Origin: Deltaproteobacteria bacterium | Lineage (GTDB): Bacteria > Desulfobacterota > Desulfomonilia > UBA1062 | Length of the DNA: 48,185 bases | Assembly (NCBI GenBank): GCA_011046135.1 | Contig: DSBG01000111.1 | Coordinates: 1 to 48,185, forward strand | Direction: 5' to 3' | The notes under the pieces: model-generated | What the model saw: the letters and a program-made list of their open reading frames with translations, nothing else | What the model was told of the DNA's origin: nothing | The model's database searches: none | Part shown: positions 1 through 48,185 of the stretch, piece by piece | Numbering within the stretch: position 1 is the stretch's first letter | How the letters are laid out: every line of letters begins with the position of its first letter | Program-made: the position numbers and the translations under genes

Positions 1-155
1 ACAGCTATCTCCGCTTCCTGTTCGATCGCCTTCCTCATGCCTGCACTGAAGAAGAGTACAAAGCCCTGCTGCCTCAATACCTAAAACCGTCGGACCTCGT
101 TATTGAACAGTAAAATCTCCTGACCCTGTCAAGGTGGGGTTTATTTGGCGCTTAC
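1..155 (+). mobile_element. IS66-family insertion sequence, right end (truncated by window edge)
   Basis: This holds the last 36 codons of an IS66-type transposase followed by a short non-coding tail. Read on the minus strand from position 155, the tail starts GTAAGCGCC. IS66-family termini are known to begin with GTAA, so 155 is taken as the outer edge of the element. IS66 elements normally make an 8-bp target duplication; here that would be gaagatgg at 156-163, but the other end is outside the window. The insertion lies 25 bp from the 3' end of the tRNA-Ala gene. Confidence 0.75.
3..113 (+). CDS. IS66 family transposase, C-terminal fragment
   Basis: Frame 3 is open from the first bases to the TAA at 111-113. 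It encodes a peptide beginning SYLRFLFDRLPHA and ending in DLVIEQ. The YLRxLFxRLPxA...EEyxALLPxxLxP pattern is the usual C-terminal element of IS66 transposases (the DDE transposase TnpC). Only about 36 residues of a protein of roughly 500 are visible, so it cannot be said whether the complete gene is intact. The reading frame runs off the left edge. Confidence 0.8.
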   Translation, partial: SYLRFLFDRLPHACTEEEYKALLPQYLKPSDLVIEQ

Positions 156-180
156 GAAGATGGGTTTGAAACGAGATTCC

Positions 181-255
181 TGGTGGAGGTGGGGGGATTT
201 GAACCCCCGACCCTCGCATTGCGAACGCGATGCTCTCCCACTGAGCTACACCCCC
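181..255 (-). tRNA. tRNA-Ala (anticodon CGC)
   Basis: The minus strand folds into a full cloverleaf of 75 nt. The acceptor arm is GGGGGTG/CACCTCC, the D arm is GCTC...GAGC, the anticodon stem is TCGCG/TGCGA with loop TTCGCAA, and the T arm is GGGGG TTCAAAT CCCCC. The anticodon CGC reads GCG alanine codons. The 3' CCA is encoded at 181-183. It lies just upstream, in transcriptional sense, of the IS66 end and 26 bp from the end of the nucleotidyltransferase gene. Confidence 0.95.
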
Positions 256-281
256 GAAAAGCTGCACCCTGTGTACAAGAG

Positions 282-2930
282 TCAGCCCTGTTCGTCAACT
301 GTTTGATTGGATGATGCTTCCTGAAGCAAGGACCGGGCAAAAGAGACTGCCTCCTTGAAATCCTTGATCTCTCCGTTGAGTCCCTTTTCCCTGATAAGTC
401 GCAGACAGTTTCCCAGGGCCTTGCCCTTGCGGAAGCCGAGGGCATGGAGGTCCCTGCCGGTCACCGGAGGTTTGTATGATCGCCAGCTGGTTATGTAGGA
501 CGAGATCATCTCCTTGACCTCCGGGCTTCGCGTCTTCGACATCGAAAACAACGTCTCTTCGATCCCCAGCTTCTCCAGGATCTGCACCACGAGGGATGGC
601 TTTCTCTCCCTTATGGCAGCAAACTCTTTCAGTGCTGCGTGGCCCTTTGCCCGCGAGGTCAGGATGTTGCGCACGTTCTCATCGGTGAGACCCAGGCGAT
701 GACAGATGTCAATGACCTTCTTGGGCTTCATGTGGTCAACGAGGGCAAGGAGATAGATGAACCAGGAACGGTAGCTCTCACGGGTATAGAGCAGATTGAA
801 CCACAAGAGTGTCTCCCTGACGTGGGTGAAATTCTCCCTGATTCCCTCGCTCAGGACAAGATCCGGGTGGATGGCGCTGAGCACCCCGAGATCGCGCAGC
901 CGTTCGAGGGCCGGCAACGGGTCATCCTCGGAGAGAATCTGCTGGATCTCGTGGGAGATTCGCCTGCCCGGGATGCTCCGCAACAGTCCTGACTTGACCG
1001 CCGCGTTCACGAGGGACATGGTCTGCTTCCCCAGGTTAAAGCCATAGCGTTTCTCAAAGCGCACCGCCCGGAGAATCCGGGAAGGGTCCTCCACAAAACT
1101 CAGTGCATGCAGCACCCTGATCCTCTTCTCCTTGATGTCCCGCTGTGCACCGAAAAAGTCCGTGAGTTCACCGAACCGGCCAGGATTGAGGCAGATCGCC
1201 ATGGAGTTGATGGTGAAATCCCTCCGGTAGAGATCGAGCTTGAGGGTCGACTGCTCAACGACGGGATATCCACCGGGGTGCTTGTAGTACTCGAGACGAG
1301 CAGTGGCAACATCGATGTGAAATCCGCTCGAAAGGGTAATCACGCAGGTCTTGTACTTTTCGTGGACCGCGCACCGTGCCCCGATAGAAGCGGAAAACGT
1401 TTTGGCAAAAGCCACTCCGTCACCCTCCACCACGAGGTCGATATCGAGGTTTTCGATCCGCAGAATCATGTCCCTCACGATTCCACCCACGAGGTAGAGA
1501 TTGTATCCCCGTGCTGATGCGAGCTCTCCTGCCTGGATCAACAACTCATGAATCTCTCCGGGAAGACGCTCTTCAAGGAGACCCTTCACTGATTTCTTCT
1601 GGGTCTCCCGGTGTCCGAGCCCTTCAACCTTGGCCATCTTTTCGTGGAGGATCCTCATGAGATCGGTCCTGGTTATAACTCCAATGGCTTTCCTGTTTTC
1701 CACCACGGGCAACAGCCGTTGGTTGCCATCGATAATCAGCGAGCGTATCTCTCCCACAGGCGCATCAGGAGTCACAACCATGAAGTCACGAATCATGTAG
1801 TCCTTGATTTTTGCGGCTCCCAGGTCATGTCCCTGGGCACGGCTCACCACCTGTCTTGTCACAATGCCAACAACCCGCTGATCCCGGGAAATTACCAGGG
1901 ATGCATTGATGTTATACCGGTTCAGCACCACGCTCGCATCGTCGATCGTGGCATCCATGCGCAGGGCAATGACCGGAAAGGTCATGATGTCCCTTGCTGT
2001 GATGAGGGGCCGGGTATCTTTTTTGATGAGCCTCACGAGTTTGGCCTCTGCCTGATCAAGGGTGCTGTCCCTTATGGACGCAGCCGCTGCTGTGGGATGC
2101 CCACCTCCTCCGAACTGGGATGCAATCTCTGCGGCATTGATCTGGGGAAGGGTGCTCCTGGCAACCAGGTAGATCCGCTCCGCCATTCGGGCGAGGGCAA
2201 AAATTGCATCAGCCTCGAACATGCCCCTGAGCTTGTGCACCAGCATGGCAAAGTCTTCGACATAGGAGGAGGCTTCCGAACGGGTGAAGAGTACATCGAG
2301 ACCTCCCACATGAAAGATGAAGGCATTCTTGATGAGCTGGTCAAGCACATCTACCTGATCTGGGGAGAGTTCCCTGGCCATTGTCTGGGACACCACCTTC
2401 AGATCCGCCCCCCACTGGATGAGATCGGCCAGCGCCAGACAATCCTGAGGGTGTGTCGAAGGAAAGAGGAGGGACCCGGTATCTTCAAAGATCCCCATGG
2501 CAAAGATGGTGGCCTCCTCCGGTGTGGGCCTGATCTGTTTCTCCTTGAGGATATCGACCATGAGGGCCACATTTGAACCACATTCCCTGACATGCTCCTC
2601 GCTTCCCCTGATGTCATCGGGTGACGGGGGGTGATGATCGTAGATGATGACCTCCGCCTTCTCGTTGTCGATCAAGGATGAGAACTCGCCGATGCGGGAG
2701 AGCTGACGGGTGTCCACGATGATCAGTCTCGTAATCTCGCTCACGGTGATGTTCTTCAGTTTCACGATGGAGGAGGCGATCTCGGGGGATGCATGAGCAA
2801 GGTAATCCCTGAGATTTTTTTCCTGGGCCCCCGGGAACACCATGAGTGCTTCAGGATAGAGCTTCCTGGCAGCAAGCATCGAAGCAAAGGCATCGAAATC
2901 TGCCTGGATATGGGAGGTTATGATTTCCAC
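282..2930 (-). CDS. Multidomain tRNA nucleotidyltransferase (DHH-CBS-polyA polymerase/CCA type)
   Basis: An 882-aa fusion. Residues 1-300 are a DHH phosphoesterase unit: the DHH motif is at 98-100 and the DHHA1 motif GGGGH at 274-278, as in NrnA/RecJ-like enzymes. Two CBS domains follow (about 311-365 and 377-430). From about 475 there is a class II nucleotidyltransferase head with VGGIVRD at 481-487 and the metal-binding D-x-D at 496-498, then RRDFTINSMA and a helical RNA-binding region. The same fusion is known in Geobacter and relatives, where such proteins add only A or CC to tRNA 3' ends or act as poly(A) polymerases. The sequence alone does not tell which applies here. The start codon lies 3 bp after the xerD stop, so the two are probably co-transcribed. 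Confidence 0.9.
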   Translation of the reverse strand: MEIITSHIQADFDAFASMLAARKLYPEALMVFPGAQEKNLRDYLAHASPEIASSIVKLKNITVSEITRLIIVDTRQLSRIGEFSSLIDNEKAEVIIYDHHPPSPDDIRGSEEHVRECGSNVALMVDILKEKQIRPTPEEATIFAMGIFEDTGSLLFPSTHPQDCLALADLIQWGADLKVVSQTMARELSPDQVDVLDQLIKNAFIFHVGGLDVLFTRSEASSYVEDFAMLVHKLRGMFEADAIFALARMAERIYLVARSTLPQINAAEIASQFGGGGHPTAAAASIRDSTLDQAEAKLVRLIKKDTRPLITARDIMTFPVIALRMDATIDDASVVLNRYNINASLVISRDQRVVGIVTRQVVSRAQGHDLGAAKIKDYMIRDFMVVTPDAPVGEIRSLIIDGNQRLLPVVENRKAIGVITRTDLMRILHEKMAKVEGLGHRETQKKSVKGLLEERLPGEIHELLIQAGELASARGYNLYLVGGIVRDMILRIENLDIDLVVEGDGVAFAKTFSASIGARCAVHEKYKTCVITLSSGFHIDVATARLEYYKHPGGYPVVEQSTLKLDLYRRDFTINSMAICLNPGRFGELTDFFGAQRDIKEKRIRVLHALSFVEDPSRILRAVRFEKRYGFNLGKQTMSLVNAAVKSGLLRSIPGRRISHEIQQILSEDDPLPALERLRDLGVLSAIHPDLVLSEGIRENFTHVRETLLWFNLLYTRESYRSWFIYLLALVDHMKPKKVIDICHRLGLTDENVRNILTSRAKGHAALKEFAAIRERKPSLVVQILEKLGIEETLFSMSKTRSPEVKEMISSYITSWRSYKPPVTGRDLHALGFRKGKALGNCLRLIREKGLNGEIKDFKEAVSFARSLLQEASSNQTVDEQG

Positions 2931-2933
2931 ACG

Positions 2934-3818
2934 TCATCCCCTCGGATGGTATTTCTCATGGATCTCTTTGAGTCTCTTGGATGTGATGTGCGTGTAGATC
3001 TGGGTAGTGGATATGTCGGCATGGCCGAGCATCATCTGGACGGAACGGAGGTCAGCACCTCCGGTGAGCAGATGGGTTGCAAAGGAATGCCTCAGGACAT
3101 GCGGAGATATCGTCTTCACGATTCCTGCTGAGAGTGCGTAGCGCTTGATGGCATACCAGAAATTCTGCCTGGACATGGCAGAGCCTCGTCTGGTGCAGAA
3201 CAGGGCGTCGGTCCGGGCGTGGGCAAGAGACGGCCGAATCAAAACCATATACTCCTTCACCCAGTGAACCGCACTCTCTCCCATGGGAACGAGTCGCTCC
3301 TTGTCACCCTTGCCCCGGCACATCAGGTACCCTATGTGGACATTGAGATTGTGCACCTTCAGGCCCACAAGTTCGGATACCCTGAGCCCAGTGGCATAGA
3401 GAACCTCGAGCATTGCCTTGTCCCTGATCCCCAGGGACGTGGTGATGTCGGGTGCCGCCAGGAGCCGTTCCACCTCTTCCTGATTCAACACTTCGGGAAG
3501 ATAGGTTCCGCGTCTGGGCAAGACCATATCCCTGGTGGGATCCTTGTGGATCCTCTCCTCCTCGACAAGAAACCGGTAAAACTGCCTGATGGCTGAAAGT
3601 CTCCTGCTGATGCTCGTGAACTTCATTCCCTTTTCCCTGCAGAATGATGAGAAGCGAAGCAGTGTCGACCCATCGACCTGATCAATCTCGAGAGACTCCT
3701 GCTCAAGCCAGAAGGCAAACTTGCGCAGATCACTCTCATAGGCCTTCAGGGTGGTTTCCGGTGAAGACCTCTCCACCGTGAGATATTCGATGAAGGAGTC
3801 TACCTGCTCATGGATCAT
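2934..3818 (-). CDS. xerD: Tyrosine recombinase XerD
   Basis: A 294-aa site-specific recombinase that with XerC resolves chromosome dimers at dif during division. The N-terminal SAM-like core-binding domain occupies about residues 1-100. The catalytic domain has all expected residues: Arg146 (TGLRVSEL), Lys170 (RGKGDK), His240 and Arg243 (HVLRHSFATHLL), His266 (LGHADIS) and the nucleophile Tyr275 (TQIYTH). Length is typical of XerC/D; XerD is preferred over XerC from overall sequence pattern. The start overlaps the stop of the SPOR-like gene by 4 bp, which suggests translational coupling. Confidence 0.88.
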   Translation of the reverse strand: MIHEQVDSFIEYLTVERSSPETTLKAYESDLRKFAFWLEQESLEIDQVDGSTLLRFSSFCREKGMKFTSISRRLSAIRQFYRFLVEEERIHKDPTRDMVLPRRGTYLPEVLNQEEVERLLAAPDITTSLGIRDKAMLEVLYATGLRVSELVGLKVHNLNVHIGYLMCRGKGDKERLVPMGESAVHWVKEYMVLIRPSLAHARTDALFCTRRGSAMSRQNFWYAIKRYALSAGIVKTISPHVLRHSFATHLLTGGADLRSVQMMLGHADISTTQIYTHITSKRLKEIHEKYHPRG

Positions 3819-4444
3819 CTCTTGGTAAGGATGGGATTCAGTCCCAGCGCCTTGAGTTCTTCGATGGCAGGAGACGCACTCGTCATGTCAGGGTACGCAC
3901 CTGCCAGAAGCCGGAAGTAGTCCTCAGATTCCTTGACAATATAGGGGAAAACCCCTCGGGATCTGAGCTCTTCGGCCTTTTCTTCTGCTTCGTCCGAGGC
4001 ACCAAATGCACCAAGCTCGATAGCGAAGGGAACTTCACCCCCGACGAATGCCCCCTTTTGCGTAACACCCTGTGCCTGCAGGGCACGCAATTTAAAGACT
4101 GCATCCTTGATGGAGGGAAACACTCCATAATCAACCCGGTTCCACACACCCGGGGAACCGAGATCGATCGTGGTAATGAACAGGGGCGTAAGGTCCGACT
4201 CTTGTTCCTGAAGCTGTCTGACGGCAGCCTGGTATTCCCGCCACGATGACAGGTGAATAGTGTAGGGGTAGTGCACGGTTTTGCGAAATTCTCTGGGTTC
4301 TTCCTTCTTCACTTCGGGGGCCACCTGCTCGACTACGGGCTCGGGTCTCCGGATTTCCTTGGTCACCACGTTGCTCAGCCCGTAATTCGCCCACAGTGAA
4401 ACCGTCGGCAGGCACAGGATAAGGACGAGGAGCATACGTTTCAT
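3815..4444 (-). CDS. Exported SPOR-like domain protein
   Basis: A 209-aa protein with a clear signal peptide (KR, then LLVLILCLPTVSLWA, predicted cleavage after about residue 19). A proline/glutamate-rich linker follows, then two weakly similar repeats of about 70 residues. Each starts with a YTIHLSSW or FAIELGAFG strand and has helices rich in A, E and R. This resembles the SPOR fold, which binds denuded peptidoglycan at septa. It overlaps the preceding amidase gene by 4 bp (ATGA), fitting a joint role in cell-wall processing. SPOR assignment is from pattern only. Confidence 0.65.
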   Translation of the reverse strand: MKRMLLVLILCLPTVSLWANYGLSNVVTKEIRRPEPVVEQVAPEVKKEEPREFRKTVHYPYTIHLSSWREYQAAVRQLQEQESDLTPLFITTIDLGSPGVWNRVDYGVFPSIKDAVFKLRALQAQGVTQKGAFVGGEVPFAIELGAFGASDEAEEKAEELRSRGVFPYIVKESEDYFRLLAGAYPDMTSASPAIEELKALGLNPILTKR

Positions 4445-6144
4445 TGATTACTCCCATAGTAGGCATACGAGGTGGACATGATATATTTCTGTATCCCTTT
4501 TGCGATGCCATCCACAAGGAGATTCTGGTAGGTGCTCCTCGTCAGGAGGGTGCTGTCAGTGACGTTCGTTATGAACCCGAGCTCGAGGAGGATCGAGGGC
4601 ATTTGCGCCCCGAGCAGGACATAGAAGGGCGCCTGCCGAACCCCGAGATCCTTGCCACGGTAGCCGCGCTCGTATACCGACGATAGCACGCTCTTGTGCA
4701 CACTTCCGGCAAACCGTGACGATTCGTTGATCTTCGAGTTGAGCATGAGATCGTTGATGATGAGCTGCAGATCGCTGATGGACTTGGTGGAGGTGGCGTT
4801 TTCCCGTGCTGCGACCTCAATGGCGGAGGCATCGGTAGTGAGGTTGAGGAAATAGGTTTCAATGCCCCTCACCGATCGGTCTGAATTGGCGTTGAGGTGC
4901 AGCGAGATGAAGAGGTCCGCCTTCTTCTGGTTTGCAAACGCGGTTCGTTCCTCCAAGGTCATGAACACATCCTTTTCCCGGGTGAGGAACACCTGGAACC
5001 CATCCTTCTTCAATCGTTGCGCAAGCAGCTTGCCCAGCTCCAGAGTGATTCCTTTCTCTTTGATTCCCGTTGGGCTTATCGCCCCGGGGTCCTTTCCGCC
5101 GTGACCGGGATCGATCACGATCCGTGACACCTTTAAAGAAAGCTGTGATGCAACGGATGGGACATTGTCAGGAATACTCGACCTCGTGTGAATGGGCACC
5201 TTCTTGGGGGTATTCGCACGGGACGCAGTCATGACAGGAGCAGGAGAAGTACCGTCTCGCTTGATATCGATGACCAGGCGGGGGGGGTTCTGCAGCGGGA
5301 AGGCGTTGTATGTGGATTTCTGGGTGAGGTCCATCACGACCCTGACACTGCTCCTGTCGTACTGAGAAACCCTGACGTTGGAGAGAATCCCGTCGTTCAC
5401 ATCGAACTTGTAGGGAAATGCAGGGCTCGTCCTGGCATTGATGAGATCAATCACCACACGGTGTGATCTCTCTGCATCCTTATTGGGTGGCAACGCAAAG
5501 GTCTTGAATGAGACATCCTTCTCGAGGTCGATGACGACCCTGGTGTATTCCCTGTCTGACCACTGGCGGACATCCTTCACGAGACTGAGGGACGATAGTG
5601 TCAAGGGGGCTCTTTTTTCCAGGGTGAGCGCATTCAGCTCTTCCCGGGCATGCTGAACCATATCCCCATCGGGGAAATCAGTGATGACCTGCCGGTAGAG
5701 GGCATAGGCCTTCTGCGTGTTTCCCAGATTGTTGTTGTAGATCCCTGCAGACCGGAAGAGCGCATCGTCAGCAAGACTGCTGGAAGGATACTGCCGCGGG
5801 ATGTTCAGGTAGATCTCGATGGCCTTTTTCAGATCGTTTTCCCGGGAAGAGTAGCCATAGAGCTCCTCATAGAGCTTTGCGGCGCGATACAGCGCCCTTG
5901 GGGCGAAGTGAGTTTCAGTATACGCCTGCGGAAGCTTGAGGTACAGCTCTATGACATCGATCCAGTTTGTTCGCTGTTTTCTTTTCTGAATATCTCGACT
6001 GAGCTCGATATATGCCTTGTTCGCACTCTGAAAGGCGCTTGCCGCTGATACAGAGGCATGCCCCGCACTGCTCGTCGTCACGCACAAGAGTACGCTGAGC
6101 ACTATGCAAAAACCAAGTTTTATTCTCTGTGTGATGTAATCCAT
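4441..6144 (-). CDS. N-acetylmuramoyl-L-alanine amidase (TPR-AMIN-Amidase_3)
   Basis: A periplasmic amidase of AmiC type that cleaves peptide stems from peptidoglycan. A signal peptide (KLGFCIVLSVLLCV) is followed by TPR-like helices, at least one AMIN domain beginning near VKDVRQWSD, a linker, and a C-terminal Amidase_3 domain. The domain carries the zinc-site pattern: PGHGG, the Glu in GITLELG, the His in FISLHLNAN and the catalytic Glu in ILLELGFITN. The start is uncertain. In-frame ATG codons at 6144 and 6168 lie inside a 24-bp duplication, and a TTG start at 6207 is also open. The 6144 ATG places the signal peptide at the very N-terminus. No start has a well-spaced ribosome site. Confidence 0.88.
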   Translation of the reverse strand: MDYITQRIKLGFCIVLSVLLCVTTSSAGHASVSAASAFQSANKAYIELSRDIQKRKQRTNWIDVIELYLKLPQAYTETHFAPRALYRAAKLYEELYGYSSRENDLKKAIEIYLNIPRQYPSSSLADDALFRSAGIYNNNLGNTQKAYALYRQVITDFPDGDMVQHAREELNALTLEKRAPLTLSSLSLVKDVRQWSDREYTRVVIDLEKDVSFKTFALPPNKDAERSHRVVIDLINARTSPAFPYKFDVNDGILSNVRVSQYDRSSVRVVMDLTQKSTYNAFPLQNPPRLVIDIKRDGTSPAPVMTASRANTPKKVPIHTRSSIPDNVPSVASQLSLKVSRIVIDPGHGGKDPGAISPTGIKEKGITLELGKLLAQRLKKDGFQVFLTREKDVFMTLEERTAFANQKKADLFISLHLNANSDRSVRGIETYFLNLTTDASAIEVAARENATSTKSISDLQLIINDLMLNSKINESSRFAGSVHKSVLSSVYERGYRGKDLGVRQAPFYVLLGAQMPSILLELGFITNVTDSTLLTRSTYQNLLVDGIAKGIQKYIMSTSYAYYGSNQ

Positions 6145-6171
6145 TACCTTGTGTGAAAAGTAATCCATTAC
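6136..6171. repeat. Duplicated GTAATCCATTAC dyad at the amidase start
   Basis: GTAATCCATTAC occurs at 6136-6147 and again at 6160-6171, exactly 24 bp apart. Each copy is a GTAAT-N2-ATTAC inverted repeat and each contains an in-frame ATGGATTAC on the minus strand. The similarity extends into the flanks (AARGTAATGGATTAC then CACACA), so it looks like a short tandem duplication of a translation start. It could also be a paired operator. Confidence 0.6.
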
Positions 6172-6232
6172 TTTAAGTTGTGTACAAAAAATACCCTGGT
6201 AAGGCAACTATCGGTTAATCGAAAATCAAATC

Positions 6233-6997
6233 TTAACATTTATTTACCCGGTTCAAAAGACAGATGATCCTCAGCCCCTTGAGGATGAGATCCTGATCAA
6301 GGACATAGGTTTCAGGGAGCAGTGGTTTCACCAGGGCGGAGAATCCGCCGGTAATGAGAACCCCCGGACTGGAGCCCATGGAACGGGCCATCTTTTCCGT
6401 CATGCCTTCCACCAGGGATGCATGACCATGGATAACGCCAGAAAGGATACACTGGGTTGTCGATCTCCCGATGAGAGGACCTCCCGGTTCCAGTTCGCGA
6501 CGGGGCAACTCGGGAGCACGCATGAGCAAGCCCTCGTAGGAACTCATGAGTCCCGGGGCAATGACACCTCCGAGATATTCGCCATTCTCACTGATGCATT
6601 CCATGGTGGTGGCAGTGCCCAGATCGATGACGATCAGCGGTGATTCTCCTTTGCTGTAGAGATGGAATCCCGCCGCTGCGCAGATGATCCTGTCCACCCC
6701 GAGTGTTTCGGGCGTCTCATAGAGAAGGGTGATCCCCATATCGGTCGAAACATCCACAACAAAGGGTCTTCTGCCTGTTTCTTTGCTGATCTCTTCGATG
6801 ATCAGCTCTTTGATCTGCCTGCGAACACTCGATATCACCACATCCTGGCCTGTGAGATCATGCAGTTCGGTAAGGTGTTCGAGAAAGGTTTTTCGTTGAA
6901 GGCACTCCTGCGTGGTGACCCTGTGCACCTGCGAGATGTTCTCGCCGTCGAAGACGGCACAGGTAATCAAGGTGTTGCCCGCATCAATTACGATCAT
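6233..6997 (-). CDS. coaX: Type III pantothenate kinase
   Basis: A 254-aa cytoplasmic kinase catalysing the first step of coenzyme A synthesis, ATP-dependent phosphorylation of pantothenate. ASKHA-fold motifs of the CoaX family are all visible: the N-terminal phosphate loop DAGNT at residues 5-9, LGVDRIICAAAG, and DLGTATT followed by YLGGVIAPGL. Length matches the family. It is the first gene of the coaX-amidase-SPOR-xerD-nucleotidyltransferase run on the minus strand. Confidence 0.93.
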   Translation of the reverse strand: MIVIDAGNTLITCAVFDGENISQVHRVTTQECLQRKTFLEHLTELHDLTGQDVVISSVRRQIKELIIEEISKETGRRPFVVDVSTDMGITLLYETPETLGVDRIICAAAGFHLYSKGESPLIVIDLGTATTMECISENGEYLGGVIAPGLMSSYEGLLMRAPELPRRELEPGGPLIGRSTTQCILSGVIHGHASLVEGMTEKMARSMGSSPGVLITGGFSALVKPLLPETYVLDQDLILKGLRIICLLNRVNKC

Positions 6998-7114
6998 ACC
7001 AGGAATCTAGCCTATGACTATCTCTGCAGGCAAGCGTTTTCCGCCGTTTCCTCGAGATCCCGGCACCTGTTCCCGGACACCAGAGGAAGGACCTCTTCCG
7101 ACAACACCCGGGGG

Positions 7115-7891
7115 TTATGGGTGGATTTCGGCCACCGCCCGAATCCAGCCTGCGCTGGCGTCCTTTATCTTGATGGGAAAGCAGTAGAAGGTGAACCCCG
7201 TGGGGGGGAGCTTGTCAAGGTTTGTCAGTTTCTCAATCTGGAAGTATCCCTTCTCGATGCCGGCGAAATGACCCTCCCAGATCAGTGACGGGTCACCGGT
7301 CTGCTCAAATTCTCTTGCCTGGAAGGGTAGTGGTCTGTCCCAGCTCCATGCATCTGTTCCCACAACATGTACCCCTCGGTCAAGAATCCACAGGGTCGCA
7401 TCCCTTCCGAAGCCGCACCCCTTCACGAGGTAGTCCGGTGTACCCCAGTATTTGTCAGCCCCTGTGGCGGCAAGGAAAATGTCCCCTTCCCTCAGGGTGT
7501 GTCCGATTCTGCTGAGTTCGTGCTCGATGTCCTCGGACGTAACGCTGTAACCATCCGGCTTTCCGGAAAAATCCAGCTTCACCCCTTCTCCCACCGCCCA
7601 TTCCAGCGGAAACTGATCGATGGTGAGAGCCTTCTCCCCCCTGTCCTGGGTTGGATGATAGTGCCAGGGGGCATCCATGTGCGTACCTGCATGCGTGGAC
7701 ACCTTCAGGAGTTCTACAGCCCATCCCAGCCCTCCCGGGAGATCATCCCTGGTGAGTCCCGGGTAAAACGCCTTCATGGACTCAGCCCCGAGGGCATGGT
7801 CGATGTAGGTGATCTTGGGGATCATGATGGGCGGATCGCTGGGAAGGGCGTTTTCGATGGCAATGGAGAGGTCGATAAAAGTTCTCTTCAT
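7115..7891 (-). CDS. Cyclase-family metal-dependent hydrolase (kynurenine formamidase-like)
   Basis: A 258-aa protein of the cyclase/kynurenine formamidase superfamily. The metal-binding signature HAGTHMDAPWHYHP is present (HxGTHxDxPxH), preceded by the N-terminal DLS motif near residue 8. Members hydrolyse formyl-kynurenine, isatin or related amides/lactams; the substrate here cannot be read from sequence. A good ribosome site (GGAGGAACC) precedes the ATG at 7891. It stands apart from coaX by 117 bp and is divergent from ybaB. Confidence 0.8.
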   Translation of the reverse strand: MKRTFIDLSIAIENALPSDPPIMIPKITYIDHALGAESMKAFYPGLTRDDLPGGLGWAVELLKVSTHAGTHMDAPWHYHPTQDRGEKALTIDQFPLEWAVGEGVKLDFSGKPDGYSVTSEDIEHELSRIGHTLREGDIFLAATGADKYWGTPDYLVKGCGFGRDATLWILDRGVHVVGTDAWSWDRPLPFQAREFEQTGDPSLIWEGHFAGIEKGYFQIEKLTNLDKLPPTGFTFYCFPIKIKDASAGWIRAVAEIHP

Positions 7892-7935
7892 GACTGGTTC
7901 CTCCTCGATCCATGAAATAGGGGAAACTCAGTCTG

Positions 7936-7964
7936 AGGGTATCTTCTCCCTGGGCGCTTGTCAA
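7936..7964 (-). promoter_or_regulatory. Possible sigma70 promoter of the cyclase gene
   Basis: On the minus strand a consensus -35 TTGACA (7959-7964) is followed after 17 bp by TACCCT (7936-7941), a weak -10. It lies about 45 bp upstream of the gene's start. The -10 matches only three positions, so this is tentative. Confidence 0.3.
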
Positions 7965-8100
7965 CAGAACCCGAAGGGGGCCTCTTCCTCAGTCAAGAGC
8001 GTTATACGACGAAGTTCTCCTTCGCATTAACTTCCCCACATCGTTGCCTGTTCTCAGACCATGCTCCATGGGTTATTCCATACTGTGAAGATCAGGATTC

Positions 8101-8129
8101 TTGACAGTGTTTTTCATTTGAGGTTTACT
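8101..8129 (+). promoter_or_regulatory. Possible promoter of ybaB-recR, leaderless arrangement
   Basis: TTGACA at 8101-8106 and TTTACT at 8124-8129 are separated by 17 bp. The ATG at 8136 follows only 6 nt after the -10, so a transcript from here would start at or near the start codon. A GAGG at 8120-8123 lies inside this promoter, so a longer transcript with a ribosome site is the alternative. Confidence 0.35.
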
Positions 8130-8135
8130 TGCGGC

Positions 8136-8453
8136 ATGGAAATGAATTTCACAGAAATCCTCAAACAGGCGCAGAAAATCCAGGCACGTATCAAAGAGAT
8201 CCAGGAACAGCTCTCACACAAAACCGTGAGCGCTGAATCCGGCGGAGGCATGGTGAACGTCACGGTCAATGGAAGACAGGAAATCACCCAGATACAGATC
8301 GATCCCCTGTGCGTGGACAGCAGAGACATTCCCATGCTCGAAGACCTGGTGCTGGCAGCCGTGAATCAGGCAATGAAAAAATCCCGAGAGCTCGTCTCCG
8401 AAGAGATGAAACAGCTGACCGGAGGAATTCCCCTCCCCTTCGACCTGGCCTGA
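8136..8453 (+). CDS. ybaB: YbaB/EbfC family nucleoid-associated protein
   Basis: About 105 aa and mostly alpha-helical. MEMNFTEILKQAQKIQARI opens the protein, then a glycine-rich turn (SAESGGGMVNVTVNGRQEI), IQIDP, and a C-terminal helix with a MK..LVSEEM pattern. YbaB dimers bind DNA and are usually encoded between dnaX and recR. Here recR follows after 1 bp but dnaX is not upstream. The start at 8136 is chosen because family members begin just before the helix; longer in-frame starts add sequence that does not resemble the family. Confidence 0.9.
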   Translation: MEMNFTEILKQAQKIQARIKEIQEQLSHKTVSAESGGGMVNVTVNGRQEITQIQIDPLCVDSRDIPMLEDLVLAAVNQAMKKSRELVSEEMKQLTGGIPLPFDLA

Positions 8454-8454
8454 G

Positions 8455-9069
8455 ATGGATCCTTATCCGAAGCCGCTGAGAGATCTCATATCTCAGTTAA
8501 AACACCTTCCGGGCATCGGGGAAAAAACCGCCACCAGGCTCGCCCTGTTCATCCTTGCGGACAGGAACAATCTCAGCGAAACGCTTGCCTTTTCCCTGAA
8601 GACCGTCCGCGAGAACATCAGCCTCTGTCCCCAATGCTTCAATCTCACCGACAAGCCCCGGTGTTCAATCTGCCAGAATCCTTCCCGTGATGCATCGATT
8701 ATCTGTGTCGTGGAAGAACCCAGCGACGTCCTCGCCCTGGAGTCCGCTCACGCGTACCGCGGCCTCTACCATGTCCTCCATGGCCTGATCTCTCCGCTGA
8801 ACGGGATCGGGCCCGAAGATATCAAGCTGCCGGAACTGATCGATCGACTGAAGAACTCGCCCGTATCTGAAGTGATCGTGGCTACCAACCCCTCGGTGGA
8901 AGGAGAGGGAACCTTTCACTACATCATGAAGATGGTTCAGGATGCAGGAATTGATGTCCGCATCAGCAGGATTGCATCGGGGATTCCCATGGGGGGTGAG
9001 CTGAAATACATGGATCAGGTAACCCTGGCCAGTGCACTTCGCTATCGTCGCGGGGCCAAGGATCTGTAG
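8455..9069 (+). CDS. recR: Recombination mediator RecR
   Basis: A 204-aa protein of the RecFOR pathway that loads RecA onto gapped DNA. The N-terminal helix-hairpin-helix (LKHLPGIGEKTATRLALF), the four-cysteine zinc finger (CPQCFNLTDKPRCSIC), a Toprim domain starting IICVVEEPSD, and the Walker-B-like C-terminal region IASGIPMGGELKYMDQVTL are all present and in order. Length is normal. It starts 1 bp after the ybaB stop. Confidence 0.95.
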   Translation: MDPYPKPLRDLISQLKHLPGIGEKTATRLALFILADRNNLSETLAFSLKTVRENISLCPQCFNLTDKPRCSICQNPSRDASIICVVEEPSDVLALESAHAYRGLYHVLHGLISPLNGIGPEDIKLPELIDRLKNSPVSEVIVATNPSVEGEGTFHYIMKMVQDAGIDVRISRIASGIPMGGELKYMDQVTLASALRYRRGAKDL

Positions 9070-9085
9070 AACTCGGAGGTCTTCC

Positions 9086-10372
9086 ATGGAACGGTTTGCA
9101 GTGCAGGGAGGATACATTATCACCTCGCCCGGAAACATCCTCAAAGACAGCTACCTTATTGTCGAGGGGACCACTATTGAAGCGGTTTCAGAGACGCTCC
9201 CTCCGGAAATCTCTGTGGTTCTGGGCGGTCCGTTCGACATCGTGATTCCCGGCCTCGTCAACACGCACACCCATGCACCCATGACGCTCTTCAGAGGAAT
9301 GGCGGATGACCTTCCGCTGATGAAGTGGCTCCATGAGTATATCTTTCCGGCAGAGGCTCGATTTGTAGACAGGGAGTTTGTCTACATGGGGTCGCTCCTT
9401 GCGGCCTGGGAGATGACTCGTTCGGGAACGACAGCCTTCTGTGACGGATACTTCTTTGAGGACGAGGTGGGCCGTGCCGCGAAGGAGGTGGGGATCAGGG
9501 CGTGGATCGGTGAAGGAATTCTTCAGTTTCCCACGCCTTCCCTCGCAGATCCAGCTCGAACCATCGAACACACCAGGGACTTTATCGAACGTTGGGTTGA
9601 AGATCCCCTTGTCAAGCCGACGGTTTTTCCCCATGCAGCCTATACCTGCAGCCCCGAACTCCTGGTTCAGGCCCGCGAGCTTGCCCGACAGTATGATCTC
9701 CTCTTCCAGATCCACCTGAGCGAGACCTCTGCAGAAGTCGAACAGGTACGCAAGGATCATGGCCTCTCCCCGGTAGAACTGCTGGATTCCCTTGGATGTC
9801 TCTCCGAGAAGACACTGGCAGCCCACTGCGTAGTCCTCACCGATCACGATATCAGCCTCCTTGCACAGCACGCCGTCTCGGTCTCCCATAACGCTGAGAG
9901 CAACATGAAACTCACATCGGGAATCGCCCCTGTTCCCCAGATGATCGCAGCCGGGATCAATGTTACCATCGGCACCGACGGGTGCGCCAGCAACAACAAT
10001 CTCGACCTCATCGGGGAAATCTCGACAGTGGCAAAACTCCACAAGATCAACACCATGGATCCCACCGTGCTCGATGAATGCACTTCCCTTGCGCTCGCAA
10101 CCGAAAACGGCGCTCGTGCCCTGGGCTTTGCTGGGGGACGGCTTGAGGCGGGAAAGGTAGCCGACATCACGGTGCTCGATGGCCACGCACCCAACCTGGT
10201 CCCGGTTCACAATCCCATCTCGCACGTGATCTACGCCGCGATGGGGGCGAACGTAAAGGACGTGGTGATAGACGGCAGGATCGTTGTGAAAAACTTCACC
10301 TCAATGACCGTGGACGAGGAGTCGCTCATCAGAGAATGTAGAACAATCCAGGAATTCCTCAGCAGGAGATAG
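9086..10372 (+). CDS. mtaD: 5-methylthioadenosine/S-adenosylhomocysteine deaminase (amidohydrolase)
   Basis: A 428-aa cytoplasmic amidohydrolase. Metal ligands are visible as VNTHTHAPM (HxH), then LFQIHLSET, SVSHNAESNMKL and IGTDGCASNNNLDL. The RGMADDLPLMKWL segment after the HxH is typical of MtaD/SAH deaminases, which convert adenosine-type thioethers to inosyl products in methyl-cycle salvage. A related ATZ/TRZ enzyme with another substrate cannot be excluded. The start at 9086 is preceded by GGAGGT at 9075-9080. Confidence 0.82.
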   Translation: MERFAVQGGYIITSPGNILKDSYLIVEGTTIEAVSETLPPEISVVLGGPFDIVIPGLVNTHTHAPMTLFRGMADDLPLMKWLHEYIFPAEARFVDREFVYMGSLLAAWEMTRSGTTAFCDGYFFEDEVGRAAKEVGIRAWIGEGILQFPTPSLADPARTIEHTRDFIERWVEDPLVKPTVFPHAAYTCSPELLVQARELARQYDLLFQIHLSETSAEVEQVRKDHGLSPVELLDSLGCLSEKTLAAHCVVLTDHDISLLAQHAVSVSHNAESNMKLTSGIAPVPQMIAAGINVTIGTDGCASNNNLDLIGEISTVAKLHKINTMDPTVLDECTSLALATENGARALGFAGGRLEAGKVADITVLDGHAPNLVPVHNPISHVIYAAMGANVKDVVIDGRIVVKNFTSMTVDEESLIRECRTIQEFLSRR

Positions 10373-10375
10373 ACA

Positions 10376-10411
10376 GGGAAAAGAGTTCCCTCCACACGGA
10401 ACACTTTTCCC
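10376..10411 (+). terminator. Strong hairpin after mtaD
   Basis: GGGAAAAGaGTTCC (10376-10389) pairs with GGAACaCTTTTCCC (10398-10411) around an 8-nt loop, with a single A-A mismatch. It starts 3 bp after the mtaD stop. No T-run follows, so it may be a rho-dependent terminator element or a transcript-end stabiliser rather than a classic intrinsic terminator. Confidence 0.5.
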
Positions 10412-10514
10412 CTCGTTGCCGGATTCATCACAGAAAAAAGCACGGGTTATCCCTCTGGCAGGCTCCTTGCATCGACGTAAAGCACCATAAACGAGATGCC
10501 GATAAGGATGGCGT

Positions 10515-11609
10515 ATGAAGATAAGCAACCGATTTCTCTACTATCAGCTCGTGAAAGATCTTTCGAGTACCACGGAAAAACTTTTCAATCTCAATGGGCA
10601 GATATCCTCTGGGAAACGAATAAACAGACCTTCTGACGATCCCATGGGTCTGTCGAGCGTTCTCCTCTACCGCACGGAGCTCAATGCCTTTGATCAGTTC
10701 AAGAAATCCATTGACCACGCCCAGGGATGGCTCTCGAGAATGGACACCATCCTTATCGATGTGGACGACCTCCTTTCGCGCGCCAGCGAGCTTGCCGTTG
10801 GGGAGTCATCTTCCACCGCTACAGCGGCAACCAGGCAGGGCGCAGCCGATGAGCTCATGCAGATCCGATCCATGATCCTCTCCCACGCAAATTCCAAGTA
10901 CGGGGGCAAATATCTCTTCGGCGGCACCATGACTCAAGCGAGCCCCTTTTTGTGGGTACCGGCGGAGAACATGCTTGCCGATGTGCAGGAAGTATCCGCA
11001 ACACCCCCGGCATCGCCCGGGGACGGGTACCGGTACCTCAATTCAACTGACAACCTCATCTACGAGTATCACGAAGCCACCTCTTCATGGATCGACCAGG
11101 GAGAACCGGCTGAAGGAGACTCCGTGTGGGTCGAATCACTCGGAGATCTCTCTGTCTTTTCCCAGGGAGTGTGGAAGAGCCTCTACCAGGGGAACTCTTC
11201 GATCACCTCCATTCAGATCGGCAGGGGAGACAGCATCGAGTTGAACATCCCGGGTAATGAGATCTTCAGCTCAGAGCAGGGCAACACCTTCATGACGTTG
11301 TTGCGCCTCGAAAAGGCTCTGCGGAACAACGACCAGGAGGGCATCAGGAACCAGCTCTCGGGGATTGAAGATTCCAGCAAGGTGCTCATGAACAAACTTG
11401 CCCGGATCGGCTCCACCGTGAACAGGCTGGAGCACACAACCTCTGTGATCGCGCAGGCACACGTAGATACGACGCAGCGGGTTTCCCTGATTGAAGATCT
11501 TGATTATGCAAAAGCGATCACCTCGCTTCAGAATCAGCAGACGATCTATGAGGCTCAGCTCAAGAGCGCCGCGATGATCACGCGCATGTCTCTCGTCGAT
11601 TACGTATAG
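10515..11609 (+). CDS. flgL: Flagellar hook-associated protein FlgL (HAP3)
   Basis: A 364-aa member of the flagellin superfamily. The conserved N-terminal D0/D1 helices (ISNRFLYYQLVKDLSS, then LNGQISSGKRINRPSDDP) and the matching C-terminal helix (SLQNQQTIYEAQLKSAAMI) frame a variable centre. KYGGKYLFGGTMTQASPF is the characteristic FlgL sequence. HAP3 forms the junction between hook and filament, and is exported by the flagellar type III apparatus. Its usual partner flgK is not upstream. fliW follows after 12 bp. Confidence 0.92.
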   Translation: MKISNRFLYYQLVKDLSSTTEKLFNLNGQISSGKRINRPSDDPMGLSSVLLYRTELNAFDQFKKSIDHAQGWLSRMDTILIDVDDLLSRASELAVGESSSTATAATRQGAADELMQIRSMILSHANSKYGGKYLFGGTMTQASPFLWVPAENMLADVQEVSATPPASPGDGYRYLNSTDNLIYEYHEATSSWIDQGEPAEGDSVWVESLGDLSVFSQGVWKSLYQGNSSITSIQIGRGDSIELNIPGNEIFSSEQGNTFMTLLRLEKALRNNDQEGIRNQLSGIEDSSKVLMNKLARIGSTVNRLEHTTSVIAQAHVDTTQRVSLIEDLDYAKAITSLQNQQTIYEAQLKSAAMITRMSLVDYV

Positions 11610-11621
11610 GGGGAAACGATC

Positions 11622-12062
11622 TTGGAATTACAAACCGTCAGATTCGGCACGATTCCCATCCAGGAAGACAAGGTGATTAGCTTTCCGAAAGGGATTCTTG
11701 GATTTACCTGGAACAAGAACTACATCCTCCTCCCTCACGGCGAAAATTCTCCCTTCCTCTGGCTGCAGAGCGCAGAAGACGGCGACCTTGCCTTCGTTGT
11801 CATGAGCCCTACGTACGTGAAGACCGACTATACCATCGATATTGAACAGGATGTCCTCGACGAACTCGGCACCGATCAGACAGAGGATCTCGAGATTCTG
11901 TGCATTGTGTCCATCCCGCAGGGAAAACCTGAAGACATGACCATCAATCTCCTGGGGCCGATCATTATCAACGCGCGCTCCCGGTGTGCAGTGCAGGTTA
12001 TCACCGATACGGGGAAATACTCCCATCGCTATCCTGTCCTGGCGGGAAAAAACGCAGGGTAG
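11622..12062 (+). CDS. fliW: Flagellar assembly factor FliW
   Basis: A 146-aa cytoplasmic protein that binds flagellin and, in studied bacteria, antagonises the translational repressor CsrA. Family patterns are clear: FGTIPIQEDKVISFPKGILGF at the N-terminus, PFLWLQSAEDGDLAFVVMSP, and LLGPIIINARSRCAVQVI near the end. The likely start is TTG at 11622, because no ATG lies ahead of the first beta strand. csrA commonly follows fliW but is not found here. Confidence 0.93.
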   Translation: MELQTVRFGTIPIQEDKVISFPKGILGFTWNKNYILLPHGENSPFLWLQSAEDGDLAFVVMSPTYVKTDYTIDIEQDVLDELGTDQTEDLEILCIVSIPQGKPEDMTINLLGPIIINARSRCAVQVITDTGKYSHRYPVLAGKNAG

Positions 12063-12172
12063 GATCTTTCCACAGCCATTTACCTGACACGCATCTTTAT
12101 TCCGTATGATGGGGAGTATTCGTTCCAGGTCGGGCCTTGAGGATTTCCCTTCCCTGTGCTTCACCAGAACTG

Positions 12173-12580
12173 TCAATCCTTCTCTGGCGAGGAGTTTTTC
12201 TTTTTGAGAATTTTCTGCTGGGTCTTGAGATTTTTCTTCTCGATCTTTGTCTGGTCTTTGTCCCGTTTCTTTCGTTCTTTTTCTTCGGATGTCTCGTGCT
12301 GCGTGGCTTCTGTCTTCTCCGCAGTCACAGGTTCATTCTCGTGAAAAGAATCGCCTGGGTGCATTACGTGCCCGGGTGACTGCGCAGGATCTCTTTCGCC
12401 ATGAGCCATGTCCTTCTTTTCAGTATTCTCTGATTTCTCGGATGCACGTTTGATCCGCCGTGCGCGGACGGCCTCCAAAACCACCTTACCCAGATACTTC
12501 CCGAAAAATCCAACGAATCCGGCAAAGAAGACCAGGGTGGCCCACTTGAGAATGTCTTGCGCCCCAAACTGTTCAAACAT
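12173..12580 (-). CDS. Small membrane protein with lysine-rich tail
   Basis: A 135-aa protein of unknown function. One transmembrane helix (WATLVFFAGFVGFFGKYLG, about residues 13-31) is followed by a basic stretch (VRARRIKRA) and then about 100 residues almost free of hydrophobics. Its last 40 residues are dominated by K and E (KERKKRDKDQTKIEKKNLK pattern). The basic stretch places the tail in the cytoplasm by the positive-inside rule. The start at 12580 is chosen because earlier in-frame starts would overlap mobB antisense. It is convergent with fliW and divergent from mobB. Confidence 0.6.
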   Translation of the reverse strand: MFEQFGAQDILKWATLVFFAGFVGFFGKYLGKVVLEAVRARRIKRASEKSENTEKKDMAHGERDPAQSPGHVMHPGDSFHENEPVTAEKTEATQHETSEEKERKKRDKDQTKIEKKNLKTQQKILKKKNSSPEKD

Positions 12581-12587
12581 CAGGCGT

Positions 12588-12616
12588 ATTGTACATGAGA
12601 GAACCCCGTCCCGCAA
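12588..12616 (-). promoter_or_regulatory. Possible promoter of the lysine-rich membrane protein
   Basis: On the minus strand TTGCGG (12611-12616) and TACAAT (12588-12593) are 17 bp apart. TACAAT lies 7 nt before the ATG at 12580, so the transcript would have almost no leader. The -10 is strong and the -35 weak. Confidence 0.35.
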
Positions 12617-12718
12617 CGATTCAAGCAAGGAGGGAACACGCCCAAGAGAGACGATACATCTATCATGGGGTGTTCTTTCCTGTTGACGCTGTGTGTGACT
12701 CCGCTCTATACAGACTCG

Positions 12719-13228
12719 GTGGAAGAACTCGTTGACGGAAAGATCATCTCCTTCGTGGCCCGGGGAACCAACAGCGGAAAGACCTATATACTCGAACGCA
12801 TCATCGAGGAACTCGGAAAAAGGGGGAGAACGGTTGCCGCCCTGAAGCACAGCGTGCATCTGTCTTCTCCTGACCGGGAGGGCAAGGACACCTACAGGTT
12901 CGCCCAGAAAGGAGCAGCACGCGTTATCCTGTTTTCAGATCATACCCTGATTCTGTACGAGAGCACCGGGCCATCACCTGAATACCTCATCTCCCTGGCA
13001 AGCATGGGCGTAGATATCGTTCTCGTAGAGGGTTACAAGCACGGTCCTTTCAGGAAAATCGAGGTCTTCAACCATGCCCTCTATGACTCTCCCCTGTGCC
13101 TTGAAGAATCGACATCGGACTACATAGCGCTCATCAGCAATGATCGTATCGAGGTTGAGATCCCCCAGTTTTTCTTTGACGATATCGCGGGGATCTGTTC
13201 CTTTCTCGAAGAGCAGTTCATGAAATAA
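12719..13228 (+). CDS. mobB: Molybdopterin-guanine dinucleotide biosynthesis protein MobB
   Basis: About 169 aa with a P-loop (SFVARGTNSGKTY), then ALKHSVHLSSPDREGKDTYRFAQKGA, typical of MobB. MobB is the GTP-binding accessory of MobA in attaching GMP to molybdopterin. IVLVEGYKHGPFRKIEVF matches the family's second conserved block. GTG at 12719 is preferred because it begins just ahead of the first strand; an ATG at 12665 would add 18 residues with a hydrophobic run unlike MobB. No ribosome site precedes either start, but TTGACG and TATACA (12713 end region) stand just upstream. Confidence 0.85.
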   Translation: MEELVDGKIISFVARGTNSGKTYILERIIEELGKRGRTVAALKHSVHLSSPDREGKDTYRFAQKGAARVILFSDHTLILYESTGPSPEYLISLASMGVDIVLVEGYKHGPFRKIEVFNHALYDSPLCLEESTSDYIALISNDRIEVEIPQFFFDDIAGICSFLEEQFMK

Positions 13229-13327
13229 AGACTTTTCTTCCAGAGGGTTTCGGGCAATACCGGGGCTGGGACTGTGCGCTAAAGTTCTGTGGTATCTTCG
13301 AATATTGTGTGTTAAAGGCAGACTTCT

Positions 13328-14482
13328 ATGCTCATCGTAAAATTGAAGCCCGGCAAGGATCAGCCCATTCTCAACGGAAACCCCTGGATTTTTTCCGGGG
13401 CCGTTGACAAGATCAGCAAAGGTCAGGAGGGAGAATTCCTCTGCAGGGTACTCAATGCCAAAGGACAGTTCCTCTGCCAGGGGATGTACAACCCCTTCTC
13501 CCAGATCGCGGTACGGGTGCTCACTCTGGGGAAAGAACCCCTCGATGACTCCTTCCTCGAGGAGAGAATCCGATCAGCTGTGAAGCTGAGATCTGCCTGC
13601 ATCCCTCGAGAAACCACCTGCTTCCGCCTCATCAACGCGGAGGGGGATGAGCTGCCCGGGCTCGTGGTGGACCTCTATGGGAATGTGCTCGTTCTCCAAC
13701 TTTCCTGCCCGGGCATGGACGCCTTCAAATCCCGCATAGTCTCCATTCTCAGCACCCTGTATCCCGACTGTACCATTCACGAGCGCTCAGACACCAAAGC
13801 GAGAACGTCCGAAGGGCTGCGTGTTCAGACAGGGCCACTTCTCGGCGCGCTCCCCGATGGCGACCTCATGGTGTACGAACGGGGAATCCCCTTTGTGGTA
13901 GACGTTCTCACAGGCGACAGAACGGGCTTCTACCTCGAGCACCGCCGTAACAGGGAACGCCTCCAGTCTCTGGCAGAGGGCAAAGATGTGCTGGATCTCT
14001 TTTCCTATACCGGATCATTTTCCGTGTGCGCCCTGAAAGGAGGAGCACGGCGTGTGGTCTCCGTTGAACTGTCTGCTCCTGCCCAGGCTCTGCTCAAGAA
14101 GAACAGCGACATCAATCAGATCCAACCGTTTACCTGGAGACACATCAAGGATGACGTCGCACGTTTTCTCAGCGATGAAAGATCAACCTACGACATCGTT
14201 GTCTGCGACCTTCCCGTGATGGGAAGAGACACAGCCGAATACATCAAGATCCATCACCTCGCCATGGAACGGCTCCGATCCGGAGGAATCCTGTTTTCTC
14301 TGGCAAGGGCTACCTCCACGCTCTCTCACGTGGATCTGCTCAAAGTAATCTGGAGGGCTGCCAGAAACAGCACGAAACGGGCAAAGATTCTGGAACCGCT
14401 GTTCCAGTCGCCGGATTTCCCCATCCTACCCTCACACCCCCAGGGAATACAACTCCTGGGGTATCTGGTCCATATCCAGTAA
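13328..14482 (+). CDS. rlmI: RlmI-like 23S rRNA cytosine methyltransferase
   Basis: A 384-aa class I SAM-dependent methyltransferase. An N-terminal PUA domain (LKPGKDQPILNGNPWIFSGAV) precedes the EEhyb region and the Rossmann methyltransferase core: DLFSYTGSFSVCALKGGA (motif I) and VVCDLPVMG (motif IV; DxP where many members have DPP). E. coli RlmI methylates C1962 of 23S rRNA. The exact target here is inferred from family. The gene is monocistronic and convergent with the HIT gene. Confidence 0.82.
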   Translation: MLIVKLKPGKDQPILNGNPWIFSGAVDKISKGQEGEFLCRVLNAKGQFLCQGMYNPFSQIAVRVLTLGKEPLDDSFLEERIRSAVKLRSACIPRETTCFRLINAEGDELPGLVVDLYGNVLVLQLSCPGMDAFKSRIVSILSTLYPDCTIHERSDTKARTSEGLRVQTGPLLGALPDGDLMVYERGIPFVVDVLTGDRTGFYLEHRRNRERLQSLAEGKDVLDLFSYTGSFSVCALKGGARRVVSVELSAPAQALLKKNSDINQIQPFTWRHIKDDVARFLSDERSTYDIVVCDLPVMGRDTAEYIKIHHLAMERLRSGGILFSLARATSTLSHVDLLKVIWRAARNSTKRAKILEPLFQSPDFPILPSHPQGIQLLGYLVHIQ

Positions 14483-14506
14483 CAGAGACAACCTGGGCTT
14501 TTCCCT

Positions 14507-14842
14507 CTATCCCAGCTTGCTTTCCAGCATCCGCCCGCCGAGCACATGCATGTGGAGGTGCCAGATAATCTGAGTGCCGTCCTTTCCACAGTTGACGACA
14601 ACCCGATACCCGGTCTCCTTGATGCCCTTCTTTTCAGCTACGATCTGTGATGCTTTGAGCATTGCGTACCAGGTTTCGACGTCACGGAGTTCGTTGAGAT
14701 TCTCGATATGCTCTTTGGGAATCACGACGGTGTGCACCGGGGCAAGGGGATTGATATCGTCGAAGGCGACAACGAGGTCGTCCTCATACACCGTGGTAGA
14801 TGGAATCTCACCCTTGACAATCTTACAGAAAATACATCCCAT
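14507..14842 (-). CDS. HIT family nucleotide-binding protein (HinT-like)
   Basis: A 111-aa histidine-triad hydrolase. The N-terminal MGCIFCKIVKGEIP and the active-site triad HLHMHVLGG are diagnostic of the HinT branch, which hydrolyses purine nucleoside phosphoramidates and acyl-adenylates. Cysteines at positions 3 and 6 could take part in zinc binding as in some homologues. It is the last gene of the long minus-strand run, 18 bp after hisA. Confidence 0.9.
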   Translation of the reverse strand: MGCIFCKIVKGEIPSTTVYEDDLVVAFDDINPLAPVHTVVIPKEHIENLNELRDVETWYAMLKASQIVAEKKGIKETGYRVVVNCGKDGTQIIWHLHMHVLGGRMLESKLG

Positions 14843-14860
14843 CTCTGTCCTCCAGAATTT

Positions 14861-15580
14861 TTAGTCCAGGGCGAGTTCTATCGCCTCTTTCAGGTCGAAA
14901 GAGCCTTCATAGAGGGCCTTGCCGGTTATGGCCCCCAGGAGACCCGGAATGTTCTTCAGGGCTTTGATGTCGTCCAGACTCGAGATGCCGCCTGATGCCA
15001 CAACCGGGGTCTGTATCGCCTGTGTCATCAAAGAGGTGGCCTCAATATTGGGGCCACTCATCATTCCATCCCTTTCGATGTCGGTATACACGATGAACGC
15101 TGGATTATACTGTTCGTACTCTCGGGCAAGCTCCACAGCGGATGTTCGCGTGCTCTCCTTCCATCCGTGAACAGCGACCATCCCATGGCGTGCATCGATG
15201 CCTAGCGCAATTCTGCCCGGGAACAGGGAAAGCATTTCTCTCGCGGCAGAGGGATCTTTGATCACCATGGTTCCGAGGATCACAAAGGATACCCCAAGGG
15301 AGAACATCCTGTGCGCATCATCCGCTGATCTGATACCCCCGCCGAGTTCGATTTCAATGGTCACAGCATCACAAATCTGCCTGATGGCCTTGGCATTCAC
15401 GCTCCTTCCCGCAAGGGATCCATCGAGATCCACCACATGAATGCGTCGGGCACCGGCTTCCATGAAGGTCCGGGCTACCTCGCCCGGATCTGTGCTGTAG
15501 ATCGTGATATTCTCGAACACCCCCTTTTTCAGCCGGACCACGTGACCTTCATGCAGGTCAATAGCAGGAATCACAATCAC
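14861..15580 (-). CDS. hisA: HisA, phosphoribosylformimino-5-aminoimidazole carboxamide ribotide isomerase
   Basis: A 239-aa TIM-barrel enzyme of histidine synthesis, opening the ribose ring of ProFAR. The catalytic acids sit where expected: Asp8 in IPAIDLHEG and the Asp of YTDIERDGMMSG. Phosphate loops ELGGGIRSADD and ASGGISSLDD are present. The start is placed at GTG 15580, because HisA proteins begin directly at the IIPAID strand and this GTG overlaps the TGA of the upstream 64-aa gene (GTGA). An ATG at 15607 would add nine non-family residues. Confidence 0.92.
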   Translation of the reverse strand: MIVIPAIDLHEGHVVRLKKGVFENITIYSTDPGEVARTFMEAGARRIHVVDLDGSLAGRSVNAKAIRQICDAVTIEIELGGGIRSADDAHRMFSLGVSFVILGTMVIKDPSAAREMLSLFPGRIALGIDARHGMVAVHGWKESTRTSAVELAREYEQYNPAFIVYTDIERDGMMSGPNIEATSLMTQAIQTPVVASGGISSLDDIKALKNIPGLLGAITGKALYEGSFDLKEAIELALD

Positions 15581-15771
15581 TGGTTCACCCCGCATCGTTT
15601 GGCCCACCAGCTCCTGAACAGCGTGGAGTATCTCAGGATGTAGAGCTGCCGGTCTGAAGCCTGCACCTTGTAGTACTCCTGTGGGTAGAAGCTGGAATTC
15701 TGATGGGCCTCTTTCCAGTGATCGAGAATCTCTTCGACGAAAAACCCCTTCCCGTCGAACTCAAACTCCAT
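15577..15771 (-). CDS. Small conserved-type protein between hisB and hisA
   Basis: A 64-aa protein starting MEFEFDGKGFFVEEILDHW and ending in a basic WWAKRC segment. The composition (YKVQASDRQLYILRY) suggests a small beta-barrel-like cytoplasmic fold. Its ATG at 15771 is 56 bp after hisB. Its TGA overlaps the GTG start of hisA, so its translation probably feeds hisA. Function is unknown; the longer open frame upstream overlaps hisB and is not used. Confidence 0.6.
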   Translation of the reverse strand: MEFEFDGKGFFVEEILDHWKEAHQNSSFYPQEYYKVQASDRQLYILRYSTLFRSWWAKRCGVNQ

Positions 15772-15827
15772 TGGCCTTCCGGGTACGGAGTGACTATCCA
15801 GCGTCCTGACTTTCGTGTGGAGAAACC

Positions 15828-16412
15828 TCACAGGATATCCTTTGTCGAGGGGATGTCCACCCCTGTTACCACCAGAGCATCTCTGAGTGCCCTGGCGAAA
15901 GACTTGAAGCATGCCTCCACGAGATGATGAGTATTGCCCGATGCGTGAACTTCCATGTGGAGCGTGATCCCTGCGTGAATTGCAAGAGACCGGAAGAACT
16001 CGGGAACGAGCTCCAGGGGGAGATCACCTACAACCCCGCGGAAAACGTTTTTCCCGTGGATCTGGAAATACGGTCTGCCGGAAAGATCCAGGACTACCTC
16101 CACGAGGGATTCGTCCATGGGGATCTTTGCCCACCCGTAGCGCTCGATTCCTTTTTTATCACCCGCGGCCTGACCGAGGGCTTGGCCTAAAACAATCCCG
16201 ATATCTTCCACCGTGTGGTGGAGATCCACCTGAACATCGCCCCTGGCCCTGAGAGAAAGCGCAATTCCAGAGTGCCGCACGAGCGATTCAAACATGTGCG
16301 TGAGAAATCCCGACTGGATGTCGATCAGTGACTGACCTCCATCCAGGCTCACGGAAACAGAAATATCCGTCTCCTTGGTCTTTCGTGTGACCGTTGCTTC
16401 CCGTTTTTTCAT
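15828..16412 (-). CDS. hisB: HisB, imidazoleglycerol-phosphate dehydratase
   Basis: A 194-aa single-domain dehydratase of histidine synthesis. Both manganese-binding HHxxE-type motifs are present: LHHTVEDIGIVLGQAL near residue 65 and NTHHLVEACFKSFARAL near residue 165. The lack of a HolPase domain is normal outside enterobacteria. It overlaps the alaS stop by 4 bp (ATGA), so it is coupled to alaS. Confidence 0.95.
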   Translation of the reverse strand: MKKREATVTRKTKETDISVSVSLDGGQSLIDIQSGFLTHMFESLVRHSGIALSLRARGDVQVDLHHTVEDIGIVLGQALGQAAGDKKGIERYGWAKIPMDESLVEVVLDLSGRPYFQIHGKNVFRGVVGDLPLELVPEFFRSLAIHAGITLHMEVHASGNTHHLVEACFKSFARALRDALVVTGVDIPSTKDIL

Positions 16413-19069
16413 TGTCCTGCTCCGGATTGTGTCACGCCCGAGGATTCCTTGAAGAGCTCAACCACTCGTTCCACCGAAGAGAGCTCCGCTCCTCCCTGGG
16501 CGAAAAGAGACTTGCCTCCTCCACGTCCTCCGACCGTATCCATGGCATGCTTCATGAACTTCCCCGCATCGAATCTTTTTTCAAGATCAGCAGTTGCCAT
16601 TGCAATAAAGGTGGCCTTGTCATGCCCCGGCGAAAACAGGAGCACCACTCCCGTACTGATCTGTTCTTTTATTCTGTCTCCGACATCGCGCATCTGGGCT
16701 ACATCAACGGCACCGACAGACTTGATCACCACGGTGCCAAGCGGGGTTGAAAATGTCTGTTCATCGGACGAACTGTTGCCGGTGGCGATCTTCACGTTCA
16801 ATTCTTTGATGGTATTCTCCTGCTCTCTGATCCTTACGAGCAGGGTGTTGACACGATCTCCCAATTCCACGGGAGCGCACTTGATCTTTTCACTCAGAGA
16901 GGAAACTATCCTCTCAAGGCTCCTGATGTGATCCAGGGTTTTTGTCCCGGCTATGGCTTCAATCCGCCTGAGCCCTGCAGAGACACTGGATTCGTTAAGA
17001 ATCTTCACCAGACCGATCTCGCCCGTGGAAAGACAATGCGTTCCTCCGCAGAGTTCCACCGAGACATCGTTTCCCATGGTGACCATACGAACCTCATCGC
17101 CATATTTCTCGGAGAACAGTGCCATGGCTCCTTTCTTCAAAGCAACATCTTTCGACGTAGTCTCCGTATGGATGGGCATGTCCTCGAGCACGTACTGGTT
17201 CACTATGGCTTCAACTCGATCGATCTCTTCGTCGGTCATGGGCGCGAAATGGGTAAAGTCGAATCTGAGCCTGGCATCGCTCACCAGGGAACCAGACTGG
17301 TGGGCATGATCTCCTAGCACGTCTCTGAGGACTCTCTGGAGAAGGTGCGTGGCACTGTGATGGCGCATGATGCTCAAGCGCCTGCCCCTGTCTACCCTGA
17401 GCGTTACTCCCTGACCCTTTTGGATCTTTCCGGTCACCACTCTGATCCTGTGCACGATGCCGCCATCTTCCGTTTTCACGGTATCCAGAACATCCGCTGT
17501 ACCCTCGGTGGATTCGACCGTTCCCGAGTCACCCACCTGGCCCCCCGATTCACCATAAAATGGTGTTATTTCCGTAACGAGAAAGGCTTCCGAGCCTTCC
17601 TCCACTGCATCAACAGGTACGGTTTTCCCCCCTGAACTTCTTTTCATCAGGTCAATCACCTGCGACTCCGTTTCGAAGGTATCGTACCCCACAAAGGCGA
17701 CCTTGCCCGAAAAAGACCCCAGGTGCTGTTCCTCTCCTGCTGCTCCACCAAAGGTAGATGATCCCCGCGCCTTCTCTCGTTGGATGTCCATCTCAGATGC
17801 GAAGCCATCATGATCAATACCGAGACCAGCCTTGGCGGCGATGTCCTCCGTGAGATCCACGGGGAACCCGAAGGTGTCGTAGAGCACAAATACCTCTCTA
17901 CCGGGAATCTGTTTCCCCTCTCTGGTTTTCAGGTCATCAATGATTTCATCGAGGAGAGACAATCCCCTGTCCAGAGTTTTCAGGAATCGTTCTTCCTCGT
18001 TTGCGATCACTTTTCCGATAAAATCCTTTCTCAGGATGAGTTCAGGATATACCGTCCCCATTTGGGCAGTTATCTCTGTGGCAACCTTGTGGAGAAATGC
18101 GTTGTCCATGCCAAGAAGTTTTCCGTGGCGGGCAGCCCGCCTGATGATCCTCCTGAGCACGTAGCCTCTGCCTTCATTGGATGGCAGAACGCCATCTCCC
18201 ACGAGGAAGGCCGCTGCACGAGCGTGGTCCGCCACCACCCGCATGGACACATCCGTCTCACTATCAGATGCATACCGGGTGCCGGAAAGCTTCCCGATGA
18301 ATGAGAGCAGCGGCATGAACAGATCGGTTTCGTAGTTGCTCTGTACGCCCTGCAGCACAGCGGTAATACGCTCGAGCCCCATACCGGTATCGATATTCGG
18401 TGCGGGAAGCGGTCTCAGCTTCCCGCTCTCATCTCTGTCGAACTGCATGAAGACGAGATTCCATATCTCCAGATACCTGTCACACTCACACTCGCCTATT
18501 CTACATTCGGGTCTGAGACATCCCACCGTGGGCCCCTGATCGTAAATGATCTCCGAACACGGACCACAGGGACCGGTCTCTCCCATTGCCCAGAAATTGT
18601 CCTTATCGCCGAGACGAATAATACGATCCTGCGGGACCTGCATATCGCGCTTCCAGATCTCGTATGCCTCGTCATCGTCGTGATGCACGCTCACCCAGAG
18701 CTTGTCCGGGTCCAGTCCCATCCTGTGTACAAGCAGATCCCATGCATACTCAATAGCACCGGCCTTGAAGTAGTCTCCGAAGGAGAAGTTTCCCAGCATC
18801 TCGAAAAAAGTGTGGTGCCTGGCTGTTCTGCCTACATTTTCCAGGTCGTTGTGCTTTCCTCCAGCGCGGACACACTTCTGAGAACTCGTGGCCCGACTGT
18901 ACTCCCGCTTCTCTGTTCCCAGAAAGGTCGCTTTGAACTGCACCATGCCGGCATTCGTGAAGAGCAGGCTCGGGTCATCTGCAGGAACGAGGGATGAACT
19001 CGGGACAATGATATGTCCTTTCTCCTGGAAATAGCGCAAAAACAGTTCTCGTATCTCAGATCCCTTCAT
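16409..19069 (-). CDS. alaS: Alanyl-tRNA synthetase
   Basis: An 886-aa class IIc synthetase with the complete domain order. The N-terminal catalytic core starts MKGSEIRELFLRYFQEKGH, with motif 2 around RKCVRAGG-like QKCVRAGGKHNDLE and TGRTARHH-type VGRTARHHTFFEMLGNF. An editing domain follows with zinc ligands HHSATHLL and VELCGGTH. A C-terminal coiled region ends in the DHH-like C-Ala domain (GGRGGGKSLFAQGG). Length matches the family. It starts 4 bp inside the end of recX. Confidence 0.97.
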   Translation of the reverse strand: MKGSEIRELFLRYFQEKGHIIVPSSSLVPADDPSLLFTNAGMVQFKATFLGTEKREYSRATSSQKCVRAGGKHNDLENVGRTARHHTFFEMLGNFSFGDYFKAGAIEYAWDLLVHRMGLDPDKLWVSVHHDDDEAYEIWKRDMQVPQDRIIRLGDKDNFWAMGETGPCGPCSEIIYDQGPTVGCLRPECRIGECECDRYLEIWNLVFMQFDRDESGKLRPLPAPNIDTGMGLERITAVLQGVQSNYETDLFMPLLSFIGKLSGTRYASDSETDVSMRVVADHARAAAFLVGDGVLPSNEGRGYVLRRIIRRAARHGKLLGMDNAFLHKVATEITAQMGTVYPELILRKDFIGKVIANEEERFLKTLDRGLSLLDEIIDDLKTREGKQIPGREVFVLYDTFGFPVDLTEDIAAKAGLGIDHDGFASEMDIQREKARGSSTFGGAAGEEQHLGSFSGKVAFVGYDTFETESQVIDLMKRSSGGKTVPVDAVEEGSEAFLVTEITPFYGESGGQVGDSGTVESTEGTADVLDTVKTEDGGIVHRIRVVTGKIQKGQGVTLRVDRGRRLSIMRHHSATHLLQRVLRDVLGDHAHQSGSLVSDARLRFDFTHFAPMTDEEIDRVEAIVNQYVLEDMPIHTETTSKDVALKKGAMALFSEKYGDEVRMVTMGNDVSVELCGGTHCLSTGEIGLVKILNESSVSAGLRRIEAIAGTKTLDHIRSLERIVSSLSEKIKCAPVELGDRVNTLLVRIREQENTIKELNVKIATGNSSSDEQTFSTPLGTVVIKSVGAVDVAQMRDVGDRIKEQISTGVVLLFSPGHDKATFIAMATADLEKRFDAGKFMKHAMDTVGGRGGGKSLFAQGGAELSSVERVVELFKESSGVTQSGAGQ

Positions 19070-19538
19070 GTGTGTGCTCCGTCGATTGTGTCCAGTATTG
19101 TTTCATAGGGAAATCCTCTGCCTGCAAGGAAGCGTATCAGCTTATCTTTGTGCATGTCTCTCCTCTTATCAAGGAGCGCGGCTATTCTCATGGGTTCACT
19201 CAACTCCCATGATATTTTCTCGATAGCCTCTTCAATCATCTCCGTCGGAATGCCCAGCTTATCAAGCATGGAATGAATGGAGAAGTTCCCGTAGCCTCTT
19301 TCTGCCAGGAGCCTGGCCCTGCGGAAAATGTATTCCCTGTCATCAAGGTATCCGAGTTCTATAATCCTGGCCAGAGAATCGGCGACAACCTGATCACTGG
19401 CTCCCCTCTGCTGAAGTTTTTTTTTAACTCAAAGGAAGAGATAGCCCTGCGGGACAGGACCGTCAGGGCATACCGAACGCCATCACTCAGCGTCTCGATA
19501 CTTGCCTTCCTGGAATATGGTCGTTTTCGAGAATGCAT
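19066..19538 (-). pseudogene. recX: recX interrupted by a frameshift in a poly-A tract
   Basis: RecX restrains RecA filaments. The N-terminal part lies in one frame ([26 protein letters not shown]) and the C-terminal part in another (LDKLGIPTEMIEEAIEKISW). They meet at nine consecutive A on the minus strand (19417-19425). As written, the first frame ends at 19359. Adding one A restores a continuous protein of about 157 aa through KKKLQQRGASDQVV and ELGYLDDREYIFRRARLLAERGYG, all RecX-like. The ATG at 19538 lies inside the pilT tail. It may be an assembly error, a true mutation or a slippage site. Confidence 0.8.
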
Positions 19539-20673
19539 CGCGGGGTTCTTCGGCCTGTGCCCCTTCTCCTTCAAACTGTTCCCACTTCCCGTCGCTTGTA
19601 CCGCGGATCCCCTTCATCCTCAGGGCAAAGTCGTTCGGGTTTGTGGAATTTCTCAATGCCTCGTGGTAACTGACTTTTGCCTCTTTGACAAGGGCCATGA
19701 GCGACTGGTCAAAGGTCTGCATGCCGTATGCCACGGTGCCGTCAGCGATGGCATCCCTGACTTCCTGTGTCCTGGTTTCATCCACGATGCACTCACGGAT
19801 CCGTGCAGTGGAAACCAGAATCTCTGCAGCAGGGATAACACCAAATCCATCGATCTTGGGCAGCAGCCTCTGGGAGATGACGGCTTTCAAAACACCCGAG
19901 AGCTGGATACGAATCTGCAGGTGCTGATGGGGAGGGTACTGAGAAACGATCCTCATGATCGTTTCTTCAGCGTCCAGGGTGTGCAGGGTGGAGAATACCA
20001 GATGGCCAGTTTCTGCTGCTGTCAGTGCAATGTCCATGGTCTCCCTGTCTCTCATCTCGCCGACGAGAATCACGTCGGGGTCCTGTCTCAGGGCAGCCCT
20101 GAGGGCCATGGCGAACGAATTCGTGTCAGAACCGACTTCCCGCTGGTTGATGATGGACTTCCTGTCGCGATGGAGAAACTCGATCGGGTCTTCTATGGTG
20201 ATCACGTGACAGTTGCGATTGGTATTGATGTGGTTGATCATTGCTGCAAGCGTCGTAGACTTGCCAGACCCCGTGGTTCCCGTAACCAGGACAAGGCCTT
20301 TGCGTTCGAGGCTGAGCCGTTTGAGGACCTCAGGCATGTTGAGATCATCGAGTTGCGGGGGATTTGTTGGGACAATCCTGAAAACCATCCCGAAACTCCC
20401 ACGTTGCCTGAAACAATTCACCCTGAAACGAGCAACTTCCGGCAGACTGTAGGCCAGATCGATCTCATTGGTGGTCTCGAATTTAGCCTGCTGATACTGG
20501 TTCATGATATCATTGGCCATGGATGAAATGTCGTCGTTGGTCAGCTTGTCATAATCACGTAGTGGGATCAGCGCACCGAATCTCCTGATAATGGGTGGCA
20601 GGCCCACCTTCATGTGAACATCCGAGGCCTCCATGGCAACACCTTTTTTCAGAATCGCATTGATATCCATCAA
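19483..20673 (-). CDS. pilT: PilT/PilU-family type IV pilus retraction ATPase
   Basis: A 396-aa hexameric secretion-type ATPase. The N-terminal PAS-like domain is followed by Walker A ([16 protein letters not shown], around residue 135), an Asp box ([11 protein letters not shown]), Walker B ([15 protein letters not shown]) and a His box ([12 protein letters not shown]). [26 protein letters not shown] near the end is typical of PilT/PilU. The last 35 residues are a charged extension beyond the usual length. Start overlaps recA stop by 4 bp. It implies twitching motility or pilus retraction, though no other pil genes are in the window. Confidence 0.92.
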
Positions 20674-21698
20674 TCTTCTCCACCGGAAGCCGGTTCCTTC
20701 TTGGGAGCAAAGGCATTCTTCACCGCTTCCATGATCTCCTGGTAGGTGTCAGGATGCTCCCTGAGGTACACCTTGGCGGCCTCCCGACCCTGCCCTAACC
20801 TCTGTTTGTCGTAACTGTACCACGCTCCTGATTTTTCGATGATGTTCTTATCGGGAGTTGAGCCTGCATCCAATAGTTCTCCATATCGGGAGATCCCTTC
20901 ACCGAACATGATATCAAACTCCACTTCCTTGAAGGGAGGCGCCAGCTTGTTTTTCACAACCTTTACCCGGGTTCTGTTTCCCACGACCTCGTTTCCATCC
21001 TTGATGGGTCCGATATTTTTTATCTGGAGCCTGACACTGGCATAGAACTTCAGGGCGTTCCCACCCGTAGTGGTTTCGGGATTTCCATAGAGCACCCCGA
21101 TCTTCTGCCGGGTCTGATTGATGAAAACCGCCGTGGTCTTGGTTTTGGAAATTGCCCCTGAAAGCTTTCTCAGGGCTTGAGACATGAGTCGTGCCTGAAG
21201 CCCCATGTGGGCGTCTCCCATGTCTCCCTCGATCTCAGCACGTGGCACGAGGGCCGCCACCGAGTCAATGACCACGATATCCACCGCATTTGAACGCACC
21301 AGCGTTTCGGCGATTTCAAGGGCCTGCTCCCCTGAATCTGGCTGTGACACGAGAAGATCATCGATGTTCACCCCCAGTTTCTTCGCATACGTCACATCAA
21401 GGGCATGCTCTGCGTCAATGAACGCTGCGACACCACCAGTTGCCTGCGCAGAGGCAATACAGTGCAGCGAAAGCGTGGTTTTTCCGGAAGACTCTGCCCC
21501 ATAAATCTCGGTGACTCTGCCCCGTGGGATGCCACCGATCCCGAGAGCTTCATAGTCGAGCAAGAGGGAACCCGTGGAGATGACCGGGACACTCAGGCCC
21601 GCACTTTCGGAGCCCATCCGCATGATGGAGCCTTTGCCGTAGGCTCGCTCGATCTTCGTTATTGCATCCTCCAACGCCCGTTTTCTTCCGTCTTCCAT
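20670..21698 (-). CDS. recA: Recombinase RecA
   Basis: A 342-aa strand-exchange protein and SOS co-protease. Walker [12 protein letters not shown], the [21 protein letters not shown] Walker B region, the L2 loop ([30 protein letters not shown]) and the C-terminal domain are intact. The family-specific MAW motif region lies ahead of Walker A. It is embedded in a run with thpR and pilT rather than standing alone. No clear SOS box was seen directly upstream, and the promoter is probably further up or within thpR. Confidence 0.98.
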
Positions 21699-21700
21699 GG

Positions 21701-22252
21701 TCAGCCTCCCTTATGTCCGAGACGGCTCCTGTGCAGTTCGGTATACCGCGCCCCCGTCCGGAGCAGCTCGCTTTTGTAAAGAAGGACCTCATATGAGGTG
21801 AATTCACCATCAATCAAGTCGATTCCAAGATCTACCACAGATGGAACCTTTCGTCTACCCAGGGTAATGTGGGCCCTGAACGCCCGACGCTCGGGAGGAA
21901 CACCAACTCGGCTGCACACCTGGTCGACGGAGGAGGCAAGCCGAGAGAGAACCTCATTGTCTCCTGAAAGGCCTATCCAGATAACCCGTGCACGCTTCCA
22001 GGAGGGAAACGCCCCATAGCCCGAGAACCTCAGCAAAACAGGAGGAAACGCCCGAGCAACGTCATCGAGATCTCGAGAGAGTTCGGGAACGAGCCGTTCC
22101 TCGATATCTCCCAGAAACTTCAGCGTGAGATGCATCCCCTCTGGCCTGACCCACCTGACCCCGGTATTTTTCTCCTTGAGACGGGAAACCGCTGACGCCA
22201 ACCTCTCTTTGTGTTCACCGGGAATGGGCAACGCGATGAAGGTTCTGATCAT
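21701..22252 (-). CDS. thpR: RNA 2',3'-cyclic phosphodiesterase (ThpR/LigT)
   Basis: A 183-aa 2H phosphoesterase. The two catalytic HxT motifs are present: [10 protein letters not shown] and [26 protein letters not shown] is a standard N-terminus. Members open 2',3'-cyclic phosphate ends of RNA. Its first 38 bp overlap the end of cinA, and it ends 2 bp before the recA start. Confidence 0.92.
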
Positions 22253-23318
22253 GGATATAGGTCCTCAACATAAACAGCGCGACTTTTGCACTGAGCATGA
22301 TGTTCCCTGATCGGTCAAAGGGAAAAAGAAACTTCCGTGCCACACTGTTGTTCTTGTTCCCCACAGCGATCCACACAGTACCCACAGGCTTTTCCTCACT
22401 CCCTCCGTCCGGGCCTGCTACCCCTGTGGTGGCGATCCCCACGTCCGCACCTGTGAGGTCAAGAACCCCCGAGAGCATTGATCGAACGACATCTTCGCTG
22501 ACAGCGCCAAAGCGTGACAGGGTCTCTTCGCTCACACCGAGGATCCTCGTCTTCATTTCGTTGCTGTAGGATACGACTGAACCCAGGAAATACCGTGAGC
22601 TTCCCGGAATCTGGGTGAGGTAATGGCCGACAAGGCCCCCCGTGCATGATTCTGCTGATGCTACGGTAAGCTTTGCGTCTGCCAGGAGATGACAAACAGT
22701 GCTGATCAGATCTTCGCCTTCGAGAACATAGCGCCCGAGGATTTTACGGATCTGATCTGCATTGGAAGAAGGGGAAACTACCGTTACCTCCATGTCCTTG
22801 GGCAGAAAGCTGCACTGGTCGGCCAGGTCACCGAGGCGTTCAACAACCTCAACTTCCCGCAGACCGAACACCGCGATATTGAGTGTCTCGGGAAGGGAAC
22901 TTCGGAACTCTTCAATGATCTGGGTAAACATCGGCAGTGCTTCTTTTGGGACGCCGGGGAGAAAGACAATCCTCGTACCCTCGATCAGAAGATCGATCCC
23001 CTGGGCGGAGCCTACGGGGTTGTTAATATGCCCTTCTGAGCGAACCCTCGCTCCGAGAGCTTCCTTCAGGAGTACGATCGCCGCAGGAGTCGTGTCATCC
23101 GGTGTCAGTCCGAGTCCCCCCGTGACAATGATGAGATCTGCCTTTCCCAGGAGATCAATGAGGACAGAACAGAGCGCAGGGGCAGAATCCGATATCACTC
23201 GCACTTCATTGAGTGCAATCCCCCGTGATTTGAGCCTTGCTGAAAATGGCATGATCAGGACATCCTGCCTGAATCCGGAGATGAGCTCCGAGCCCGTTAT
23301 GACAAGGATCGCATTCAT
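22215..23318 (-). CDS. cinA: CinA family protein (NMN amidohydrolase-like)
   Basis: A 367-aa two-domain protein. Residues 1-170 are the MoaB/MogA-like domain (VITGSELISG, IIVTGGLGLTPDD). From about 205 is the CinA C-terminal domain (VASAESCTGGLVGHYLTQIPGSS, then TTGVAGPDGG), which in homologues deamidates nicotinamide mononucleotide. GSELISGFRQD deviates from the common GDELLxGxxxD. It overlaps pgpA by 4 bp and thpR by 38 bp, and co-location with recA is common in bacteria. Confidence 0.92.
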   Translation of the reverse strand: MNAILVITGSELISGFRQDVLIMPFSARLKSRGIALNEVRVISDSAPALCSVLIDLLGKADLIIVTGGLGLTPDDTTPAAIVLLKEALGARVRSEGHINNPVGSAQGIDLLIEGTRIVFLPGVPKEALPMFTQIIEEFRSSLPETLNIAVFGLREVEVVERLGDLADQCSFLPKDMEVTVVSPSSNADQIRKILGRYVLEGEDLISTVCHLLADAKLTVASAESCTGGLVGHYLTQIPGSSRYFLGSVVSYSNEMKTRILGVSEETLSRFGAVSEDVVRSMLSGVLDLTGADVGIATTGVAGPDGGSEEKPVGTVWIAVGNKNNSVARKFLFPFDRSGNIMLSAKVALFMLRTYIHDQNLHRVAHSR

Positions 23319-23788
23319 GGTGTCCTTCTCAAACGGCGAACAAGAGCGAGCATGCCGGCGCTCAAGGCTCCGGCGGCGAGATCATCAGCCATGATCCCCA
23401 CACCTCCCGAGACCCTCCTGTCAAGAATGCCCACTGGGGGGGGCTTGAGGATGTCGAATGCCCTGAAGAGTACAACCCCGAGAACGATATCGCTCCATCG
23501 AGATGGTCGGGACACAAGGGACAGCAAAAGCCCGCATACCTCATCGATCACGACACGGGAAGGATCTCTGCCCCATGACTGCTCAGTGACATGGGAGACC
23601 ACAATCCCCACGAGGGTCAGAATACCCAGGAATACCAGGTAGGGGATCACGGACCATCGCCTGATGATCAAGTACAGCGGAACTGCGGCCAAGGTTCCCA
23701 CTGTCCCCGGAGCAACAGGTGCATACCCGGCTCCGAAGAACGATGCAATCATTCGGGAAAGAATGGCGAGAGAAGGGGAACCATTCAC
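23315..23788 (-). CDS. pgpA: Phosphatidylglycerophosphatase A
   Basis: A 157-aa inner-membrane phosphatase that removes the terminal phosphate of phosphatidylglycerol phosphate. GAGYAPVAPGTVGTLAAVPLY is the PgpA signature and DEVCGLLLSL carries the conserved acidic pair. Hydrophobic helices around LYLIIRRWSVIPYLVFLGIL and IVLGVVLFRAFDIL fit membrane location. It overlaps the ModE-like gene by 4 bp. Confidence 0.92.
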   Translation of the reverse strand: MNGSPSLAILSRMIASFFGAGYAPVAPGTVGTLAAVPLYLIIRRWSVIPYLVFLGILTLVGIVVSHVTEQSWGRDPSRVVIDEVCGLLLSLVSRPSRWSDIVLGVVLFRAFDILKPPPVGILDRRVSGGVGIMADDLAAGALSAGMLALVRRLRRTP

Positions 23789-24144
23789 TTGGCTGCCTTG
23801 AGGTCCTCCACCTTCCCGATGATTTCAGCAAGCGGTCCGGTCGATACGATCCTGTCCATTTCCGAGAGGACATGCCTGAAATGGTTCACCATGATCCTTC
23901 CTTCCGGGGTCAGCTGGGCCCCGGTTCTCCCGTGTCTGCCCTTTTCCAGAAGGCCGATGCCGAGTTTGTCCTCGTAGTCTCTGACCTTGCCCCAGGCAGC
24001 GCGGTAGGACATCTTCAGGATCTGAGCCGCCTTATGGAGAGACCCCGTTTCTTCAACGAGGTTGAGAATCTTGAAAATCCCGATCCCAAACACCGTCTCC
24101 CCATTCTTCCTGATCCATATTTTATAGCCAAAATCCATGATCAT
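23785..24144 (-). CDS. ModE-like winged-helix DNA-binding protein without ligand domain
   Basis: A 119-aa protein with the ModE N-terminal domain: FGIGIFKILNLVEETGSLHKAAQILKMSYRAAWGKVRDYE is the helix-turn-helix, followed by GRHGRTGAQLTPEG. ModE proper regulates molybdate uptake through C-terminal TOBE domains, which are absent here, so it may respond to something else or act as a dimer partner. An ATG two codons downstream is an alternative start. It leads the pgpA-recA run and is divergent from asnS. Confidence 0.8.
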   Translation of the reverse strand: MIMDFGYKIWIRKNGETVFGIGIFKILNLVEETGSLHKAAQILKMSYRAAWGKVRDYEDKLGIGLLEKGRHGRTGAQLTPEGRIMVNHFRHVLSEMDRIVSTGPLAEIIGKVEDLKAAK

Positions 24145-24251
24145 GCAATACCACGAAGCGCCAGTGCTTACAACACTGCGTCTGTCTTTCCAGTTGATCC
24201 TCCAGAACAGATAGGCTATGAGAACCCCAAGACGCTACCGGAGAGTGTGCT

Positions 24252-25544
24252 ATGGAGAACTGCTTCATCTCAGATTTTTCTCGCCACGTTGACGAGCGGG
24301 TCACGGTCCAGGGATGGGTTGCCAACAGACGATCAAGCGGCAGGGTATCATTCCTCATCCTGCGTGATGGAACCGGTATCTGCCAGGCCATTGTCGAGCG
24401 GGACACCATCGGAGACATCTATCCTGAGATCAAAAAACTCCCCCTGGAATCTTCCCTCCGGGTTCACGGTCACGTGGTGAAGGAGGAGCGATCACCCGGC
24501 GGGTACGAACTGCACGTTGACGGCATCCACATCATCCACAAAGCCGAGGAGTTCCCCATCGGAAAAAAGGAACACGGACCGGACTTCCTGCTGAGCCAGC
24601 GCCATCTCTGGCTGAGATCCCCCCGGCAGATCTCCATCATGCGCATCAGGGATGCCATCATCAGGTATGTACGCGAATTCTTCTCTATCAACGGCTTCAC
24701 GCTCATCGATACTCCGATCTTTACCACAACCTGCGGAGAAGACTCCACGAACCTGTTTTCCGTGGACTACTTCGACCTGGGGAAGACATACCTTTCGCAG
24801 ACCGGCCAGCTCTATCTGGAAGCCCTGATTCCAGGCCTCGGCAAGGTGTATTGTCTTGGTCCTACCTTTCGGGCGGAACGATCCAAGACCAGGCGCCACC
24901 TCACGGAATTCTGGATGGTGGAAGGCGAGATGGCGTTCTATGAGCACAAGGACAATCTCGATCTCCAGGAGCAGTTCGTCTCGTACGTGGTCCAGAAGAC
25001 CCTTGCCGAGAAAGAGGATGAGCTGAAGAAGATCGAACGGGATATCGAGCCCCTCAGGAACATAACCCCCCCGTTTTACCGGATCAGCTACGACGAAGCC
25101 CTGGAGATTCTCAAGGGGAAAGGCTCGGATATCCAGTGGGGTTCTGACTTGGGAGGGGATGATGAAACCCTCATCACCGGCCTCTTCGACAAACCGGTGT
25201 TCATTGAATGCTACCCGAAGAAAACCAAAGCCTTCTACATGAAACAACACCCTGAAAAACCCGAGTATGTTTTGTGTGCGGATCTCCTCGCTCCCGAGGG
25301 CTACGGTGAAATTATCGGTGGCTCCCAGAGAGAGGATGATTTGAACGTCCTTCTAAACTCCATTCGGGATAACGGCCTCGATCCTGAACGCTATGGATGG
25401 TATCTTGACTTACGAAGATTTGGCAGCGTCCCCCACTCAGGGTTCGGCCTGGGGATCGAGCGGACCGTTGCATGGATCTGCGGGCTGAAACACGTCAGGG
25501 AAACGATCCCGTTCCCCAGGATGCTCTACAGGGCATACCCGTGA
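24252..25544 (+). CDS. asnS: Asparaginyl-tRNA synthetase
   Basis: A 430-aa class IIb synthetase. The N-terminal OB fold binds the anticodon (HVDERVTVQGWVANRR, LRDGTGICQAIV). Motif 2 is FRAERSKTRRHLTEFWMVEGEM and motif 3 is GFGLGIERTVAWICG. The end IPFPRMLYRAYP and the GGSQREDDL insert agree with AsnRS. The closely related archaeal-type AspRS is less likely. Ribosome site GGAGAG precedes the ATG. Its presence suggests direct Asn-tRNA charging. Confidence 0.9.
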   Translation: MENCFISDFSRHVDERVTVQGWVANRRSSGRVSFLILRDGTGICQAIVERDTIGDIYPEIKKLPLESSLRVHGHVVKEERSPGGYELHVDGIHIIHKAEEFPIGKKEHGPDFLLSQRHLWLRSPRQISIMRIRDAIIRYVREFFSINGFTLIDTPIFTTTCGEDSTNLFSVDYFDLGKTYLSQTGQLYLEALIPGLGKVYCLGPTFRAERSKTRRHLTEFWMVEGEMAFYEHKDNLDLQEQFVSYVVQKTLAEKEDELKKIERDIEPLRNITPPFYRISYDEALEILKGKGSDIQWGSDLGGDDETLITGLFDKPVFIECYPKKTKAFYMKQHPEKPEYVLCADLLAPEGYGEIIGGSQREDDLNVLLNSIRDNGLDPERYGWYLDLRRFGSVPHSGFGLGIERTVAWICGLKHVRETIPFPRMLYRAYP

Positions 25545-25654
25545 TGTCGCACTGAAAGTCACGGATTCTTCATGGCAGTGCTGAGACAAGGGTCACCGGC
25601 CTGTAACCAGAAATGAACTGACCGGAACTGTTGCAGGGAGCACAGAGAAAAAAT

Positions 25655-25729
25655 TGGAGCGGGAAACGGGATTCGAACCCGCGACTTTAACCTTGGCAAG
25701 GTTACACTCTACCACTGAGTTATTCCCGC
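25655..25729 (-). tRNA. tRNA-Gly (anticodon GCC)
   Basis: The minus strand gives a 75-nt cloverleaf: acceptor GCGGGAA/TTCCCGC, D arm ACTC...GAGT, anticodon stem TAACC/GGTTA with loop TTGCCAA, and T arm GCGGG TTCGAAT CCCGT. The anticodon is GCC. The CCA end is encoded at 25655-25657. Confidence 0.95.
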
Positions 25730-25873
25730 ACCGAGGCATATGTATATGCAACGGATTTTTCCTTGTCAAGAAACAATTGGCTCTCTGCTCTTACCCGTGT
25801 TTCCTTTCGAACGAGGTTCCTCGACGTTCTCCTCGACAGATCGTTCCTTTTTCAAGAAATGACAGGGTCTCCA

Positions 25874-25901
25874 TTGACAAACCCGGGAGAGAGATTACAA
25901 T
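25874..25901 (+). promoter_or_regulatory. Sigma70-type promoter of the phaE-phaC operon
   Basis: A perfect -35 TTGACA (25874-25879) and a near-perfect -10 TACAAT (25896-25901) are 16 bp apart, about 82 bp before the phaE start. The -10 is part of a 10-bp palindrome TACAATTGTA (25896-25905), a possible operator. Confidence 0.65.
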
Positions 25902-25919
25902 TGTACCTAGGTTGTTGTA

Positions 25920-25949
25920 GGTGTATGATTTTTCTCAGTGATATACACC
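25920..25949 (+). promoter_or_regulatory. Inverted repeat in the phaE leader
   Basis: GGTGTAT (25920-25926) and ATACACC (25943-25949) are inverted and 16 bp apart, between the promoter and the phaE ribosome site. It could be an operator or a weak leader hairpin. Confidence 0.35.
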
Positions 25950-25982
25950 GCTGACACGAGATCGCGTGAATCGAGGTGAACC

Positions 25983-26867
25983 ATGGAAGAACATCCATCA
26001 TCGTCAACTCCCTCCGAACTGTTTCTGTCGTGGATAAAAGCAGCTCAGCAGTTCTGGGGTCCCTTGACAGGGATGCAACCAGAGAACATATCAGAAACAG
26101 AAACAACCCCGAATGGTGCACGCCGTCTTCCCCAGGATGCCCTCATGACGATCCTCAAGTCATGGGGGACCCTCACGAGCGCCATGACCGAACCCTCTTC
26201 ATTGGATTCAGTGTCCCGGTCCCTTTCCCTGATGCCTGATTTCGTCATGAAGGTCTTTCAGTCAAGCCTTGGGAGCTATATGAAACTCCAGGAGCAGCTG
26301 CTCGCCAAGACACAGAATCTCGGGAAAGAGGCCGAGGCCTACCGCTTCGACAACCTTGATCAGGATTCACTGAAGGCGTGGTCTGATTTCTACAAATCAG
26401 AAATACGCCAGTATCTCAACATCCCCCAACTCGGGCTCACGCGGTTCTATCAGGAGCGCATGAACCAGACCATTGACAAGTTCAATGTATTCTCAACCTC
26501 CTTGGCTGAATTCATGCAGGTTCTCTCTCTCCCCTTTGAGAAAAGCATCAAGGTCATGCAGGACAAGATAGAAGATCTCACCCGGGAAGGGAAGCTTCCC
26601 GAGGACCCCCAGGAATATTATCGCATGTGGATCAAGATCCTTGAGGGACATTTCATGACGTTGTTCAAGTCTGAGGAGTATACCAGGGCAATGGCAGAGA
26701 CCCTGGGAAACCTCGAGGAGTTTCTCTATTCAAGGAACAGAATCATCGAGGATTCCCTCCAGTCGCTCCCGATTCCCTCAAACAAGGACATGGATGATCT
26801 CTATCAGGAACTCTACCAGATCAAAAAACGGATAAAAAACCTGGAAAAAAATACCGCTAACCCGTAA
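25983..26867 (+). CDS. phaE: Class III PHA synthase subunit PhaE
   Basis: A 294-aa partner of PhaC in class III polyhydroxyalkanoate synthase, which polymerises short-chain (R)-3-hydroxyacyl-CoA. The PhaE domain is clear in the second half: RFYQERMNQTIDKFNVF, EYYRMWIKILEGHFMTLFKSEEY, and a terminal coiled coil (MDDLYQELYQIKKRIKNLEKN). The N-terminal third is variable. Ribosome site GAGGTGA lies 3 bp before the ATG. phaC starts 21 bp after its stop. Confidence 0.93.
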   Translation: MEEHPSSSTPSELFLSWIKAAQQFWGPLTGMQPENISETETTPNGARRLPQDALMTILKSWGTLTSAMTEPSSLDSVSRSLSLMPDFVMKVFQSSLGSYMKLQEQLLAKTQNLGKEAEAYRFDNLDQDSLKAWSDFYKSEIRQYLNIPQLGLTRFYQERMNQTIDKFNVFSTSLAEFMQVLSLPFEKSIKVMQDKIEDLTREGKLPEDPQEYYRMWIKILEGHFMTLFKSEEYTRAMAETLGNLEEFLYSRNRIIEDSLQSLPIPSNKDMDDLYQELYQIKKRIKNLEKNTANP

Positions 26868-26888
26868 TCGTTGCAGGGAGGAGTCCGC

Positions 26889-28103
26889 ATGGAGAAACCG
26901 AAAATCCCCGTCGATACTATCCTTCGTCACCTGGCTCAGGATGCCGACAGGGTGCAGGAACGCGCACAGAAGGCCTCCGACATCCTGCTGAGTCCCCTGA
27001 GCACCGAGATAGCAAGCACCCCCTATGAGATCGTGTACCAGGAAGACCGGGTGAAACTGAAGCACTACCTCCCGGTGAGGGAGCCGTCAAAAGACATTAC
27101 AAGGCCGCTCTTGGTCGTGTATGCCCTCATCAACCGCGAGACCATGCTGGATCTGCAACCGGAACGGTCGGTTGTGAAGAACTTCCTGGAAGCGGGGATC
27201 GACCTCTACATGATCGACTGGGGATACCCCTCCAGGAAAGACAAGTTTCTCACCATCGATGACCACGTCAACGGGTACATGGACAACATCGTGGAGTACA
27301 TACGCAGCAAGAACAAGGTGGACAAGATCAACCTCATGGGCATCTGCATGGGGGGAACCTTCTGTGTGATCTATTCAGCCCTGCACCCGGAGAAGGTGAA
27401 AAACCTGGTGACCACGGTGTGCCCGACAAACTTCGATACAGAAGAAGGCTTACTCCACATCTGGATGAAAGATGTCGACGTCGACCGGATGATCGATGCC
27501 TTCGGAAACATGCCGGGGGACCTCATGAATTTCGGGTTCCTGCTGCTGAACCCCGCCCGGTTGATGATCGACAAGTACGTGGGATTTTTTGAGAACATGG
27601 ACAATAAGTCATTCGTGGAAAATTTCATACGCATGGAGAAGTGGATCTTCGACAGCCCCGATGTCCCCGGAGAAACCTTCAGGCAATTCGTGAAAGACTG
27701 CTACCAGAAAAACCTCCTGATCCAGAGCAAACTGATGGTAGGCGGAAAACGGGTTGATCTGAAAAAACTCACCATGCCGCTGCTCAACATCTACGGACAG
27801 TACGATCACCTGGTTCCTCCTGGAGCAGCCAACAAGATTACAGGCAAGGTGGGAAGCAAGGATACCGAGGATGTCTGTCTCGACACGGGGCATATCGGTA
27901 TCTATGTCAGCTCAAAGACTCAGCGGGAATTCACGCCGAAAATTATTCAGTGGCTTGCGCACAGGGATGCCGATACCAGGGGCTCTCCCGAGAAGAAGGG
28001 CACCAGACCAAAGAAAGCCGCATCAGAGTCGAAGAAAGACGATATGCAGTGGAACAAAAGGATCGCTCGATTAAAGGAGAGGAGTCATGCCCGAGAAAAG
28101 TGA
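26889..28103 (+). CDS. phaC: Class III PHA synthase subunit PhaC
   Basis: A 404-aa alpha/beta-hydrolase-fold polymerase. The nucleophile Cys153 sits in GICMGG, the lipase-box variant of PHA synthases; the other triad members are the Asp of YGQYDHLVPP and the His of DTGHIGIYVS. IDWGYPSRKDKF is typical of class III. The last 45 residues (after WLAHRDAD) form a lysine/arginine-rich tail longer than usual for the family. The start at 26889 follows GGGAGGAG. The tail overlaps the GAF gene by 17 bp. Confidence 0.95.
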   Translation: MEKPKIPVDTILRHLAQDADRVQERAQKASDILLSPLSTEIASTPYEIVYQEDRVKLKHYLPVREPSKDITRPLLVVYALINRETMLDLQPERSVVKNFLEAGIDLYMIDWGYPSRKDKFLTIDDHVNGYMDNIVEYIRSKNKVDKINLMGICMGGTFCVIYSALHPEKVKNLVTTVCPTNFDTEEGLLHIWMKDVDVDRMIDAFGNMPGDLMNFGFLLLNPARLMIDKYVGFFENMDNKSFVENFIRMEKWIFDSPDVPGETFRQFVKDCYQKNLLIQSKLMVGGKRVDLKKLTMPLLNIYGQYDHLVPPGAANKITGKVGSKDTEDVCLDTGHIGIYVSSKTQREFTPKIIQWLAHRDADTRGSPEKKGTRPKKAASESKKDDMQWNKRIARLKERSHAREK

Positions 28104-29139
28104 GTTCTTTAACACATTTTGCAAGGTCAGCAGGGCACTGGGAACCACGGTGGACAGGCAGGAGCTGCTGAATCTCATTGTCAGCAGCGCCATCGAGACC
28201 ATGGAAGGCAAGGCCGCGTGCCTGTTCCTGGAAGATGTTGACAGGAAAACCGGAATGATGATCGCTCAGGCACAGAAGGGGCTCTCCAAGAGCTACCTCC
28301 ATGAAGAGCCTCGAGAGGCGAAACGCGCCGCAGAAGAGATCATGAAGAAAGGCTATATTGCCATTCATGATGCCACCAAGGATTCTCGTGTCCAGTACCA
28401 CGAGATGAAAAAGAAAGCGGGGATCGCCTCCATCCTCATCGTTCCGGTCATGGTCATGGATCGGGTAATCGGTGTCCTCGCACTGTATACGGCACAACCG
28501 AGGATCTTCACCGACGAAGAGATCGAATTTCTCCGAGCTCTGGCAGAACAGGGAGGAATGGCCATCGAGCGGGCACGGCTCATCGCTCAGATCAGGAACA
28601 ACACCAAACTCTTTCACGATCTCTCCGTGGGGATGAACTCAAGCCTCGATGTGAAAAAGATCATGGAGACCATGTCTGTGGATCTCGCACAGGCCTTTGG
28701 TGTCAAGGCCGTTTCTGTTCGTCTCCTCGACAATGAGAAAAAGATCCTCAAGCTCGTTGCCAGTTATGGGCTGAGCGAGAACTATCTGAAAAAGGGTCCA
28801 ATTTCTGCAGAGAAGAGCATAGCAGAGGCATTGAAGGGTAACCCTATTGTGGTGAAGAATGCAGCAGATGATGCAGGGGTCCAGTATAAAGATGAAAAGA
28901 AAGAGGAGGGAATCGTATCCATCCTGTGTGTCCCCATCAAGGCAAAAGAAGAGGTGATCGGTGTTCTCAGGCTCTACAGCGGGGTCCCCAGAGAATTCAC
29001 CGAAGATGAGATCCTGCTTGCAAGCGCCATTGCTCACCAGGGAGGACTCGCAATACAGAATGCATCCCTGTACCTGATGCTGCAGGAGGACATGAAGTGT
29101 CTCAAGGAGGATATCTGGAGCCATCGATCCTGGTTCTGA
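28087..29139 (+). CDS. Tandem GAF-domain protein in the PHA operon
   Basis: A 350-aa cytoplasmic protein of two GAF domains (about residues 10-165 and 185-340) with no recognisable output domain. Each has the repeated core pattern: AxxxxxxxDxxxQYxxExKxxGIxSILxVP followed by a VIGVLxLY strand and FTxDEIxFLxxxAxQGGxAI. GAF domains bind small ligands such as cyclic nucleotides or haem; the ligand is not predictable. Ribosome site AAGGAGAGG lies within the phaC tail. Tight coupling to phaC suggests a sensor or scaffold for PHA metabolism. Confidence 0.8.
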   Translation: MPEKSEFFNTFCKVSRALGTTVDRQELLNLIVSSAIETMEGKAACLFLEDVDRKTGMMIAQAQKGLSKSYLHEEPREAKRAAEEIMKKGYIAIHDATKDSRVQYHEMKKKAGIASILIVPVMVMDRVIGVLALYTAQPRIFTDEEIEFLRALAEQGGMAIERARLIAQIRNNTKLFHDLSVGMNSSLDVKKIMETMSVDLAQAFGVKAVSVRLLDNEKKILKLVASYGLSENYLKKGPISAEKSIAEALKGNPIVVKNAADDAGVQYKDEKKEEGIVSILCVPIKAKEEVIGVLRLYSGVPREFTEDEILLASAIAHQGGLAIQNASLYLMLQEDMKCLKEDIWSHRSWF

Positions 29140-29214
29140 AGAGGCATCTCGTGTTTGTCAGAAAAAGGACAACGTACAACGGTATACATCAACCATAGAA
29201 ACAAGGAGGTATTC

Positions 29215-29643
29215 ATGCTGGGAAGAACCATTGCAGAACTCAAGATAGGAGACTTTGCCGAGTTTTCCAAGACTGTTACCGAGACGGATGTCTATCTCTT
29301 CGCTGGGGTCGTGGGTGATTTCAACCCCGCGCACGTGAACGAAGAGTATGCTAAAAACACCTTTTTCAAGACACGGATTGCCCATGGCATGCTTTCTGCC
29401 GGGTTTATCTCAGCGGCAATCGGCATGAAGCTCCCTGGTCCCGGAACGATCTACATGGGACAGGAACTGAAATTTCTCGCCCCTGTCCGCATCGGTGATA
29501 CCGTGACTGCCCACGTGGAGATTTCGGAAATCAATACGGAGAAAAACCGCATCAGGCTCACGACATACTGCACAAATCAGAACGGGGAGAAGGTGCTCGA
29601 CGGGTATGCCATGGTGAGTCCGCCGAAAGCACCGAAATCCTGA
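29215..29643 (+). CDS. phaJ: MaoC-like (R)-specific enoyl-CoA hydratase
   Basis: A 142-aa hot-dog-fold hydratase. The hydratase-2 motif is intact with catalytic Asp35 and His40 (VGDFNPAHVNEEYA), followed by IAHGMLSAGFIS and GTIYMGQELKFLAPVRIGD. PhaJ makes (R)-3-hydroxyacyl-CoA from beta-oxidation enoyl-CoA, supplying the adjacent synthase. The start at 29215 has a perfect AAGGAGGT at 29203-29210; an upstream GTG/TTG frame is rejected. It sits 75 bp after the GAF gene. Confidence 0.9.
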   Translation: MLGRTIAELKIGDFAEFSKTVTETDVYLFAGVVGDFNPAHVNEEYAKNTFFKTRIAHGMLSAGFISAAIGMKLPGPGTIYMGQELKFLAPVRIGDTVTAHVEISEINTEKNRIRLTTYCTNQNGEKVLDGYAMVSPPKAPKS

Positions 29644-29725
29644 CGCTCATTCTGATGATATCTCAACGGAGAAGGTTGTCAATCCGTCGAGGCTCCATCT
29701 CCTAGGCTCCAGGCGATAATAGTGC

Positions 29726-30307
29726 TCACCCCTTCCTGGGTTTCTTCACCCGGGAAGTTTTCTTTCGGGGTGTAGGTGTTCTCGGCGTATTTTTCTTTGG
29801 AGCACCAGAAGAAGATTTTTCCTGTTCCCCTGGAGACTGATCCTCGACGAAGACCTCTCCGAGGCCCTTGATCATCTCCTGGAATTGCCGTGTCTGCTCG
29901 CTCATGAGGGCCTGGAATCCCGCAACGGACTCATCGAGGGAATACTTTTCCTTGAGCAGCTGCTGCAGTTCTTCAACCGTGTTCTCGAGAGAGTGGACCT
30001 GTGCTTCGAGTTCTTCCTTCTCGTTGAGGATCTTCGTGAAATCATCCTTGGTCACGAGATCCATCAGGGAGAGGAATTCCCTGAAGGATTTCTGGAAATC
30101 CAGCAGAGATGCATTCCAGAACTTGAGGTATTCCGGGGTGTTCTTCAAGAATTCGTCAACACCATAGAGTTTGGTGAAAAGATCAGTCACCTCCTGGGTC
30201 CCCGAAACATTCCCCCTGAGCCACGTCACCATGTCTTCAAACTGCTGCTGGCCTTTGGCTGCAGCGAGAAAAAAATTTCCCCAGAATTCCATGAATTCTT
30301 TATCCAC
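29726..30307 (-). CDS. PhaE/PhaM-like coiled-coil granule protein with basic tail
   Basis: A 193-aa helical protein. Residues 1-90 resemble PhaE/phasin helices (FWNASLLDFQKSFREFLSL), 90-130 form a strong coiled coil (EKEELEAQVHSLENTVEELQQLL), and the last 30 are Pro/Lys/Arg-rich (TPRTPTPRKKTSRVKKPRK). Basic C-terminal tails of this sort in PhaF and PhaM are known to bind DNA and link PHA granules to the nucleoid. It overlaps the PhaC-like gene by 8 bp, forming a second synthase/partner pair. Confidence 0.7.
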   Translation of the reverse strand: MDKEFMEFWGNFFLAAAKGQQQFEDMVTWLRGNVSGTQEVTDLFTKLYGVDEFLKNTPEYLKFWNASLLDFQKSFREFLSLMDLVTKDDFTKILNEKEELEAQVHSLENTVEELQQLLKEKYSLDESVAGFQALMSEQTRQFQEMIKGLGEVFVEDQSPGEQEKSSSGAPKKNTPRTPTPRKKTSRVKKPRKG

Positions 30308-31883
30308 GTGAACTTCCCTCCTTCATCTCCCTTTCGAGATCCAATTGGAACCGAACCGGGCCTCGAGAACCGTCCGGATACCGGTTCTGGATGGCAAATT
30401 CAGAGTCAGGGACAGACCAGCTCGTAGCAATTGCCCCATGTCCCTTGGGAAACACCGTGACCTCCGCATCGACATAGTCTAGAGGGGCCAGGGCAGATTC
30501 CTTGTCCACCAGATCATCACTGTTTGCATAGCAGATCAGAAACTTGATCCCCTTTTCCGTGAGGTCCCTGAAATTGAGCTTCCTTCCAAACAGCGTGACG
30601 GGAATGGTCCCGTCCTGTGTTACCGGGATCGTGTAGGAATCAAAACTCATCTTGGTGATGGCCACAGGGATGTCCTTGCGGTCATAGATGAGCCAGTGGT
30701 TCATGGCTGCAGCCGTCGTGGTGATCTTCACGTCTCTTCCATTCGAACCGTCGAAGAGCATGAGGTCCCGATAGAGGGTGTAGAGCGGGGCTTCCTTCTC
30801 CATGCTCTTGAGCTTGTACACCCAGCTCATCACCTTGCCGTCCACCACCTTGTTTCCACTGGGGAGATCCTTTTCCGCATACCCGAGATCCCTGAACCGA
30901 GGAGGAAGGTGCTCCATGTATTCAACGAGGGCCTTGGAGCGGGTTCCATCCATGGGTGCAACACAGGTGATCAGAGCATCCACAAGGCCGTCGAGCTCCC
31001 CGGAGAGAATATTGAGGACTGCAATGAAACCACCCTGGCAAAATCCGTTCAGCGTGACCTGAGCACCGTGACGTTTCTTCAGGATTTCACAGAATAATTT
31101 TGTATCCAGTGCATCGTCTTCACCGGTCATAGTCTGAACCGCCGGTGTTGTGTCGATATCCTTCAAAATCCGTATGTAGGTGGGAACCCCCTGGTTTGCG
31201 AATGCATGGACATAGCTCTTTCCCTCGTTGGGGAGAAAAGCCAGAATATTGGCCCCCAGAACATAGGGATGGATGATCATCACAGGTTTCCCTTTCTCCC
31301 TGACCTTCACCTTCCTGTTCGGGAGCACCTGATAGAGCAGGAACCGCTCCGTCTCACCAGCCTTCACATACCCATCACGCTCAAAGTGGAACCCGAATTC
31401 AGAACCGATGTCATCGATCGCCTTGGGATACTCGTATACGACCTTTTCCAGGAGACGGGCCTGCCTGGAGACAAAGGCTTCGATGTTTTCTCCTTCACGT
31501 TCGAACATGGTATTCAGCCATGCGGAAAACGCCCTCGATATCTCTTCAAGATGAAAATCGTGCATGATTCGTACAGTACTCCTCATCCCCTTGTTGGCAA
31601 CCTGGATGTTGAACTGGAGGAGTTCCAGATAGTCCCGGATATTGTCATGCGGGGTGTTCCGGAGGAGCTTTTCCCGCTCCGTGTTTGTGAAAGAATTCAG
31701 GGCGATCCAGAAGGGAGTCATGAATTCGTTGATGTACTTGAAGATGCCGTTCCAGTAAATCTCGATGGCCGTTGTCTTCTCACGGGTTGCATTGGTAATG
31801 GCCATTGCCGTATCCAAGGCTTGCTCAAGTCCTTTGGCCAAGGACCCGTAATAGTCAAACGAAACATCTATGAGTTCTTTCAT
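30300..31883 (-). CDS. Divergent PHA-synthase-like alpha/beta hydrolase with helical N-terminus
   Basis: A 527-aa protein. Residues 1-150 are helical and phasin-like. From about 165 comes a hydrolase fold with the PhaC-type nucleophile Cys282 in GFCQGG, an acid near Asp456 (YANSDDLVD) and a histidine near 482 (FPKGHGAIAT). The Cys in the lipase box points to acyl-thioester chemistry as in PhaC rather than a serine depolymerase. It is much longer than class III PhaC. A GGAGGG abuts the ATG directly, an unusually short spacing. It follows three mini-phasin genes. Synthase, transferase or depolymerase activity remains open. Confidence 0.72.
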   Translation of the reverse strand: MKELIDVSFDYYGSLAKGLEQALDTAMAITNATREKTTAIEIYWNGIFKYINEFMTPFWIALNSFTNTEREKLLRNTPHDNIRDYLELLQFNIQVANKGMRSTVRIMHDFHLEEISRAFSAWLNTMFEREGENIEAFVSRQARLLEKVVYEYPKAIDDIGSEFGFHFERDGYVKAGETERFLLYQVLPNRKVKVREKGKPVMIIHPYVLGANILAFLPNEGKSYVHAFANQGVPTYIRILKDIDTTPAVQTMTGEDDALDTKLFCEILKKRHGAQVTLNGFCQGGFIAVLNILSGELDGLVDALITCVAPMDGTRSKALVEYMEHLPPRFRDLGYAEKDLPSGNKVVDGKVMSWVYKLKSMEKEAPLYTLYRDLMLFDGSNGRDVKITTTAAAMNHWLIYDRKDIPVAITKMSFDSYTIPVTQDGTIPVTLFGRKLNFRDLTEKGIKFLICYANSDDLVDKESALAPLDYVDAEVTVFPKGHGAIATSWSVPDSEFAIQNRYPDGSRGPVRFQLDLEREMKEGSSRG

Positions 31884-31918
31884 CCATCCCTCCTGAATCA
31901 GCTCTGCGCGTATTGATG

Positions 31919-32197
31919 TTACTTCGTCTTTGCCTTTTCTGCGGTGGAAAAGAACTCATCGACCCGTTTAAAGTTCTCATCCACGGCCTTTCTGTAATCG
32001 TCTCTGGCCTTCTTGTAGGTTGTCATCCACTGATTCAGGACATTCTTTCCCTCTTCGGGGATCCACGTCGCCTGACCCATGAACGTGCTGAGCATCTTTT
32101 CGGTCTGATCCTGCAGCATCACCATCGCATTGAAACTGTTGACAAACGTTGTCTTGTGAAAATCTATCATCTGTTTTACGATCTGTTTCTGATCCAT
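31919..32197 (-). CDS. Mini-phasin-like protein, copy 3 of the tandem
   Basis: A 92-aa all-helical protein starting MDQKQIVKQMIDFHKTTF. It shares with the two upstream genes the pattern KQM...KTxFxxxFxxMVxLQDQxEKM, a WxPEEG turn, and KxRDDYRKAVDExxxRVDEFF. It belongs to the general type of amphipathic phasins that coat PHA granules. Ribosome site GGAGGATAAGTC precedes the ATG. Next gene downstream begins 35 bp later. Confidence 0.72.
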   Translation of the reverse strand: MDQKQIVKQMIDFHKTTFVNSFNAMVMLQDQTEKMLSTFMGQATWIPEEGKNVLNQWMTTYKKARDDYRKAVDENFKRVDEFFSTAEKAKTK

Positions 32198-32228
32198 GAC
32201 TTATCCTCCGTATTGTTAGAACGTTTCG

Positions 32229-32501
32229 TTATTTTCCACCAAACTTTTCGAAAAATTCCTCTACCTTCTGGTATCCTTCGTCAACAGAATTCTTGAAGTC
32301 TTCTCGGCCTTTCTTGAAAGAATTAACCCACTGATCGAGGGCCTTACGTCCATCTGCCGTGATCCAGGGTGCCTGTTCGAGTACTGTCTTGACCATTTTC
32401 TCTGCCTGGTCCTGCAGCATCACCATCGTTCCGAAGCTGCTGTCAAAGGTTGTTTTCTGCATACTGATCATCTGCTTAACGAATTCCTTCTGATACTCCA
32501 T
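32229..32501 (-). CDS. Mini-phasin-like protein, copy 2 of the tandem
   Basis: A 90-aa paralogue of the neighbours. MEYQKEFVKQMISMQKTTF and LQDQAEKMV align with copies 1 and 3, with WITADGRKALDQW at the central turn and VDEGYQKVEEFFEKF at the end. It lacks any signal or membrane segment. Ribosome site GAGGAAAGAG precedes the ATG. Spacings of 44 and 31 bp to its neighbours indicate one transcript. Confidence 0.72.
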   Translation of the reverse strand: MEYQKEFVKQMISMQKTTFDSSFGTMVMLQDQAEKMVKTVLEQAPWITADGRKALDQWVNSFKKGREDFKNSVDEGYQKVEEFFEKFGGK

Positions 32502-32545
32502 TTCTCTTTCCTCCCCGTGAATTGTTTTTTTGTTGTACTTATTAT

Positions 32546-32815
32546 CTAGTTACGAGAGGCTTTCTCAAAAAAGTCATGCGCCTTCAGGTAACCGTCATCG
32601 ACGAGTTTTTTAAAATCCTCTCTTCCTTCTCTGCAGTTGGATAGTAGGGAATCAAGCACCTTTCTCCCTTCTTCCGGAAGCCAGCCTGTCTGATCGATGA
32701 GAGAACCCACCATCTTCTCCATCTGGTCCTGAATGACAAGGAGCATGGTGAATCCGTTGTCAAAGGATGTCTTGTGAAGATCAAGCATTTGTTTGACGAG
32801 GTTTTTCTGATCCAT
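32546..32815 (-). CDS. Mini-phasin-like protein, copy 1 (promoter-proximal)
   Basis: An 89-aa protein starting MDQKNLVKQMLDLHKTSF, with IQDQMEKMVGSLIDQ, a WLPEEGRKVLDSLL turn and FKKLVDDGYLKAHDFFEKA. The start at 32815 is chosen for its AGGAGGGTCCC ribosome site; an upstream in-frame start adds a non-homologous, polar leader lying over the promoter's 5' leader. It is first in the minus-strand PHA operon and should be the best-expressed copy. Confidence 0.72.
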   Translation of the reverse strand: MDQKNLVKQMLDLHKTSFDNGFTMLLVIQDQMEKMVGSLIDQTGWLPEEGRKVLDSLLSNCREGREDFKKLVDDGYLKAHDFFEKASRN

Positions 32816-32856
32816 GGGACCCTCCTGCTGATTATTTTTACTGTTCGTTGTGTTAC

Positions 32857-32885
32857 ACAATAGTGGTTACAGCAATGGTTGTCAA
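32857..32885 (-). promoter_or_regulatory. Sigma70-type promoter of the phasin operon
   Basis: On the minus strand TTGACA (32880-32885) and TATTGT (32857-32862) are exactly 17 bp apart, about 42 bp upstream of the first phasin ATG. The spacer contains TTGC, a half-site that recurs in this intergenic region. Confidence 0.65.
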
Positions 32886-32894
32886 GGGGTAATT

Positions 32895-33047
32895 TTGCAG
32901 TGCAGCATTATAATTTGTTAGCTATTCCCTTTCAGCTCATGGGCGATATTATATAACTATCAATTTTATTTATATAAAAGAGCCTTTCGGGTTCTAGAAA
33001 GCACTGGTCATACCAGGGGCCTAGCGATTGTTGTTGCGATGTAGCAA
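32895..33047. promoter_or_regulatory. Candidate PhaR operators between the phasin operon and phaR
   Basis: Two TTGC/GCA-rich elements lie in the divergent region. TTGCAGTGCAGCA (32895-32907) contains overlapping TGCA units just upstream of the phasin -35. TTGC-N6-GCAA (33034-33047) is an inverted repeat just before phaR. PhaR proteins studied in other bacteria bind TGC/GCA-rich sites and repress phasin and their own genes. Assignment is by analogy. Confidence 0.4.
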
Positions 33048-33058
33048 TCTTGTGTGCT

Positions 33059-33595
33059 ATGGTGAAGCCCACTGTATCAGGGCAGAACCGTGAAAACACC
33101 GCAGTACGGGGAGAAGATTCCGACGTGAGAGAGAAAATTATCCTGAAAAAATATGCCAGCAGAAGGCTCTATGATACGGCGAACAGCTCATACGTCACGC
33201 TGTCACAACTGGCTGATCTGATCAAGAGCGGACATGAAGTCCAGGTGTTCGATGCCAAGACCAGGGAGGATGTGACGGCGTTCATTCTCACCCAGATCAT
33301 CCTTGAGGAAGCGAAGAACAAGCATACGCTGTTGCCTGCTCCCCTCCTCCACATCATCATCCGGTATGGGAGCTCCATCTTGCAGGAATTCTTTGAAACA
33401 CACCTCCTCCAGACTATCAACACCTACCTGGAGCTCAAAAAGACGTTTGATGAGCAGATCCGCATGTGGCTCGATGTGGGAATGAACTATTCAGAGATAA
33501 CGAAAAAAACCCTTTCGAATATTTCCCCGTTGAATCCTTTCTCCAGCCAGGAATTTGGACGAGAACACAAAGACCTGGAGAAAAAAGAGCCGTAA
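33059..33595 (+). CDS. phaR: Polyhydroxyalkanoate synthesis regulator PhaR
   Basis: About 178 aa. The PHB/PHA accumulation regulator DNA-binding domain is unmistakable: ILKKYASRRLYDTANSSYVTLSQLADLIKSGHEVQVFDAKTREDVT, followed by LTQIILEEA. The second domain (LLHIIIRYGSSILQEFFETHLLQTI) is the PHA-binding/oligomer part. In known systems PhaR represses phasin genes until it is titrated by nascent PHA. ATG 33059 has no ribosome site; GTG 33125, preceded by GGGGAG, begins closer to the conserved domain and may be the true start. Confidence 0.92.
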   Translation: MVKPTVSGQNRENTAVRGEDSDVREKIILKKYASRRLYDTANSSYVTLSQLADLIKSGHEVQVFDAKTREDVTAFILTQIILEEAKNKHTLLPAPLLHIIIRYGSSILQEFFETHLLQTINTYLELKKTFDEQIRMWLDVGMNYSEITKKTLSNISPLNPFSSQEFGREHKDLEKKEP

Positions 33596-33666
33596 ACAAA
33601 CCCTCTTGATAGCCTGCCAGCAGGGCTTCCCTTGACATTGCGTGGGAAGGCAGAATTTGGGAGAAG

Positions 33667-34719
33667 CTAGGCAGCCTCCACCGCTTTCCGAGAACTCCCA
33701 GTGCGCGATAAGATAAAACTCAGCGCCTCGGGCCAGGAGTGCTTCAGGGAATTCCTTCCCATAAATACCGAGATGTGCCCTGCCTGGGGGATGACAACCT
33801 TGAAAATGTCCTCGTCGGCAGTGGAGATATGGTCCCGCAGGTTGAAGAGCTGTGGAACGAGGGTGATGTCATCCTTTTCTCCTGCCAGCATTGCAACGGG
33901 GCAGTCAATAACTCCGAGATCTACGGGCTTGCCCAGAACCACGAGCTCTCTCGTGATGAGCTGGTTTTTCATGAAGAGTTTTCGAACTGCCTGCAGGTAC
34001 CACTTGCCCGAGATGTTCTGGGTATATTCGTACCAAGTCTGAAATTTTTTCACGCGATTAACGAAGTCCTTGTCCCTGACATTGATCCACAGGTTTATAT
34101 AGTCGCTGCAAAACCTCTCATATGAATTCAGAATCTTCCAGCCCATGAGCATGTATTCACCAGGTATTGTCCCTCCACCCAGGGCGACCAGCGTCCGATA
34201 GAAGTTGATCGGCATCTTCTGAACCACCTCCTGGATCTTGCCTCCTCCTGCGGTGAAGTCAATGGGTGCCGCAGCGAGGATGAGGGCAGATACATCCATG
34301 GGATACAACGCAGAATAGATTGCGCAGAGCCATCCCCCCTGGCACAGCCCAACGAGAAGAGCAGGCCCGCCAACCTCGTTGACGCAGATTCTGAGCTGTC
34401 GAACCAGGTCATCGATGGATTCATCCCTGCGCAAGGGTGTGCTTGGTTTCCACTCAATGGCATAGACCGGGGACTCGGTCAGCTCCAGACATGTCTGTAC
34501 CAGGCTCTGGTCCTGATCATAATCCGCGATACTCGAGTGGTGCCCTGCCTGGGGAGGAACGATAAGAAGAGGAACGCCTGTTCGGCCATTGTCGAATTTC
34601 CTCAGGACTATCGCTTTGTCTTCATAGAGGATCGTGTTGGGAGAGAACCACTCGGGTGTTCTGCGGTAGGTTGCGGTGTTGATGAAACGGGCAATATCCA
34701 AGCAAGATGAAAGCATCAA
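33667..34719 (-). CDS. Third PhaC-like alpha/beta hydrolase
   Basis: A 350-aa protein with a PhaC-type nucleophile Cys126 in GLCQGG, an acid in LAGEKDDITLV and His in IPQAGHISVF. PLLIVPPQAGHHSSIADYD near residue 50 and YAIEWKPSTP resemble the substrate-binding strands of PHA synthases. It lacks the PhaE-type partner directly beside it. It may be a synthase paralogue, a thioesterase or an acyl-transferase; depolymerases normally use serine. It converges with phaR across 71 bp. Confidence 0.72.
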   Translation of the reverse strand: MMLSSCLDIARFINTATYRRTPEWFSPNTILYEDKAIVLRKFDNGRTGVPLLIVPPQAGHHSSIADYDQDQSLVQTCLELTESPVYAIEWKPSTPLRRDESIDDLVRQLRICVNEVGGPALLVGLCQGGWLCAIYSALYPMDVSALILAAAPIDFTAGGGKIQEVVQKMPINFYRTLVALGGGTIPGEYMLMGWKILNSYERFCSDYINLWINVRDKDFVNRVKKFQTWYEYTQNISGKWYLQAVRKLFMKNQLITRELVVLGKPVDLGVIDCPVAMLAGEKDDITLVPQLFNLRDHISTADEDIFKVVIPQAGHISVFMGRNSLKHSWPEALSFILSRTGSSRKAVEAA

Positions 34720-35033
34720 AGTCTCCTTTACGTCTCAGCTCTCTGTCGCAAATAGGGTCTTGACCATCAGATTTCAATCGTTCCGTCGGCTTTGAAGGGG
34801 TTACGCTGTTTCACCACCATCGTCTTTAGCTGTTGTAATCCCTCGGCAAGAGCCCACCCGTCGTAGTGCATATCGGTACCGTTTTGAAATGCTTGACAGA
34901 CGTACCAGAAGACGGTGCTCGGGCAGGCTCCTGTATCGATGCTCACCTGTTCGGATCACCCTTGATAATTCCCTTCAAGATCGATACATTGCCTCAATCA
35001 AAGACACTATATCCTCTGAGGAAGGAGAAATCA
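34720..35033. other. Intergenic stretch upstream of hisF
   Basis: Apart from the 59-aa minus-strand frame, this holds the hisF leader with ribosome site GGAAGGAG at its right end. A TTGACA-like TTGACAG lies near 34892 but has no convincing -10. Plus-strand frames that extend hisF upstream do not resemble the enzyme. Confidence 0.5.
34767..34946 (-). CDS. Orphan 59-aa reading frame between PhaC-like gene and hisF
   Basis: Starting at GTG 34946 and ending TGA 34767, it encodes VSIDTGACPSTVFWYVCQAF, then NGTDMHYDGWALAEGLQQL and a basic end (VVKQRNPFKADGTIEI). The composition is protein-like, with two cysteines, four aromatic residues near the first third and an amphipathic helix. The frame is closed by a stop 4 codons before the GTG. 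No strong ribosome site is visible. I do not recognise a family. It could be a small gene or the remnant of a longer one. Confidence 0.4.
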   Translation of the reverse strand: MSIDTGACPSTVFWYVCQAFQNGTDMHYDGWALAEGLQQLKTMVVKQRNPFKADGTIEI

Positions 35034-35798
35034 ATGAAAGAAATCATCATCATGCCGTGCCTTGATATGAAGGAAGGCAGGGTGGTCAAAGGTGTTCATT
35101 TTGTCGATATTCGTGATGCCGGCGACCCGGTGGAGCACGCTCGCTTCTATCAGGAAGAAGGGGCAGATGAGCTCGCGATCCTTGATATCGCTGCCACCCA
35201 GGAAAACCGCAAAACGAGAAGAGAGTGGGTACAAAAGGTCTCGTCTGTTATCGACATCCCCTTGACCGTCGGTGGTGGCATCTCCTCACTGGAAGATATC
35301 GACTTCATTCTCGAAGCAGGCGCCGACAAGGTCTCCATAAATACCGGTGCAGTGAGAAGACCTGATCTCATTCGCGAAGCTGCAGAAAAATTTGGTTCAG
35401 ACAGGATTACGGTAGCCATCGATGCCCGGAGAAATACCGTCCTTCCCTCTGGGTTTGAACTCGTTGTCTCCGGAGGAAACCTCCCCATCGCTCAGGATGC
35501 CATTCAATGGGCGAAACACTGTGAAGAACTTGGGGCAGGGTGTCTCCTTCCCACCAGCATGGATGGTGATGGCACACTCAAGGGGTACGACATAGCCTTT
35601 ACCAGGGCAATCGCTGATGCGGTAACTCTTCCTGTGGTGGCCTCCGGTGGAGCGGGAACCCTGGAGGACTTCTACACGGCCGTAACCGAAGCAAAGGCCC
35701 AGATCCTTCTGGCAGCCTCGGTCTTCCATTTCAGGACGTTCAGGATTAGTGAGGTGAAAGACTATCTGCACTCCCGAGGCATACCGGTCAGGCGGTAA
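35034..35798 (+). CDS. hisF: HisF, imidazole glycerol phosphate synthase cyclase subunit
   Basis: A 254-aa TIM barrel that, with HisH, forms imidazole glycerol phosphate and AICAR. Asp11 (MPCLDMKEG) and the second catalytic Asp in VAIDARRN are in place, with GGGISSLED and ASGGAGTLED phosphate loops. The start at 35034 has GGAAGGAG upstream and places Asp11 correctly. It stands away from hisBA and without hisH. Its last 11 bp overlap the convergent iron-sulfur gene. Confidence 0.95.
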   Translation: MKEIIIMPCLDMKEGRVVKGVHFVDIRDAGDPVEHARFYQEEGADELAILDIAATQENRKTRREWVQKVSSVIDIPLTVGGGISSLEDIDFILEAGADKVSINTGAVRRPDLIREAAEKFGSDRITVAIDARRNTVLPSGFELVVSGGNLPIAQDAIQWAKHCEELGAGCLLPTSMDGDGTLKGYDIAFTRAIADAVTLPVVASGGAGTLEDFYTAVTEAKAQILLAASVFHFRTFRISEVKDYLHSRGIPVRR

Positions 35799-36951
35799 GA
35801 GAATCAGCTACAATCTCTGAGATCTCCCTGACCTGAAGAACCTCTTCCAGGCCTTCAGCCTTCAGGGCATCGTCCAACATCCGGTAACACTGGGGACAGG
35901 AGACGGCCACGATCTGTGCCCCGGTGGATGCGGCGTCCCGGATGCGGACCCGGCTTGCCAGATCATGACCGGTCCCCAGGATATCCGTGAAGAAATTACT
36001 CCCGCCACCTCCGCAGCACAGGCTATTTTGCATATTCCTGTCAAATTCCACAAGCCTCAGCCCTGGGATGGCGTTCAGTATCGCCCGGGGTGTATAATAC
36101 TCCCCGTTCCATCTCCCGAGATAGCAGGGGTCGTGATATGTGACGGTTGTGTCGAGCTGTCCAGGGGCTAGGTCTTTACCCATAAGATCTCGGAGTATCT
36201 TGGTGTAGTGATATACCTGAAATCTCCCTCCATGGAGGGGATACACGGTTTTCATGACATGGAAGGAGTGTGGGGAGAGGGTGATGATCCTCCTGATCCC
36301 CTTGTCGGAGAAGACCTTGATATTCTGCTCGGCAAGATGCGTGGCGAGCCCTTCCTCTCCCGCCGCGGCCACGTCATTACCATCAGAAATCTCCTCATTT
36401 CCCAGGATCCCGAAGGAAATATGCGCCTTTTTAAAGAGCATGGCCACAGAGCGCGCCATCGCCTTTCCCAGGTCATCGTAAGACCCGACATCTCCTATGT
36501 ACAAGAGATATCGCTGGTCTGTATAGGGTTCGATATCAAGACCTTCGGCCCAGGCAGCCCTTTGCTCTGCCGGCAACCTGTAGGGATTCCCGCTGGTGGA
36601 GATGGCCTTGAAATAATCCCGTACCTGAGGAGGAATCGTACCCTGCTCCACCATGTCCTTGCGTGCCGCAATGAAGACATCCACGAGCTTGTCTTTGATG
36701 TATGGCAGGGCACAGGCTTCAACGCAGTTTTTACAGGTGACGCAGGAGTAGAGGATCTGGGAAAATCGGTGTCCTGCCTCGACATCCCCGTTAATCCAGG
36801 CCCTGATGAGCCACATCCTGCCGCCAGAAGAAAACGACTCGAAGCGATATTTCAGATAGGCAGGGCAGTTGAAATCCTGGTAATTCGAAGGAAACTTGCA
36901 CCATCCGCAGCGGAAACACCGGTGAAGGATATCGATATAGTCACGTTCCAT
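35788..36951 (-). CDS. CCG-domain iron-sulfur protein (HdrD/GlcF-like)
   Basis: A 387-aa soluble electron carrier. Two cysteine clusters near the N-terminus (CFRCGWCKFP...NCP and CVTCKNCVEACAL) should bind [4Fe-4S]. Two CCG domains follow: YHDPCYLGRWNGEYYTPR with SLCCGGGG, and VSCPQCYRMLDDAL. This is the arrangement of HdrD and of glycolate oxidase GlcF. Its start overlaps the stop of the FAD oxidase by 1 bp (TGATG), so the pair is probably one complex. Confidence 0.85.
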   Translation of the reverse strand: MERDYIDILHRCFRCGWCKFPSNYQDFNCPAYLKYRFESFSSGGRMWLIRAWINGDVEAGHRFSQILYSCVTCKNCVEACALPYIKDKLVDVFIAARKDMVEQGTIPPQVRDYFKAISTSGNPYRLPAEQRAAWAEGLDIEPYTDQRYLLYIGDVGSYDDLGKAMARSVAMLFKKAHISFGILGNEEISDGNDVAAAGEEGLATHLAEQNIKVFSDKGIRRIITLSPHSFHVMKTVYPLHGGRFQVYHYTKILRDLMGKDLAPGQLDTTVTYHDPCYLGRWNGEYYTPRAILNAIPGLRLVEFDRNMQNSLCCGGGGSNFFTDILGTGHDLASRVRIRDAASTGAQIVAVSCPQCYRMLDDALKAEGLEEVLQVREISEIVADSLTA

Positions 36952-38339
36952 CAGCTCACCTCCCAGTTCCCTGGGTTCATGATCCCCGCAGGATCCAGAA
37001 CTTCTCTGATCCGCTTCATGAGTGAGTACGTTCCAGGATCCATCTGCTTCAAGATGAGCTGCTGCCCCTGGACTTCCGCCTTCCAGGGGATGCCGCCGAG
37101 CCTCAGGGAGGCTTCGTTCGTATCCTCCAGGGCCATTTTTACCTTTTCCACCTCATCAGCATCAACACGGTTGAACGGGTAGGCAAAGAAGAACATGGCA
37201 CAGTGCCCTTTCCCTATGATCCGTGCACCGAGGGAATAGGTGATGCCATGCCGTGCCGTAATCTCCATCCCTGCCCGGCATGCATCAGGGATCCGCTCTA
37301 TGGGCATGATGGCGCCGACATACTCGAACCCACCCCCTCTCCTGACGTCGGCAAACTTGCTCAGGGCCTTCTGGGGGGCCTCCAGAAACCCTGTTTTCAT
37401 GTTCGGCGGCACCGGCATGAATCCGGATTCCTTAGTTTCATAGAGATCCTTGAGCACATCGCGGATGATCTTCTTCTTTAGCGCCATCTCATCTTCGGAA
37501 TTAGCCGTGATGTTGATGACCATCATCTGAAACCCGTTGAGATAATCGGGCTTCGGCGAGAGTGCGTAGTTGATGTCTTCTGCTGTCTCTGTGTTGATAA
37601 CGCGCGTGAGCACCTCCGGCGCAAGATCTATGTCTTCGGTCATATAGACCAGGACATCGTGCAGCTTTGGCCTCGGATAGAGCTTGATTCCCACCTTGGT
37701 GATCACCCCGGTAGTTCCGTTCCAGCCGAGAAAGAGGCCCACGAGATCGGGCAGCGGTGCCCGAGAAAACCAGTACGGGACGGTGGAGCACGATCCGAGC
37801 TTCACGACATCCCCATTCGAAAGTACTACCTCGAGGCCGGTCACCATCTCGGAGTGAAAGCCTCCCTGACTCTGAGAGAGGTGTCCTGATCCATGGATTG
37901 CAATGTTCCCGGCAATGGTTGCCGCCGGAGGGGCATCGGGCAGAGAATGCTTCAGGTGGGGGAAATTTTTCTTCAGGTAGGCATCCAGCATGCCCTGGGA
38001 GGTCCCTCCCTCCACCACGGCATAGTGGCTTTTCTCATTGATCTCCAGGATCCGGTTCATCCGTTTCATATCCAGGACGATGCCACCTTTCAGGGGAACG
38101 GAAAGTCCTGAGAGTACGAGACCGCCTCCCATGGGCACGACGGGGATCTGTTCTCGGGAAGCAAGCCGCAGAATCTCCTGAACCTCCTCCGTGCTCGACG
38201 GCATGACGACGCAATCGGGCATGTGCGGGTCCTGAACACCCTGATCGCGTGAATAGATATAGAGATCCTCGGGTTCATTCGTAACGTATTCGCTGCTGAC
38301 AATTTCCCTGATTCGGGAGAGCGTCTCATTAGTGAACAT
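36951..38339 (-). CDS. FAD-linked oxidase, GlcD/D-lactate dehydrogenase type
   Basis: A 462-aa flavoprotein with the PCMH-type FAD-binding domain (MPSSTEEVQEILRLASREQ, VVPMGGGLVLSG, AATIAGNIAIHGSGHLSQ) and a C-terminal substrate-cap domain (PIERIPDACRAGMEIT; DPAGIMNPGNW). Relatives oxidise glycolate, D-lactate or D-2-hydroxyglutarate and related acids. Start ATG 38339 is preferred to 38378 because it avoids overlap with the upstream gene and begins at the usual helix. Sandwiched between two iron-sulfur genes. Confidence 0.88.
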   Translation of the reverse strand: MFTNETLSRIREIVSSEYVTNEPEDLYIYSRDQGVQDPHMPDCVVMPSSTEEVQEILRLASREQIPVVPMGGGLVLSGLSVPLKGGIVLDMKRMNRILEINEKSHYAVVEGGTSQGMLDAYLKKNFPHLKHSLPDAPPAATIAGNIAIHGSGHLSQSQGGFHSEMVTGLEVVLSNGDVVKLGSCSTVPYWFSRAPLPDLVGLFLGWNGTTGVITKVGIKLYPRPKLHDVLVYMTEDIDLAPEVLTRVINTETAEDINYALSPKPDYLNGFQMMVINITANSEDEMALKKKIIRDVLKDLYETKESGFMPVPPNMKTGFLEAPQKALSKFADVRRGGGFEYVGAIMPIERIPDACRAGMEITARHGITYSLGARIIGKGHCAMFFFAYPFNRVDADEVEKVKMALEDTNEASLRLGGIPWKAEVQGQQLILKQMDPGTYSLMKRIREVLDPAGIMNPGNWEVS

Positions 38340-38353
38340 CACACCACCCCCTT

Positions 38354-39373
38354 CTACTGGCCCAGCGCCATGAGGCACAGGTCCGACATCATAACGGGAA
38401 TCATGCCTGCCTTCGCCACGGGCCCGGCGAGGGTCCAGAAGCAGAACGGGCAGTTGAAAACGCTGAACTGGGCACCGCTGGCCTTCATATCCTCAACGTT
38501 TTTCCTCTGGAGTTCTTCGGAGAGCTCGAATCTCTGTGCCGCCTCGGGCACACCTCCGCAGCACAGGGCATTGGAATATTCATACGTTCTCCTGGGTCGC
38601 TGGGCGCCTATGAGCTCGAAAATGTCATCCACGAAGTGGTCCGTTTCCGGACAGAGTCTGTTCGAACATGGACGCTGGTATGCCACCTTTACATTAAGGG
38701 GCTTGATATCGGTCTTCACCTCCAACAGAGCGTGATAGAGATAATCGAAGAGGTGGACCGGGGTGAAGGGAACCTCAATGCCAAAGGCCGGGGCCCATGA
38801 GGTGTAGGTTCCGTAACACTCGTCGTGGTAACAGATGAGCTCTCTGATTCCCGAAGGCGTGAGGTAATTGGTCATGATGTTCTCGATCATGCGGGGAAGC
38901 CTCTCCTTGATGGTGGAGTTCCTGGCGAAGTGGAGAAACATGAGGTTGCAGAAGATATCGCTTCCCTCGATGGTGGTTGCTCCTTCGAAGAGCTTTCCCC
39001 TGATGCCGCCCTTCATGATGGAGAAGAAGCACATGTCGATCACTGGGCGCCTCACCTCCTTGGGCTGGATCTTGCCCCGGGGGCCCATCATGACGACCTG
39101 GGATTTCTCGATGGGGATGGGAATGGGGTGGACGCCCAGTTTTTCCTGCTGTTCCACGATGTGGTAGAAGGGGTGGTTGCGGTACGGACAGTATTCCTCG
39201 CACGCGTAGCATGTCACGCACTGGGAGAGAATCGACGATTTCTCACCCCTGACCAGTGCGTCATGTTCTCTCTTTGCCTCGTCCAGGTCCATAGAAATGT
39301 ACTGGCACCTCATGATGCAGTCAACACTTGTGCACCGGAGACAGAGTTCTGGATCGAATACTAGCTCATACAT
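38354..39373 (-). CDS. CCG-domain iron-sulfur protein (HdrB/D-like)
   Basis: A 339-aa protein. Cysteines CLRCTSVDCIMRC and CVTCYACEEYCPY near the N-terminus suggest two [4Fe-4S] clusters. Later, YQRPCSNRLCPE with NALCCGGVPEA and FNCPFCFWTL form two CCG motifs. ELICYHDECYGTYTSWAP contributes a further conserved Cys. It is first in the three-gene operon with the FAD oxidase and the second CCG protein, presumably moving electrons to or from the flavin. The ribosome site GAGGAGGGAG is strong. Confidence 0.82.
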   Translation of the reverse strand: MYELVFDPELCLRCTSVDCIMRCQYISMDLDEAKREHDALVRGEKSSILSQCVTCYACEEYCPYRNHPFYHIVEQQEKLGVHPIPIPIEKSQVVMMGPRGKIQPKEVRRPVIDMCFFSIMKGGIRGKLFEGATTIEGSDIFCNLMFLHFARNSTIKERLPRMIENIMTNYLTPSGIRELICYHDECYGTYTSWAPAFGIEVPFTPVHLFDYLYHALLEVKTDIKPLNVKVAYQRPCSNRLCPETDHFVDDIFELIGAQRPRRTYEYSNALCCGGVPEAAQRFELSEELQRKNVEDMKASGAQFSVFNCPFCFWTLAGPVAKAGMIPVMMSDLCLMALGQ

Positions 39374-39769
39374 GATCTCCCTCCTCGTATCTCGTCAATT
39401 ATGAAATCACATGACCCTGGGAACAGGGCGAGTAATCACACGTGTCTGATACATTCTGTCAACACCTTCGAATCACAAGGCAGTTACATGAAACAGGGAT
39501 TCAATGAACTTACTGAACCACACCGGAGGATCTAAATCAACCATTGCATGCCTTCTTATATCAAGATACAGGCAATTTCCCTCGCACAACTCTGAAGTTT
39601 TCGGGAATACCAGCCACGTATCACTCTGGGGAAACTCATTACATGCCAGGTCGGATCTTGAATTTATCAAATAGACGATACTGCCATGAAAACAGTACGT
39701 TCAGGATCAAATCATCTCTTCCTGAGTCGATAGTCCTCTCTAACAACATCCGTGAAGCTTACACGTGTA
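39374..39769. other. Intergenic region upstream of the iron-sulfur operon
   Basis: No recognisable gene. A 65-codon minus-strand frame starting at TTG (39473-39670) has no ribosome site and no family resemblance. Two copies of the palindrome ACACGTGT lie at 39438-39445 and 39761-39768 (the latter within TACACGTGTA directly after the HADH stop). A -35-like TTGACA (minus, 39457-39462) faces the iron-sulfur operon; its spacer covers the first palindrome, but the -10 is poor. Confidence 0.5.
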
Positions 39770-40675
39770 TTACTCACCGCTCAGAAATCCCGGCTCTGCA
39801 TACGTCGGGTTTGGATAGGAATAGAATCCTTGCTTTGTCTTGAATCCCAGAGATCCTTTGTCCACATACTGCTTGATAAAATCTGCATTGGCCTTCGCCT
39901 GGGGGTCTCCTGTCTTCTGTGCCCAGTACGAGGTGATGGACCAGACCGTGGAGAGTCCCACCTGGTCCATGATTCCGAAGGGCCCGATTGGTGTGTGCAT
40001 GATTCCCATCCACGACCGGTCGACGTCTTCGATACTGGCCACATTTCGGGATGCGAGGGTGAGAGCCGAAAAGAACAGACTCGAGAGCATGGTGTTAAAC
40101 ACGTAGCCGTTGTTTTCCTTTTTGAGCATGATCACTATCTGGCCAATACTCCTGGCAAAATCATGCACCAGACTTACCACTTCTTGTGCTGCCCCGGGGT
40201 GTGGCATGACATCCACCACGTTGGAGATCCTCACATCGTGAAAGTGGAGAGCGACAAATTTTTCCGGCCTCCCTGTATCCTTGGCAAACATCGAGGGAAC
40301 GAGCGTTGAGGTGTTGGTGGTGAAAATCGTGCGCTCGGGGCAGAGTTCATTGAACTGTGCAAAGACTGCACCCTTGAGCATGGGATCTTCGGGAACGGAT
40401 TCACTTACAATGTCTATATCCTGGGCAGCCTGAGCGGGATCATCCGTAGGGGATATCCGCTGCAGTATTGCTCCAGACTGTTCCTGGGTCAGTTTCCCCA
40501 TGGAAACAAACCATGTACCGAGCTTTCCGATCCGTCTCATGGCTTTCTCGAGAATTTCTGCACTGATGTCGTAGAGCACGACCTCATACCCGTGCATGGC
40601 GCAGAGGAATGCAATCTGCTGTCCCATGGTCCCTGCACCGAGGATGAGCACCCTCCTGATATCTTCGATCTTCAT
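39770..40675 (-). CDS. 3-hydroxyacyl-CoA dehydrogenase
   Basis: A 301-aa NAD-dependent enzyme of beta-oxidation. The N-terminal Rossmann motif VLILGAGTMGQQIA (GxGxxG) precedes YDISAEILEKA. The catalytic region shows VALHFHDVRISNVVDVMPHPG (where HFFNP is common, here HFHDV) and ENNGYVFNTMLSSLFF. The HFHDV variant is a departure from the usual HFFNPxxxMxLVE active site. Strong ribosome site AGGAGGAAGG. Last gene of the acyl-CoA run. Confidence 0.85.
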   Translation of the reverse strand: MKIEDIRRVLILGAGTMGQQIAFLCAMHGYEVVLYDISAEILEKAMRRIGKLGTWFVSMGKLTQEQSGAILQRISPTDDPAQAAQDIDIVSESVPEDPMLKGAVFAQFNELCPERTIFTTNTSTLVPSMFAKDTGRPEKFVALHFHDVRISNVVDVMPHPGAAQEVVSLVHDFARSIGQIVIMLKKENNGYVFNTMLSSLFFSALTLASRNVASIEDVDRSWMGIMHTPIGPFGIMDQVGLSTVWSITSYWAQKTGDPQAKANADFIKQYVDKGSLGFKTKQGFYSYPNPTYAEPGFLSGE

Positions 40676-40724
40676 GTTCCTTCCTCCTGTCTCCTGATGC
40701 TTCCTGAGGCGTCACTATACTTCC

Positions 40725-40759
40725 GAAGACATGTCTACAGTCTGTGCAGACACGTCTTC
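40725..40759 (-). other. RNA hairpin between the SDR and dehydrogenase genes
   Basis: On the minus-strand transcript GAAGACGTGTCTGC pairs along all 14 positions with GTAGACATGTCTTC (two G-U pairs) around a 7-nt loop, overlapping the SDR stop codon. On the plus strand the same two pairs would be A-C mismatches, so selection appears to act on the minus-strand RNA. No T-run follows, making an intrinsic terminator unlikely; processing or stabilisation is possible. As DNA it holds AGACATGTCT and AGACACGTCT, 21 bp apart. Confidence 0.6.
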
Positions 40760-41522
40760 ATGCCAGCGCACCACCATCCACCACAAAGCACGCCCCTGTG
40801 GTGAAGGAAGCGGCATCGGACACGAGATAGATCACGGCTCCGGCTATCTCCCTGGGGACTGCATGACGCGCCATGGGAATCATCTTGATGGCGTAATCGT
40901 AGATCATCTCATTGTTCATGATTGCCTGGGAAAAGTGGGTGTCCACCAGACCGGGAAGAATGGCATTCACCCTGATGTTTTTCGGTGCAAGCTCCTTGGC
41001 AAAGGCCTTGGTCATAGAGATGATTCCCGCCTTTGTCATGGAGTATATCCCCTGGAGAAGAGCCGGCTTTACACCGTTGATAGACGATACGTTCACGATG
41101 GCACCTCCCCCGGAGTCATTCATGAGCCGGGCTGCGTGCTGGGTGATGAAGAAGGGACCCTTGAGGTTCACGTCAAAGGTTTTGTCCCAGATCCCCTCAT
41201 CGGCACCGAGCATTTCGCCGAAGTAGGGATTCGTCCCCGCATTGTTTATGAGGATATCAAGCCTTCCATAGCGGTCTTTCACCCGGGCGAACAACGCGTT
41301 GATCTGGTCAAGATCGCCCACATGGCAGGCAACAGCCTCAGCCTTCCCGCCACGGGATGAAATCTCGTCCACCACCTTCTGCAGCGCATCCGCCTTCCTG
41401 CTCACGAGGATGCACTGTGCGCCGTAATCTGCCAGGGAAACCGCTATGGCCTCTCCAATCCCTCTGCTTGCTCCGGTTACCAGTGCAACCTTCCCATCGA
41501 GGGCAAAATCGATCTTATCCAT
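40758..41522 (-). CDS. SDR family oxidoreductase
   Basis: A 254-aa short-chain dehydrogenase. TGASRGIGEAIA is the cofactor loop, NNAG follows, and the catalytic Ser-Tyr-Lys is NVSSIN..YSMTKAGI. Members reduce 3-ketoacyl or related keto groups using NAD(P)H. The ATG at 41522 is chosen because AAGGAG lies 6 bp before it; the open frame continues far upstream but overlaps the kinase. Genomic context resembles LvaD, which reduces 4-ketovaleryl-CoA. Confidence 0.85.
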   Translation of the reverse strand: MDKIDFALDGKVALVTGASRGIGEAIAVSLADYGAQCILVSRKADALQKVVDEISSRGGKAEAVACHVGDLDQINALFARVKDRYGRLDILINNAGTNPYFGEMLGADEGIWDKTFDVNLKGPFFITQHAARLMNDSGGGAIVNVSSINGVKPALLQGIYSMTKAGIISMTKAFAKELAPKNIRVNAILPGLVDTHFSQAIMNNEMIYDYAIKMIPMARHAVPREIAGAVIYLVSDAASFTTGACFVVDGGALA

Positions 41523-41631
41523 CAGCATCTCCTTGTGGTTGATGCATTCCGAATTCTCATTCTCTCTGCACATCTTGGCGGCAGGCTGTCCAGATTCGGG
41601 ATCACCGCCGAAGGCATTGACCATCAAGTCA

Positions 41632-42699
41632 TCACAACGATGGTTTTTCAAGAATCTCTCGTGCTGATTTTTCAAGAATGTGTACGGCGAATACGAGCAT
41701 CTTGAAGCGCTGATCCTTTGTTTGGCCGTGATAAAATCGGTAATAAATCTGCTGGGCAATAACGGCCAGCCTAAACAGACCGAAGCAGTAGTAGAAATCA
41801 AATGAGTCAATGGAGATCCCGGCATTGTCAGCATAGCGCCTGATCAGCTCATCCCGGGTGAGGGCTCCAGGCAGATTGGTTGCCAGCATTCGCATTGCCT
41901 GCACCTCCTCGGGGTCATCAGCCTGCACCCAGTATGCCAGAGAATTTCCGAGATCCATGAGCGGGTCTCCGATGGTCGCCATCTCCCAGTCAAGTACGCC
42001 GATGATTTTCAGGGGATCATCAGAATTCAGGACCACATTATCGAATTTGAAATCGTTATGTACGATGGACGGCCTCTTGCAATCCGGCGGCATGTTTCCA
42101 TGGAGCCATGTCATCACCTCCTCGAAGGTTGGAGAATCCGGTGTCCATGCCCCCCGATAACGGTCTGACCATCCTTCAACCTGCCTCTTCACATATCCTT
42201 CCGGCTTTCCGAATCCTTCAAGACCGACAGCCGCGTAATCGACGGAGTGGAGTTCGTAATGGACATCCACAAGCCGCTCACACAGCGCCCTCATCTGAGA
42301 TGGGCTGAGGACGAGGCCCTGTGGGAGATCCTTCCTGAGAATGATTCCATTGATTCGCTCCATCACGAAGAAGGGGCATCCCATAACGGACTCGTCCTCG
42401 GAGAAGATCAGAGGCCTGGGGCAGTAAGGGAAAACCGGGTGCAGTGCGCTGAGAATCCGGTACTCTCTCCCCATATCATGGGCGCTCTTCGCCTTTCTTC
42501 CGAAGGGCGGTCTCCTTAACACGATATCCTTCTCGCCAATCTTAATGAGGTAGGTGAGATTCGAGTAGCCGCTGGGAAATTGTTCCACCACGAGTTTGCC
42601 TGTCAGTCCAGGTATGTGATCTTTCAAGAACGATTCTACAATCTGCAGATCCAGTTCTTCTCCTTGCCTCACGCGAGTCGGCTTATCACGCACGTCCAT
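41632..42699 (-). CDS. APH-type phosphotransferase of the ACAD10/ACAD11 (LvaA) group
   Basis: A 355-aa kinase of the aminoglycoside/choline kinase fold. FPSGYSNLTYLI, VLRRPPFGRKAKSAHDMGREY and PFFVMERINGIILR match the kinase domain of ACAD10/11. Catalytic HNDFKFDNVVLN and metal-binding DWEMATIGDPLMDL are intact. Characterised members phosphorylate hydroxyacyl-CoA: LvaA acts on 4-hydroxyvaleryl-CoA. ATG 42699 has ribosome site GGAGGAG; an ATG at 42723 is weaker. An antibiotic-resistance role is unlikely in this context. Confidence 0.82.
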   Translation of the reverse strand: MDVRDKPTRVRQGEELDLQIVESFLKDHIPGLTGKLVVEQFPSGYSNLTYLIKIGEKDIVLRRPPFGRKAKSAHDMGREYRILSALHPVFPYCPRPLIFSEDESVMGCPFFVMERINGIILRKDLPQGLVLSPSQMRALCERLVDVHYELHSVDYAAVGLEGFGKPEGYVKRQVEGWSDRYRGAWTPDSPTFEEVMTWLHGNMPPDCKRPSIVHNDFKFDNVVLNSDDPLKIIGVLDWEMATIGDPLMDLGNSLAYWVQADDPEEVQAMRMLATNLPGALTRDELIRRYADNAGISIDSFDFYYCFGLFRLAVIAQQIYYRFYHGQTKDQRFKMLVFAVHILEKSAREILEKPSL

Positions 42700-42726
42700 T
42701 GCATCTCCTCCTTTGCTGTTCACAGA

Positions 42727-43419
42727 TTACAGAAAAAGATAGCTTTCCATGAGATTCGTGATGAAAACTGAATAGTTCTCCACCGTGACATCTCTTTTGG
42801 CATACTTCCATCTCTTGAGATACCAGTCCTGGAGCAGCGCCTTGAGTGCAGCACCGGCCAGATCGACATCCACTTCGCGAAACAGACCCTGTTCACACCC
42901 GCTCGAAATGATGTCGACGAAGATCTTCTCGGTGAAGAGCTCGGTCTCGATGGCCTTTCGATGCTGGGTTTTCGAGAGATTCTTGGTCTCCATGTAAGAA
43001 AAGTAAAACCATGGCTGCATGATTTCACTCAGGAACAGGTGGGCTTCAATGGCCCTCTTGAGCCTCGCACGCGGATTATCAATGCCATCAACCTGATCCA
43101 GGAGGACTCTGGCAGTAACCATCCTGCCTTGATGTGTTATCATATCCAAGAGTTCATCCTTGCTTGAAAAGTAGGTGTAGAGGGCACCCATGCTCAACCC
43201 GGCTTCAGCGCTCAGATCCCTCATGCTCATGGCGGCAAAGCCCTTTTCGTTGCTGATGGCGAGAGCGGCATTGAAAATCTTCACGAGATTCTTCACCGCA
43301 ACCCCTTCTTTTTTGATTTTTATTCCACGGGGATTCTCGAGGAAAAGATCCCTGCACATATCTTCCATGGAAAGACTCACAACGCGTTTGAACGTCTTGA
43401 AATCAATGTCTTGTTCCAT
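42727..43419 (-). CDS. TetR family regulator
   Basis: A 230-aa regulator. The helix-turn-helix is ISNEKGFAAMSMRDLSAEAGLSMGALYTYFSSKDELLDMI, preceded by about 40 residues that are unusual in length. The C-terminal ligand domain is variable. It lies between the dehydrogenase and the kinase on the same strand, 3 bp from one and 27 bp from the other, so it probably regulates its own operon in response to an acyl-CoA. Confidence 0.9.
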   Translation of the reverse strand: MEQDIDFKTFKRVVSLSMEDMCRDLFLENPRGIKIKKEGVAVKNLVKIFNAALAISNEKGFAAMSMRDLSAEAGLSMGALYTYFSSKDELLDMITHQGRMVTARVLLDQVDGIDNPRARLKRAIEAHLFLSEIMQPWFYFSYMETKNLSKTQHRKAIETELFTEKIFVDIISSGCEQGLFREVDVDLAGAALKALLQDWYLKRWKYAKRDVTVENYSVFITNLMESYLFL

Positions 43420-43422
43420 GGG

Positions 43423-44631
43423 TTATCGAACGATCTTCCCTTCGTATTCCCTGAGTATTCTCCTGGCAACGGCCATCTTGTGAACCTCATCCGCGCCGTC
43501 GTAGATGCGTGCCGCGCGTTCGTGGCGATAGAGAAATGAGATGATGGTATCATCCGTCATACCGAGACCACCGTGGACCTGGAGCGCACGGTCGATCACC
43601 TTCTGCATCACTCCGGCAACGAAGAACTTGATGAAGGAGATGTCGAACCTGGCTGATTTGGCGCCGAGTTTTTCGATTTTCCAGGCGGCGTTCAGGGTCA
43701 TCAGGCGTGCCGCCTGGATCTCGGCAGCACTTTCCGCAATCCAGGACTGGATAATCTGCTTGGTCGCCAGGGTCTTCCTGTCCGGGGAAATGATCCGGGA
43801 CACAGCCCTTGAGCACATGAGATCGAAGACACGGTTGCAGATACCGATCCAGCGCATGCAGTGGTGGATTCTGCCGGGCCCCAGACGCTCCTGTGCAATG
43901 ACAAACCCGTGCCCCTCGGGTCCCAGGAGATTTTTCTGCGGCACCCTGCACGACTGGAAGAGGACCTCTCCGTGGGAGAAGTAATCGTCTCCTGCGTGCC
44001 CCATAACGGAAATATTCCGCACAAGATTGAATCCCGGGGTGTCCGTGGGAACGATGATCATGCTTGCCTGCAGATAGGGAGAGGCCTCCGGGTTGGTTAC
44101 TGCCATGACGATGGAGAACGTTGCACCGTCGGCTGCAGTAGAATACCACTTCTGGCCATTGATGACATAGTCATCCCCGTCTTTGACCGCGGTGGTGTCC
44201 ATCATAACCGGGTTGGATCCGGGCATCTCCACCTCGGTCATGGAGAAACAGCTTCTAATTTTTCCTTCAATCAGGGGCCGCAGATAGGTTTCTTTCTGCT
44301 CCTTGGTTCCATGCAGGTGAAGAATCTCGATGTTTCCTGCGTCCGGGGCATGGCACCCGAATACATAGTGTCCGATGGGTGTTCTCCCAAGAGATTCTGA
44401 TACCAGTGCATGTTCAACGAGGTCCAGACCCATCCCCCCGTATTCCTTCGGGTGGTTGGGCGCCCAGAGTTCCATCTTTTTCACCATGTCTCGTTTTTCC
44501 TGAAGGACAGGCAGCATACTCTTGAAACTCTTATTCAGGAATTCAGGCTCAAGGGGTAACAGCTCTTTTTCTACAAATTCGTCGATCATCTCCAAAATGA
44601 TTTTCATCTTCTCCGGAACTTCGAAATCCAT
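43423..44631 (-). CDS. Acyl-CoA dehydrogenase of the ACAD10/ACAD11 (LvaC) group
   Basis: A 402-aa FAD flavoprotein. FSMTEVEMPGSNPVMMDT and YVINGQKWYSTAAD are normal ACAD segments. RLGPGRIHHCMRWIG is the ACAD10/11 signature, and the C-terminus has QVHGGLGMTDDT and YDGADEVHKMAVAR. ACAD11-type enzymes act on 4-phospho-hydroxyacyl-CoA made by an attached or adjacent kinase, eliminating phosphate to give enoyl-CoA. Here the kinase gene is two positions downstream rather than fused. Confidence 0.88.
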   Translation of the reverse strand: MDFEVPEKMKIILEMIDEFVEKELLPLEPEFLNKSFKSMLPVLQEKRDMVKKMELWAPNHPKEYGGMGLDLVEHALVSESLGRTPIGHYVFGCHAPDAGNIEILHLHGTKEQKETYLRPLIEGKIRSCFSMTEVEMPGSNPVMMDTTAVKDGDDYVINGQKWYSTAADGATFSIVMAVTNPEASPYLQASMIIVPTDTPGFNLVRNISVMGHAGDDYFSHGEVLFQSCRVPQKNLLGPEGHGFVIAQERLGPGRIHHCMRWIGICNRVFDLMCSRAVSRIISPDRKTLATKQIIQSWIAESAAEIQAARLMTLNAAWKIEKLGAKSARFDISFIKFFVAGVMQKVIDRALQVHGGLGMTDDTIISFLYRHERAARIYDGADEVHKMAVARRILREYEGKIVR

Positions 44632-44663
44632 ACGCTCCTCCTTTTTTGGGGTTCTCGGTATCC

Positions 44664-45374
44664 TTACCGATAGGTGATCACGCCTGGGTCTTTGGCGAGC
44701 TCAAGGTGTGCGATGGAATTGAACCCTGCAAGCGTGATCCGATCGGCTTTGTACATGTAGCGCGTGTAGGAAGTGTTGATGATCTGCCAGTTGAGCCTCA
44801 TGGCCATCTCTCCAGAGATGCCCAGCACTGAGACCAGGGAAGCAGCGATGGGCCCTCCCGACGTAAAGGCCACAATCGTTTTTCCCCTGCCGTTGATCCG
44901 TATGATCTGCTTCAGCGCCCGTGAGATGCGATCGACAAACGCCGACCACTGTTCATGTCCGGGGGTGGCATGGTTGCCCGACACCCACCTGAGCATTGCT
45001 GCCTCAAAGACGCGCTTGAAGGATTCTTTATCTTTGTACATCCTTTCCAGATCGTCATGCAGGCTCGGATCATCTTCAGCCATGGCAGGAAACAGGTCAG
45101 TCACGATGGCAGAGGTTTCGTATTCATTCAGTTCATCGAGGAGCTCAAGATCGGGAAGCATCTTTCCCTGAGCTTGGTACAGGCTATAGAATTCCTGAGC
45201 CGTCGCCTGCTGTCGGGAAAGGGCCCCTGAATACAAGGCATCTGGTGTCAACCCGGTATCGAGAAAGAATTGGGCAAGAATCCGCGATTGCTTCTTTCCC
45301 AGCGGCGAGAGAAGATCGTAATTATCCTGGCCAAAGGAGGCCTGCCCATGACGGACAAGGTAGATCATGCTCAT
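44664..45374 (-). CDS. Histidine phosphatase family protein
   Basis: A 236-aa phosphoglycerate-mutase-like phosphatase. The catalytic RHG is in YLVRHGQASFGQDNYDLLSPLGKKQ, and the second His appears in TIVAFTSGGP, where a Gly/Ser replaces the common HGG. It heads the ACAD-kinase-SDR operon, 32 bp before the dehydrogenase, and such phosphatases often occur beside ACAD11-like genes. The substrate is unknown; with the altered second motif (SGGP), full phosphatase activity should be verified. Confidence 0.8.
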   Translation of the reverse strand: MSMIYLVRHGQASFGQDNYDLLSPLGKKQSRILAQFFLDTGLTPDALYSGALSRQQATAQEFYSLYQAQGKMLPDLELLDELNEYETSAIVTDLFPAMAEDDPSLHDDLERMYKDKESFKRVFEAAMLRWVSGNHATPGHEQWSAFVDRISRALKQIIRINGRGKTIVAFTSGGPIAASLVSVLGISGEMAMRLNWQIINTSYTRYMYKADRITLAGFNSIAHLELAKDPGVITYR

Positions 45375-45418
45375 GCAGACACCTTACCTGGAGGAGAGTC
45401 GGGAGTCAAGCATATTAT

Positions 45419-45433
45419 GAGCGAACGCTCGTT
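45419..45433. promoter_or_regulatory. Palindrome in the divergent histidine-phosphatase/etfB region
   Basis: GAGCGAACGCTC (45419-45430) is a GAGCG-N2-CGCTC inverted repeat that overlaps AACG-N2-CGTT (45424-45433). It sits between two divergent operons of acyl-CoA and electron-transfer genes, next to TATTAT (45413-45418). It is a plausible operator for the TetR regulator encoded in the operon. Confidence 0.4.
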
Positions 45434-45520
45434 TTATTGTTGCAATTCATAACGGGCTTGTGTATCCTTGATCCCGCACATGAGAAATGATATCTTTTCT
45501 AATACCCGGAGAGTGCCCTT

Positions 45521-46306
45521 GTGAAGATCCTGGTGTGCATCAAGCAGGTGTGTGATTCGAGCGAGACGCTTGTGCATGATACAGACCCCCCGTGGGTTCG
45601 TCCGTCTCCTGCAACGGTATTCAGGATGAACCGTTTCGATGAATTCGCCCTGGAAGAAGCCCTGCTCATCGGGGAACGATTCCCGGGCACGGAGATTCAT
45701 GCCCTTTCCGTGGGACCGTCCCGGGTTTGCACGACCATCCGGAAGGCCCTTGAGATGGGCGCATCTCATGGGATTCACCTCTGCATCGAGAAGGAACTGT
45801 ACCTGAGCGGCGAGGACACCGCGTCAATCATCGCCGGATATGCACGCGACAAGGGCTATGATCTGATCTTAACCGGAATCATGTCTGAAGACACCATGCA
45901 CTGCCAGGTGGGACAATACCTCGGGGCTCTCCTGGTGCTACCCTGTATTACCTCGGTCATCTCTGAGGAGATCAGCCCTGATGATGCTCGTGTTGTAGTG
46001 GAACGCGAGATCGAATCAGGAAGAAGACAGGCGTTCCTGGTCAAGATGCCGGTTGTTCTCACCATCCAATCCGGAATAAACAGACCCCGATATCCCTCCC
46101 TGTCCAACGTACTCAGGGCACGATCACAGGACCTCGAGACCTGTGAGGCAGAACATCTCGGTTCACCTGCCTTCCGGCAGAAGATTGCAGCCATCAGGTA
46201 TCCGGATGCCGGGAAAAAAGGCACCTTCATCCAGGGTGATTCCCGACAAAAAGCACGAGAACTCTTATCCATCCTTCATGAAAAGTCTCTGCTCTCATGG
46301 CGATAG
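45521..46306 (+). CDS. etfB: Electron transfer flavoprotein subunit beta
   Basis: A 261-aa AMP/FAD-binding subunit. MKILVCIKQVCDSSETLV, then FRMNRFDEFALEEALLIGE and DLILTGIMSEDTMHCQVGQYLGALL (normal QxxDxxxxQVGxxLA pattern with H-C-Q here) are typical. It accepts electrons from acyl-CoA dehydrogenases as a heterodimer with EtfA. GTG at 45521 is the start, with GGAGAG upstream. The gap to etfA is 4 bp. Confidence 0.93.
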   Translation: MKILVCIKQVCDSSETLVHDTDPPWVRPSPATVFRMNRFDEFALEEALLIGERFPGTEIHALSVGPSRVCTTIRKALEMGASHGIHLCIEKELYLSGEDTASIIAGYARDKGYDLILTGIMSEDTMHCQVGQYLGALLVLPCITSVISEEISPDDARVVVEREIESGRRQAFLVKMPVVLTIQSGINRPRYPSLSNVLRARSQDLETCEAEHLGSPAFRQKIAAIRYPDAGKKGTFIQGDSRQKARELLSILHEKSLLSWR

Positions 46307-46310
46307 TACC

Positions 46311-47276
46311 ATGAACAGGAATATCATCATCATCGGCGAACACCACGAGGGAACGATTTCCCCGGGTACCTTGGAACTCCTCGATTTTTCCCGGGCGTTG
46401 GGTTCCCCCTTTCCGGAAATCATTCTGCTGGGAAGCGACATCTTCTCCCTTGCTGAAAACCTCGCAGAGAGGACCGGATGCGCTGTGACATTGATCAACG
46501 GGGAGCACCTGAATCTGTATAGCGCTGAACTCTACCAAAAGGCACTTCTCGAGGTTCTGCGTCCCAGGGACGAACGAACTCTCTGCATCGCCTTTTCTCA
46601 CACGTCCCTTGGGTTTGATCTCGCTCCCGCCCTTGCCCATGCGCTCCAGGCACCGTGCATTTCCAGTGTCGAGGACATCGAAGAATCTTCGTTTGTCAGA
46701 TCCATTTTTGGAGGAAAACTCCAGAGCGTGGTCACACCGCAAAATGGACCCGTCGTGCTCACCGTGCTTCCCGGAGCCTTTTCTCCTGATAGGACACCTC
46801 CAGAAAAAAGCGGCCACATGAGGATCGTGGACGTCTCTGTTGCGCCTGTCTCGATGATTCCTCAGGGAGAACGGGCATCGGAGTATCGCGACAGCGGGTT
46901 ACACGATGCGGATGTTATCGTTTCCGCGGGAAGGGGTATCGGGAAAAAGGAGAACCTTTCCCTTATCTCGGCTCTTGCCTCGCTGTTTCCCCGTTCTGCC
47001 CTTGGTGCCTCTCGCGCGGTATGCGACCTCGGATGGATGGAGTACCGACACCAGATCGGAACCACGGGACAGACCGTGTCCCCGAAGCTCTACATTGCCT
47101 GTGGCATATCGGGAGCGATTCAGCACACCTCGGGAATGAAAAACGCCCAGACCATCATTGCCATCAACTCAGATCCCAACGCTGCAATTTTTTCCGTTTC
47201 CCATTACGCCATCGTGGAGGATCTGCTGAGCTTTATTCCCGTTTTGATGGAAGAATACACCCATCCACCCGGATGA
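46311..47276 (+). CDS. etfA: Electron transfer flavoprotein subunit alpha
   Basis: A 321-aa FAD-binding subunit. The C-terminal ETF-alpha signature region reads GRGIGKKENLSLISALA, GASRAVCDLGWMEYRHQIGTTGQTVSPKLYIACGISGAIQHTSGM and INSDPNAAIFSVSHY. The start at 46311 (MNRNIIIIGEHHEG) is used because the open frame upstream overlaps etfB and is not homologous. Whether this ETF bifurcates electrons cannot be settled from sequence by eye. Confidence 0.93.
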   Translation: MNRNIIIIGEHHEGTISPGTLELLDFSRALGSPFPEIILLGSDIFSLAENLAERTGCAVTLINGEHLNLYSAELYQKALLEVLRPRDERTLCIAFSHTSLGFDLAPALAHALQAPCISSVEDIEESSFVRSIFGGKLQSVVTPQNGPVVLTVLPGAFSPDRTPPEKSGHMRIVDVSVAPVSMIPQGERASEYRDSGLHDADVIVSAGRGIGKKENLSLISALASLFPRSALGASRAVCDLGWMEYRHQIGTTGQTVSPKLYIACGISGAIQHTSGMKNAQTIIAINSDPNAAIFSVSHYAIVEDLLSFIPVLMEEYTHPPG

Positions 47277-47299
47277 TCGTGGGGGGTAACGGAGGATCT

Positions 47300-47821
47300 A
47301 TGGCTCTTTTTTCTTTTTTTGATAAAGTTCCCATTATTGGAGAAGGCTCCTGGGTAGCTCCCGGGGCACAGATCATTGGTGACGTGAGAATCGGCAAACG
47401 GTGCTGGATCGGACCAAGTGCAATTCTACGGGGAGATTTCGGCACCATCGATATCGGTGACGAGACTGCCGTGGAGGACGGGGTTGTGATCCACACTCCC
47501 TCGAGCATTACGATCGGGTGCAGGGTCGTCATCGGACACCTCGCAATGATCCACAACCGATCCATCGGAGACTACTCTGTCATCGGAATGAATTCAACCC
47601 TGGGAGATAATGCCCAGATAGGCAGTTGGGTGATCATCGCTGAGCATTCCCTAGTGAAGAAAAACCAGATCGTTCCTGATAATCGCCTCTTTGCCGGTGT
47701 TCCGGCACAAGACAAGGGAGAACTCACTGCGGCTCATCGGGACTACATGCTTGTTGGCAAGCAGATGTATGATAATCTTGTGGATCAGTACCTTCAGGGA
47801 GTCAGAGAGCTGGAACCTTGA
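47300..47821 (+). CDS. Gamma-class carbonic anhydrase family protein
   Basis: A 173-aa left-handed beta-helix built of hexapeptide repeats. The gamma-CA metal pattern is VVIHTP with VVIGHLAMIHNRSIGDYSVIGMNSTLGD (His of GHxxxxH). LRGDFGTIDIGDET contains the conserved Arg and Asp. YrdA/CaiE-like proteins share this fold and many lack proven activity. Ribosome site GGAGG at 47291-47295 fixes the ATG at 47300, 23 bp after etfA. Confidence 0.9.
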   Translation: MALFSFFDKVPIIGEGSWVAPGAQIIGDVRIGKRCWIGPSAILRGDFGTIDIGDETAVEDGVVIHTPSSITIGCRVVIGHLAMIHNRSIGDYSVIGMNSTLGDNAQIGSWVIIAEHSLVKKNQIVPDNRLFAGVPAQDKGELTAAHRDYMLVGKQMYDNLVDQYLQGVRELEP

Positions 47822-48079
47822 GAGACGGTCTTTCCGTGGCTCTGGCCGAATCGTTTCCGACAATGGGTTCTTGTCGGAAAGGGGATTTCCTGGTATGCAA
47901 TCTTTACAGACGATGCTGCCATCGTGAGCGTGATGTGCTTGTTTTCTCGAGGGGGAAGCGAGGCTGATGGGGGGTCGGTGGTTTTTCTGTCTTAGTATTG
48001 AAATCCACAAAACCGGGCAAATCGAGCCTCGTGCGTCCTCAGATACTCATCTCAATTCATAACCTGGATTCCCGCCATC
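47822..48079. other. Intergenic stretch before the right-end transposase fragment
   Basis: Apart from the hairpin near its left side I see no gene here. Open frames across it are antisense to the gamma-CA gene and have no protein-like signature. The end of the transposon on the right must lie somewhere within it, but no terminal repeat could be identified. Confidence 0.4.
47854..47880 (+). terminator. Perfect hairpin downstream of the gamma-CA gene
   Basis: TTTCCGACAA (47854-47863) and TTGTCGGAAA (47871-47880) pair along 10 bp around a 7-nt loop, 33 bp after the stop. It lacks a T-run in either direction, so it may assist rho-dependent termination or mark the transcript end. Confidence 0.5.
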
Positions 48080-48185
48080 TCATAACGATGAAGGGGGATG
48101 GACGCCGAGGATTTCGTAGAGGTTGTGTTGTTTTTTGGTGATCTCGCCGACGCGCAAGTCTTTCCCGGGTCTGCCGAAGCATTCG
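48080..48185 (-). CDS. Probable transposase, C-terminal fragment (IS4/IS1634-like)
   Basis: The minus strand is open from the right edge to a TGA at 48080. The 34 visible residues include FGRPGKDLRVGEITKKQ followed by HNLYEILGVHPP. An ITxxQxxLYxxLGV ending is typical of IS4/IS1634-group transposases, but the fragment is short. The frame runs off the window edge, so the state of the rest of the gene is unknown. Confidence 0.4.
   Translation of the reverse strand, partial: ECFGRPGKDLRVGEITKKQHNLYEILGVHPPSSL

Follow-up and report, generated by a model that had tools for sequence, protein, structure and literature searches.

The window, i.e., the whole stretch of DNA analysed, comprises 48,185 nucleotides of contig DSBG01000111.1 (assembly GCA_011046135.1, Deltaproteobacteria bacterium). 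Positions 25983-34719 hold a conserved bioplastic-storage (PHA) gene island of anaerobic bacteria. Eleven genes, from phaE to C3, had been named there in an earlier note, and all of them are present as open frames. The features are listed below.

25983..26867, plus strand: phaE, class III synthase subunit (PF09712 at 74 bits, over the cut-off; TIGR01834 at 73 bits, below its cut-off)
26871..28103, plus strand: phaC, class III PHA synthase catalytic subunit, 410 aa, with a C-terminal extension (TIGR01836 at 437.6 bits)
28087..29139, plus strand: tandem-GAF protein without output domain (PF13185/PF01590, two stretches)
29155..29643, plus strand: phaJ, (R)-specific enoyl-CoA hydratase of MaoC type (PF01575 at 83.8 bits; NF006045 at 153 bits, below its cut-off)
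29726..30307, minus strand: CC, coiled-coil protein with a lysine-rich tail (8-base overlap with LX; coil weakly PhaE/PhaM-like)
30300..31883, minus strand: LX, 527-aa predicted PhaC-fold enzyme of an unclassified family (predicted structure, profiles, triad)
31919..32197, minus strand: mini-phasin 1 (mp1), 92 aa (family alignment)
32229..32501, minus strand: mini-phasin 2 (mp2), 90 aa (family alignment)
32546..32815, minus strand: mini-phasin 3 (mp3) (family alignment; the frame extends to 32860)
32895..32905, between phaR and mp3: PhaR operator-like palindrome TTGCAGTGCAG, beside a promoter-like -10 on the minus strand
33050..33595, plus strand: phaR, PHA-responsive transcriptional repressor (PF07879 at 93.3 bits; TIGR01848 at 102.6 bits, below the cut-off of 109.45)
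33667..34719, minus strand: C3, 350-aa PhaC/PhaZ-intermediate enzyme (TIGR01836 at 129.6 bits, with TIGR01849 and DUF3141 matches)

All three mini-phasins belong to a single paralogous family; mp1 is 49% and mp3 46% identical to mp2. For mp3, the start at 32815 (MDQKNL...) appears more likely than the one at 32860. Scattered phasin matches were seen in the mini-phasin family (PF05597 in 1/25, E 1e-4; PF09361 in 1/25, E 0.009), none of them in mp2 of the window. The window CC had no Pfam phasin match, and PF05597 was matched by one of 21 CC proteins (E 0.0019). In the alignment of the tandem-GAF protein the C-terminal W349 and F350 were unchanged in 21/21 homologues; its domain would suit a sensor, as it had been called earlier.

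Three PhaC-like proteins

The island encodes three PhaC-like proteins, as the earlier note had claimed. The true class III synthase is phaC, which scores 437.6 bits against a TIGR01836 cut-off of 365.3, has phaE ending 3 bases upstream, and finds only PHA synthases among its five top PDB sequence matches. Profile comparison and the tree set LX apart as a remote family of its own and put C3 between PhaZ and PhaC. The PhaC-like genes therefore do not encode the same enzyme three times over. The reading of the locus as a dedicated, conserved granule locus stands; the outcome that the earlier note had set against it, paralogues proving to be unrelated hydrolases in no conserved neighbourhood, is not what was found.

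LX consists of a helical N-domain (residues 1-162) and an alpha/beta-hydrolase core with C282, D456 and H482. No Pfam or NCBIfam model covers the window copy, and its sole match, TIGR01836 at 25.3 bits against the cut-off of 365, leaves it outside the class III synthases as delimited by that model. The same model was matched by 21 of 25 LX family members at E <= 0.01, with 8.3e-10 as the best value. Matches to the PhaZ models TIGR01849 and NF050089 were absent from the window LX and, at E <= 0.01, from all 25 members. The AlphaFold model of LX (pLDDT 85.7, pTM 0.84) gave PhaC chains as all top 15 Foldseek matches, and VIA Z values were 27.7 to 25.6 for PhaC entries, followed by gastric lipase at 22.8. 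The top structural matches were class I PHA synthases from Aeromonas caviae (9knj-9knl), Chromobacterium (5xav) and C. necator (5t6o/5hz2); LX is like them in its N-terminal helical and catalytic parts, but it is 13-16% identical to them, has no match to PhaC_N (PF07167) and forms a separate clade. It resembles class III PhaC (TIGR01836, the partner of PhaE) in its fold, in the G-x-C-x-G-G elbow that bears the nucleophile, and in its cap, Asp and His motifs; the low model score, the 160-residue helical N-domain and the PhaR-type operator in front set it apart. Aligned to the class III PhaC profile over 274 columns (hhalign, prob 97.4; E-values are for a one-profile database and a profile of low diversity, LX Neff about 2), LX pairs the Cys, Asp and His residues as well as the cap motif W-x-x-D-x-x-D-x-P. 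It is nearer to PhaC than to PhaZ (prob 0.5, obtained against a single PhaZ sequence).

The Cys-Asp-His triad was unchanged in 55/55 LX homologues, none of which was disabled. With this triad and a predicted PhaC-type alpha/beta-hydrolase fold, LX belongs to the broadly defined PHA synthase superfamily. In the tree it is a separate clade on a very long branch (5.15 changes per column), joins between such long branches being unsafe. Several PhaC paralogues of 44-60% mutual identity and of unclear roles are described for Haloferax mediterranei (PMC12863089); LX is instead a separate family, about 22% identical to the island PhaC in the profile alignment. Comparison of the LX sequence profile with PDB chains gave no PhaC match at E <= 1, and one meaningless serpin match, so the kinship of LX and PhaC rests on profile-profile and structure comparison. 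No relation was found between the N-domain and the profiles of CC, PhaE, mini-phasins or PhaR. The best reading of the sequence and model comparisons is that LX would be a new, widespread PhaC-fold family; no earlier description was found in the literature searched, subscription papers lying outside its reach. Chance presence of an unrelated hydrolase was ruled out by the fold matches, the profile alignment and the conserved neighbourhood.

C3 is the second PhaC relative in the island and is rarer than LX. Its score of 129.6 bits against TIGR01836 (cut-off 365.3) is below the class III synthase level, and its 59 bits against TIGR01849 (cut-off 300.75) below that of PhaZ; DUF3141 gave 61 bits. 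The residues C126 in GLCQGGW, D283/D284 and H315 were unchanged in 14/14 sequences, and the mean pLDDT of the predicted model was 60.1. The C3 profile leans to PhaZ (PhaZ-like prob 98.9, PhaZ 97.5), but it carries GLCQGGW instead of the CQP elbow of PhaZ.

Distribution and neighbourhood

Comparison of gene neighbourhoods, the check which the earlier note had named, found the same block again in tens of loci, and the arrangement is therefore far beyond chance. After exclusion of the window and merging of the duplicate pairs L034/L069 and L041/L072, 56 LX genes were available, among which L039 and L040 share a genome, as do L047 and L053. As many as 47 lie near phaR, phaC or mini-phasins (relatedness not corrected), and 43 of the 56 loci have a mini-phasin family member directly before LX. 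C3 adjoins phaR in 14/14 cases of the C3 family proper (the window and 13 loci). Within the phylum, LX is present in 21/345 genomes, i.e., in 15/36 genomes with class III PhaC versus 6/309 others (Fisher p 3e-12, relatedness not corrected). A tandem class I PhaC adjoins LX in L075 and L076, and LX is therefore not tied to one synthase class.

A GTDB-wide scan by exact peptide patterns, which reaches close relatives only, returned 32 LX loci. All were titled Deltaproteobacteria/Thermodesulfobacteriota or their subgroups, except for one Firmicutes and one Pseudomonadota, which are probably mis-binned or loosely named. A search for LX on plasmids or phages gave no match.

PhaR-type operator

The predicted operator at 32895-32905 is a PhaR-type palindrome at the promoter of the mini-phasin-LX-CC operon. 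It matches the PhaR motif proven in Sinorhizobium; S. meliloti PhaR binds the same motif at phasin and PHB depolymerase promoters, and PhaR regulons take in non-degradative genes too (PMC12542648). The motif TGCAnTGCA was found in 37/45 regions between phaR and mini-phasins, in 0/45 shuffles preserving single-base composition only, and in 0/45 phaE upstream regions; two of 47 phaR regions (L031, L032) had been dropped as over-long, and L069 and L072 among the 45 duplicate others. Of the 48 such sites in 757 kb, 36 fall in the phaR upstream range.

Scores were obtained from a weight matrix trained on 35 phaR-region sites, so that only the sites at L050, L079 and C3 are independent of it. Strong predicted sites precede the detached LX of L050 (19.5) and L079 (18.0), while the best of 355 random windows reached 6.7. 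Twelve detached or displaced LX copies were tested in all, and the other 10 had no strong operator. A strong site was predicted before C3 in 3/19 cases; the window C3 has no PhaR-type site upstream (best score -0.7). No site of that strength was found before phaE (42), phaC (55) or the GAF gene (36).

PHA depolymerases

No canonical intracellular PHA depolymerase exceeded the cut-off, either for TIGR01849 (0/47 genomes) or for NF050089 (0/42 genomes). In 21 of the 36 PhaC genomes there was neither LX nor a canonical PhaZ over the cut-off, and other depolymerases, not yet known, must therefore exist there. Some islands contain a TIGR01849-type PhaZ-like gene amid the mini-phasins (L030, L031, L033-L035, L069). 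C3 or a PhaZ-like gene lies within 7 kb of LX in 18/56 loci, which were collected by LX; LX is therefore not simply the sole depolymerase. A complementary distribution of LX and DUF3141 was considered and showed no pattern, DUF3141 being present in 9/42 genomes, four of them LX-bearing (G197, G303, G311, G358).

Discussion

We tentatively propose, with slightly less than even confidence, that LX (with CC) and C3 are granule-associated enzymes cleaving PHA chains, belonging to a PhaR-controlled surface set apart from the synthase operon. The several catalytic roles suggested earlier for the PhaC-like proteins are plausible, and the placement of PhaR-type sites may point LX and C3 to the degradative side. 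The synthase operon would comprise phaE, phaC, the GAF gene and phaJ, without a PhaR-type site; the granule-surface set would comprise the mini-phasins, LX and CC, with phaR and C3. PhaJ would supply (R)-3-hydroxyacyl-CoA for polymerisation by PhaC-PhaE. When polymer appears, PhaR would move from the operator to the granule surface, and mini-phasins, LX and CC would be expressed. Most likely, LX would sit on the granule via its helical N-domain and CC, and would cut PHA chains via a covalent acyl-cysteine, by hydrolysis or transfer to CoA, so that the store is mobilised. C3 would be a second, PhaZ-leaning enzyme on the degradative side. There are precedents for an intracellular PhaZ that lacks a lipase box and for release of 3HB-CoA by thiolysis (PMC3430594, PMC7147478). 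The Cys-Asp-His triad as such is equally compatible with a synthase, a thiolase and a hydrolase.

The direction of the reaction may also be the opposite one. LX and CC could form a second PHA synthase pair, with CC as PhaE-like partner, made once granules exist and serving other monomers or chain re-entry. The top profile and fold matches of LX are synthases, its layout with helical N-domain is class I-like, its gene overlaps CC by 8 bases, and the CC coil resembles the PhaE C-terminus (hhalign prob 78 over 56 columns, although coiled coils match easily). We hold this to be somewhat unlikely, as LX is placed with the PhaR-controlled phasins and not in the synthase operon, a full PhaEC or class I PhaC set already accompanies it, its branch is very long, and its scores in synthase models are far below cut-off.

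Less probable still is that LX mainly organises granules or tethers them to the nucleoid, with catalysis secondary. PhaM of R. eutropha and PhaF of P. putida are described in PMC3430594 and PMC7203880 as granule proteins tying granules to nucleoid or chromosome; CC or LX likewise carry a basic tail in many loci, without family-level match to them. The last 40 residues of the window CC have a net charge of +8, and such lysine/alanine-rich tails occur on CC, or on LX itself in L042, L043, L048, L050, L056, L075 and L076; the location of LX in a phasin operon fits as well. However, the window LX and many LX/CC pairs have no such tail, and a structural duty alone would not preserve the triad and surrounding motifs, invariant in 55 sequences. 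Within the preferred reading of LX as a chain-cleaving enzyme, the lysine-rich tail of CC or LX would probably tie granules to DNA, by analogy with PhaM/PhaF. Mutual exclusion of basic tails on CC and on LX was suspected, the independent cases being too few for a claim. LX-CC fusion in loci lacking CC was discarded, since the CC profile matched 0/55 LX; such LX end in low-complexity tails.

It is quite improbable that the substrate of LX is a different acyl-thioester or a lipid and that regulation alone places its gene in the island, the detached copies then showing what it originally did. Nine of 56 LX genes are away from all pha markers, and one (L053) adjoins genes which we take to be acyl-CoA dehydrogenase-like and acyl-CoA ligase-like. 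Against this, LX is strongly associated with PhaC genomes, a PhaR-type operator precedes two detached or displaced copies, and the detached-LX genomes tested (G373-G377) carry PhaC elsewhere in 5/5 cases. Finally, that C3 is the only depolymerase and LX a synthase copy in decay is very hard to credit: the PhaZ leaning of C3 and the PhaZ-like genes amid mini-phasins speak for it, but only 18/56 LX loci have C3 or a PhaZ-like gene nearby, and LX bears no sign of decay, with 0/55 triads disabled.

Known families do not explain how bacteria with class III synthase in this phylum break down PHA: in the 42 to 47 genomes tested, no canonical intracellular depolymerase exceeded the cut-off. LX and C3 are concrete depolymerase candidates. 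Through the putative operator, PhaR control in these anaerobes is connected with that proven in Alphaproteobacteria. If our reading is true, LX would be a case of the PHA synthase fold put to a new use on the granule surface and regulated differently. A more speculative version, which we regard as rather doubtful, is that LX founds a new PhaC-derived, PhaR-controlled family that acts with CC at the granule surface and by thiolysis returns the polyester as hydroxyacyl-CoA, the thioester energy being kept by energy-starved anaerobes. If real, such thiolytic release would be of consequence for bioplastic recycling, and also for those syntrophs and sulfate reducers that live close to the energy limit.

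Gene Content and Transcription Units of the Granule Locus

The eleven genes which the earlier note had placed in a PHA island at 25983-34719 are all real frames at those coordinates, and the evidence supports its reading of the island as a dedicated granule apparatus. Family scans named phaE, class III phaC, the double-GAF protein, phaJ and phaR. The genome comprises 2.9 Mb in 181 contigs (99% complete), and its relatives among named records are Deltaproteobacteria/Thermodesulfobacteriota MAGs. The frame layout suggests four transcription units:

Unit 1, plus strand: phaE-phaC-GAF-phaJ; the tandem-GAF protein (GAF, 28087-29139), between phaC and phaJ in this synthase operon, has two GAF domains and no output domain
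Unit 2, minus strand: mp3-mp2-mp1-LX-CC, i.e., three mini-phasins (mp), the PhaC-like LX (30300-31883, 527 residues) and the coiled-coil protein CC; the LX and CC frames share 8 bases
Unit 3: phaR by itself, divergent from mp3
Unit 4: C3, a PhaC-like protein of 350 residues (33667-34719, minus strand), by itself and convergent with phaR

Three minus-strand genes adjoin the island at 35788-39373; by eye, we take them to be iron-sulfur/CCG-domain and FAD-linked oxidoreductase subunits. The best match of the island phaJ was the hydratase part of the bifunctional enoyl-CoA hydratase/phosphate acetyltransferase family. Such a bifunctional gene, together with fabI, also flanks a DUF3141 PhaC-like protein on a Methylorubrum populi plasmid (L092:216-4389). 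The GAF protein ends in WSHRSWF, with W349 and F350 invariant in 21 of 21 homologues, and this end looks like a docking tail. The protein occurs both with and without LX, and our guess is a ligand-sensing partner of PhaEC. The coil of CC weakly resembles the PhaE C-terminus (prob 78) and lysine-rich tails were found on CC or on LX, features which would suggest a link between granule and nucleoid.

LX Is a Conserved PhaC-Fold Family

A Pfam search of LX found no family, even at E 10, and across 25 homologues only generic alpha/beta-hydrolase models matched, with 3 members each. The class III PhaC model of NCBIfam matched 21 of these 25, the window's LX scoring far under cut-off. Residues C282, D456 and H482 were invariant in the alignment of 25 sequences and kept in 55 of 55. 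The AlphaFold model was good (pLDDT 85.7, pTM 0.84), with long helices up to residue 162, an alpha/beta-hydrolase core after them, and the triad located after the expected strands. The top 15 Foldseek chains were all PhaC; in VIA-align, PhaC entries took ranks 1-7 (Z 25.6-27.7), followed by gastric lipase (22.8). Profile comparison with class III PhaC (prob 97.4 over 274 columns) paired the Cys, Asp, His and cap motif. LX formed a single clade in the 60-protein tree, on a very long branch whose placement is unsure.

LX was present in 20 of 60 genomes in the first search for relatives, and in 21 of 345 genomes (17 of 225 genera) in the phylum survey. Class III PhaC exceeded its cut-off in 36 of the same 345, and the two occurred together in 15 (Fisher p 3e-12). 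In two of the six LX genomes without class III PhaC (G121, G349), LX adjoins a pair of class I PhaC genes. Among 56 distinct LX genes gathered by LX similarity alone, a mini-phasin lay directly upstream in 43 and CC directly downstream in 34; within 7 kb were phaR (41), phaC (37), GAF (33) and phaJ (30), all counts being lower bounds, as many loci end at contig ends. At least one of phaR, phaC and mini-phasin was near LX in 47 of the 56, and none in 9. Since the block is also found without LX (L081, L085, L087), LX is an optional module. In two loci (L075:6961-13799, L076:1460-8429), where LX bears a long AAKP-rich tail, the genes after it are an SDR-type reductase-like one (by eye), a mini-phasin-like one and a tandem pair encoding class I PhaC.

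C3 and Other PhaC-Like Relatives

C3 scored 130 bits with class III PhaC, 59 with PhaZ and 61 with DUF3141, and its profile matched PhaC (prob 99.9), the PhaZ-like proteins of other islands (98.9) and a PhaZ (97.5); its structure model was poor. In the tree C3 formed one clade, outside a group of class I PhaC, class III PhaC and LX2 (support 97). Another lineage (L030, L031, L033-L035, L069) carries a PhaZ-like gene among its mini-phasins, that of L069 reaching 110 bits with the PhaZ model TIGR01849. We regard C3 and the PhaZ-like gene as alternative, PhaZ-leaning island members. LX2 is a further PhaC-like family of another lineage's islands; its members (about 600-650 aa, with the elbow AYCMGG/AYCMAG) score below every PhaC cut-off and form a separate clade in the tree:

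L030:16795-18633, L031:13491-15269, L032:16793-18934, L034:16935-18884, L069:1480-3429: LX2, beyond phaJ
L087:3783-5663: LX2, beside phaE

A Predicted PhaR-Type Operator

Gapped palindromes were sought de novo in the regions from phaR to the first mini-phasin (n=45). TGCAnTGCA was found in 37 of 45, versus 0 of 45 shuffled and 0 of 45 phaE upstream regions. Across 45 loci (757 kb), 36 of 48 such sites fell in the phaR upstream range, covering 35 loci; the range held none in the other 10, of which L031 and L032 have a site before a later mini-phasin instead. The window's operator-like site (32895-32905) adjoins a promoter-like -10. A second exact TTGCAGTGCAG at 9096-9106, inside coding frame 9032-10372, is probably there by chance.

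A weight matrix was built from 35 sites, with the cut at 4.9 (best of 355 random windows, 6.7). Strong sites outside the training set preceded LX in L050 (19.5) and L079 (18.0), both with no mini-phasin upstream of LX, and C3 in L025, L058 and L061; no such site preceded C3 of the window. Of 12 detached or displaced LX genes, 10 lacked a strong site, one of these scoring 5.9, over the cut. Upstream of phaE 1 of 42 exceeded it (8.5), of phaC 0 of 55 and of GAF 0 of 36. In Sinorhizobium meliloti, EMSA showed PhaR binding to YGCRNYGCR palindromes, and the protein keeps phasins and PHB depolymerases repressed until it is titrated by PHB (PMC12542648); R. eutropha PhaR is a PHB-binding repressor of a phasin and of its own gene (PMC3570403). 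Taken with these known targets, the placement of the predicted operator class would group mini-phasin-LX-CC, in some loci together with C3, with the granule-present state, apart from the synthase.

Candidate Depolymerases and Polymer Mobilization

The TIGR01849 cut-off was reached in none of the 47 PhaC- or LX-bearing genomes, and that of a second intracellular-depolymerase model, NF050089, in none of 42. Matches below the TIGR01849 cut-off occurred in 11 of the 47: six C3 (window included), one PhaZ-like gene of genome G303 and four in genomes with detached LX. With no depolymerase over cut-off, the strongest candidates that the window's genome offers are LX and C3, an argument that is suggestive only, since 21 PhaC genomes without LX likewise have no candidate by either model.

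R. eutropha PhaZ1 has no lipase box and reportedly releases 3HB-CoA thiolytically; a paper cited in the same literature deals with thiolysis by PHA synthase itself (PMC3430594, PMC7147478). Given these precedents, the PhaC fold, the intact Cys triad and the predicted PhaR control, LX appears well placed for cleavage of PHA chains. It would cut them possibly with CoA as acceptor; we infer the reaction, its direction and its location alike. What is new here is a conserved, unclassified PhaC-fold family within a phasin operon under predicted PhaR control, and its role is probably in polymer mobilization.

Follow-up and report, generated by a model that had tools for sequence, protein, structure and literature searches.

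The class of PHA synthase determines the way in which bacteria make their polyesters. The synthases (PhaC) carry a lipase-like GxCxG box with Cys, together with a Cys-Asp-His triad (PMC5509742). Here we analyzed LongC, a divergent PhaC-like protein encoded in a 48,185-nt stretch of deltaproteobacterial DNA (contig DSBG01000111.1 of assembly GCA_011046135.1; hereafter the window). Among the closest described systems, class III PhaC (TIGR01836) with its subunit PhaE has in common with LongC the alpha/beta hydrolase fold, the GxCxGG box, the order of Cys, Asp and His, an adjoining gene for a helical partner and a location in a granule locus. Class I synthases (TIGR01838; full-length Aeromonas caviae structures 9knj-9knl) likewise combine a helical N-domain and a catalytic domain in one chain (Z 28), and PhaZ (TIGR01849) is also an alpha/beta hydrolase-type enzyme of PHA metabolism with a Cys nucleophile. 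A "class V" PhaC of Janthinobacterium, proposed to lie outside the known classes (Tan et al. 2020, as cited in PMC8312272), comes from a bacterial group other than the LongC hosts and is set beside LongC by its cited description only.

The longC gene occupies positions 30300-31883 of the minus strand, starts with ATG behind an AGGAGG ribosome-binding site and encodes 527 amino acids, comprising an N-domain (residues 1-158) and a catalytic alpha/beta domain (approximately 165-520) with the triad Cys282-Asp456-His482. Cys282 lies in a GFCQGG box, the acid Asp456 in a DDLV motif and the base His482 in a PKGH motif, and in a profile alignment the three residues fall on the nucleophile, Asp and His of class III PhaC. 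Across 47 distinct family members the box reads GFCQGG in 25 and GYCQGG in 22, so that its Cys is invariant. Asp456 was taken as the conserved acid because the homolog L048 retains it and replaces Asp457, the second Asp of the motif; two members are incomplete, and their Asp and His motifs cannot be read. Along with the triad, long LongC-specific motifs (IPTYIR, QTMTGEDD and DGTRSK) are strictly conserved. Thus, the 527-aa ORF with a PhaC-type Cys282 and an Asp and a His in the expected order, as proposed in an earlier sequence-only reading of this DNA, was borne out.

Common profile libraries hardly recognize this protein. The window LongC matches zero Pfam families, even at E = 1, and its sole NCBIfam match is TIGR01836 (class III PhaC) with 25.3 bits against a cut-off of 365.3. 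Among 31 LongC members, TIGR01836 is the NCBIfam model matched by most (25), five match TIGR01838 (class I; best E 0.0036), none matches PF07167 (PhaC_N), and neither TIGR01839 (class II) nor TIGR01849 (PhaZ) is matched at E 0.1. PDB sequence searches with the LongC protein or its profile found no PhaC; therefore, sensitive comparisons of profiles and structures are needed to reveal the kinship of LongC and PhaC. An AlphaFold2 model built from a 31-sequence alignment (pLDDT 87, pTM 0.85) consists of three long helices followed by an alpha/beta hydrolase domain. The top seven PDB entries for this model are all PhaC (Z 26.4-28.5), six of them superposing at 3.2-4.0 A across 304-317 residues; they include A. 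caviae PhaC 9knl as the best match (Z 28.5, 3.2 A, 312 residues), Chromobacterium 5xav (Z 28.2) and Cupriavidus necator 5t6o (Z 26.5). Gastric and lysosomal lipases rank below PhaC (Z 22-23, best 23.0), and Bacillus thuringiensis PhaZ reaches Z 18.2.

Profile-profile comparison (hhalign) gave E 6.5e-13 over 275 columns for class III PhaC, 6.1e-10 for a third PhaC-like protein of the window (positions 33667-34719) and 1.9e-6 for class I PhaC. Generic alpha/beta hydrolases came next at 0.0064, a match spanning 26 columns, and PhaZ last at 0.16. The trees are quick ones, rooted at the midpoint and built from highly divergent sequences, and cover class I, class III, PhaZ and the group of the third protein. 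In them, LongC forms a single clade with 99-100% support that lies outside all of these groups. It branches outside the joint group of class I and class III on a branch of 3.8 changes per site, and the main clades agree between trees with and without generic hydrolases. Since this branch is very long, the function of LongC cannot be read from kinship. By the features tested, LongC is a member of none of classes I, II and III: unlike class III PhaC, it has its own clade, a bit score far from the cut-off and an extra helical N-domain of about 160 residues, and unlike class I synthases, it lacks a PhaC_N match, has an N-domain that does not match theirs by profile (see below) and again falls in a separate clade. 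The earlier view that a granule operon here encodes another PhaC-like enzyme, different in structure and with Cys as its nucleophile, is therefore upheld, and the phylogenetic check that it had called for, run against class I, class III and PhaZ, places LongC in none of them.

The sequence-only reading had further described about 150 extra helical N-terminal residues "like a phasin". The helices are present in the AlphaFold2 model (residues 2-73, 78-127 and 134-158, ahead of the alpha/beta domain); the likeness to phasins did not hold up. Profile probabilities of the N-domain against the local phasins, PhaE, the coiled-coil protein CC193 encoded downstream (see below) and the class I N-domain are about 1% or less (0.6% for the class I N-domain, and 0.6% by hhalign for residues 1-167 against 70 phasin-like proteins of LongC loci), and Pfam phasin families have no match among the 31 LongC members. 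When modelled alone (pLDDT 73), the N-domain gave only matches to long-helix folds at Z ≤6, none of them a PHA protein and none significant. Phasin, PhaE and class I N-domain were thus rejected as identities of the N-domain at the sequence-profile level.

A peptide-pattern scan of 84,980 species genomes retrieved 32 further LongC loci, and 19 genomes of a 297-genome sample of the phylum contain LongC (one false match removed). A weak match in G285 was rejected as LongC, being that genome's own canonical class III PhaC. The 47 distinct sequences are nearly all from Desulfobacterota, with source labels such as Deltaproteobacteria, Syntrophaceae and Desulfobacteraceae; one Firmicutes-labelled contig (L013) is probably misbinned, judging from sequence, because its gene order is the same as, and its protein nearly the same as, that of the deltaproteobacterial L012. 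Family members are 48-74% identical to the window LongC, and mean column identity is 74% in the catalytic half vs 50% in the N-terminal part. With 32 further loci, this level of identity and a kept gene order, the gene is far from a chance occurrence. No LongC relative was found on the 72,556 plasmids searched, and the family is undescribed in the openly accessible literature on PHA synthases of Desulfobacterota, Syntrophus and Smithella and on new synthase classes.

In the window, longC belongs to a minus-strand row of genes for phasin-like proteins 3, 2 and 1, LongC and CC193. The phasin-like proteins have 89 (positions 32546-32815), 90 (32229-32501) and 92 residues (31919-32197), respectively; the first of these genes starts with an ATG behind AGGAGG, a listed TTG start at 32860 being less likely, and in the family of phasin-like protein 1 one of 23 members reaches Phasin_2 (PF09361, E 1.6e-4). 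CC193 (29726-30307) is a 193-aa candidate coiled-coil partner with a basic C-terminal tail; its gene begins with GTG and shares 8 nt with the end of longC. These same-strand ORFs agree with the operon of three mini-phasins and a coiled-coil gene described before. The further label "PhaE-like" is weakly supported for CC193 (85% probability against the PhaE profile, across 57 C-terminal coiled-coil columns), and CC193 is not clearly a PhaE. Pfam and NCBIfam matches of CC193 to kinetochore, filament and surface proteins were taken as coiled-coil noise. The gene for the PHA-responsive regulator PhaR (33050-33595, plus strand; PF07879 9.7e-27, TIGR01848 1.4e-29) diverges from the phasin-LongC operon. 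Of the 32 loci, 24 have a phasin-like gene immediately upstream of longC, 20 have CC193 immediately downstream of it, and 22 contain phaR. An arrangement that had seemed unusual in one locus is thus the rule in the LongC family, recurring in 24 of 32 loci. The genes for the class III synthase (phaEC) and a hydratase are near longC in most loci; since their orientation and side vary, the stable unit is phaR, phasin(s), longC and CC193.

Upstream of the operon, a 12-mer rich in TGC, TGCTGCACTGCA, is found at positions 32896-32907 (minus strand) and nowhere else in the window as an exact copy. Copies with up to two mismatches occur in the phaR-phasin intergenic region of 24 of 30 loci vs a shuffled mean of about 4, a comparison that includes some nearly identical loci and uses shuffles preserving base composition only. 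Because PhaR proteins bind TGC-rich sites (PMC10888616, PMC3570403), this common motif is a candidate PhaR operator, and control of the LongC operon by PhaR is likely by analogy. A sigma-70-like promoter (TTGACA-17-TATTGT, 32857-32885, minus strand) can be proposed from its consensus match, a type of match that is not enriched over shuffles in the region.

The regular class III pair is a separate unit on the plus strand, as previously proposed. It consists of phaE (25983-26867; PF09712 1.3e-20, TIGR01834 3e-20) and a canonical phaC (26871-28103; TIGR01836 437.6 bits, above the cut-off), followed by a conserved gene (28087-29139) for a protein of 350 residues, whose two halves resemble each other and, by eye only, GAF domains, a gene kept with phaEC in most LongC loci, and by a MaoC-type hydratase gene (29155-29643; PF01575 9.3e-24), which is also conserved in the locus. 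The third PhaC/PhaZ-like protein (33667-34719, minus strand; TIGR01836 130 bits, below the cut-off; PHB_depo_C 1.8e-11) is encoded between phaR and hisA. It shares with LongC a CxGG-type box (GLCQGG) and differs in having no helical N-domain, in its location outside the operon and in being nearer to class III and PhaZ. Relatives with 38% identity to it are encoded on Burkholderia plasmids, one of them annotated as "PHB de-polymerase domain protein". In L105 and L155, the LongC block adjoins class I genes and a gene resembling short-chain dehydrogenases; two tandem class I phaC genes lie directly beside the LongC-phasin block at 10156-13799 of L105, and the situation in L155 is similar. A short-chain-dehydrogenase-like gene also follows CC193 in L108 and L154.

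A PhaC-type match is present in 15 of the 19 LongC genomes vs 19 of the 278 others (Fisher 8e-13, kinship uncorrected), a co-occurrence compatible with both a synthase and a depolymerase role. More telling are genomes in which LongC stands by itself. G080 (99% complete) encodes a thiolase-like protein, PhaR, two phasins, LongC with an intact triad and CC193, and searches of this genome found neither PhaC_N nor PhaE, with no TIGR01836 score exceeding 14 bits; its LongC contig stops about 3 kb past phaR, where a gap is possible. G309 (98% complete), from the same genus, has a thiolase and the same PhaR, phasin pair, LongC (triad intact) and CC193, here well inside a 34-kb contig, with zero matches to TIGR01836. 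LongC is the only PhaC-like enzyme found in these two genomes, the evidence coming from one genus and two draft genomes. G214, a sister genome in a single contig, lacks both LongC and PhaC, and G033 (94% complete) is a weaker third case with its block on a short contig. In L102, L153 and L154, which belong to the family of G080 (one genome is labelled Desulfobacca), a thiolase-like gene lies between two genes for similar small GNAT-like proteins near phaR. The LongC-only genomes favor synthesis, because there would be little reason to keep a depolymerase where no synthase is present. On balance, we lean towards placing LongC in an undescribed lineage of PHA synthases, in which case it would act at the granule surface with a coiled-coil partner. 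Against such a role, nearly all other LongC genomes have a canonical synthase, so that a second is not obviously needed, and some LongC relatives lie outside granule operons.

The main competing reading, which we judge unlikely, makes LongC a thiol-type intracellular PHA depolymerase, bound to the granule, in which Cys282 would attack the polyester and the acyl-enzyme would be resolved by water or CoA; thiolysis to 3HB-CoA would save ATP in energy-limited anaerobes. It would account for the near confinement of LongC to genomes with a synthase, and the source genome of the window has no TIGR01849 PhaZ (two of 198 phylum genomes have one), so that another depolymerase is needed to mobilize the polymer. 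The TIGR01849 type of PhaZ is itself related to PhaC (class III PhaC vs PhaZ profile, E 1.6e-11), and thiolytic release of 3HB-CoA in recombinant E. coli needed PhaZa1 plus a phasin (reviewed in PMC7147478), a need to which the shared operon of LongC and phasins may be compared. However, the LongC and PhaZ profiles do not match, and the GxCxGG box of LongC is that of synthases, whereas the PhaZ examined has ACQP, a CQP motif in place of CxGG. The third PhaC-like protein, which clusters with TIGR01849 PhaZ in the trees, is the better depolymerase candidate in the window and wherever it is present; many LongC loci have no homolog of it within the stretch fetched. Moreover, a depolymerase makes little sense in G080 and G309.

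Improbable in our estimation is a non-polymerizing role for LongC, as an acyltransferase or an accessory protein of the granule concerned with priming, chain transfer or chain length; LongC would then use its Cys-His-Asp site on CoA thioesters and help the main synthase. Two synthase-like genes in one locus, the strict conservation of the triad and the LongC-specific motifs, and the short-chain dehydrogenase or acyl-CoA genes that adjoin longC in some loci (by eye) speak for such a role, but it leaves G080 and G309 unexplained, as there is no synthase there to help. A soluble acyl-CoA hydrolase or esterase merely located near granule genes is very improbable: stand-alone members such as the one in L031, with its acyl-CoA gene neighbors (named by eye), would fit it, but the operon with phasins and CC193 is kept in 20-24 of 32 loci, the TGC-rich motif is common to the loci and PhaC tops the structural matches.

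Under the preferred synthase reading, we infer polymerase activity for LongC, a subunit role for CC193 and control by PhaR. PhaR would leave the DNA once polymer forms, turning the LongC operon on; Cys282 would then attack the thioester of an (R)-3-hydroxyacyl-CoA, and the chain would extend by transesterification. The N-domain and CC193 may anchor and oligomerize LongC, the role of the N-domain in class I and of PhaE or PhaR in classes III and IV. LongC would work alongside phaEC in most genomes, for another substrate range, granule seeding or late-stage synthesis, and as the only synthase in one genus. More tentatively, LongC and CC193 could form an additional class of PHA synthase by architecture, combining an unrelated helical N-domain built into the PhaC chain with a dedicated coiled-coil subunit and PhaR control, and found beside class III or class I in most hosts and as the sole synthase in one Desulfobacterota genus.

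Profile screens as run here (Pfam PhaC_N and NCBIfam cut-offs) miss the LongC family entirely. If LongC polymerizes, genomes that now count as PHA-negative may belong to producers, and a new lineage of anaerobic synthases, distinguished by its N-domain, becomes open to study; if it depolymerizes, it would provide a PHA-mobilizing enzyme so far missing from syntrophic and sulfate-reducing bacteria, the majority of which lack the known PhaZ. The LongC-only genus offers a direct test of its role.

Outside granule operons lie six of the 32 LongC relatives and a second copy in G161; the stand-alone genes are those of L021, L023, L024, L025, L031, L034 and L107. Some members of the family may thus have another role, a second function being possible for the stand-alone genes. 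The longC gene of L031 adjoins acyl-CoA ligase- and dehydrogenase-like genes, as named by eye. In L020, L022, L026, L028, L102 and L153, LongC has Lys/Ala/Pro-rich C-terminal tails that recall the basic tails of some phasins.

Follow-up and report, generated by a model that had tools for sequence, protein, structure and literature searches.

A deltaproteobacterial operon predicted to feed 4-hydroxyacyl-CoAs into β-oxidation through phosphorylation and phosphate elimination

Organization of the Operon and the Divergent etfBA Genes

The window analyzed here is a 48,185-nucleotide stretch of Deltaproteobacteria bacterium DNA (assembly GCA_011046135.1; contig DSBG01000111.1, positions 1 to 48,185 of the forward strand), in which the segment under study spans positions 41632–45374. 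The first gene of the operon, on the reverse strand, encodes a histidine-phosphatase-fold protein (HISP; 44664–45374; Pfam His_Phos_1) and is followed on the same strand by genes for an acyl-CoA dehydrogenase (ACAD) of predicted ACAD10/11/LvaC type (43423–44631; Pfam ACAD N, M, and C domains), a TetR-family regulator (42727–43419; Pfam TetR_N/TetR_C_24), and an APH-fold kinase (41632–42699; Pfam APH, 4.8e-51). The next two reverse-strand genes encode a short-chain dehydrogenase/reductase (SDR) of the PRK07035 family (40758–41522; Pfam SDR; NCBIfam 400.9 bits, cut-off 373) and a 3-hydroxyacyl-CoA dehydrogenase (HADH) of family PRK08293 (39770–40675; NCBIfam 361 bits, cut-off 312). The preliminary description had counted both in the module, and both are real, although they lie just outside the segment. 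The operon extends to HADH, whose gene comes after those for the kinase and SDR in many relatives.

After a gap of 396 bases, three further reverse-strand genes encode an Fe-S/CCG-domain protein that may be an accessory electron carrier (38354–39373), a GlcD/LctD-like FAD oxidoreductase (36951–38342), and a second Fe-S/CCG-domain protein (35788–36951). The operon possibly continues into this accessory trio; the FAD oxidoreductase gene is found in a subset of relatives. On the forward strand, genes for EtfB (45521–46306; Pfam ETF) and the adjoining EtfA (46308–47276) diverge from the operon and share a 146-base promoter region with it, followed directly by a gene for a γ-carbonic-anhydrase/CaiE-like hexapeptide protein (47279–47821). 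EtfBA belongs to the same picture as the operon.

None of the genes within the operon encodes an acyl-CoA ligase, thiolase, or enoyl-CoA hydratase, and the substrate therefore cannot be read from the operon itself. The lack of a ligase agrees with the preliminary description, as no AMP-binding gene (LvaE-type ligase) was present among the operon genes scanned with Pfam. That description had also proposed a link to storage polymer, for which we found no evidence; the phaE/phaC-like genes (25983–28103) lie approximately 8 kb or more from the cluster.

The Kinase and Acyl-CoA Dehydrogenase

The ACAD10/11 signatures first noticed in the kinase and ACAD were borne out by open reading frames, motifs, Pfam domains, and relatives of known structure. 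The kinase contains the motifs FPSGYSN and HNDFKFDN, and its best PDB relatives were 9o56 (335 bits), 3dxp (176 bits), and mouse ACAD11 (8v3v/8v3u; approximately 170 bits). Choline and antibiotic kinases scored far lower (viomycin kinase, 26 bits), which separates them from the window kinase by PDB score, the kinase tree having been built without them. In that tree, the window kinase fell among proteobacterial kinases without an LvaB neighbor; kinases linked to DUF6285 (loci L222, L225, L203, and L204) served as stand-ins for LvaA/LvaC in the comparisons. Equivalents of D220, N225, and R176 are all present in the window kinase, and across the 90 aligned rows the first two were conserved in 89 and the third in 85. 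The equivalent of R86 was ambiguously placed in the alignment. As the preliminary description had noted, LvaB is absent: DUF6285 (PF19802) had no match anywhere in the genome. From these comparisons, we propose that the protein is a 4-hydroxyacyl-CoA kinase of the ACAD10/11 type working without an LvaB partner.

The ACAD was closest to mouse ACAD11 (291 bits; 42% identity), human ACAD11 (2wbi; 290 bits), and 4hr3 (262 bits), whereas ordinary ACADs scored at most 165 bits. It carries the sequence GRIHHCMR, and the HCMR motif, which is essential in ACAD11 (PMC12440821), was found in this protein only among the approximately 30 ACAD loci of the genome. In an alignment of 115 ACADs, partly picked through GPGRIHHC and otherwise picked independently through the kinase, the equivalents of H634, M636, and R637 were conserved in all 115, as were those of R626 (an Arg eight residues ahead of the HCMR His; R249 in the window ACAD) and D753 (the catalytic Asp replacing Glu; D378), and the Cys of HCMR was present in 114. 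The tree separated the HCMR proteins as a whole from ACADs without the motif, with deep support of 85–92, below the starred level, and the window ACAD did not group with ordinary ACADs. Its clade is sister to the clade holding ACAD11, each with starred support of 99, and the phosphate-handling residues are invariant in both. The assignment to the phospho-eliminating ACAD10/11/LvaC type is thus well supported at the level of sequence, and elimination without an external acceptor would be predicted.

The pairing of these two genes is not due to chance, given that the order HISP-ACAD-TetR-kinase was retained in most of approximately 30 relatives in a gene-neighborhood survey. That an ordinary APH-fold kinase and an ordinary ACAD simply happen to be neighbors might be entertained because both families are large; the retained order, the uniqueness of HCMR within the genome, and the relationship of both proteins to ACAD11 make it exceedingly improbable.

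The TetR Regulator and Its Candidate Operator

The shared promoter region contains a palindromic candidate for a TetR-type operator, CGAGCGTTCGCTC (45419–45431), directly upstream of a TTGACT –35-like box. A similarly placed palindrome occurred in 24 of 36 upstream regions, compared with 0.02 expected per region. This conserved palindrome is a new observation. The TetR gene itself sits between those for the ACAD and kinase in most relatives. TetR is a probable repressor of the operon, acting from this palindrome, and possibly represses etfBA as well. A genome-wide regulon was considered and rejected, because the 13-base operator pattern matched only six genomic sites, fewer than the 14 matched by its reversed control, and the operon site was the only intergenic one, the other five lying inside open reading frames.

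Comparison with Known Systems

The likeness to mammalian ACAD10 and ACAD11 extends to both enzymatic domains, including the Asp, Asn, and Arg of the kinase and the HCMR motif, upstream Arg, and catalytic Asp of the ACAD. The mammalian proteins are kinase-ACAD fusions, whereas the window has split genes and a dedicated EtfBA, and its ACAD belongs to the sister clade and its kinase to another kinase clade. In favor of the predicted reaction, a Burkholderia pseudomallei LvaA/LvaC pair substituted for the ACAD10 domains in vitro (PMC11342911).

The lvaABCDE operon of Pseudomonas putida KT2440 has the same kinase, ACAD, and SDR set, and we infer 4-hydroxyacyl-CoA chemistry here too; however, the window lacks LvaB (DUF6285), a ligase, and an LvaR-type sigma54 regulator, and has TetR and a histidine phosphatase instead. 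The operon is a variant of lva and not a copy. The levulinate (lva) cluster of P. citronellolis LA18T matches the window in comprising a kinase, histidine phosphatase, ACAD, and SDR without LvaB (PMC6692424). It differs in its LvaR-type regulator and nearby LvaE2 ligase, and no ETF was reported within the 11-kb region. At 78% identity to LvaC, a protein that itself shares 56–62% identity with ACAD10/11, its ACAD probably belongs to the other ACAD clade.

Sets of kinase, ACAD, SDR, and histidine phosphatase without LvaB recur in alpha-, beta-, and gammaproteobacteria. Of the earlier proposal of Lva-like chemistry, the ACAD10/11-type reaction is upheld by sequence, residues, and trees; the idea that the phosphatase signals a divergent or unique route is rejected, the set being widespread and already published for P. 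citronellolis (PMC6692424). Gammaproteobacterial sets that contain the other kinase type (loci L260–L262) weaken the case for a strict tie between HISP and one kinase clade, which the kinase tree had first suggested.

The Histidine-Phosphatase-Fold Protein

HISP retains the RHG motif, the second Arg, and the Glu of histidine phosphatases, but its second catalytic His is replaced by Ser (FTSGG), which occupies the catalytic His column in alignments with 3hjg, 9mmh, and 5zkk. The Ser was found in all 40 HISP homologs, a substitution that is a new observation, and among gammaproteobacterial HISPs it was assigned by pattern in 15 of 16, the pattern leaving the remaining one undecided. Where the aligned rows carried a letter, the other residues were invariant (Arg and His of RHG, 39/39; second Arg, 40/40; Glu, 39/39). 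The AlphaFold model (pLDDT 92.4), built without plasmid rows, had phosphoserine phosphatases/PhoE as its nearest Foldseek matches.

Lacking one of the two catalytic His residues, HISP may therefore not work as a phosphatase. Whether it is instead a true enzyme that hydrolyzes 4-phosphoacyl-CoA or free 4-phospho acids, creating a real dephosphorylation branch in the pathway, is a close question: such hydrolysis was proposed by Habe et al. for the P. citronellolis histidine phosphatase (PMC6692424), and the invariant nucleophile His, both Arg residues, and Glu, together with the phosphoserine phosphatase fold, are in keeping with it. With the Ser so widely conserved, and with a full phosphatase beside the kinase implying a futile ATP cycle, we consider this enzyme role plausible but somewhat the less probable. 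HISP would most likely limit the phosphorylated intermediate, as either a slow phosphatase or a non-catalytic brake on the kinase. The latter role would resemble that of the degenerate HAD domain that restrains the kinase in ACAD10 (PMC11342911), a degenerate phosphatase partner in each case, of the histidine type here. The cluster thus makes it testable how cells prevent the build-up of phosphorylated acyl-CoA, and whether HISP restrains the kinase as the ACAD10 HAD domain does.

The Predicted Pathway

The operon is probably substrate-inducible and, in this deltaproteobacterium-type bacterium, would probably feed 4-hydroxy (or 4-oxo) acyl-CoAs into β-oxidation through phosphorylation and phosphate elimination. 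The SDR, whose nearest PDB relative is DHRS4 and which is 58% identical to the SDR of an Azospirillum cluster, is proposed to take the place of LvaD as a 4-oxoacyl-CoA/4-hydroxyacyl-CoA dehydrogenase interconverting the two compounds. The kinase would transfer the γ-phosphate of ATP to the 4-hydroxyl group. The HCMR ACAD would then oxidize C2–C3 with its own FAD, the extra Arg and His helping to expel phosphate, and return of the hydride would yield 2-enoyl-CoA; after hydration, HADH would form 3-oxoacyl-CoA. The predicted core conversion of 4-hydroxyacyl-CoA through 4-phosphoacyl-CoA to 2-enoyl-CoA is well supported, because sequence, active-site residues, and trees all put the kinase and ACAD with ACAD10/11-type enzymes; the chain length is something that we infer. 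Counting against this pathway are the mere 42% identity of the ACAD to mouse ACAD11, its position in a sister clade, and the conservation of EtfBA despite published turnover without an acceptor.

We know of no characterized member of either the window ACAD clade or the window kinase clade, and SDR family PRK07035 has no assigned substrate. These points leave some room for a kinase whose substrate is a different hydroxyacyl-CoA (5-hydroxy, aromatic, or other side-chain), with the ACAD eliminating that phosphate. Such a substrate is nonetheless quite improbable, as the residues that handle phosphate do not vary across the two ACAD clades and elimination adjacent to a C2–C3 double bond, proposed previously (PMC11342911), requires the leaving group on C4. 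The 4-hydroxyacyl-CoA pathway would carry the reaction recently worked out for human ACAD10/11 into a large clade of bacteria, and the cluster supplies the kinase and ACAD as separate, expressible proteins.

A Dedicated Electron-Transfer Flavoprotein

EtfBA, which the preliminary description had left unconnected, lies beside the operon at 29 of the 30 untruncated loci, being co-directional and 3′ of the kinase gene in two (L065 and L069). Beyond the clade, only the planctomycete locus L083 had it, and the 43 other loci lacked it. For its approximately 30 ACADs, the genome offers no more than three complete EtfBA pairs. This dedicated EtfBA is a new observation and the most puzzling of the conserved partners, since ACAD10 and ACAD11 turnover needs no electron acceptor (PMC11342911, PMC12440821).

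ACAD genes with a dedicated ETF occur elsewhere. The cai/fix genes of Escherichia coli are one case. Another is Fusobacterium Ldh-ETF-Bcd, which in addition includes an FAD hydroxyacid dehydrogenase (PMC12630350). Both differ from the window in using ordinary ACAD chemistry with no kinase or phosphate intermediate.

EtfBA would most likely drain or return electrons when internal hydride return in the ACAD fails, or serve the subsequent enoyl-CoA cycle. A stronger role is that of physiological electron partner of the ACAD, either in a net oxidation of 4-phosphoacyl-CoA to 2,4-dienoyl-CoA, phosphate, and reduced ETF, or in relaying to the ACAD electrons drawn from the GlcD-like dehydrogenase. 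The distribution of EtfBA described above and the Ldh-ETF-Bcd precedent speak for it; the acceptor-independent turnover of ACAD10 and ACAD11 and the presence of the GlcD-like gene in only a minority of relatives speak against it, ETF motifs did not decide between bifurcating and canonical types, and we regard it as rather unlikely. Slightly less likely again is a combined scheme in which the ACAD exchanges electrons with a dedicated ETF. Phosphate elimination would then be tied to a net release of electrons (giving 2,4-dienoyl-CoA) or a net uptake of them, in place of the closed hydride loop of ACAD10/11, while a histidine-phosphatase-fold pseudo-enzyme would gate the kinase as a second, non-homologous invention of the degenerate-HAD brake of ACAD10. 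The part of the flavin in phosphate elimination, including possible electron exchange between ETF and ACAD, becomes testable with this cluster.

The hexapeptide protein encoded next to EtfA, the family name of which was taken from an annotated 30% relative in an Azospirillum record, has 61–65% identical copies adjoining etfBA in many relatives.

Operon organization

The operon runs along the minus strand in the order histidine-phosphatase-like protein (HISP; 45374-44664), acyl-CoA dehydrogenase (ACAD; 44631-43423), TetR (43419-42727), APH kinase (42699-41632), SDR (41522-40758), and HADH (40675-39770), with intergenic gaps of 32, 3, 27, ~110, and 82 bases, in a deltaproteobacterium-type genome of 2.92 Mb. 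The motifs and coordinates of the preliminary description were correct when checked on the sequence. A trio encoding an Fe-S/CCG protein, a GlcD/LctD-like FAD oxidase/oxidoreductase, and another Fe-S/CCG protein (35788-39373) starts 396 bases beyond HADH, and a minority of relatives have such a trio following the operon (e.g., compared loci L041, L043, L050, L053, L054, and L056). Locus L046 carries two tandem kinase copies (8576-10883; 72% and 73% identity to the window kinase). The proposed connection to storage polymer was not sustained, as the PHA synthase pair (PhaE-like and PhaC-like; 25983-28103), accompanied by a PHB-depolymerase-like hydrolase (33667-34719), shows no sign of a tie to the operon.

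Kinase and ACAD

The solved relatives by sequence were 9o56, 3dxp, and mouse ACAD11 for the kinase, and mouse and human ACAD11 and 4hr3 for the ACAD, with ordinary ACADs far behind. Reaction-linked residues (PMC12440821) were scored column by column in alignments of 115 ACAD and 90 kinase sequences. Equivalents of ACAD R626, H634, M636, R637, and D753 were present in all 115 sequences and that of C635 in 114; kinase D220 and N225 were matched in 89/90 and R176 in 85/90, and the placement of R86 was ambiguous. Because genome-contig sequences were chosen partly by the peptides GPGRIHHC and APDxGNxE, invariance at those positions is partly circular; R626, M636, R637, and D753 lie outside both patterns and are thus independent of this selection, as are 30-odd relatives retrieved via the kinase alone. 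Among ~30 ACAD loci of the genome, only this ACAD contains HCMR. The core interpretation, an ACAD10/11- or LvaA-LvaC-type conversion of 4-hydroxyacyl-CoA through 4-phosphoacyl-CoA to 2-enoyl-CoA, is well supported, with every chemical step predicted from residues and homologues.

Quick trees with SH-aLRT support only, lacking LvaA and LvaC themselves, divided the HCMR ACADs into two well-supported clades (99 each), with weaker support for deeper joins. One comprised mouse ACAD11, Actinomycetota, Bacillota, and proteobacterial plasmid clusters; the other comprised the window, further deltaproteobacterial genomes, Bacteroidota, Chloroflexota, Planctomycetota, and Acidobacteriota. A copy on a contig binned as Firmicutes (ADurb.Bin248; L075) fell inside the deltaproteobacterial clade, reflecting either mis-binning or transfer. 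The window kinase grouped with proteobacterial kinases of ACAD-SDR-kinase-phosphatase clusters (99), and the mouse ACAD11 kinase with 3dxp and alphaproteobacterial kinases (99). Since the proteobacterial sets combine a kinase of the window type with an ACAD from the ACAD11 clade, the two proteins seem to have re-assorted. Published identities of LvaC (62% to ACAD10, 56% to ACAD11), compared with 42% between the window ACAD and mouse ACAD11, suggest that LvaC belongs to the other ACAD clade.

The reported lack of LvaB was borne out, as DUF6285 was missing from the whole genome, and it was not found in tested genomes that carry further ACADs of the window's clade. Kinases adjoining DUF6285 proteins fell far outside both kinase groups. 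Distant kinases near DUF6285 genes at L203, L204, L221, and L223 had no adjoining HCMR ACAD, and LvaA/LvaB-like pairs may therefore serve other acyl-CoA routes.

Histidine-phosphatase-like protein

Azospirillum, Ideonella, Pseudoalteromonas, and a Rhodobacteraceae bacterium carry the set of ACAD, SDR, kinase, and histidine phosphatase on plasmids, and a HISP-only query of 274 gammaproteobacterial genomes yielded 16 homologues, 14 of which adjoin a kinase and/or ACAD of this kind; HISP thus belongs to these modules as a regular component. In P. citronellolis, the lva genes likewise encode a kinase, histidine phosphatase, ACAD, and SDR without LvaB, and the authors suggested that the phosphatase takes phosphate off 4-phosphovaleryl-CoA, with no comment on its active site in the portion of the paper considered here (PMC6692424). 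RHG, the second Arg, and Glu were invariant among HISP homologues, and the second catalytic His position was Ser in 40/40; alignments with 3hjg, 9mmh, and 5zkk placed this Ser on the catalytic His. The AlphaFold model was confident (pLDDT 92.4), its nearest structures being phosphoserine phosphatases and PhoE. The HAD domain of ACAD10 has similarly lost one catalytic aspartate; it shows negligible activity as a phosphatase and holds the kinase back (PMC11342911), a parallel that is suggestive but not proven.

Dedicated EtfBA

Plus-strand genes for EtfB, EtfA, and a gamma-carbonic-anhydrase/CaiE-like hexapeptide protein (the last at 47279-47821, after etfA) begin 146 bases from the HISP start. 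EtfBA adjoined the operon at 29/30 loci whose kinase is of the window type and whose upstream side is not truncated, window included, with truncation and clade boundaries drawn by hand from the locus table. Orientation was divergent as a rule and co-directional behind the kinase in two (L065 and L069). Outside the clade, EtfBA occurred only at the planctomycete locus L083, and 43 other loci were without it. The genome encodes three complete EtfBA pairs versus ~30 ACADs. A dedicated ETF is unexpected because published ACAD10/11 turnover requires no electron acceptor. The ETF may rescue stranded FADH2, take part in a net oxidation or in a reduction supplied by the GlcD-like dehydrogenase, for which ETF-mediated precedent exists (PMC12630350), or simply serve the subsequent beta-oxidation cycle. 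In many relatives (L042-L056; 61-65% identity), etfA is likewise followed by the hexapeptide gene, and a 30% relative is also near the Azospirillum cluster. This arrangement is similar to the divergent cai/fix genes of E. coli.

Promoter region

In most deltaproteobacterial relatives, a palindrome of the pattern GARCNNNNGYTC with A/T flanks lies ~53-55 bases ahead of the HISP start. It was found in 24/36 upstream regions (expected, 0.02 per region), counting L047 and L074, which are the same contig. The window copy, candidate operator CGAGCGTTCGCTC (45419-45431), directly precedes TTGACT; the five other genomic matches are all within ORFs. Together with the TetR gene within the operon, this conserved palindrome suggests that the operon is autoregulated locally, with etfBA possibly under the same control. 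Within 45374-45386, a -10-like TAAGGT ends only 6 bases ahead of the HISP ATG, which has no clear Shine-Dalgarno sequence, and the transcript may therefore be leaderless.
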